A stretch of 23,008 nucleotides of DNA from a virus. Below, piece after piece: positions 1 to 23,008 of this stretch; the stretch's first letter is position 1; every line of letters starts with the position of its first letter. The notes below the pieces were generated by a model, which did no database searches, had not been told where the DNA came from, and worked only from the letters and a program-made list of their open reading frames with translations. A program made the position numbers and the translations under genes. The DNA lies in IMG/VR virus record IMGVR_UViG_3300033997_000588, positions 1 through 23,008 of that record; one strand, given 5' to 3'.

Positions 1-324
1 GCAGGAGACGGTGATGCGGTCCTCGCCGTTGCCATGGCCAATGCCTGGCTCACGGCCAAGATCAAGAGACCGGTGCCAGACCCGGTGCCTGACGCCATCG
101 TGAGTGCCGGAGCACAGGTGGCCAAGCTGGCTGCGGCCGGAAAGCTGTACAAGGACACCCAGCGCGAGGTGCAGAGCAAGACGGTGTCGGCCCAGGCTGG
201 CACCTCGACCAGCAAGACCTACGTCGTGGGGTCTGCTGATCGCTCAGCTGGCGAGAACTTCGCCCTCGACCTCATCGCTCCATGGATCCGGCGCTCTGGC
301 ACCGTGATGCTCAAGCGAGTGTGA
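1..324 (+). CDS. Partial head-tail adaptor, DnaT-like (PF20557-type)
   Basis: The reading frame is open from the first base of the window and ends at TGA 322-324, so the true start lies upstream. The Met at 34 has no good Shine-Dalgarno and is probably internal. The visible C-terminal part has an 'Ala-rich helix, then VPDAIVSAGAQVAKLAAAG' region, a beta-rich middle and a final helix (FALDLIAPWIRRSG). This resembles the end of the short phage proteins labelled 'DnaT-like ssDNA-binding', which in lambda-like phages sit between the capsid gene and the tail genes and are thought to be head-tail connectors. Its position just before neck and tail-terminator genes fits. The family call rests on remembered pattern and position, and only a fragment can be seen. 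Confidence 0.6.
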   Translation, partial: AGDGDAVLAVAMANAWLTAKIKRPVPDPVPDAIVSAGAQVAKLAAAGKLYKDTQREVQSKTVSAQAGTSTSKTYVVGSADRSAGENFALDLIAPWIRRSGTVMLKRV

Positions 325-330
325 TTGCGA

Positions 331-552
331 TCAGTCCCGCCACCCCTGGTTGAGCTCATCGTTGAACCATCGCTGTGCCTCGTCGCTGGCCGGCATCTCG
401 CCCCTGAAATCCAAGTAATGGCCAAACCCGCGGCTGCCTAGCCAGGTCTTGAAATCTCCAAAGCTTGGATGCCATTCGGGCGTCTGGGGCTGGGTCGCTG
501 CCCAGTCATGGGCCAGTTGGCGGATGGCAGCCTCGCATTCAGCTTTTTTCAT
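331..552 (-). CDS. Small conserved phage protein on the opposite strand (moron)
   Basis: A 73-residue protein rich in aromatic residues (W, F and Y throughout) and ending in NQGWRD. I have seen similar short proteins in Pseudomonas phages but know no function. The ATG (complement of 550-552) is preceded by a GGAGAGA Shine-Dalgarno on the minus strand. The gene points against the surrounding late operon and sits between the DnaT-like gene and the next neck gene. Its 3' end is 6 bp from the stop of the DnaT-like gene (convergent), and its start lies 40 bp from the start of the next plus-strand gene (divergent). That placement is typical of a moron expressed from its own promoter, though I see no convincing -35/-10 pair. 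No signal peptide or membrane segment is visible, so it is probably cytoplasmic. Confidence 0.7.
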   Translation of the reverse strand: MKKAECEAAIRQLAHDWAATQPQTPEWHPSFGDFKTWLGSRGFGHYLDFRGEMPASDEAQRWFNDELNQGWRD

Positions 553-592
553 GTCCGTTCTCTCCGAGGGAATAGGCAGGAGTGTATTTCAC

Positions 593-985
593 ATGGGCAT
601 GCGCGAAGAACTTCAGGCCGAACTGGCGGAAGCGTTCGATGATCCAGATGGCCTGACCGACACGGTGAAACCCGTGGCTGGGTCCCGCACGGTGAAGGGT
701 GGATACGACCCCGAGATCGGCGGCACGGTGCCGGCCTCGACCATCTACTACACCGGTCGCGGTGTATTCGGCAGCTATCTGGCCAAGGAGATCGACGGAA
801 CCCGTATCCAAACCGAGGACGTGAAGCTGCTGGTGCTCCAGAACGAGATTTTCGAGGGGCAGGCCGGCGCTGTCACCGATGCCCCGGCGGCGCCCAAGAT
901 CGGCGATCAGGTGAGCGGGTACCGCGTGCTCAACGTTTCCGAGGATCCAGCCCAGGCGACCTGGACCATTCAACTGAGGAAGTGA
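593..985 (+). CDS. Putative neck / head-closure protein
   Basis: A 130-residue protein. ATG 593 is chosen because AGGAG (578-582) lies 10 bp upstream; ATG 599 is a possible alternative, and the in-frame ATG far upstream (449) would run into the opposite-strand gene. The N-terminus is a short acidic helix (REELQAELAEAFDDPDG), followed by beta-rich sequence with a YYTGRGVFGSY segment and a C-terminal strand WTIQLRK. Size, position between the DnaT-like adaptor and the gp10-like gene, and the late beta-barrel character fit a head-completion or neck protein (lambda gpFII/HK97 gp9-like in role). I do not recognise the exact family. Its stop is 1 bp before the next ATG, so the two are co-transcribed and probably translationally coupled. 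Confidence 0.6.
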   Translation: MGMREELQAELAEAFDDPDGLTDTVKPVAGSRTVKGGYDPEIGGTVPASTIYYTGRGVFGSYLAKEIDGTRIQTEDVKLLVLQNEIFEGQAGAVTDAPAAPKIGDQVSGYRVLNVSEDPAQATWTIQLRK

Positions 986-986
986 C

Positions 987-1661
987 ATGGCGCGCGGCTC
1001 ACACATGGCCCAGCGATACGGCGGGCAGCAGGGCGGGTTCGCTGAGGCCATACGGGCCTTCGCAGAACAGGCGGAGCAAGCCCTGGACGCGACCTTCCGC
1101 GAAATCGTGATCGAGATCGGCAGCAGCGTCATCCTCATGTCGCCGGTGGGCAACCCGGAACTATGGGCGGCCAACGTGGCCCACCGGGCCAAGGCCAACA
1201 AGGCTGCCGACGACTACGACTTCAAGGTCTCGGTGCGCAATACGCTGATCAACCTGAACCAGGACAACTTCACCAAGGCCGGCAGGCTGCGCAAGGGCGT
1301 GAAGTACGCCAAGCCCCTGACAAAGACCGAGCGGGAGCAGAACTTCGCCACCAATGGCCTGGTAACCGGCCAAGGCTACGTAGGCGGGCGATTCCGAGGC
1401 AACTGGCAGTTCTCCATCGATTCGCCAGCAACGGAAGAGCTTGACCGAATCGACCCGTCGGGTAGCGAAGCGATCACCGCGCTCATCACCCAGGTGCAGG
1501 CGCTGACCATCGGCCAGACGGCGTACATCGTGAACAACTTGCCGTACGCCATCCCGCTGGAGTATGGCCATTCGGCCCAATCGCCAAGCGGTATGGTGCG
1601 GGTCACTATGGCCAACTTCCAACGTATTGTTAAAGAAGCCATGGAGCGGAACCAGTTGTGA
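987..1661 (+). CDS. HK97 gp10-like neck / minor tail protein
   Basis: A 224-residue protein with GAGGA (976-980) six bases before the ATG; an alternative ATG lies at 1005. It starts with an alpha-helical stretch (AIRAFAEQAEQALDATFREIVIEIGSSVI) and a 'MSPVGNPELW' turn. The middle contains the G-rich 'YVGGRFRGNWQFS' segment, and the C-terminal part has 'YIVNNLPYAIPLEYGHS.QSPSGMVRVT'. The combination 'TGRLR.NW' then 'NN.PYA..LEYGHS.QAP.GMVRVT' is the hallmark of the HK97 gp10 / lambda minor tail Z-like family, which joins the tail to the head-completion complex. The gene is followed by a tail terminator, the usual order, although an opposite-strand gene has been inserted between them (1663-2157). 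Confidence 0.8.
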   Translation: MARGSHMAQRYGGQQGGFAEAIRAFAEQAEQALDATFREIVIEIGSSVILMSPVGNPELWAANVAHRAKANKAADDYDFKVSVRNTLINLNQDNFTKAGRLRKGVKYAKPLTKTEREQNFATNGLVTGQGYVGGRFRGNWQFSIDSPATEELDRIDPSGSEAITALITQVQALTIGQTAYIVNNLPYAIPLEYGHSAQSPSGMVRVTMANFQRIVKEAMERNQL

Positions 1662-1662
1662 G

Positions 1663-2157
1663 TTAGGTCTGGATTTTGCCTCTCACGTCTTCTTGCTCGG
1701 CATGAGCCGCATCAATGGCTCCTACCAGAAGATCAACGTCGCTGATTGGGCCCGACTCAGGTCGGTCATAGTTTTCGGCAATGTTTCTTATCGCGAGGAT
1801 GCTGAATCTGTTGAGTTGCCAGTGATATGACTGCATGAAAGCGATGGCCTCGTCATAGGCAGCCTCCTGAAACTCCTTAGATTGTCCTGTTTTCAGTTGA
1901 AGTCCTTTGAATATCATCTGAACATGGTCAAGTAGGGCTTGATCGATGAGGCCTTGCGCATACATAGCAAAGGCACAAGCACGTCGGGCATAACCGTAGG
2001 CCATCTTGATCAATTCGGAGCTAGCCATTATCACCTCGGCAGCGTCTCCCAAATCGTTGTTGATATCAACGAATACATAACCAGTTTCGTGATTGCGTGA
2101 GACCAAGGTAGAAAGCTTCAGATCTGGATTTGATGCTGCCTTTTTTTTGAAAAACAT
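1663..2157 (-). CDS. Hypothetical alpha-helical protein on the opposite strand (moron)
   Basis: A 164-residue, largely helical protein of unknown function, beginning MFFKKKAASN. I chose the start at 2157 because a GGGGA Shine-Dalgarno lies about 8 bases upstream on the minus strand. A further in-frame ATG at 2220 has no such site and would put the first 63 bases over the promoter and the start of the next plus-strand gene. The central part has hydrophobic helices with AFAMYAQGL and many Ala/Met but no clear transmembrane span. The DNA is visibly richer in A/T than the flanking tail genes, a sign of separate acquisition. The stop is 1 bp past the stop of the gp10-like gene (convergent). A TATAAC box (complement of 2203-2208) could be its -10, but no good -35 is visible. 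Confidence 0.65.
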   Translation of the reverse strand: MFFKKKAASNPDLKLSTLVSRNHETGYVFVDINNDLGDAAEVIMASSELIKMAYGYARRACAFAMYAQGLIDQALLDHVQMIFKGLQLKTGQSKEFQEAAYDEAIAFMQSYHWQLNRFSILAIRNIAENYDRPESGPISDVDLLVGAIDAAHAEQEDVRGKIQT

Positions 2158-2218
2158 CTGCCAATCCCCATTGTGCAATGGCTGCACTATGCCATTAGTT
2201 TCGTTATAGAGGATAGCC

Positions 2219-2647
2219 ATGAGCCAAGCACGAGCGCGGCAGGCCATCGAAATAAAACTGGCCGCATGGGCCGCGGCACGCCCTATTCGGGTCGCGAACT
2301 TCGAACAGAGCTTCAAGGCAGGGCCTGATGAAACCTTTCTGCAAGCCTTCCAGCTGCCAGCGGGCACCACCTGCCGCTACCTGGGCGGCGATGCCTACGA
2401 GTACACCGGCGTCTACCAGGTGAGCATCGTTTGTCCGGCGGGCCAGCCTCTGGCTACCGCTGAGAGCCTGGTAGGTGAGCTTTCGAGCCTCTTCCGGGTG
2501 GATTCGGAGCTCAGCCGCGACGGCTTCGAGGGCCTGGTCACCGAACCAGTTGACCAGGGGCCAACCATTACCGAGTCGGCGACCTACACGGTCCCGGCCA
2601 GCTTCACCTACCGCGGTGTCGCGGATCTACCGCCCGCTGGGGCATAA
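2219..2647 (+). CDS. Tail terminator-like protein (DUF4128 type)
   Basis: A 142-residue protein with AGAGGA (2208-2213) five bases before the ATG. It begins with a helix (RARQAIEIKLAAWAAARPIRVANFEQSF), has 'LQAFQLPAGTTCRYLGGDAYEYTGVYQVSIVCPAGQPLATAESLVGEL', and ends in beta strands. The pattern 'wa....i.vawen..f.p......yl...l.p........g......tGiyqv.v..P.G.g...a..la..l...F' is that of phage tail terminator-like proteins (PF13554), functional equivalents of lambda gpU. These cap the tube at the set length and prepare it for head joining. Its position directly before the tail tube gene is the standard one. Its start region overlaps the likely promoter of the divergent gene 1663-2157. Confidence 0.85.
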   Translation: MSQARARQAIEIKLAAWAAARPIRVANFEQSFKAGPDETFLQAFQLPAGTTCRYLGGDAYEYTGVYQVSIVCPAGQPLATAESLVGELSSLFRVDSELSRDGFEGLVTEPVDQGPTITESATYTVPASFTYRGVADLPPAGA

Positions 2648-2650
2648 CCA

Positions 2651-2666
2651 ACCGCCGCCCGGCGGG
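2651..2666 (+). other. GC hairpin before tail tube gene, degenerate copy of repeated hairpin cassette
   Basis: The sequence ACCGCC-GCCC-GGCGGG follows the stop of the tail terminator gene. CCGCC (2652-2656) can pair with GGCGG (2661-2665) around a 4-base loop. It has the same layout (ACCGCC, four bases, GGCGG) as hairpins before genes I, J and the endolysin, but has no T tract. A GAGGAAA Shine-Dalgarno and the tail tube ATG follow. Confidence 0.5.
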
Positions 2667-2686
2667 CAACAACGAGGAAACACTTC

Positions 2687-3346
2687 ATGGCCGCAAAATT
2701 CCCGCTGCCGAACGGCTCTGTGCTGGAAATCGCCAGCGTTTTTGGCGCCGCCGTCGCCTTTACCGCCCTGACCAACGCCGCGCCACCAGTGGCCACCTCT
2801 GTCGGTCACGATATCGAGAATGGCGATGTGCTGCTGGTCAGCTCCGGCTGGGCGCTCATCGCCGACCGAGCCGTCAGTGCCGCAAGCGTAGCCGCCGACA
2901 CTTTCGCGTTGAAAGGCCTCAACACCACCAGCGTCGACAAGTACACCCCTGGCGCCGGCGTAGGCTCGGTGCTCCCTGTGACCGCCTGGGCGCAGATCTC
3001 CAAGGTGACCGCGTTCACCTCGGCGGGCGGTGAGCAGCAATACCTCACCGTGGGGTATCTGGAAGATGACGATGACCGCCAGTTCCCGACCAACCGCAAC
3101 CCGATCACGCTGTCGATCACCGTCGAGGACCAGCCGACCGCTGCCTACGTCGCCCTGGTCGAAAACTACGGTGACAGCAAGGAGCTCGCGGTGGTGCGCC
3201 TCAAGCTGCCGGGTGGCGATCAGATCCTCTATCCAGGCTACGTGAGCATCACCACCACCCCGACCATGGACCGGAACAGCCTCATGACGCGCACCATCAG
3301 CATCGCGCTGTCGGGCCGTCCTGTTCGCATCCTGGCTGGCGCGTAA
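2687..3346 (+). CDS. Major tail tube protein
   Basis: A 219-residue protein preceded by GAGGAAA a few bases before ATG 2687. It opens with a long strand-rich segment, has an acidic loop 'YLEDDDDRQFPTNRNP' and continues 'ITLSITVEDQPTAAYVALVENYGDSKELAVVRLKLPGGDQILYPGYVSITTTPTMDRNSLMTRTISIAL'. The run of beta strands, the 'P.NRNP..L.....' and 'PG.....GYVS.TTTPTMDRNSLMTRT..I.L.GRP' elements are typical of siphophage tail tube proteins of the lambda gpV kind (PF08813-like). Monomers stack as hexameric rings around the tape measure to make the non-contractile tail. Position after the terminator and before the assembly chaperone confirms the role. It is probably one of the most highly expressed proteins here. 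Confidence 0.85.
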   Translation: MAAKFPLPNGSVLEIASVFGAAVAFTALTNAAPPVATSVGHDIENGDVLLVSSGWALIADRAVSAASVAADTFALKGLNTTSVDKYTPGAGVGSVLPVTAWAQISKVTAFTSAGGEQQYLTVGYLEDDDDRQFPTNRNPITLSITVEDQPTAAYVALVENYGDSKELAVVRLKLPGGDQILYPGYVSITTTPTMDRNSLMTRTISIALSGRPVRILAGA

Positions 3347-3355
3347 GGGGGCCTC

Positions 3356-3739
3356 ATGGCGAAGATCAAGATCGCGCAGAACCCAACGTTCACCGCCATG
3401 GTGCAGGTTCCGCGCATTGGCACTGAGCCGGCGCCGGTGGAATTCCAGTTCCGCTACATGGACCGCGTGGCCCTGTCCGCAATGTTCGACCGCTGGAACA
3501 AGGCGCGCGACGCCTGGGCGGAAAAGGCCCAGAAGGACGGGGCAACTTGGGAGGAGGTCACCACCGGTGAAATCGCCCTGCAGGCTGAGCAGCTGGGCGA
3601 CATCGTCACAGGCTGGGACCTGGAGGACGAGTTCAGCGCCGAGGCCATCGCCGACCTGGTGCGCACCTGCACCGGCGCACCGAAGGCAGTAATCGACGCC
3701 TACCAAGCCGCCTACAGTCCGGCCCGCCTGGGAAACTGA
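3356..3739 (+). CDS. Tail assembly chaperone, zero-frame product (lambda gpG equivalent)
   Basis: A 127-residue protein; ATG 3356 follows a GGGGG-type Shine-Dalgarno just after the tube gene stop. The N-terminus is beta-like (KIKIAQNPTFTAMVQVPRIGTEPAPVEFQFRYMDR), then helical with a conserved 'GWDLEDEFSAEAIADLV' segment. This is the pattern of tail assembly chaperones of the Phage_TAC families: an N-terminal strand domain, a 'v.gWd...pfs.e.l..L' core, and a C-terminus near the next frame. In lambda, gpG coats the tape measure protein and is not in the virion. The last codons GGA AAC are followed at once by TGA, and these form the slippery site for the G-T product. Lying between tube and tape measure genes is diagnostic. 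Confidence 0.85.
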   Translation: MAKIKIAQNPTFTAMVQVPRIGTEPAPVEFQFRYMDRVALSAMFDRWNKARDAWAEKAQKDGATWEEVTTGEIALQAEQLGDIVTGWDLEDEFSAEAIADLVRTCTGAPKAVIDAYQAAYSPARLGN

Positions 3740-4053
3740 GGGCGGCGGCCCGGGCTTGCTACGAGCGCGGCCCGTCCGCTGAGCAACTGGCGGCGCTGGG
3801 GCTGACCCTTGATGACATCGAGGAGGAGGTAGTGGAGGTCCTGCCGGATGCCTGGCCTGCCTTCCGCCTGTTCGATGCGCTGGGCACACAGTGGCGGGTG
3901 GCTTCGGGCGGCCCGTCCGGCCTGGACTACACCGCCATTCCTGCAACCGCCTCAATGCTCGGCATCAAGCGCCGCGACCTCACCGACATTTTCCCCGATC
4001 TCCGCGTCATGGAGGTTGAGGCCTTGGCCGTCATGGCCGAATCGATGGAGTAG
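3356..4053 (+). CDS. Tail assembly chaperone G-T fusion made by -1 frameshift (T part DUF1799)
   Basis: The second reading frame has no convincing start of its own but is open across the end of G and ends at TAG 4051-4053. Reading G to AAC (3734-3736), slipping back one base and continuing at CTG 3736 gives a 232-residue fusion: 127 residues of G plus 105 of T. The T part begins LRAAARACYERGPSAEQLAALGL and contains 'FRLFDALGTQW' and 'GGPSGLDYTAIPA', the DUF1799 (PF08809) signature found in the T segment of this chaperone family. In lambda, gpGT recruits the tape measure and tube subunits. A GTG at 3832 is a conceivable internal start, but AGGAGGAG lies only about 3 bases before it. The TAG is 3 bases from the tape measure ATG. 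Confidence 0.8.
3730..3736 (+). promoter_or_regulatory. -1 programmed frameshift slippery site GGGAAAC
   Basis: The heptamer reads G GGA AAC in the G frame, a canonical X XXY YYZ site; lambda uses G GGA AAG at the same place. The zero-frame stop TGA follows directly at 3737-3739. After slippage the codons GGG and AAA re-pair and reading continues at CTG 3736. The downstream DNA is very GC rich with complementary blocks (for example CGGGC 3751-3755 with GCCCG 3770-3774) that could form a stimulatory structure. That folding was judged by eye, not computed. Confidence 0.85.
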
Positions 4054-4056
4054 ATC

Positions 4057-7000
4057 ATGACCACCATTGCCTCTCTCGGTCTTCAGATTGACTCCGGTGA
4101 TGCCGTCGAAGCCAAGGACAACCTCGATCAGCTGACGGACGCCGGCAAGCGTAGCGAGGAGTCAGCTGGGCGAACCGGTCGCGCCTGGGAGACTGCCCTG
4201 GGCAGCCTGCAGGGTGACACCCGGCAGATCGTGCAGGAGCTGCAGGCGCTCAACGCCAAGCAGACAGAGTTGGCGCAGCAGATGGCCACCGTGGGACGCG
4301 CCGTTACCAGCGCTTCCACGGCATTCAGCAGCGCCGCGGCGAACATGGGAGCTTTCCGGGCCGAGGCCGCTCAGGCGGGCAAGGTGCAGGAGGCGCTCAC
4401 CAGTGCCACTGATGCCGGTGCCCAGGCTGGCCGGCGCGCCGCCGAATCCGCCGACGAGCAGCAAGCCAGGATTCTGGCCGTGGCCAAGGCCTCGCTGGAG
4501 GCCAGCCAGTACGTTCAATCGCTCAACCGGGCAACCGAGCAGAGCGCCGAGGTCACCGCTCAGGCGAACGCCGTCCTGTCGGATAGTGCCAGCCGTCAGG
4601 CGTCCATCAACAGCCGGGCCCAGGCCCTCATCGCCACCGAGGAGCGTCAGGCGGAGGCAGCGAAGAAGGCTGCCGGCGCGCATCGGGAAGAAGGCCAGGC
4701 GCTCGAGGAGTTGCTGGGCAAGATTGACCCGACTGTCGCAGCAATGAGCCGTCTGGACCAGATGGAACAGAAGCTCAAGGGCTTCCGCGCCAGTGGCGCG
4801 CTCGATGCGGAGACATTCGGCGAGTACCAAGCGAAGATCGACCAAGCGCGTACCGCCCTGGGCGGCGCCGACACCGCGCTGAACAAGACGGGCATGACAG
4901 CCAAAGCAACGGCTGCCGCGCTGCGCGGCGTGCCGGCGCAGTTCACCGATATCGTGGTGTCCCTGCAGGGTGGCCAGGCGCCGCTGACGGTTCTTCTGCA
5001 GCAGGGCGGGCAGCTCAAGGATATGTTCGGCGGCATTGGGCCGGCGGTTCAGGCGCTGGGCGGCTATGTGGCAGGCTTAGTGAACCCGTTCACCGTCGCC
5101 GCCGCAGCAGTTGGCGTGCTGGGTTACGCCTACTACTCCGGCAGCGAGGAGGCGATCGGTTTCCAGAAGGAACTGATCAAGACTGGCAATGCCGCCGGCA
5201 CGACGGCGGACCAGATGTCGGGAATGGCGCGCCAGGTCGCCGCGACCGTCGGCACCACTGGTGCCGCGGCTGAAGTGCTCACCCAACTGGCCGGTAGCGG
5301 CAAGATCGCTTCCGACAGCTTCGTCGAGATCACCGAGGCCACCCTGGTGTGGCGCTCTGCCACCGGCAAGGCGGTCGAGGAGACGGTGGCCGAGTTCGTG
5401 AAGATCGGCAAGGACCCGGTAGCGGCTGCCAAGGACCTGAACGAGCAGTACAACTTCCTGACCGCTGCAACCTACTCGCAGATCGTTGCCTTGAAGGAGC
5501 AGGGCGACACCATCGGGGCGACCAAGCTACTCACCGATACCTACGTCGATACCATCAGGAACCGCAGCAAGGAGGTCACCGAGAACCTGTCGCTGTGGGA
5601 GCGCGGGTGGAAGTCGTTGAAAGGCGAGGTGGCCGCCACTGTCGATGCACTCAATGACGTTGGTCGGGATCAGGACATCGCGAGTCGGATCGTCGACATG
5701 CAACGCCAGGTCGCCGCGGCGCAGAGCGCTGTAAATGCCGACGCTGACGATATCGATGCCCAGAAGAAGCTCACCAACGCCAGCCTTGAGCTGAAAGGTC
5801 TGATTCAGCAGCGCGACACACAGCAGGCGATTGCCCGGGCCCGCGAGCTGGATGTTCAGCGCCAGCAGGCAGCCATCGTTGCAATCGGCAAGATCGATGC
5901 GCTGGAAAAGTCGGCCAGGACCAACGCCGAGAAGCGCGCTGATGCGCTGAAGGAGTACAACAAGTCGCTGGAGGCGATCCGCAAGGTCAGCCCGAACGAC
6001 GAGCGCCTGAAGCCCGAGAACATCGCCCGTGTTCAGGCCGACATCGCCAAGCAGTTCAAGGACCCTGCCGGTCGCACAGGGTCGGTCGACCTCTCAGGCT
6101 TCAACGACCAGAAGAACGCACTGAGCGCCATCCTGGCCGAGTACAAGAACCACCAGAAGGAACTGGATACGGCGCAGAAGGCCGGCCTGATCTCGCAGGA
6201 GTCGTACGCCGCACAGCGGGCCGCAATCATCGAGCAGCAGAAGGCCGAGGTCACGAACGCCTACGAGGCCGAGATCACGGCACTGGAGGAGGCCAAGGGG
6301 CGCAGCAGTACCAGCGCCCAGCAGCGCATCCAGCTTGACCAGAAAATCGCGGATGCCCGCGCTGCCATGGTCAAGGCGCAGAAGGACGCTGATACCGAGC
6401 TCTCGGTGCTGGCGACCAATGAGCAGGGCCGGCTGGCCAAGCAGGCCAGGGCGGTGCAGACCTACACCGACGCCCTCGATCAGCAGGTCCAGGCGCTGAG
6501 GTTGCAGGGGCAGCGCGCCGCCGATGGCCTGGGGCTGGGCGACCGTCAGCGCAGTTTGCAGGATCAGCAGAACGGCATCACCGACCGGATGAACCAGCAG
6601 CGTCTGGACCTGGCCAACCAATATGGCGACGGCTCCCGCGGCATGAGCCTCGATGAGTACAACCAGAAGTTGGCGGCCCTGAGCAAGACCGAAAAGGACC
6701 TGCAGGAAACCACCATCGCCAATTACGACCAGATGACCGCCGCGCAGGGGGATTGGCGCAAGGGGGCGTCGTCGGCTTTCCAGAACTACCTGGAGCAAGC
6801 GCGGGATGTCGCCGGGCAGACGAAAACCCTGTTCAGCAACGCCTTCAGCTCGATGGAAGATGCTGTCGTGAACTTCGCCATGACCGGCAAGTTCTCGTTC
6901 GCGGACTTCACCAAGTCGATACTGGCGGACATGGTGAGAATTGAGACACAGCGCGCAGCGTCTGGCTTGCTCAGCAGCTTGGCCGGCTGGGGTGCTACGG

Positions 7001-7458
7001 CTGCCTCTGCGTGGTTCGGTGGCGGAACGACGTCCGCAGGGTCGACCCAGGCCGGGTACAGCCCGGAGATCATGGACAACTTCGTCTCCGGCCAGCGCGC
7101 TGGTGGCGGCCCGGTAGCAGCTAATTCGCTCTACCAGGTCAACGAGCTTGGGCCTGAACTGCTGAATCAGGGGGGTAAGACCTATCTGATGATGGGGGAG
7201 CAGGGCGGTACCATTACCCCGCTCGGCACTGGGCCTGCTTCAACCCTCACTACCACGAGCACTTCGGGCACGATGATCAGCGTGTCGGCACCGGTCAACG
7301 TGGCCGTCGCGGATCGAAGTGACGAAGGCATGGAGCTCGACCAGACGCTGCTTCAGCAAAACATGCAGAAGCAGATGCAGCTCGCTGCCGAGAAGGCTGT
7401 TGCAGATTCTTGGCGACCCGGCGGAGTGAGCTACCGGAACACTAAAGGAGGGCGCTGA
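4057..7458 (+). CDS. Tail tape measure protein
   Basis: A 1133-residue protein whose ATG is 3 bases after the G-T stop, with GGAG (4047-4050) upstream. It is long, Ala/Gln/Glu-rich and mostly coiled coil, with long heptad-like stretches at about residues 1-290 and 540-920. A hydrophobic block at about residues 325-361 (VNPFTVAAAAVGVLGYAYYSG) is followed by a TMP_2-like domain (TADQMSGMARQVAATVG..). The C-terminal segment at about 908-972 (NYLEQARDVAGQT.., TGKFSFADFTKSILADM) is the conserved lambda tape measure C-terminus. It sets tail length and is ejected during infection; by the usual 0.15 nm per residue the tail would be about 170 nm. It overlaps the next gene by one base (TGATG). Confidence 0.95.
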   Translation: MTTIASLGLQIDSGDAVEAKDNLDQLTDAGKRSEESAGRTGRAWETALGSLQGDTRQIVQELQALNAKQTELAQQMATVGRAVTSASTAFSSAAANMGAFRAEAAQAGKVQEALTSATDAGAQAGRRAAESADEQQARILAVAKASLEASQYVQSLNRATEQSAEVTAQANAVLSDSASRQASINSRAQALIATEERQAEAAKKAAGAHREEGQALEELLGKIDPTVAAMSRLDQMEQKLKGFRASGALDAETFGEYQAKIDQARTALGGADTALNKTGMTAKATAAALRGVPAQFTDIVVSLQGGQAPLTVLLQQGGQLKDMFGGIGPAVQALGGYVAGLVNPFTVAAAAVGVLGYAYYSGSEEAIGFQKELIKTGNAAGTTADQMSGMARQVAATVGTTGAAAEVLTQLAGSGKIASDSFVEITEATLVWRSATGKAVEETVAEFVKIGKDPVAAAKDLNEQYNFLTAATYSQIVALKEQGDTIGATKLLTDTYVDTIRNRSKEVTENLSLWERGWKSLKGEVAATVDALNDVGRDQDIASRIVDMQRQVAAAQSAVNADADDIDAQKKLTNASLELKGLIQQRDTQQAIARARELDVQRQQAAIVAIGKIDALEKSARTNAEKRADALKEYNKSLEAIRKVSPNDERLKPENIARVQADIAKQFKDPAGRTGSVDLSGFNDQKNALSAILAEYKNHQKELDTAQKAGLISQESYAAQRAAIIEQQKAEVTNAYEAEITALEEAKGRSSTSAQQRIQLDQKIADARAAMVKAQKDADTELSVLATNEQGRLAKQARAVQTYTDALDQQVQALRLQGQRAADGLGLGDRQRSLQDQQNGITDRMNQQRLDLANQYGDGSRGMSLDEYNQKLAALSKTEKDLQETTIANYDQMTAAQGDWRKGASSAFQNYLEQARDVAGQTKTLFSNAFSSMEDAVVNFAMTGKFSFADFTKSILADMVRIETQRAASGLLSSLAGWGATAASAWFGGGTTSAGSTQAGYSPEIMDNFVSGQRAGGGPVAANSLYQVNELGPELLNQGGKTYLMMGEQGGTITPLGTGPASTLTTTSTSGTMISVSAPVNVAVADRSDEGMELDQTLLQQNMQKQMQLAAEKAVADSWRPGGVSYRNTKGGR

Positions 7459-7796
7459 TGGCCATCGAGACGTTCAGCTGGCCGACGCATCGCGGCGAAA
7501 CACCAGACATCACCTACCGGGTCCGCGAGTCCAGGTTTGGCGGCGGGTACCGTCAGGTAGTGGGCGACGGTCCTAACAACAAGGAGGACAGCTACCCGAT
7601 CAGCGTGACCGGCACGAAGGCCCAGGTCCGCAAGATCATGGAGTTCTTCGACCGGCACGGCGGCGCCAAGGCCTTCCTTTGGTCTACGCCGCTCGGCGAT
7701 CTGGGCCTGTTCACCTGCGCAGACCCCAAGCCCACCCCTGTGGGCGGCGGTCGATTCAAGGTCTCCGCCACCTTCGAGCGGGCTTTCCACCCATAG
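7458..7796 (+). CDS. M: Minor tail protein M (tail tip)
   Basis: A 112-residue protein whose ATG overlaps the tape measure stop in TGATG, so translation is coupled; AGGAGGGC lies just upstream. Motifs are 'MAIETFSWPTHRGETPDITYRVRESRFGGGYRQVVGDG.NN', 'FFDRHGGAKAFLWSTPLGD' and 'FKVSATFERAFHP'. The 'fG.gY.Q...dG.n', 'F...f.W.pP.g' and 'tf.eaf.p' pattern is that of Phage_min_tail (PF05939), the lambda gpM family, of about 109 residues. gpM forms a ring of the tail tip with L, K, I and J. The order H-M-L-K matches lambda. Confidence 0.9.
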   Translation: MAIETFSWPTHRGETPDITYRVRESRFGGGYRQVVGDGPNNKEDSYPISVTGTKAQVRKIMEFFDRHGGAKAFLWSTPLGDLGLFTCADPKPTPVGGGRFKVSATFERAFHP

Positions 7797-7805
7797 GGAG
7801 CGAGT

Positions 7806-8555
7806 ATGTCGCTGATCAAAGACATCCAGACCCTGGAGCCTGGCAGCGAAGTGCTGCTGTTCGAGCTGGATGGCTCGGACTTTGGTGCCGACACGCTGCG
7901 TTTCCACGGGCACGCAATTCCACACACGCCTCAGGAGCTTGCAGCGGCTGGCGCGAACGCCGACCAGCTGCCGGCCAAGTCGATCTGGTGGCAGGGCAAC
8001 GAGTACGGTGCCTGGCCCATGCAGATCGAGGGCATCGAAGCGAACTCGGACGGTACCGCCGTGCGCCCAACGCTGACGGTGGGCAACGTCAACGGAAGGA
8101 TCACTGCGCTGTGCGTGGCCTTCGACAACCTGCTCGAGTTCAAGCTGACCATGCGCCACACGATGGCGCGTTACCTGGATGCGGTGAATTTTCCGGCAGG
8201 CAACCCGGAGGCCGACCCAACCGAGGAAGCCATTGAGGTCTGGTACATCGATCAGAAGGTGTCGGAGAACGGCAAGACGGTGGCCTGGGAGCTGGCCAGC
8301 CCCGGTGATGTCGGTGGAGAGACGATTGGCCGGCAGATGACCCAGCTTTGTCACTGGGCGATGACCGCCGGCTACCGCGGCCCCAACTGCGGATACACCG
8401 GCCCTTACTTCGACCTCGACGGCAACCCAACGGTTGACCCGGCCAAGGACCAGTGCAACGGCTGTCTCGACTCAGGCTGTACCGTTCGCTTTGGCCAGGG
8501 CAACCAACTGCCCTTTGGCGGCTTCCCGGCTGTTTCCCTCATCGCACGGAGCTGA
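7806..8555 (+). CDS. L: Minor tail protein L, predicted Fe-S tail-tip protein
   Basis: A 249-residue protein (lambda gpL is 232) with GGGAG shortly before ATG 7806. The N-terminal domain begins 'LIKDIQTLEPGSEVLLFELDGSDFGADTLRFHGH' and continues through 'WWQGNEYGAWPMQIEGIE', the Phage_tail_L (PF05100) pattern. The C-terminal domain has Cys at 182, 195, 217, 220 and 225, arranged like the cysteines of lambda gpL that hold a [4Fe-4S] cluster. Cys103 lies in the N-terminal domain and is probably not a ligand. The CNGCLDSGC cluster carries one more Cys than the four needed, so which four serve is not decided by sequence. The protein sits in the tail-tip ring between M and J. Its stop is 2 bases before the ATG of K. 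Confidence 0.9.
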   Translation: MSLIKDIQTLEPGSEVLLFELDGSDFGADTLRFHGHAIPHTPQELAAAGANADQLPAKSIWWQGNEYGAWPMQIEGIEANSDGTAVRPTLTVGNVNGRITALCVAFDNLLEFKLTMRHTMARYLDAVNFPAGNPEADPTEEAIEVWYIDQKVSENGKTVAWELASPGDVGGETIGRQMTQLCHWAMTAGYRGPNCGYTGPYFDLDGNPTVDPAKDQCNGCLDSGCTVRFGQGNQLPFGGFPAVSLIARS

Positions 8556-8557
8556 CC

Positions 8558-9313
8558 ATGCGCAAACACATCCTCGCCGCCGTGCAAGCGCACGCTGCGG
8601 CGGAGTACCCGCGCGAGTGCTGCGGGCTGATCATCGCTGTCGGCCGCTCCCACAGGTATATGCCGTGTGAAAACGCCGCCGCCGACCCTGCTGAAGAGTT
8701 CCGGATTTCGCCGGAGCAGTATGCAGAAGCGGAAGACCAGGGCGAGGTGATCGGCATCGTGCACTCACACCCTGACGCTACCAGCAGGCCGTCACCGCGC
8801 GACCTGGCTATGTGCGAGGCCACTGGTCTACCCTGGTACATCCTGTCGTGGCCGGAGGGCGATCTGCGGAGCATCACCCCGACCGGACACACTCCGCTGC
8901 TGGGGCGGCCGTTCGTGCACGGCGCATGGGACTGCTGGCAGGTCTGTGCCGACTGGTACAAGCGGGAGTGGGGCCTGGAGTTTCCGGTCTATGCCCGGGA
9001 GGAGGGATGGTGGGAGCGGGCAGACGGCCCGAGCCTTTACGAGCAGGCCTACGAGTCCGCCGGGTTCTACCAGGTTAGCCAGCCGCAGCGCGGCGACATG
9101 ATCGTCATGGCCGTTGGCCGAACGGCTCACCCGAACCATGCTGGCATCTACCTCGGCGCTGACGCTCGGCTGCCGGAGGAAGCGGGGGAGGTCTTCGGGC
9201 CTGGACCGTTCATGCTGCACCACCTGCTGGGGCGGCCATCAGAAATCATCGTGTTCGGCGGGCCCTGGCTCGACCGGACGCGCCTTGTGTTGCGTCATCG
9301 GGACGCGAAGTGA
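8558..9313 (+). CDS. K: Tail-tip protein K: JAMM plus NlpC/P60 hydrolase
   Basis: A 251-residue protein starting at ATG 8558 directly after the L stop. Longer starts would lie inside L. The N-terminal Prok-JAB/JAMM domain has the full metal-site motif: Glu20 in EYPRECCGL, then H69-x-H71-x7-S79-x2-D82. The C-terminal NlpC/P60 domain has Asp-Cys at 125-126 in WDCWQVC and His194 in HPNHAGIYLG, the expected catalytic Cys and His of a papain-like peptidoglycan peptidase. Two-domain proteins of this kind are lambda gpK homologues. They are needed for tail-tip maturation and probably local cell-wall cleavage during DNA injection. Both active sites look intact. In lambda, K is followed directly by I; here the accessory block 9338-12783 lies between them. 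Confidence 0.92.
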   Translation: MRKHILAAVQAHAAAEYPRECCGLIIAVGRSHRYMPCENAAADPAEEFRISPEQYAEAEDQGEVIGIVHSHPDATSRPSPRDLAMCEATGLPWYILSWPEGDLRSITPTGHTPLLGRPFVHGAWDCWQVCADWYKREWGLEFPVYAREEGWWERADGPSLYEQAYESAGFYQVSQPQRGDMIVMAVGRTAHPNHAGIYLGADARLPEEAGEVFGPGPFMLHHLLGRPSEIIVFGGPWLDRTRLVLRHRDAK

Positions 9314-9337
9314 AGCGGCTAGGCCGCGGGAGGACGC

Positions 9338-9457
9338 ATGCTTAAGAGTGCCATCAAACGATCAATTCAAGCGGAGTGCAAGCGCAGAGCTGCGAGCGAT
9401 GAGGTGCTCGCAGCCAAGATCGACCAACTTAGGAAGCCGAGTTCCCCGAGCGTTTGA
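9338..9457 (+). CDS. Possible 39-residue basic peptide gene after K
   Basis: A short frame MLKSAIKRSIQAECKRR... (ends SSPSV) with GGGAGGA (9328-9334) well spaced before the ATG, and a small GCGGC-TAG-GCCGC hairpin (9315-9327) in front of it. The peptide is lysine/arginine rich and predicted helical. It resembles nothing I know. It overlaps the 3' end of the convergent gene 9429-9656 by 29 bases. It may be a real small phage protein, or the leftover start of a gene cut by insertion of the accessory block. The evidence is the ribosome binding site alone. Confidence 0.4.
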   Translation: MLKSAIKRSIQAECKRRAASDEVLAAKIDQLRKPSSPSV

Positions 9458-9656
9458 TGTCGTCGATGAAATTCTGCAGGAATAAGTCAAATACCTCTTT
9501 GTTCTGAGCCTGCTTGTAATCGCTGCCGATCGTAGAAGCGAGTCTCGCTACGTAGAGCTCTTCATCTAGCGCGCCGCTTTGTTTGAGGCTTGCCGCAAGG
9601 CAGCGTACCGCAATGCTGATGGCTTTGATTTCACTCTGAAGCACTTCGTCACTCAT
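9429..9656 (-). CDS. Hypothetical helical protein, second gene of a minus-strand pair
   Basis: A 75-residue protein, MSDEVLQSEIKAISIAVRCL..., predicted all-helical. The start at 9656 is set by a strong AGGAGGTC Shine-Dalgarno on the minus strand; a longer frame to 9761 would run into the upstream gene. It lies 71 bp downstream of 9728-9976 in the same orientation, so the two are probably one transcript read away from the HEPN gene. The end is convergent with K and the small ORF at 9338. I do not recognise a family; the length and amphipathic helices would fit a small regulatory or inhibitor protein, but that is not shown. Confidence 0.65.
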   Translation of the reverse strand: MSDEVLQSEIKAISIAVRCLAASLKQSGALDEELYVARLASTIGSDYKQAQNKEVFDLFLQNFIDDIKRSGNSAS

Positions 9657-9727
9657 TTGACCTCCTAGGTCACAAGTGCCCCAGTCCATGGGCTTTCCGG
9701 CAACGGACCGGGGCGGTTCGTTTGGGA

Positions 9728-9976
9728 TCAGCTGGTTTTGGTTCGCACGATTAGGCGCCATAAAATCGGAACTGATTGGTCCTGATGTTGATGTCTGTTC
9801 TGCGGAGGGAATGGATCTCCGGCGTTCGAAGTGATCTCGTCCATGCAGCCTTCGCAGCGGTATATTCCAGAGACAGGAACCCGATCCGCTGGCTCATAAA
9901 GCGTGTTCCAGTGATCGTGACCTGGTGTTGTGGTTTCGGTTATGAACTGTCTGGTGTATTTCGTTACGAACGCCAT
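9728..9976 (-). CDS. Small conserved Cys/His protein of a widespread Pseudomonas type
   Basis: An 82-residue protein starting at 9976, with AAGGAG seven bases upstream on the minus strand (an in-frame Met at 10000 lacks one). It has 'KYTRQFITETTTPGHDHWNTLYEPADRVPVSGIYRCEGCMDEITSNAGDPFPPQNRHQHQ' and ends 'PILWRLIVRTKTS' . The 'P.SGIY.C.GC..E.TSN.GDPFPPQN.HQH....I.W.L.VRT' pattern is one I have met in many Pseudomonas chromosomes and prophages, sometimes labelled 'protein L'; its function is unknown. The CxxC pair plus the HQH suggests a small metal-binding fold. It is the first gene of the minus-strand pair and is divergent from the HEPN gene, with the first 67-bp repeat between them. Confidence 0.7.
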   Translation of the reverse strand: MAFVTKYTRQFITETTTPGHDHWNTLYEPADRVPVSGIYRCEGCMDEITSNAGDPFPPQNRHQHQDQSVPILWRLIVRTKTS

Positions 9977-9997
9977 GGCAACTCCTTTTATTGAAGG

Positions 9998-10064
9998 CAC
10001 AACGCTACTACGCTGCCGACCTAGCCGGTTACTGGCTTTCCGTCCAGGGTGGATGGGTGGACAG
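9998..10064 (+). repeat. 67-bp element, copy 1, bounding the accessory island
   Basis: This shares 49 of 67 positions, without gaps, with 12334-12400. Identical blocks are CACAACGCTACTA at the left end, TACTGGCTTTCC in the middle, then TCCA, TGGATG and TGGACAG at the right end. An imperfect hairpin CGTCCA-GGG-TGGATG (10041-10055, one G-T pair) is kept in both copies. It lies between the divergent genes 9728-9976 and 10129-10761, 65 bp before the HEPN start. Read as codons, both copies give QRYY...YWLS...G...DR, so a decayed coding piece is an alternative to a regulatory or recombination site. Confidence 0.75.
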
Positions 10065-10128
10065 ATTGGAAGTGTCGTCGATGCCGTGGCAGGCTTCGAG
10101 TGATCGAAAAAAATGTGGAGCGTCGCCA

Positions 10129-10761
10129 GTGATAAGTGCGGATGAGAAGCGGAAGCAGTGCATTAGTGCGATGGGGGCGGATCTTGGGGCGATGTACTGC
10201 GACTTAAACGACCACCTGCTGGATATCTTGTTGCTATGGAAACAGTACGAGCAGCTTTTCGGCGTGGATCCCGAGACCGTGCAGCTTTTGAACGACTCAG
10301 CGCCTACGTTCTTTGGCATTTTGCAGGCACAGCTTTGGGACGGAGTAATGCTAGGCATTTCGAGGCTTACAGACCCTCCGGTTAGCGCGGGCAAGAAAAC
10401 TCTTTCAATCAAAGCCATTCCGCCTCTGGTCAGCGACCTGAATGCTCGGGCGAGGGTAGAAGCCGCTATTGATACAGCATCGACCAATGCCGAGTTCACA
10501 AGGACCCACCGTAACAAGCGGATCGCGCACAATGACCTAGTGCACATACAAGATCGCATTGCTAATCCTTTGCCCCCTGCAAGCCGTCAGAAAATCAAGG
10601 CGGGATTGGACTCAATTTGCGCGGTGCTTGAGGTGCTCAATGGTCACTATCGCCAGTCGACAATGCTCTACGACGACATCGTTTATGATGGTGGAGCAGG
10701 TAGCGTGGTTAGCTTGCTTCGCGACGGATTACTGCGTCGAGAGCAAGAGCTTGACGGATAA
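10129..10761 (+). CDS. HEPN-domain protein, AbiU2-like putative RNase
   Basis: A 210-residue helical protein. The GTG at 10129 is preferred, with GGAG (10117-10120) eight bases upstream and a usual family-like start ISADEKRKQ; ATG 10081 is an alternative. Features in order are helix 'LNDHLLDILLLWKQYEQLFG' (about 26-45), 'LLNDSAPTFFGILQAQLWDGVMLGISRLTDPP' (53-84), 'TLSIKAIPPLV', the motif R128-N-K-R-I-A-H134, then 'LPPASRQKIKAGL' and a C-terminal 'LLRDGL'. The SRLTDPP segment and RNx4H motif match the HEPN AbiU2-like family (PF18734). HEPN RNases cut RNA using this Arg/His pair, and AbiU2 belongs to a lactococcal abortive infection system. An anti-phage role here is inference. The gene is AT-richer than tail genes and followed by its own terminator. 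Confidence 0.85.
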   Translation: MISADEKRKQCISAMGADLGAMYCDLNDHLLDILLLWKQYEQLFGVDPETVQLLNDSAPTFFGILQAQLWDGVMLGISRLTDPPVSAGKKTLSIKAIPPLVSDLNARARVEAAIDTASTNAEFTRTHRNKRIAHNDLVHIQDRIANPLPPASRQKIKAGLDSICAVLEVLNGHYRQSTMLYDDIVYDGGAGSVVSLLRDGLLRREQELDG

Positions 10762-10779
10762 TCACTGAGCCCTGGCTAG

Positions 10780-10806
10780 AAAAGCCCAGCCCCGCGGTGG
10801 GCTTTT
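10780..10806 (+). terminator. Rho-independent terminator after the HEPN gene
   Basis: AAAAGCCCA (10780-10788) pairs perfectly with TGGGCTTTT (10798-10806) around a 9-base loop. The right arm runs into five T in a row (10803-10807). It lies 18 bp after the HEPN stop, so the HEPN gene is probably a single-gene unit. Confidence 0.85.
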
Positions 10807-10873
10807 TGCATCTGGAGCGAACCGTCGCCTAGCCGTGGTAGATTGCGAGGCTGCCACTTATCGGGGATAGCCT

Positions 10874-11506
10874 ATGACCTTCAACGTGATGATAAGCATG
10901 GACGATTGCGTAGTCCTATGCGCAGACCGCAGTGCGTTTTCGGTTTATGAAGATGGTCGATCGGAGCTGTCCGAGCAACGCGTCAGGAAAATCACCGAGA
11001 CCCCGCATGGATTTATCACGGCATCGGGCTGGGCTGACCTGATACAGCCAGTGAAGGAACGATTTGCGGGCGAAGCGCCAGCAGATGTAGATGCCATGCT
11101 CTCGATAATTCAGGCAGAACAAGACCTGTTCAGCAAACTAAGCCCAGAGTTGGCCCGATCATGGATTCCTCGATCCAGCTGGAAGTTGTCTATTCCCATG
11201 AGCCGAGGGGTGGTTGCTGCTTTCTATGATCATGAAAACCGAGGCTTTTCTGGCCTTGAAGCAGGCAGGACAATCTTTACCTTTCCGTCAGAGACGCCGA
11301 TCGATGATCGGGAACACGTGGAAGGTTTATTCTGCAGAGGACAGTACGTAAAACCGTCTGGAGAAACGGTTTCCGATGCGATTAATCAGGTGCTGGCGAG
11401 TGTCACCTATCTGAGGGGGCGCGGCATCTCCATCTCGCAAGAGATTGACGTTGCGATTCATTTGGGCGGCTCTCGGAGATTGCTGGAACTGATGGCCCAG
11501 GATTAA
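10874..11506 (+). CDS. Proteasome-beta-like Ntn-hydrolase
   Basis: A 210-residue protein with GGGGA (10863-10867) before the ATG. Three regions read like a proteasome beta / HslV fold. (1) 'MTFNVMISMDDCVVLCADRSAF': Thr directly after Met, the strand, then Asp at mature position 17, followed by 'RVRKI' with Lys at mature position 38, equivalent to Lys33 of the proteasome allowing for a 5-residue insertion, and 'GFITASGWADLIQPVKERF'. (2) 'LSIPMSRGVVAAFYDHENRGFSGLEAGRTIFTFPSE', like the second sheet. (3) 'SDAINQVLASVTYLRGRGISISQEIDVAIHLG', like the C-terminal helix and 'IDVA.I' strand. Met removal would expose the catalytic Thr1. The substrate is unknown, and no partner ATPase is visible in the window. 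The gene sits between the HEPN and NucS-like genes. The family call is by eye. Confidence 0.75.
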   Translation: MTFNVMISMDDCVVLCADRSAFSVYEDGRSELSEQRVRKITETPHGFITASGWADLIQPVKERFAGEAPADVDAMLSIIQAEQDLFSKLSPELARSWIPRSSWKLSIPMSRGVVAAFYDHENRGFSGLEAGRTIFTFPSETPIDDREHVEGLFCRGQYVKPSGETVSDAINQVLASVTYLRGRGISISQEIDVAIHLGGSRRLLELMAQD

Positions 11507-11521
11507 GTGAAGCCCGAAATG

Positions 11522-11544
11522 AAAAGCCCGGCGCTTGGCCGGGC
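11522..11544 (-). terminator. Rho-independent terminator of the NucS-like gene
   Basis: GCCCGGC (11526-11532) pairs with GCCGGGC (11538-11544) around a 5-base loop. On the minus strand the stem is followed by TTTT (complement of 11522-11525), 5 bp beyond the minus-strand stop at 11550. It also lies between the two convergent genes, and may shorten the plus-strand Ntn-hydrolase transcript, though there is no T run on that side. Confidence 0.75.
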
Positions 11545-11549
11545 CTGGG

Positions 11550-12254
11550 TCAGTCTTCCACCGCAACTGCATTGAAAGCGAATTGCACCTTGTACTCAAC
11601 GAGTGACAAGTCCGTTATGGCCTCCGCCGCGTAACGGACGGCGTCCGGGAATTCGCTGGCGATCAGCATTCCGCGCGGGCGTTGACCATCCTGCCTGGCG
11701 TACCAGCCCAGATAGCGGGCAATTTGCCCTACGGCAGCATCCTTTGCCTGACCAACCTTTAGTTCGATGACGACACGGCGGCCGGTAGCATCCTCCGCAA
11801 GAATATCGACTCGGCCTACATCGATGCTTACCTGGCGATCAATGAACCGAAGGCCCTTTTCAATGCTGTCGAGACTACGAACCAAGTGAGTTTCGACATC
11901 GCGTTCTAGGCTGATAGAGGTCTCTACAAGTTCCTCGATATTGGCTTCTTCTGCATCACCGAAGTCATCCGTCTCTGTATCGGCGGATGGTGCCCAGGTA
12001 TTTACCCCGTGAACGTCAGGATTGTATCGATGGAAGCGACCATCTTCGGAGCGATAGAAGAAACGATCAGCCCATTTGTGGTGGATGTAGGCCTTGGGGT
12101 TATTAACAGTGCAGGCATAGAAATGAGCGGCGATCGCTCCAGGCTTCCATCGCTTTGGGAATTCGCGGTCGATGTAGTCCTTCATTTCTTGTCTTGTAGC
12201 GCCATCGGGTGCTTGCTCTATGTAGCTTCGCAGGGCTTCTGCCAGCGTTGTCAT
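11550..12254 (-). CDS. NucS-like PD-(D/E)XK endonuclease with N-terminal extension
   Basis: A 234-residue protein with AGGAAG eight bases before ATG 12254 on the minus strand. Residues 1-75 form a helix-rich domain (LAEALRSYIEQAPDGATRQEMKDYIDREFP...) resembling a winged-helix or DNA-recognition module, followed by an acidic linker (about 89-110, TETDDFGDAEEANIEE). Residues about 115-230 are a NucS-type nuclease: Glu121, Asp150 in VGRVDILAED, E164-L-K166 in VVIELK, and Q177-x2-RYLGWY. These are the expected acidic metal ligands and lysine. NucS family enzymes cut branched, flapped or mismatched DNA. A short phage-borne fusion with a new N-terminus would suit nuclease defence, but no self-protection partner or PCNA/clamp-binding tail was seen. 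An inverted repeat TTAACT (12278-12283)/AGTTAA (12297-12302) lies just upstream and could be an operator. Confidence 0.85.
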   Translation of the reverse strand: MTTLAEALRSYIEQAPDGATRQEMKDYIDREFPKRWKPGAIAAHFYACTVNNPKAYIHHKWADRFFYRSEDGRFHRYNPDVHGVNTWAPSADTETDDFGDAEEANIEELVETSISLERDVETHLVRSLDSIEKGLRFIDRQVSIDVGRVDILAEDATGRRVVIELKVGQAKDAAVGQIARYLGWYARQDGQRPRGMLIASEFPDAVRYAAEAITDLSLVEYKVQFAFNAVAVED

Positions 12255-12333
12255 GCAATGTCTTCCTGATCTGAGAGTTAACTGGATAAGTTGTTTAGTT
12301 AAGTGGGTGGTAGCTGCGAGGCATCCGAGATAT

Positions 12334-12400
12334 CACAACGCTACTATGACCCCGTTCGGTTCTGCTACTGGCTTTCCATCCACACTGGATGCCTGGACAG
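12334..12400 (+). repeat. 67-bp element, copy 2, right boundary of the accessory island
   Basis: This is the second copy of the element at 9998-10064, same orientation, same length, 49 of 67 bases identical. The hairpin CATCCA-CAC-TGGATG (12377-12391) is perfect here. The copies start 2336 bp apart and the HEPN, Ntn-hydrolase and NucS-like genes lie between them. This copy lies 80 bp from the NucS-like start and 39 bp before the lipoprotein ATG. Just after it is an extended -10-like TGG-TACAGT (12407-12415) without a good -35, which may drive the lipoprotein gene. Confidence 0.75.
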
Positions 12401-12438
12401 GCCGGCTGGTACAGTCGCCGTTTTCAAGGAGTGATCAC

Positions 12439-12783
12439 ATGCGAATTCTGATCGGGGCAGTGGGACTGGTATTGCTGGCGGGGTGCGTGTCACCAAGCGA
12501 TCTGAAAGGTAATTCACCGACGACCAAAGCCGTTACCAAGAAATCACCAAAGGAGTACGCGCTATGTGTACTCCCCCAATGGCAGGATGCTCGATCTGAA
12601 GCGACCATGTCAGAAACTCAGAATGGCTACCGTCTTGTCGTTGCTGCGATGAACCTAACAGACGAACTACTTGAAGTCTCGAAGACGGACGCAGGTAGCT
12701 CGGTTGTATTTTATCAACGGGTTGCATGGATGCCCGGCGTCGGGCGTTCCGCGATAGAGAGTGCGGTAAAGTCGTGCCTTTGA
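12439..12783 (+). CDS. Small lipoprotein (lysogenic conversion / superinfection exclusion candidate)
   Basis: A 114-residue protein with AAGGAG (12426-12431) seven bases before ATG 12439; a longer frame from 12253 would cover the repeat element and has no ribosome site. The N-terminus MRILIGAVGLVLLAGC is a typical type II signal peptide with lipobox LAGC and lipidated Cys16. Residue 17 is Val, so there is no Asp+2 inner-membrane retention signal and outer-membrane sorting is likely. The mature part is short with one internal Cys in EYALCVLPQWQDARSEATMSE and a C-terminal Cys two residues from the end, a possible disulphide. Phage lipoproteins such as Cor of phi80/HK022 mask host receptors; a similar role is guessed only from size, location and its own terminator at 12801. 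Confidence 0.75.
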   Translation: MRILIGAVGLVLLAGCVSPSDLKGNSPTTKAVTKKSPKEYALCVLPQWQDARSEATMSETQNGYRLVVAAMNLTDELLEVSKTDAGSSVVFYQRVAWMPGVGRSAIESAVKSCL

Positions 12784-12800
12784 CATAGCGCCACCTATCA

Positions 12801-12821
12801 ACCGCCTCCGGGCGGTTTTTT
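12801..12821 (+). terminator. Terminator-like hairpin directly before gene I (repeated cassette)
   Basis: ACCGCC (12801-12806) pairs with GGCGGT (12811-12816) around TCCG, followed by a T tract (12816-12821). The Shine-Dalgarno GGAGGAAA and the ATG of I follow within 20 bp. The same layout recurs at 13454 and 20698, and in degenerate form at 2651. Here it could end the lipoprotein transcript. Confidence 0.75.
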
Positions 12822-12838
12822 ATTGCCTGGAGGAAAGT

Positions 12839-13435
12839 ATGGCTGCAACGGTAGCGCATTACGCGCAGATGACGACGATCAAGCTTTCCGGCTCGCTGGC
12901 CCAGAAATTTGGCCGAGTGCATCGCCGCCAGTTGGAAAGTGGAGAGGGGTGGGAGGCATTCAAAGCGTTGCGCGTAACGCTTCCCGGTTTTGTAGAGGAA
13001 ATCAGGCGGCTTGATGCCCTAGGGATCCGCTTTGCCGTATTTCGCAACCGAAAAAATGTAGGCGCGGATGACTTAGGGCGCCGTGGCACCAAAGAGATTC
13101 GGATTGTTCCTCTTATTGGCGGGAGCAAACGCGGAGGCCTTCTTCAAACGATCATCGGCACCGTAATCTTCGTTGCGTCCTTTTTCGTTCCTGGGATGCA
13201 AGGGTGGGGGCAGTCTCTCGGCGCATCGCTTGCCCTGGGCGGCGTCATCCAGATGCTCAGCCCCCAAGCCAAGGGCCTGTCCCAAAGCGCTGCACCCGAG
13301 AACCTGCCGAGTTACGCCTTCGGCAGCGCCAAAAACACTACTGCCAGCGGCAACCCTGTCCCGATCTGTATCGGCGAGCGCCGCTGGGGTGGCGCGATAA
13401 TCTCTGCCTCCATTGAGGCACAAGATAAGGCCTAG
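12839..13435 (+). CDS. I: Tail assembly protein I
   Basis: A 198-residue protein with GGAGGAAAGT before ATG 12839. It begins with 'TTIKLSGSLAQKFGRVHRRQLESGEGWEAFKALRVTLPGFVEEIR', a ubiquitin-like beta-grasp pattern of the lambda gpI family. The middle has a hydrophobic pair (GLLQTIIGTVIFVASFFVPGMQGWGQSLGASLALGGVIQMLSP), and the C-terminus has the 'NLPSYAFGSAKNTTASGNPVPICIGERRWGGAIISA' segment, diagnostic of gpI. gpI joins the tail-tip complex with J and is processed in some phages. In lambda it directly follows K; here the two are separated by 3.5 kb of accessory genes. The stop TAG is followed by a second hairpin and gene J. Confidence 0.9.
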   Translation: MAATVAHYAQMTTIKLSGSLAQKFGRVHRRQLESGEGWEAFKALRVTLPGFVEEIRRLDALGIRFAVFRNRKNVGADDLGRRGTKEIRIVPLIGGSKRGGLLQTIIGTVIFVASFFVPGMQGWGQSLGASLALGGVIQMLSPQAKGLSQSAAPENLPSYAFGSAKNTTASGNPVPICIGERRWGGAIISASIEAQDKA

Positions 13436-13453
13436 GGCCGATTCAGCGTACAG

Positions 13454-13474
13454 ACCGCCTCCGGGCGGTTTTTT
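13454..13474 (+). terminator. Terminator-like hairpin directly before gene J (repeated cassette)
   Basis: ACCGCC (13454-13459), loop TCCG, GGCGGT (13464-13469), then six T (13469-13474), followed by a CGGAGGAAAG Shine-Dalgarno and ATG 13492. It is nearly base-for-base identical to 12801-12821 and its downstream region. There is no accessory gene here, so it would lie inside the late operon and must be read through, perhaps by late antitermination. Confidence 0.75.
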
Positions 13475-13491
13475 GTTGCCCGGAGGAAAGC

Positions 13492-16400
13492 ATGGGCCCG
13501 ACAGATCACCTGGACATCACAGGCGCCAAGGGCGGCGAGAGCAAGCCAAAATCCCCCGTTGAGGCGCCGGACAGCCTGCAGTCGACCAACATCGCCAAGC
13601 TGCTGCTGGCTGTGGGCGAGGGGGAGTTTGACGGCACACCTACCGACCGCGAAATCTACCTCGACAACACGCCGATCATGGATACCAGCGGCAACGTGAA
13701 CTTCCCGGGCGTGAAGTGGGAGTGGCGCCGAGGCACTATCGAGCAGGACTACATCCAGGGCATCCCGTCGGTAGAGAACGAGACGACTGTCAACGTCGAA
13801 CTGCGCAGCGATAACCCGTTCACCCGGGCGCTGAGCAACATCCAGCTGTCGGCCGTGCGCGTGCGTATGTCGTGGCCGCGTCTGGCCAAGCAGGACAGTA
13901 GCGGGAACACCAACGGTTACCGAATCGAGTACGCCATCGATATCGCCACTGACGGCGGGGCGTATGCCGAGGCTCACCGCGGAGCCGTCGATGGCAAGAC
14001 CACCAATGGGTATCAGCGCTCCGTGCGCGTGAACCTGCCGGCGGCTACCTCCGGCTGGATGCTGCGCGTACGACGTATCACTCCGAACGCCAACAGCGGT
14101 ACTGTGGCCGACACGATGACCATTGCCGGCTATACCGAGATCATCGACGAGAAGCTGCGTTACCCAAACACCGCGCTGCTGTACATCGAATTCGACGCGC
14201 AGCAGTTCCAGAACATTCCGGCCGTGACCGTGAAGTGCAAGGCCAAACGTTGGCCTGTTCCGACCAATTATGACCCCGTGACCCGCACCTACACTGGCGT
14301 GTGGGATGGCACCTTCAAGCAGGCCTGGACCAACAACCCCGCCTTTGTGACCTACGGCCTGTGCGTCGAGGATCGCTTCGGCCTGGGCAAACGCATCAAG
14401 TCATGGATGGTCGACAAGTGGGAGATGTACCGCATCGCCCAGTATTGCGACCAGCTGGTGCCGAACGGGCAGGGCGGTCAGGAGCCTCGCTTCCTGTGCG
14501 ACATGAACCTGCAGGGCCGCGCCGAGGCCTGGACGCTGCTGCGCGACCTGTCGGCCATTTACCGGGGCATGGTGTACTGGGCTCACGGCTCGCTGTTCAT
14601 GCAGGCGGACATGCCGCGTGCCCAGGACATCGACTACGTGTTCACCCGTGCCAATGTCATCGACGGTGAGTTCGTATACGGCGGTGCCGAGCGCAACACG
14701 CACTACAGCCGCGCCCTGGTCAGCTACGACAACCCTGCCAACAACTACGACACCGATGTGATCCCGGTGACCGACCTGGCGCTGCAGCGGCGGTACCGCG
14801 ACCGGCCAATCGAGATCTCGGCCATCGGCTGCACGCGCGCCTCCGAAGCCCAGCGCCGGGGGAGGTGGGCACTGCTGAGCAACAGCCAGGACCGCACTGT
14901 CAGCTTCAAGACCGGCATGGAAGGCCGGATCCCGCTGCCTGGCTACGTCATCCCTGTGGCGGATGAGCTGGTGGCCGGCCGCCCGAACGGTGGCCGGATC
15001 TCGTCCGCTGCCGGCCGTGTGGTCACCCTTGATCGCGACACGCCGATCAAAGCAGGTGACCGCTTAATCGTGAACCTGCCCAACGGCACCGCCCAGGCGC
15101 GCACCGTGCAGTCTGTGGCCGGGCGCGCGGTGACGGTGACGACTGAATACAGCGTGCAGCCAGAGCCCGAACTGCAGTGGGCAATCGACTACGACGACCT
15201 GGCGGTGCAGCTCTTCCGAGTGCTGAAGACCACTCGCACCCAGGAAGGTGAGTACGAGATCACTGCGCTTGAGTTCAACCCCAGCAAGTTCGCAGCAATC
15301 GACACCGGCGCCAAGTTGGACGAACGCCCGATCAGCGTCATTCCGGTCACTACCGTAGCGCCCCCGGCCAGCGTGTCGCTGACCTCGGCCTATGCCGTGG
15401 ATCAGGGGATCGCCGTCAGCACCATGACGATCAGCTGGCCGGCGGTCCAGGGGGCGGTCGCTTACGATGTGGAATGGCGCAAGGACAACGGCAACTGGAC
15501 TCGCCTGCAGCGTACTGGTGCAACCTCAATCGATGTGGTGGGCATCTATGCTGGCTCCTACCTGGCCAGGGTTCGGGCCGTCAGCTCGTTCGACATAACG
15601 TCGATCTGGCGGGATTCGACGCTCACTGAGCTGAAAGGCAAGGAGGGCACACCGCCTTCGGTAACCTACCTGACGGCCGATCCGCTGATCTTCGGGATAT
15701 CGCTCAAGTGGGGAATCCCACCAGGCGCCGAGGACACCCAGCGGACGGAGATCTGGTACGGCCCAACGAACAGCCTGGAGGCGGCAACGAAACTCGCCGA
15801 TCTGGCCTACCCGCAGACCGAGTACGTGATGCAAGGCCTGAAGGCCGGTGTCTCGTTCTTCTTCTGGGCGCGCCTGGTGGACCGGACCGGCAACATCGGC
15901 CCGTGGTATCCCATCGGTGGTGGCGTGTTTGGCCAGTCTGGGGCGGATGCAAGCCCAGTATTGGAACTGATCACTGGGAAAATCACCGAAAGCGAGCTCG
16001 GGCAGAATCTGCTGAGCGAGATCGAGAAGATTTCCGGCGAAGGCCCGGAGTCGGTGAATGGCCGTATCGAGGCGGCCAAGCAGGAGCTGGAGGACCTGAT
16101 CACTGACTTGACTGACCCGCTCGAGTACGTGGCCACCAACGCCTACGCCAAGGACGATGCCGTGCGCAGCGGACAGCGCCTGTACATGGCCATTGCGCCG
16201 GTACCGGCGGCTGCCAACGGCAGCAACGCCCCGCCGAACCCGGCTTACTGGGTCGATATCGGCAGCATTGCCTCGACGGCAAATGGCCTGGCGCAGGCGG
16301 TGGCCAAGAACACCACGGACATCGCGACGGTTGATGGGAAAGTGACGGTGAATGCGGCCATGCTTCAGGCCGTGCAGTCGGCGTACCGTGACGAAAACCC

Positions 16401-17649
16401 AGAAGGCGCGCTCACCGATGCGCTACGGGGCTGGGACACCCTGGCCAAGGTCTCGGAAGAGTCGCGCACCCGCGCCACGCAGAACGAGGCCATGGCCAGC
16501 CGGATGACAACGGTTGAGACCAGTGTCGGCGAGACCAATGGCAGCATCCGCAGCCTCGAGCAGACCGTCGTCACGAATGAGCAGGCCACGGCCAGCCGAT
16601 TCCTGGATGTGAACACCAAGGTTGGGGCCAACTCGGCCAGCCTCTCGGTGCTGGAAAAGACTGTCACCGACAACGAATCGTCGACGGCCTCGCGCCTCCA
16701 AACGGTCAATGCCCGGGTCGATTACGCTAATCAGGCGCTCGATCAGGAAAAGCTCGATCGAGACAACGCAGTAACGGGTGAGCGCCAGGCGCGGGAAGCG
16801 GCTGTCGAGAACGAAGCGACAGCCCGAGCCGATGGCGACGAAGCCCTAGGGTTATTGGTTGACACCGTCAGCGCTCAGGTGGACGAGAACGCCAGCAAGA
16901 TTCAGACGGTGGAGCACGCCCAGGCCGACACCGACCAGGCGGTTGCCTCGATGCGCACCACCATCGGGGCGGTTTACACGACTGGGCGGGACGACAACGC
17001 CGAGGGTGAGCTTGCCGGGTCGCTAAAGGCTTGGGAAAGCACTGCCAAGATCGCCGAGGAGTCGAAGACGCGGGCCACCGCAATTGACGCCCAGGCGAAG
17101 AAAACCGAAACGCTGGAGGTGTCGTTCAATTCGGCGCTCGATAGAGCCAACGGTGAGATACAGAAAACCAGCGCCTCGGTGCAGGTCACCAGCCAGGCCT
17201 TGGCTGCACTTGACGACAAAGCCAGCACCATGTGGTCGGTCAAGATGCAGGTCAATGCCCAAGGCCAGTACGTTGCCGCGGGCATTGGCCTCGGCATCGA
17301 GAACGGTCCGGCCGGGCTGCAGAGCAAGTTCCTTGTATCGGCAGACCTCTTCGCGGTGGTCAACGGCATCAACGGTACGCTTTCCTCGCCGTTCGCAGTT
17401 CAGGGCGGGCAGGTGTTCATGAATGAGGCCTTCATCCAAGACGGCACCATTACGAACGCCAAGATAGGCAGCTACATCAGCTCGACCAACTACGTCGCCG
17501 GCCAACAAGGCTGGATCTTGAACAAGAGCGGCACGTTCGAGATCAACGGCACGGTGGCGGGGCAGGGGCGCTTGCTGATCAACAACCAGCGCCTGCGTAT
17601 CTACCACGCCAACGGCAACCTGGCGATTGACCTGGGAGTGAGCGTATGA
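13492..17649 (+). CDS. J: Host specificity / tail-tip fibre protein J
   Basis: A 1385-residue protein with CGGAGGAAAG before ATG 13492. Residues about 25-620 align by eye with lambda gpJ ('STNIAKLLLAVGEGEFDG', 'YTEIIDEKLRYPNTALLYIEFDAQQF', 'VPTNYDPVTRTYTGVWDGTFK', 'CTRASEAQRRGRWALL'). About 624-805 hold two fibronectin-III-like domains. About 879-927 (AYAKDDAVRSGQRLYMAI..., PAYWVDIG) resemble a CBM5/12 carbohydrate-binding fold. About 950-1250 are coiled coil with internal repeats. The C-terminus, from about 1264, has the lambda-J-like 'GQVFMNEAFIQDGTITNAKIG' and 'YVAGQQGWILNKSGTFEINGTV' segments. gpJ closes the tail tip and binds the host receptor, so the C-terminal part probably sets host range. 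It overlaps the next gene by 4 bases (ATGA). Confidence 0.95.
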   Translation: MGPTDHLDITGAKGGESKPKSPVEAPDSLQSTNIAKLLLAVGEGEFDGTPTDREIYLDNTPIMDTSGNVNFPGVKWEWRRGTIEQDYIQGIPSVENETTVNVELRSDNPFTRALSNIQLSAVRVRMSWPRLAKQDSSGNTNGYRIEYAIDIATDGGAYAEAHRGAVDGKTTNGYQRSVRVNLPAATSGWMLRVRRITPNANSGTVADTMTIAGYTEIIDEKLRYPNTALLYIEFDAQQFQNIPAVTVKCKAKRWPVPTNYDPVTRTYTGVWDGTFKQAWTNNPAFVTYGLCVEDRFGLGKRIKSWMVDKWEMYRIAQYCDQLVPNGQGGQEPRFLCDMNLQGRAEAWTLLRDLSAIYRGMVYWAHGSLFMQADMPRAQDIDYVFTRANVIDGEFVYGGAERNTHYSRALVSYDNPANNYDTDVIPVTDLALQRRYRDRPIEISAIGCTRASEAQRRGRWALLSNSQDRTVSFKTGMEGRIPLPGYVIPVADELVAGRPNGGRISSAAGRVVTLDRDTPIKAGDRLIVNLPNGTAQARTVQSVAGRAVTVTTEYSVQPEPELQWAIDYDDLAVQLFRVLKTTRTQEGEYEITALEFNPSKFAAIDTGAKLDERPISVIPVTTVAPPASVSLTSAYAVDQGIAVSTMTISWPAVQGAVAYDVEWRKDNGNWTRLQRTGATSIDVVGIYAGSYLARVRAVSSFDITSIWRDSTLTELKGKEGTPPSVTYLTADPLIFGISLKWGIPPGAEDTQRTEIWYGPTNSLEAATKLADLAYPQTEYVMQGLKAGVSFFFWARLVDRTGNIGPWYPIGGGVFGQSGADASPVLELITGKITESELGQNLLSEIEKISGEGPESVNGRIEAAKQELEDLITDLTDPLEYVATNAYAKDDAVRSGQRLYMAIAPVPAAANGSNAPPNPAYWVDIGSIASTANGLAQAVAKNTTDIATVDGKVTVNAAMLQAVQSAYRDENPEGALTDALRGWDTLAKVSEESRTRATQNEAMASRMTTVETSVGETNGSIRSLEQTVVTNEQATASRFLDVNTKVGANSASLSVLEKTVTDNESSTASRLQTVNARVDYANQALDQEKLDRDNAVTGERQAREAAVENEATARADGDEALGLLVDTVSAQVDENASKIQTVEHAQADTDQAVASMRTTIGAVYTTGRDDNAEGELAGSLKAWESTAKIAEESKTRATAIDAQAKKTETLEVSFNSALDRANGEIQKTSASVQVTSQALAALDDKASTMWSVKMQVNAQGQYVAAGIGLGIENGPAGLQSKFLVSADLFAVVNGINGTLSSPFAVQGGQVFMNEAFIQDGTITNAKIGSYISSTNYVAGQQGWILNKSGTFEINGTVAGQGRLLINNQRLRIYHANGNLAIDLGVSV

Positions 17650-17960
17650 CCGCAGGGCTCAAGGTCTACGACCCGAGCGGCCTGGCGCTGCTGGATATGA
17701 CCAGCACGATCAGCCAGATGATGGGGTACGTGGATACGGGGGCGGCCAATGGGTCGCTCTCGATTCCCCTGCCGCCGGCTGGGGGAACGCTGTTCTACGC
17801 CATCACCGAACTTTCCGCCCAGAACAAGTATCTCGGCAAGCGGCCGGGGGTGACCCTAGCCGTGGGGGCCTCCGCCGCAACCCTGGCTTGGCAGTACTCA
17901 TACGCCGGCGGCTGGGGCTTCTACTCACTCAACTGCCGCATTCACTATGGCTACTACTAA
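17646..17960 (+). CDS. Small J-distal tail protein, first of two related copies
   Basis: A 104-residue protein whose ATG overlaps the J stop (ATGA), so it is coupled to J. It begins MTAGLKVYDPSGLALLD and is otherwise beta-rich with Gly/Tyr-rich C-terminus GWGFYSLNCRIHYGYY. The next gene begins MSAGLKVYKENGQLLFD, so the two share an N-terminal module; such proteins after J are common in Pseudomonas phages and may correspond to DUF6453-type proteins, which I recall only loosely. A minor tail-tip or fibre component is the likely role. It overlaps the next start in TAATG. Confidence 0.65.
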   Translation: MTAGLKVYDPSGLALLDMTSTISQMMGYVDTGAANGSLSIPLPPAGGTLFYAITELSAQNKYLGKRPGVTLAVGASAATLAWQYSYAGGWGFYSLNCRIHYGYY

Positions 17961-18832
17961 TGTCAGCAGGTCTGAAGGTTTACAAGGAGAACGGGCAGTT
18001 ACTGTTCGATACCGAGAAGATTACTTACGGGCTTCTTAAAAGCGGCTATCTCTCGTTCCAGGTCAATTGGCCACGCCTCTATCATCGCTCAGCCCAGTTG
18101 CCACCCAATGAAGGGAGCAGTTATGCAGAGTCGTCGATTACCGATGCAGTCCACGGTTTCAGCGTTACGGGGGCAGTAGCGCCGATCGTATTCATCACGG
18201 GTTCGGGGATCTCTTGCGGATCCTCAAAGTCAGGTGACACCACGACGTTCTACTTCATCGGGGCCAGCCCCTCAACGAAGTTCTACTACTTCGACACCAT
18301 GCGGAACACGCTGAACGGGGCCGGCCTGAAGTGCTACGACGAATCCGGCGCGCTCACCTTCAACTCTCTGCAGTATCCGCTCAACATCGTCGCCAGGATA
18401 AATGCGCCTCCACCCCCAACACCGACGGTAATCAACGGTATTGCCATGTACGGCGTTCCTTTCGCCGGCGCGACCAAGCAGGCTACCAGGTTTATCAGTA
18501 GCGGCCCCTACTACTGCGTGGCGAGGATTTTTATCGCGATAGGATCGGGTGAGTTCGCTGCTAGCACGACCTTTTCACGCTCGCTCGGGCAAGGGATCAT
18601 GGATGATATGTCTTCGCCAGGCTCGCCATTCCCGGCTCGCGGGAGCATGCAAGCGCACATGGATGGCGCATATGGTGCAGCCGGAGGCATCTACTTCATG
18701 GCCTGCGACGCTGCGCGCACCACGATGATTTACAGCACTACTGCTGCCACCAGCTATTTCGACATCCCCACCGATCGATACCCGCAGGCGCTCGTCATCA
18801 AGACGGACAACCTGCCATTCCCATTCAACTAA
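17960..18832 (+). CDS. J-distal tail protein, second related copy with internal repeat
   Basis: A 290-residue protein starting in the TAATG overlap with the previous gene; the longer frame from 17888 would lie inside that gene. The N-terminal module 'AGLKVYKENGQLLFDTEKITYGLL' recurs at about residue 120 as 'AGLKCYDESGALTFNSLQYPLNI', so the gene carries two copies of the module also seen in the preceding gene. Unlike it, it has a proline-rich linker (PPPPTPTV) near residue 153 and a beta-rich C-terminal half (YGVPFAGATKQATRFI..., GIYFMACDAARTTMIYS). Likely a tail-tip or fibre component of unknown fold. No enzymatic motif is visible. Confidence 0.65.
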   Translation: MSAGLKVYKENGQLLFDTEKITYGLLKSGYLSFQVNWPRLYHRSAQLPPNEGSSYAESSITDAVHGFSVTGAVAPIVFITGSGISCGSSKSGDTTTFYFIGASPSTKFYYFDTMRNTLNGAGLKCYDESGALTFNSLQYPLNIVARINAPPPPTPTVINGIAMYGVPFAGATKQATRFISSGPYYCVARIFIAIGSGEFAASTTFSRSLGQGIMDDMSSPGSPFPARGSMQAHMDGAYGAAGGIYFMACDAARTTMIYSTTAATSYFDIPTDRYPQALVIKTDNLPFPFN

Positions 18833-18844
18833 TCGGAGCATCCT

Positions 18845-19639
18845 ATGCCCTGGTACAGGACAGGCACGGTCGCGATCACGGCTGGCCAAACAACGGTGAC
18901 CGGTACCGGCACCAACTTTTCCGCGAATGCCCGGGTGGGCGATGCTCTGCTGGGGCCGGACGGCAACTGGTACGAGGTGACCAACATTGCCAGCGGCACG
19001 GTGCTCAGCATCCTGCCGGCATATAAGGGGGCAACCGTAGCCGGCGGCACCTATGCAATCGCGCCGGTGCAGGGCTACACCAAGACCCTGGCAGACAAGT
19101 TCAACGACATCGCGAACACTTGGGGATCGACGCTGGCCGGCCTGGGCTCGGTATCGACCGAGAATGTGGTGCCGGTGAACAAGGGTGGTACCGGTGGCAA
19201 TACGGCAACCTTAGCCCGTAGCGGACTCGGCCTGAAGGCGGCTGCTGTGGCTGATATCCTCGGGACGGTCAGTCAAAGTGGAGGGACACCAACCGGTGCG
19301 GTCATGGAAACAGGGTCTAACGCTAACGGGACCTATTTCAAATTCGCAAATGGCTGCCTAGCCTGCTACGCGATTGGGCTGTCGTTAACCTTTGCGAACA
19401 ACTCCAACCTTCAAGCATCGTGGACCTACCCAAGTTATTTCAGTCAGACGCCAGTTGTTCTTCCTCAAGTTGACCTTACCAACTACGCGGCGAAGATCTA
19501 CGGAACTACCAAAGAGGTGTATGCAAGGAACGCTTCCGCATCGGGGGTTCAGCTAGGCATTGCATCGACTGGTGCATGGGTTTCTGGTGATCAATCCTTG
19601 GTGACAGTCGGCGCGCTAGCGCTGGGGAGGTGGTTCTAA
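18845..19639 (+). CDS. Tail fibre protein
   Basis: A 264-residue protein with CGGAG eight bases before ATG 18845. The N-terminus 'MPWYRTGTVAITAGQTTVTGTGTNF...ARVGDALLGPDG.WYEVTNIASGTVLSILPAYKG' is the anchor domain found in many Pseudomonas side-tail fibres and tailocins. It is followed by 'VPVNKGGTGGNTATLARSGLGLK', the typical short link before the receptor part. The C-terminal half ('ETGSNANGTYFKFANGCLACYAIGLSLTFANNS...SWTYPSYFSQTPVVLPQVD') is beta-rich with the usual 'G.Y.kf.nG...C' entry into a fibre tip. The C-terminal piece is AT-richer and probably the fast-evolving host-range part. The TAA overlaps the next start. Confidence 0.85.
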   Translation: MPWYRTGTVAITAGQTTVTGTGTNFSANARVGDALLGPDGNWYEVTNIASGTVLSILPAYKGATVAGGTYAIAPVQGYTKTLADKFNDIANTWGSTLAGLGSVSTENVVPVNKGGTGGNTATLARSGLGLKAAAVADILGTVSQSGGTPTGAVMETGSNANGTYFKFANGCLACYAIGLSLTFANNSNLQASWTYPSYFSQTPVVLPQVDLTNYAAKIYGTTKEVYARNASASGVQLGIASTGAWVSGDQSLVTVGALALGRWF

Positions 19640-20259
19640 TGATTATCAAGCTTTCACCTGTTCGCTCTGATGTGAGCCTGTCTGTATCCAAATCGGGTGA
19701 TACTCTGGAAGTGAACGGCGTGGCACTGGATTTCTCCCGCTTGGCCGATGGTGCGACCTTGCCTGCTGAAGCGATCGGGTGTGAATTCGTGATTGCGCCG
19801 GTCGAGCGTATCAACGGAGACCTAGTACTGACTCTCATGCTGCCCCACGTCGCCGATGCCCCGCAGGCAGCACGCTTCCCGGTCGACCTCTACCCAGCTG
19901 ATGGCCAGGTGCAGTTGCCGGGCCTAGATCTGGGCGAGCGTCTGACTGCAGCTGCCGGGGTGATCGACTGGTCGCAGGTCATCACTGCTGAAGCAAAGGT
20001 ACAGGAGGCTGCCGAGCAACTGCTCGTCATGGTATCCGCCGATCTCGCCCAGCGCCGCGCTGTCGCCGATGCTGCCATCGCACCACTGCAGGATGCCGTA
20101 GAGCTTGAAGAAGCAACCGAGGCCGAAGCCTCGCTGCTAAAGGAGTGGAAGCGTTACCGCGTCGCGCTGAGCCGCCTCCCTGAGCAGGAAGGCTATCCCA
20201 CTGATAGCGTATGGCCGATTTCGCCGGAGGAGGCTCGCTACAGCAGCATAATTGACTGA
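19639..20259 (+). CDS. Probable tail fibre assembly chaperone
   Basis: A 206-residue protein with GGAGG (19625-19629) nine bases before the ATG; the overlap TAATG couples it to the fibre gene. The first half is beta-like ('KLSPVRSDVSLSVSKSGDTLEVNGVALDFSRLADGATLPAEAIGCEFVIAPVERINGDLVLTLMLPH'), a pattern common in phage proteins located after fibres. The C-terminal half is helical and ends 'LLKEWKRYRVALSRLPEQEGYPTDSVWPISP', close to the end of fibre assembly chaperones (PF02413-like, 'W..YR..L..i.......p..v.WP..P'). These hold fibre trimers in a competent state during assembly and are usually not in the virion. The 3' end overlaps the convergent gene 20238-20552 by 22 bp. Confidence 0.75.
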   Translation: MIIKLSPVRSDVSLSVSKSGDTLEVNGVALDFSRLADGATLPAEAIGCEFVIAPVERINGDLVLTLMLPHVADAPQAARFPVDLYPADGQVQLPGLDLGERLTAAAGVIDWSQVITAEAKVQEAAEQLLVMVSADLAQRRAVADAAIAPLQDAVELEEATEAEASLLKEWKRYRVALSRLPEQEGYPTDSVWPISPEEARYSSIID

Positions 20260-20552
20260 ATCCGAAAGCTCGGGTCCAAATTCGTTGCCCCCAGTTGCGC
20301 AGCGATATCCGCACACTCACACCACGATTTCGAGGATTCGTAGTCGCTATATCCTTTCTGTCTCCAGCTCCACGCCTCCTTCGATTTTAGAAACGCATCC
20401 ATCTCAGCGGCCGTGGCATAAAAATGAGGACCGAACAGCAGCTGGGCGTAATTACAAAGCTGCTGGGATGCCGCTGTCGAGCCTGGACTAGTTTTCAGTT
20501 TGAGTATTTGAAATGAAACAGCATTGAGAAAACTGATGTGCGACTGAGCCAC
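20238..20552 (-). CDS. Hypothetical protein on the opposite strand (moron)
   Basis: A 104-residue protein beginning, from GTG 20552, MAQSHISFLNAVSFQILK. GAGGG lies ten bases upstream on the minus strand, an acceptable site. It is Ser/Ala-rich with two Cys near the C-terminus (KSWCECADIAAQL) and no signal peptide. The reading frame is clean, and the opposite orientation between fibre and lysis genes is a usual moron position. I do not recognise it. The Shine-Dalgarno is modest and the 3' overlap with the fibre chaperone makes a chance frame possible. Confidence 0.5.
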   Translation of the reverse strand: MAQSHISFLNAVSFQILKLKTSPGSTAASQQLCNYAQLLFGPHFYATAAEMDAFLKSKEAWSWRQKGYSDYESSKSWCECADIAAQLGATNLDPSFRIQSIMLL

Positions 20553-20697
20553 GATGGAGATCCCTCTCTATTTCAAAGAGCCATCATGCCTAGGTCTCCA
20601 TGAAAATAGAATCTCTTGGCGCTCCTAAGGATGGAGCCATAGCTGTTCATCCCTGCGACATGATCCCTTGCCCACGCAACTGCAACTCAAACCACCG

Positions 20698-20720
20698 ACC
20701 GCCGCCTGGCGGTATTTTTT
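20698..20720 (+). terminator. Terminator-like hairpin directly before the endolysin (repeated cassette)
   Basis: ACCGCC (20698-20703), loop GCCT, GGCGGT (20708-20713), then A and seven T (20715-20721). TGGAGAAAA and the endolysin ATG follow. The preceding 145 bp (20553-20697) hold nothing else I can support. Confidence 0.75.
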
Positions 20721-20736
20721 TGCCTGGAGAAAACCC

Positions 20737-21180
20737 ATGACCGCACGCGGCATTCGCAACAACAACCCCGGCAACATCGATTTCAACCCACGCAATGCCT
20801 GGCAGGGCCAGCTCGGCCTGGAGGTCGGTGTTGCCAAGCCACGCTTTGCCCGCTTCGATACGCCAGAGAACGGCATCCGCGCTCTGGGCAAACTGCTAAT
20901 CAACTATCGGGGCAAGGATGGGATGCCCGGCGTTGGCGGGAAGGGCATCGACACCGTGCTGGAGACCATCAGCCGCTGGGCGCCGAGCAACGAGAACAAC
21001 ACTCAGGCTTACGCTGCGACCGTGGCCAGGCGGCTGGGCGTGCGGACCATTGACCCGATCAACATCAAAGATCCCGCAACGCTTCGCGGCATGGTGGTGA
21101 GCATCATCATCCATGAGAACGGCGGAAACCCTTACGCCGCCGCGATCATCGACGAAGGTGTGCGGAGGGCGCTGGCATGA
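20737..21180 (+). CDS. Endolysin-type protein (lytic transglycosylase-like)
   Basis: A 147-residue protein with TGGAG (20724-20728) eight bases before ATG 20737; upstream in-frame starts lie before the hairpin. It opens 'ARGIRNNNPGNIDFNPRNAWQGQ', has 'PRFARFDTPENGIRALGKLLINYRGK', 'TVLETISRWAPSNENNTQAYAATVARRLG' and a C-terminal 'ATLRGMVVSIIIHENGGNPYAAAIIDEG'. This is a phage family often annotated as virion or structural protein, present in the Pseudomonas phage lysis region; its catalytic residues are not clear by eye, so the hydrolase role is inferred from the next genes being spanins. No secretion signal is visible, so a holin would be needed. The ATGA overlap couples it to Rz. Confidence 0.8.
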   Translation: MTARGIRNNNPGNIDFNPRNAWQGQLGLEVGVAKPRFARFDTPENGIRALGKLLINYRGKDGMPGVGGKGIDTVLETISRWAPSNENNTQAYAATVARRLGVRTIDPINIKDPATLRGMVVSIIIHENGGNPYAAAIIDEGVRRALA

Positions 21181-21674
21181 AGTCTTGGGCCATCAGGTCG
21201 GCGCTGCTGCTGGCGCTGCTCGCTTCCTACTGGGGCGTGTACCACCACGGCCGGTCAGTGGAGCGGGCCGAAGCCGTCCTGGCAACAGCAGAGCGAGACA
21301 GCGGCGACCGCCTGGCCGAGGTGATCGGCGAACGCGCGGCGCGCCAAGAAGAACAACGACGCGCCACGGCGCAGGAGGAGGTGAGAGCGCATGCCGAGAA
21401 AGAGCGCAAGATTGCTAATACTGGCGCTGCTGGCGCCGATGCTGCTGGCCAGCGGTTGCACGACGACGGTGCCAAGTTCGCTGCCGCCATCAGTTGCCCC
21501 GGCACGGATACCGCCGCTGTCGCCAGAGGCCAGACAGCCACCCGCGCCGCCATGGTGCTCTCCGACCTGCTCGCACGGGCTGATGCGAGAGCGGGAGAGC
21601 TGGCGAAAGCTTATGACCAAGCCCGAATAGCGGGCCTCGCCTGCGAAGCGTCCTATAATGCCTTGATCAAGTGA
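21177..21674 (+). CDS. Rz-like i-spanin (DUF2514)
   Basis: A 165-residue protein whose ATG overlaps the endolysin stop (ATGA). The N-terminus 'SWAIRSALLLALLASYWGVYHHG' is a single transmembrane anchor, then a long alpha-helical periplasmic domain (ERAEAVLATAERDSGDRLAEVIGERAARQEEQRRATAQEEVRAHAEKERKIA) forms a coiled coil. This is the inner-membrane spanin subunit, of the DUF2514 (PF10721) kind. With outer-membrane Rz1 it fuses inner and outer membranes at the end of lysis. The Rz1 gene is embedded in the +1 frame. Confidence 0.88.
   Translation: MKSWAIRSALLLALLASYWGVYHHGRSVERAEAVLATAERDSGDRLAEVIGERAARQEEQRRATAQEEVRAHAEKERKIANTGAAGADAAGQRLHDDGAKFAAAISCPGTDTAAVARGQTATRAAMVLSDLLARADARAGELAKAYDQARIAGLACEASYNALIK
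21391..21630 (+). CDS. Rz1 o-spanin lipoprotein, wholly inside Rz
   Basis: A 79-residue protein in the +1 frame of Rz, with AGGAGGTG (21375-21382) eight bases before the ATG. The signal peptide 'RKSARLLILALLAPMLLASGC' ends in a lipobox-like ASGC with Cys23. The mature part is Pro-rich (PPSVAPARIPPLSPEARQPPAPPW), the hallmark of Rz1, which is anchored in the outer membrane and meets the Rz coiled coil. The nesting is complete, as in lambda Rz/Rz1. Confidence 0.85.
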   Translation: MPRKSARLLILALLAPMLLASGCTTTVPSSLPPSVAPARIPPLSPEARQPPAPPWCSPTCSHGLMRERESWRKLMTKPE

Positions 21675-21687
21675 TCGGAGCAGGGAA

Positions 21688-21912
21688 GTGGACAAGCGCA
21701 CCTTCATAGGGATGGTTGAGGCCGGTGAGCCGCTGATCCAGCAAGCTGTCGACGCCCTGCGGGAGTATCACCAGGCCCAGGATCGCGGTGAGCCGGTGGA
21801 AGAGATCGAGCGGTTGCGCCTACTGGCCGAGTCGCTGTTCCAGGTGGTGTCCGATTACCAGCTCCGTGTCATCGCCAAGGCTCGGGGAAAGGATTTGCCG
21901 CCTCTTCACTGA
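21688..21912 (+). CDS. Small conserved phage protein after spanins
   Basis: A 74-residue protein starting at GTG 21688, with GGAG (21677-21680) seven bases upstream. It is helical: 'TFIGMVEAGEPLIQQAVDALREYHQAQDRGEPVEEIERLRLLAESLFQVVSDYQLRVIAKARG'. No signal, membrane span or catalytic motif is visible. Such proteins are common after spanin genes in Pseudomonas prophages, but I know no function. It is 13 bp after the Rz stop and probably in the lysis operon. Confidence 0.7.
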   Translation: MDKRTFIGMVEAGEPLIQQAVDALREYHQAQDRGEPVEEIERLRLLAESLFQVVSDYQLRVIAKARGKDLPPLH

Positions 21913-21927
21913 TCCGCTGATCGGCAA

Positions 21928-21956
21928 TTGCCCGCGACCGAGTCCGTCTATACGAT
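21928..21956 (+). promoter_or_regulatory. Candidate sigma-70 promoter of the 21986-22497 gene pair
   Basis: TTGCCC (21928-21933) and TACGAT (21951-21956) are separated by exactly 17 bp. Transcription would start near 21963, inside the adjoining LexA box and about 23 bases before ATG 21986. Confidence 0.55.
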
Positions 21957-21957
21957 A

Positions 21958-21973
21958 CTGTTTATCTATACAG
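21958..21973 (+). promoter_or_regulatory. LexA (SOS) box
   Basis: CTGTTTATCTATACAG has the CTGT-N8-ACAG form of the gamma-proteobacterial and Pseudomonas LexA box, with an AT-rich centre. It overlaps the predicted transcription start of the promoter just upstream and ends 12 bp before ATG 21986, so repressor binding would block expression until DNA damage. Confidence 0.8.
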
Positions 21974-21985
21974 TATTGGTGCTCT

Positions 21986-22279
21986 ATGTACTTCCTCCTC
22001 GTTCGCCGCCGCGTGAATGGCGTGGCCATCCCAACAAGCCAGCTCGGGAAGATTCAGCCCCTTCGGGCCGACATCCACATTGGTGATCACCACAGCGAGC
22101 CGCTGGGACGGGTATCGACACAGGCCTGGGTGTTCAACCCGTCGCCTGGGCCGGACATCATCCCGCGGCTGCACGACGCCAAGGTCAACGGCATGGCCCA
22201 GCTCGGGATCAATATCAACGGGGTGGAGGAGGTCGACGGCGTGCTCTACGCGCAGTCCTGGTGGTGCAAGGCAGAATGA
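21986..22279 (+). CDS. SOS-regulated phage-end protein, first of a pair
   Basis: A 97-residue protein, [24 protein letters not shown]..., without a good Shine-Dalgarno (only TTGGTG upstream). The start is fixed by the promoter and LexA box directly in front. It has '[67 protein letters not shown]'. Such proteins appear, paired with the next gene, at the right end of P. putida-type prophages, and I know no function. The damage-inducible context suggests use early in prophage induction. The ATGA overlap with the next gene couples the two. Confidence 0.72.
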
Positions 22280-22497
22280 TGGTGGGAATACCACAGGCCT
22301 GGGTGGCGGAACTGGACGACCAGACGGCCCTGATAACTGATCCCGATGGGCGCGCGGCCGTACTCAATGAGATGGCCTATGCTGCGTACCGGCGCCGGGA
22401 GGTCGATGACAGCGATCTGGTCGACATGCTCGAGCTTGCCGAGGCGGCTAGGTTGTGGGCCCTGCTCGATCATGAGAATGAAGGGTTATGGAGTTGA
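22276..22497 (+). CDS. Second protein of the SOS-regulated pair
   Basis: A 73-residue protein starting in the ATGA overlap (ATG 22276, second ATG 22279 also possible). '[67 protein letters not shown]' is acidic and helical, with no recognised domain. It is probably co-translated with the preceding gene and co-regulated by LexA. An antitoxin- or inhibitor-like acidic small protein is a fair guess only from size and charge. Confidence 0.72.
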
Positions 22498-22627
22498 CGC
22501 ACGCACGGATGGCAGGCGACTCGGCAGAACGCCGGGGAGGGTGGTTGGCTGTCTAAAGCCGCTCGAGAGCTTCTCGGTTTTCCTGGGTGAAAGTCGCAGA
22601 AACCGGCCAAACCATTTTAGACAGATT

Positions 22628-22668
22628 CGATCCTCAGGCCTCTGAAATCGAGGCCTGAGGATCGTTTC
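22628..22668 (+). terminator. 15-bp perfect inverted repeat, probable terminator
   Basis: CGATCCTCAGGCCTC (22628-22642) and its exact complement (22650-22664) flank a 7-base loop, followed by TTTCT. It closes the plus-strand gene cluster and faces the 3' end of the minus-strand gene 22685-23008. The 130 bp before it (22498-22627) hold no gene I can support. Confidence 0.65.
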
Positions 22669-22684
22669 TCACGCTACTGCTGCA

Positions 22685-23008
22685 TTACTGGGGGGCAGGG
22701 CGTTTTCCCTTAGATTTATCAGCGAGAGCAAATGGCGCGACGGAGGCTTTGCTACGCTGCCTCCAGATTCTGTGAATCGCGATGATTACCAGCGAGCCTC
22801 CGACCACCAGCGCTCCAGTCTTGCCTGTGTAGCAAGCACCTACAACCAGTGGCAACAGAAACGGATATAGAAAGGTCTTCGGCTCACGGATTGCGGCTAT
22901 GAGCCACAATGCGGCCGCAGCCCAAATCGACAACCTTATCGCAATGGCAACCATTACCAGCGCCCAGAGTACTCTCCACACAACCGGGTTTCTCAAGAGG
23001 GATTTCAT
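22685..23008 (-). CDS. Small membrane protein
   Basis: A 107-residue protein with its ATG at the very end of the window, so the upstream region, and a possible longer start, cannot be checked. There are about three hydrophobic segments: 'VVWRVLWALVMVAIAIRLSIWAAAALWLIAA' (about residues 9-39, one long or two short spans), 'FLYPFLLPLVVGACY', and 'TGALVVGGSLVIIAI', followed by a basic cytoplasmic tail RIWRQRSKASV...KSKGKRPAPQ. I do not recognise the family. The strand and the terminator at 22628 suggest it belongs to a different unit, perhaps another phage gene or the flanking host chromosome. Confidence 0.6.
   Translation of the reverse strand: MKSLLRNPVVWRVLWALVMVAIAIRLSIWAAAALWLIAAIREPKTFLYPFLLPLVVGACYTGKTGALVVGGSLVIIAIHRIWRQRSKASVAPFALADKSKGKRPAPQ

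Follow-up and report, generated by a model that had tools for sequence, protein, structure and literature searches.

Element B, a short sequence that stands twice in the tail operon of a viral DNA of 23,008 nucleotides (IMGVR_UViG_3300033997_000588:1-23008; the window), is probably a portable leftward promoter of Pseudomonas temperate phages, with the neighbouring element A as a hairpin leader and with cargo genes exchanged by recombination at these sequences. B would transcribe cargo antisense to the tail operon, leader A and a hairpin around the Shine-Dalgarno sequence would often lie in the 5' UTR of the B transcript, and the flanking cargo would be swapped by recombination at shared A/B sequences. 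The existence of the family, its boundaries, its fixed geometry relative to leftward start codons, the strand of the A hairpin and the shuffling of flanks can be read from the collected copies.

The K–I interval as a cargo hotspot

Tail genes K and I are separated by 3.5 kb in the window, from the stop of K to the start of I (Table 1), just as the first-pass annotation had it. Among 116 loci, representing 91 distinct junctions, the K–I distance ranges from 15 to 5701 bp, and 121 families of cargo ORF are found, as called heuristically on contigs of which many are fragments. At its smallest the junction is K–I or K–lipoprotein–I. Thus, the K–I site is a genuine cargo hotspot within the tail operon. 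The lipoprotein family F1 has 84 members in the 91 distinct junctions, 14 of which are minimal K–F1–I, and the phrog_15514 gene of the window belongs to family F9, with six copies across K–I junctions. Other cargo includes Kdo/WaaP-kinase-like, GNAT, NYN–LOTUS and BRCT proteins, with weaker matches to aspartyl protease and GIY-YIG.

Table 1. Features of the K–I interval and its borders in the window
Feature	Position	Strand	Basis or remark
Tail gene K (JAB + NlpC/P60)	8555..9313	+	Pfam/PHROGs; left border of the hotspot
Leader C, hairpin GCGGC-TAG-GCCGC + Shine-Dalgarno sequence	9315..9334	+	immediately 3' of the K stop codon
C ORF, 39 aa, small sense gene	9338..9457	+	
A gene, 75 aa, helical protein	9429..9656	-	start codon at a fixed distance from leader A
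Leader A, predicted hairpin of the leftward transcript + Shine-Dalgarno hairpin GACCTAGGAGGTC	9657..9727	-	profile match 9663-9726
phrog_15514 gene, 82 aa, between A and B	9728..9976	-	PHROGs E=8e-32
Element B copy 1 (repeat 1 of the first-pass annotation), putative leftward promoter	9995..10067	-	profile match
HEPN_AbiU2 gene	10081..10761	+	Pfam; RNKRIAH (R-x5-H) motif
Terminator-like hairpin 3' of the HEPN gene	10788..10803	+	
Extended -10-like box TGGTAGATT ahead of the Ntn gene	10836..10844	+	sequence
Proteasome-like (Ntn) hydrolase candidate	10874..11506	+	motif level only
Terminator-like hairpin separating the convergent Ntn and NucS-like genes	11524..11546	.	found on minus strand
NucS_C-type nuclease gene, N-terminal DUF7669	11550..12254	-	Pfam, PDB and PADLOC PDC-S02 matches
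Element B copy 2 (repeat 2), putative leftward promoter of the nuclease gene	12334..12403	-	profile match
Extended -10-like box TGGTACAGT of the lipoprotein gene	12407..12415	+	kept in most junctions, including those without B
Lipoprotein gene (phrog_914; family F1)	12439..12783	+	PHROGs
Terminator-like hairpin ahead of gene I	12800..12817	+	
Tail gene I	12839..13435	+	PHROGs phrog_32; right border of the hotspot

The three genes with enzyme-like products that had been taken for a cassette, encoding the HEPN protein, the hydrolase candidate and the nuclease, are not one operon, since hairpins lie between them, a separate −10-like box precedes the hydrolase gene, and the nuclease gene is reversed. 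Both terminators that had been placed behind the HEPN and nuclease genes are present as terminator-like hairpins (10788-10803, and 11524-11546 between the hydrolase and nuclease genes). Copy 1 of B (B1) would serve the phrog_15514 gene first and, via leader A, the 75-aa gene after it, and copy 2 (B2) would drive the gene of the NucS-like nuclease. The HEPN, hydrolase and lipoprotein genes would be read rightward from promoters other than B.

Structure and distribution of element B

The direct repeat from which the cassette had been proposed is real: positions 9998-10064 and 12334-12400 are 73% identical over 67 bp without gaps and start 2336 bp apart. A profile from the copies carries B slightly past these 67 bp, to 9995-10067 and 12334-12403, and both copies sit upstream of divergent gene pairs. 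B has two conserved blocks, which read CTACTAY and TACTGG rightward and CCAGTA and GTAGTAG leftward. Among 104 non-redundant copies, 85 have an 18-nt and 11 a 17-nt spacer of variable sequence between the blocks, and conservation ends sharply on the right. There is also an imperfect dyad (CATCCAnnnTGGATG) in B, with the blocks behind it. One reading frame is open through many copies, as it would be if the block were a small conserved coding sequence (a YY-x6-YWLSIHAGW peptide). This is extremely improbable: 33 of the 104 copies have a stop in that frame inside the block, the frame is broken by the alternation of 17- and 18-nt spacers, and third codon positions are no less conserved than the others. 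The coding peptide was rejected on these stops, frame-breaking spacers and codon-position conservation.

The repeat-core pattern matches in 67 viral contigs and in 18 genome contigs (17 with Pseudomonas in the title, the other being "Pantoea sp. Ap-967"); these collections overlap, and near-identical copies were collapsed wherever counts are given as distinct or non-redundant. B occurs in 48 of 300 sampled Pseudomonas genomes. In a class-wide sample it occurs in 1 of 369 genomes, the centre genome itself, and in none of the 368 others. Rfam has no match for leader A or B at E<=1 in window positions 9300-13500 on both strands. Strings of 12–14 bases from B retrieved no phage or Pseudomonas paper among the matches listed in the open-access literature, and a search of that literature by topic gave morons and Tab, and not element B.

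Element B as a probable leftward promoter

The leftward start codon lies mostly 63-70 nt from B when A intervenes and mostly 17-30 nt from B in copies without A, whereas rightward starts are scattered over 39-374 nt; start calling was heuristic, with Shine-Dalgarno motifs as part of the scoring. Because the position of B is tied to the leftward gene and not to the rightward one, a leftward promoter is the simplest reading. In locus L001, which has the same element as copy 1, the leftward start is 17 nt from B. The same leftward geometry is seen in most new copies of B from other Pseudomonas genomes; in seven of about 24 new copies, and in several older ones, no leftward start was called where this geometry would place it. 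The NucS start is 72 nt from B in the homologous locus L124, and the deduced 5' UTR of 72 nt is long, which counts against the promoter reading.

When K loci were picked independently of B, B was present in 26 of 27 junctions with a called leftward ORF and in 1 of 22 without (Fisher p ~1e-11). The lone exception, L172, does have a leftward gene, which is seen in L091 from the same contig. B is absent from rightward-only inserts and from minimal junctions. In deposited records, an annotated CDS start adjoins the element in AUS531phi, OQ658365, phiAH14a and a P. aeruginosa plasmid-prophage, and in phiAH14a the copy separates I from the tail-fibre gene.

In some copies the dyad stands 15 nt ahead of the extended −10 box of the lipoprotein gene, as if B controlled the rightward cargo as a promoter or operator. 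That assignment is improbable in view of the scatter of rightward starts and of the junctions without B, rightward-only or minimal, in which the lipoprotein gene still has its own −10 box. For the leftward promoter, no likeness to a sigma-70 promoter was found in B. Terminator-like hairpins are present in the interval, and the cargo promoters are predicted from B and −10-like boxes. Transcription from B, its recognition by a factor and expression in lysogens are inferred. In loci L214 and L217, the leftward gene preceded by B encodes a protein of about 360 aa (MEFVERLNAM...) that we take to be reminiscent of type I restriction HsdR N-terminal proteins.

Leader A and the genes behind it

Element A is a stem-loop immediately ahead of the leftward Shine-Dalgarno sequence. 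A leftward ORF directly follows A in 133 of 142 copies, and the 91 distinct proteins encoded there represent more than 20 unrelated-looking types of small gene. Ten representatives have no PHROGs match, and the 75-aa A protein of the window matches neither PHROGs nor Pfam.

RNAalifold on the whole A–B alignment gives little covariation because most A–B copies are close, and the stem was consequently tested on 62 distinct cores, where it pairs at 89% in register and at no more than 49% when slid. Part of the A set had been found by a seed pattern that fixes stem positions, and the strand test was redone on 41 cores outside that part. In these, the leftward RNA forms pair 5–31 34 times out of 41 and the rightward RNA 15 times; for pair 10–26 the counts are 37 and 10. 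G·U pairs thus assign the helix to the leftward RNA only and not to its complement. Compensatory double changes are few, and the signal is mainly exchange among G-U, A-U and G-C pairs. The Shine-Dalgarno sequence lies in a hairpin of its own (GACCTAGGAGGTC in the window) in 42 of 62 leaders, versus about 27 expected from a shuffle that scores any hairpin, so that this second hairpin is no more than suggestive. In six loci (L002, L025, L069, L015, L041, L102) an extra hairpin (~GCGCCAATTTCGGCGC) is inserted downstream of leader A and ahead of the start codon region.

Assortment and exchange of the cargo genes

The HEPN, hydrolase and nuclease genes, flanked by two direct copies of B and found together in locus L002 as well as in the window, had been proposed to move as one cassette with the repeats as its ends, leaving a single copy behind on loss. 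It is very improbable that they do. The three genes do not come and go together: HEPN occurs without hydrolase or nuclease in L162/L166, L124 (from the same contig as L158) has the nuclease, B and the lipoprotein gene without HEPN or hydrolase, and L206 has the hydrolase alone, directly behind K. Copy 2 goes with the NucS–lipoprotein junction where phages lack the rest of the cargo. The two window copies are not mutual closest relatives: copy 1 has 42 non-redundant copies that resemble it more than copy 2 does, and for copy 2 there are 22 that are nearer than copy 1; since copy 1 is nearer to 42 copies elsewhere, they are not a recent pair. Moreover, B stands ahead of over 20 unrelated gene families and always in one orientation within K–I junctions. 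Transposon ends were rejected on the independent assortment and the copy similarities. What survives of the suggested mobile defence or lysogeny module is an accessory-gene hotspot with some defence-like cargo, not a repeat-bounded three-gene unit.

The single-copy layout expected after loss of a cassette is formally seen in L138, where A, a phrog_15514-family gene and a single B lead straight to the lipoprotein gene. This arrangement also fits homologous recombination between promoter copies, being what B1 x B2 recombination would leave. Shuffling is seen across the family. The sequences flanking A–B group into 61 clusters on the left and 60 on the right, combined in 73 pairings; 11 of the left types are found with two or more right types, and 9 of the right types with two or more left types. 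L064 is a hybrid within the element, with a left half of L006 type and a right half of L005 type. Such shuffling would also be produced if B and A were chiefly recombination linkers that aid cargo exchange without a role in expression. Linking alone, however, would not require a constant distance to the leftward start, a spacer of set length or an RNA hairpin on one strand only, and a purely linking role is unlikely. Besides their putative roles as leftward promoter and leader, A and B are also sites of cargo exchange, probably by ordinary homologous recombination.

The enzyme-like genes

Profiles bear out two of the three enzyme-like assignments, and the hydrolase stands on its motif pattern. 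The HEPN gene matches Pfam HEPN_AbiU2 at E = 3e-19 (69.6 bits versus a curated cut-off of 26.8), and the catalytic R-x4-6-H motif is present as RNKRIAH in the window and in L162/L166. The nuclease, encoded on the minus strand, matches NucS_C (PF01939) at E = 1e-13 and NucS/EndoMS in the PDB (2vld, 5gke) at E ~1e-6; it stays below the equivalog cut-off for full-length NucS (68.5 bits versus 216), having DUF7669 at its N-terminus instead.

The hydrolase candidate has no match in Pfam, NCBIfam or the PDB, and its single-sequence structure model has a pLDDT of 38. Thr-Ntn hydrolases of the proteasome/HslV type have an N-terminal Thr, an Asp and a Lys at an expected spacing. Thr2, Asp18 and Lys39 are invariant in three sequences, down to a homologue with 22% identity, so that the gene product is a candidate Thr-Ntn (proteasome-like) hydrolase at the motif level. 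A distant homologue, for which the PDB has no match, lies in a Pseudomonas genome (L239:352-2199) beside an opposite-strand gene of 254 aa without a Pfam match. In L222, the leftward gene beside B encodes a 200-aa protein (MTSFLFYTDANEIIVATDT...) that appears Thr-Ntn-like by eye; it matches nothing in Pfam and fails to align with the hydrolase of the window.

Relation to known systems

Repeats separate interchangeable genes here as in integron attC-type cassettes, but B is found at gene starts instead of ends, and no attC-type core was seen by eye. Boundary sequences are short conserved stretches at which unrelated flanks are exchanged. A and B resemble them in being short and conserved with unrelated flanks exchanged, but differ in their start-codon geometry, promoter-like blocks and strand-specific RNA hairpin. 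The term boundary (linker) sequence has been used for mosaic phages (PMC3029335).

In Pseudomonas phage JBD26, tab / anti-tab includes a minus-strand defence gene with its own promoter in the late operon, between the terminase genes, with a partner sense gene where the preceding late gene ends (PMC10884400). The K–I junctions likewise combine an antisense gene in a late operon with a sense gene behind the preceding late gene. Unlike tab, one promoter–leader module is common to many unrelated genes here, at K–I and other tail junctions, and defence is putative. Like morons, the K–I cargo genes are extras that some related phages lack at this locus. Morons with their own promoters are known, and no report of one promoter–leader cassette on dozens of unrelated cargo genes was found in the open-access literature. 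A/B may serve as a sequence handle for finding cargo in Pseudomonas phages, even small genes that match no family, and predicts which strand they are on. It also suggests how accessory genes can enter a late operon yet stay expressed in lysogens, and raises the question of what Pseudomonas factor might recognise this non-sigma-70 element, which occurs in phages throughout the genus.

Leader C and a possible sense/antisense gene pair

Another shared leader, C, a GCGGC…GCCGC hairpin with a Shine-Dalgarno sequence, is found together with a small sense ORF directly behind K in 48 of 69 junctions with B versus 1 of 22 others, and the C ORF is presumably read with the late operon. Families of the C ORF and the A gene co-vary, with an adjusted mutual information of 0.49 (observed mutual information 2.09 versus a maximum of 1.83 in 2000 permutations), whereas the value for the A gene and the first rightward gene is only 0.13. 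Physical linkage alone could be responsible for part of the C/A co-variation. As a tentative and rather unlikely possibility, the two might form exchangeable pairs, a sense C gene acting in the lytic cycle and an antisense A/B gene in lysogens, as a Tab/anti-Tab-like defence and antidote with many families under one Pseudomonas-specific promoter and a host factor. These sense/antisense mini-gene pairs would be testable candidates for new defence/antidote pairs.

Other shared elements of the tail operon

Rightward cargo and lipoprotein genes have in common an extended −10-like box (TGnTAnAnT) for which no −35 can be recognised (window 10836-10844 and 12407-12415, and most K–I junctions), and it often lies directly behind a terminator-like hairpin. 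A 42-bp unit made of a terminator and a Shine-Dalgarno sequence (ACCGCCTCCGGGCGGTTTTTT...GGAGGAAAG.ATGG) occurs at 12801-12842, 13454-13495 and 20698-20739 of the window, preceding genes I and J and a start codon further along, respectively, the latter two copies having 93% and 76% identity to the first.

Follow-up and report, generated by a model that had tools for sequence, protein, structure and literature searches.

A conserved intergenic element as a probable shared promoter or operator of minus-strand cargo genes in Pseudomonas prophages

The 67-nt repeat found in the window, that is, the whole 23,008-base IMG/VR record analyzed here, belongs to a family of elements in Pseudomonas prophages that probably serve as a shared promoter or operator of minus-strand cargo genes (morons). 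Read toward the minus gene, the proposed module would begin with the dyad TCCANNNTGGA framed by CTG and CAG, followed by CCAGT-R-R-C around -35. A free spacer, a sigma70-type -10 (TANNNT, usually TAGCNT) and a transcription start about 6-7 nt further on would come next. The start codon of the minus gene would then be reached 20-35 nt from the element edge, or at about 70 nt if a leader hairpin intervenes. A DNA-binding protein on the dyad/CCAGT region may activate or gate this promoter. Gene and element together would form a mobile cassette, and the right-hand plus gene would use signals of its own. We infer all three central parts of this scheme, namely transcription from the element, the role of TANNNT as a -10, and a regulator at the dyad, from sequence patterns. 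The first-pass annotation had proposed a promoter or operator, a recombination site, or a decayed gene piece. Our results best support a promoter or operator for the left, minus-strand gene; the gene piece is rejected, and a recombination seam may exist as a by-product.

The cargo island and the two copies in the window

PHROG matches identified the record as the lambda-type tail module of a Pseudomonas phage, with the tape measure gene at 4057-7458, tail gene I at 12839-13435, and tail gene J at 13492-17649. A K-type JAB/NlpC gene lies at 8453-9313, and the stretch between K and I is a GC-poor cargo island with genes on both strands. On the minus strand it carries two small genes and a NucS_C/PDDEXK gene; on the plus strand are a HEPN_AbiU2 gene, a gene without matches, and a phrog_914 gene. 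The GC content is 0.53-0.58 at 9001-13000, compared with 0.61-0.67 at 3001-9000 and 13001-17000, and a different base composition is one of the marks by which morons are recognized. In addition, another repeat (D1), consisting of a terminator and a ribosome-site block, was observed at 12801-12842 and 13454-13495, just before I and J, and at a third, later place (20698-20739).

The two copies of the element, at 9998-10064 and 12334-12400, are aligned on the plus strand as a repeat and are read on the minus strand in the proposed module. They match at 49 of 67 positions (73%) without gaps, while the next-best offset in the window gives 33 of 67, which confirms the repeat as first described. Copy 2 scored E = 8.5e-7 in the 23-kb record, which has no third copy. 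The -10-like TAGCGT, located where the element family has its fixed-place TANNNT, is at 10002-10007 in copy 1 and, with its position defined in the same way, at 12338-12343 in copy 2 (both minus strand). The ACTGG box, which reads CCAGT on the minus strand, is at 10031-10035 and 12367-12371, and the dyad TCCANNNTGGA, the proposed regulator site, is at 10043-10053 and 12379-12389.

Both copies are located at head-to-head gene junctions within the K-I island, in agreement with the divergent neighbors originally reported. Copy 1 lies between a minus gene at 9728-9976 and a plus gene at 10129-10761. The minus moron starts 21 nt from the element edge and codes for an 82-aa, weakly YjzC-like protein with CxxC/HxH (phrog_15514). 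A second minus moron in the same run (9429-9656, minus strand) codes for a 75-aa protein, for which neither the Pfam scan nor the PHROG scan gave a match. The plus moron codes for a HEPN_AbiU2 protein, whose domain corresponds to 65-231 of a longer ORF, 9991-10761. This mechanically called, TTG-start ORF crosses copy 1, and the HEPN domain is encoded downstream of the element. Copy 2 lies between a minus moron at 11550-12254, which carries a NucS_C/PDDEXK-type nuclease domain and starts 79 nt from the element edge, and a lipoprotein-like plus moron at 12439-12783 (phrog_914). The plus gene has an extended -10-like TACAGT at 12410-12415 (plus strand), outside the element. This minus gene, with NucS_C/YhcG-type nuclease and DUF7669 domains that are also found at locus L041, is a candidate defence gene. 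In the terminator search, a terminator-like hairpin was found directly 3' of the nuclease gene (11524-11546, minus strand), but no such hairpin closes the pair of minus genes at 9429.

Anatomy and distribution of the element

The consensus of 62 nonredundant and 61 right-half-chosen copies reads AGGCACAA[CA]GCTACTA[CT]G, about 15 hypervariable bases, and TACTGG..TTCC[AG]TCCANNNTGGATG......CAG. The spacer is hypervariable in sequence and nearly fixed in length (15-16 nt), and is followed by the ACTGG box and the TCCANNNTGGA dyad. Since CTACTA and TACTGG were part of the pattern used to choose the first sets of copies, the invariance of these letters in those sets is meaningless. The family was therefore re-sampled, one set being chosen by the right half only and another by the left block alone. 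[TC]ACTGG was present at the expected spacing in 73 of the 77 left-block-selected places, and three of the other four miss it by one base. Similarly, CTACTA was kept in 69 of 84 right-half-chosen places, and most of the others show a near variant by eye. The left block, spacer, ACTGG box and dyad form one unit. A right half without a left half occurs at three places (L221, L248, and L274), and six cassettes between I and J have a modified right dyad arm (TGTA); these cases fit poorly with a strict one-unit promoter.

The hairpin that had been described in both window copies is conserved as sequence and not as covarying structure: TCCA/TGGA is present, and pair frequencies in the dyad of the 62 nonredundant copies are about those expected from column composition alone. 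Diverged elements with a leader were also observed beside another gene family at five loci that look chromosomal or island-like (L181 at 4604, L182 at 4050, L308, L312, and L317), and in the distant copy of L181 and L182 the dyad has grown to a perfect 33-nt palindrome. Two loci, L161 and L177, were left out of the gene-context counts, since the match looks like coding DNA with a fortuitous fit to the pattern; the matches at L111, L154, and L101 are probably fortuitous as well.

The first-pass annotation had suggested a search of Pseudomonas phages, and the element does recur there. Five GenBank phage records match, including AUS531phi and OQ658365 of P. aeruginosa, in which the copies also lie downstream of K and upstream of I. 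IMG/VR holds 50 stretches with both blocks and 77 exact matches to the left block alone, and looser patterns gave at least 119 stretches. Of 40 pattern stretches in the GTDB species genomes, 25 were Pseudomonas-type, including one listed under Pantoea sp. Ap-967. The remaining 15 were judged to be chance matches (E > 1e-3 or no score against the profile). In a sample of the genus, 55 of 298 Pseudomonas genomes contained a match at E <= 0.001, with 1-3 matches each. We took 40 places, strong and weak, from part of this match list. Lambda-type tail genes were nearby in 26 of them, with the element on the tail-gene strand in all 26, and the remaining 14 places were in other or unclear contexts. 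Where a genome locus had both K and I, the element lay between them in 19 of 20 cases, which is the kind of insertion expected of a moron. Forty viral records contained 1-2 copies each, with uniform orientation within a record. A host repeat family spread over the chromosome, raised earlier as an alternative source of the repeat, was rejected, as was a REP-type repeat, because the right-half pattern gave only 0-3 matches per genome in 23 genomes, in addition to the 1-3 matches in the 55 genomes above.

The minus-strand gene, promoter signals and competing readings

A minus-strand ORF start with a ribosome site was located 15-40 nt from the left edge in 32 of 55 elements, a set not chosen by the left block, compared with 19 of 504 random positions. 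A minus gene lies within 130 nt of the element in 111 of 133 contexts, the distance being 20-39 nt for 59 of these genes and 70-74 nt for 36. The other 22 contexts have no called minus gene, and some of these run off contigs. The minus genes fall into 37 unrelated sequence clusters, and the right-hand plus genes into 44. The largest minus-gene cluster (37 of the 111) codes for CxxC/HxH proteins of about 81-88 aa that are weakly YjzC-like (below the Pfam cut-off), and its member in the window matches phrog_15514. The cargo includes the nuclease and HEPN_AbiU2 in the window, and AbiTii and peptidase M78 at other loci. The right-hand gene may be a moron or belong to the tail module (J or a major tail gene), and in the tail-gene cases a terminator-like hairpin separates it from the element. 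The gap between I and J contains a minus gene and an element in 6 of 151 loci (597-714 nt), with the end of the element directly at the J terminator. Among the 145 gaps without the element, 103 are <=70 nt, again the pattern of insertion expected of a moron, and the remaining 42 hold other inserts. Based on the near-fixed distance, the I-J cassettes, and the terminator before right-hand tail genes, we assign the element to the minus gene, as a piece that moves together with it.

Such traffic could also arise if the element were a recombination or insertion site for the exchange of cargo cassettes, without a promoter role, which we consider unlikely. The clean occupied and empty sites between I and J agree with this, as do the many combinations of gene families on the two sides of the element (71 different ones in 87 contexts), the low GC of the island, and its two same-orientation copies 2.3 kb apart. 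However, the center of the element is hypervariable, without a conserved crossover core, and conservation follows the start of the minus gene. An unsystematic inspection showed neither a dedicated recombinase nor a corresponding element closing the cassette on its 3' side. Moreover, homologous recombination over any common promoter would shuffle genes likewise. An integron attC site has complementary RYYYAAC and GTTRRRY end boxes and works with an integrase. This candidate was rejected, as the right end of the element is a conserved CAG without a GTTRRRY box.

Several signals are consistent with a promoter directed toward the minus gene. In 58 of the 61 elements selected by their right half, TANNNT occurs on the minus strand at a fixed position (51 with the main offset and 7 with the adjacent one); the selection had made no reference to this block. 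On the plus strand, no offset of TANNNT exceeds 15 of the 61. A sigma70 -10 depends most on the three bases that are defined in TANNNT, and the place of this motif is compatible with a transcription start about 17-32 nt before the minus gene. No conserved -35 hexamer was found in the elements; instead, the region around -35 is occupied by CCAGTRRC, and the dyad spans about -47 to -59. A sigma70 promoter scan of 9250-13550 returned 0 sites, and a hand-written sigma70 matrix scored the element itself below shuffles (plus strand z -4.8, minus strand z -1.9). Thus, the element does not qualify as a canonical sigma70 promoter with its TTGACA-like -35, 16-18 nt spacing and TATAAT-like -10, and only the TANNNT is kept. 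In view of the missing TTGACA-like -35, a DNA-binding protein at the dyad/CCAGT region is proposed, and the promoter probably needs such a regulator. With the same matrix, right flanks scored below shuffles on the minus strand (z -2.2) and above them on the plus strand (z 3.7), so the minus gene has no other recognizable promoter to the right of the element. Sigma54 and ECF promoters, compared by eye with their consensi, were rejected on spacing or key bases.

Elements that are separated from the minus start by about 70 nt are usually followed there by a second conserved motif. It is a leader hairpin CCCC[GA]GTCC...GGACTGGGG, often with the palindrome GACCTAGGAGGTC around the ribosome site. 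In the window, both precede the second minus moron, the hairpin in its 5'-UTR at 9678-9714 and the palindrome, which contains its ribosome site, at 9659-9671 (both minus strand). The leader profile matches 185 places in 184 loci, before unrelated minus genes, and no Rfam match to the leader was found. On the sense strand, its stem has 69 G.U against 21 A.C cells, and the observed pairing was reached by 11 of 500 shuffles. These results give modest support to the leader acting as an RNA of the minus strand.

The element might itself be transcribed, as a regulatory RNA in the 5'-UTR of the minus genes, whose true promoter would then lie further to the right. It abuts the ribosome site of the minus gene, and the separate, adjoining leader hairpin resembles a minus-strand RNA in its pairing. 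We nevertheless regard this as improbable, since consensus fold energies are near zero on both strands and pairing is close to independence. In particular, where the dyad varies between A and G, the resulting pair is G.T on the plus strand but A.C on the minus strand, which would break the stem of a minus-strand RNA. Minus-strand sigma70 signals are not enriched to the right of the element, and scanning of the window gave no Rfam match to it. The Rfam family int-alpA was rejected as the identity of the element; its match in L128 falls elsewhere in the contig and looks different.

A role as operator, enhancer or insulator of the right-hand plus gene is less probable still. The enrichment of plus-strand sigma70-like signals just to the right of the element would suit such a role, together with the copies that consist of the right half only and the LexA-box-like sequences in the plus-gene promoter region of L121, L155, and L140 (by eye). 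However, the start of the plus gene is scattered (16-191 nt) whereas that of the minus gene is nearly fixed, and the terminator-like hairpin intervenes in front of a right-hand J or major tail gene. Finally, there is almost no likelihood that the element is a fragment of coding sequence, as the QRYY...YWLS frame common to both window copies had hinted, because the three codon positions are equally variable (mean entropy 0.54/0.51/0.51 in 62 copies), a frame-breaking spacer indel occurs in 6 of the 62 nonredundant copies, stop-bearing copies exist in every frame, and the left flank coincides with the beginnings of genes unrelated to one another.

Relation to known systems and implications

Morons are known to have promoters of their own, and in acr-aca operons accessory genes are placed under a promoter with an Aca-bound inverted repeat. 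The loci described here are similar in having accessory genes and a putative promoter with an inverted repeat, but Pfam found no HTH family in the seven window proteins, and an acr-aca regulated promoter was rejected on this basis. The tab gene of Pseudomonas phage JBD26 is reported to be an 83-residue minus-strand moron in the late operon, which is expressed in the prophage from its own promoter for defence (PMC10884400). The present genes are likewise small minus-strand genes among late genes, their own promoter being putative. Unlike the element loci, tab is located between the terminase genes (PMC10884400), and neither the element profile nor the leader profile scored significantly in 12.2 kb of JBD26 including tab. 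Furthermore, one module accompanies dozens of unrelated genes here, genus-wide.

In archaeal viruses, unrelated small anti-defence genes are reported under one highly conserved promoter and operator, which was used as bait (PMC11065993). Those are TATA/BRE early promoters with a motif derived for each virus, whereas here one motif extends over many phages of a genus in bacterial prophages (PMC11065993). The hotspots of P2 and P4 prophages also carry swappable defence cargo at fixed places, similar to our loci, and a common promoter element is not mentioned in the available text of that report (PMC9122126). No description of the element was found in open-licence PMC, where 13 of its letters matched unrelated papers only.

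A wider proposal, which we offer as a tentative one, is a genus-wide regulon in which unrelated Pseudomonas prophages and islands place swappable defence and cargo genes under a single activator or repressor, encoded by host or phage. A gene would become cargo by landing behind the module, and the module, with or without the leader, may be a plug-in expression slot and a bait for new anti-phage genes. One conserved promoter/operator for 37 unrelated cargo-gene clusters across a genus would, if true, be unusual. The expression of the cargo would then be coordinated by a common factor, which could be found. The element would also be a search key for prophage defence genes, mostly unnamed, as the conserved promoter is for archaeal viruses.
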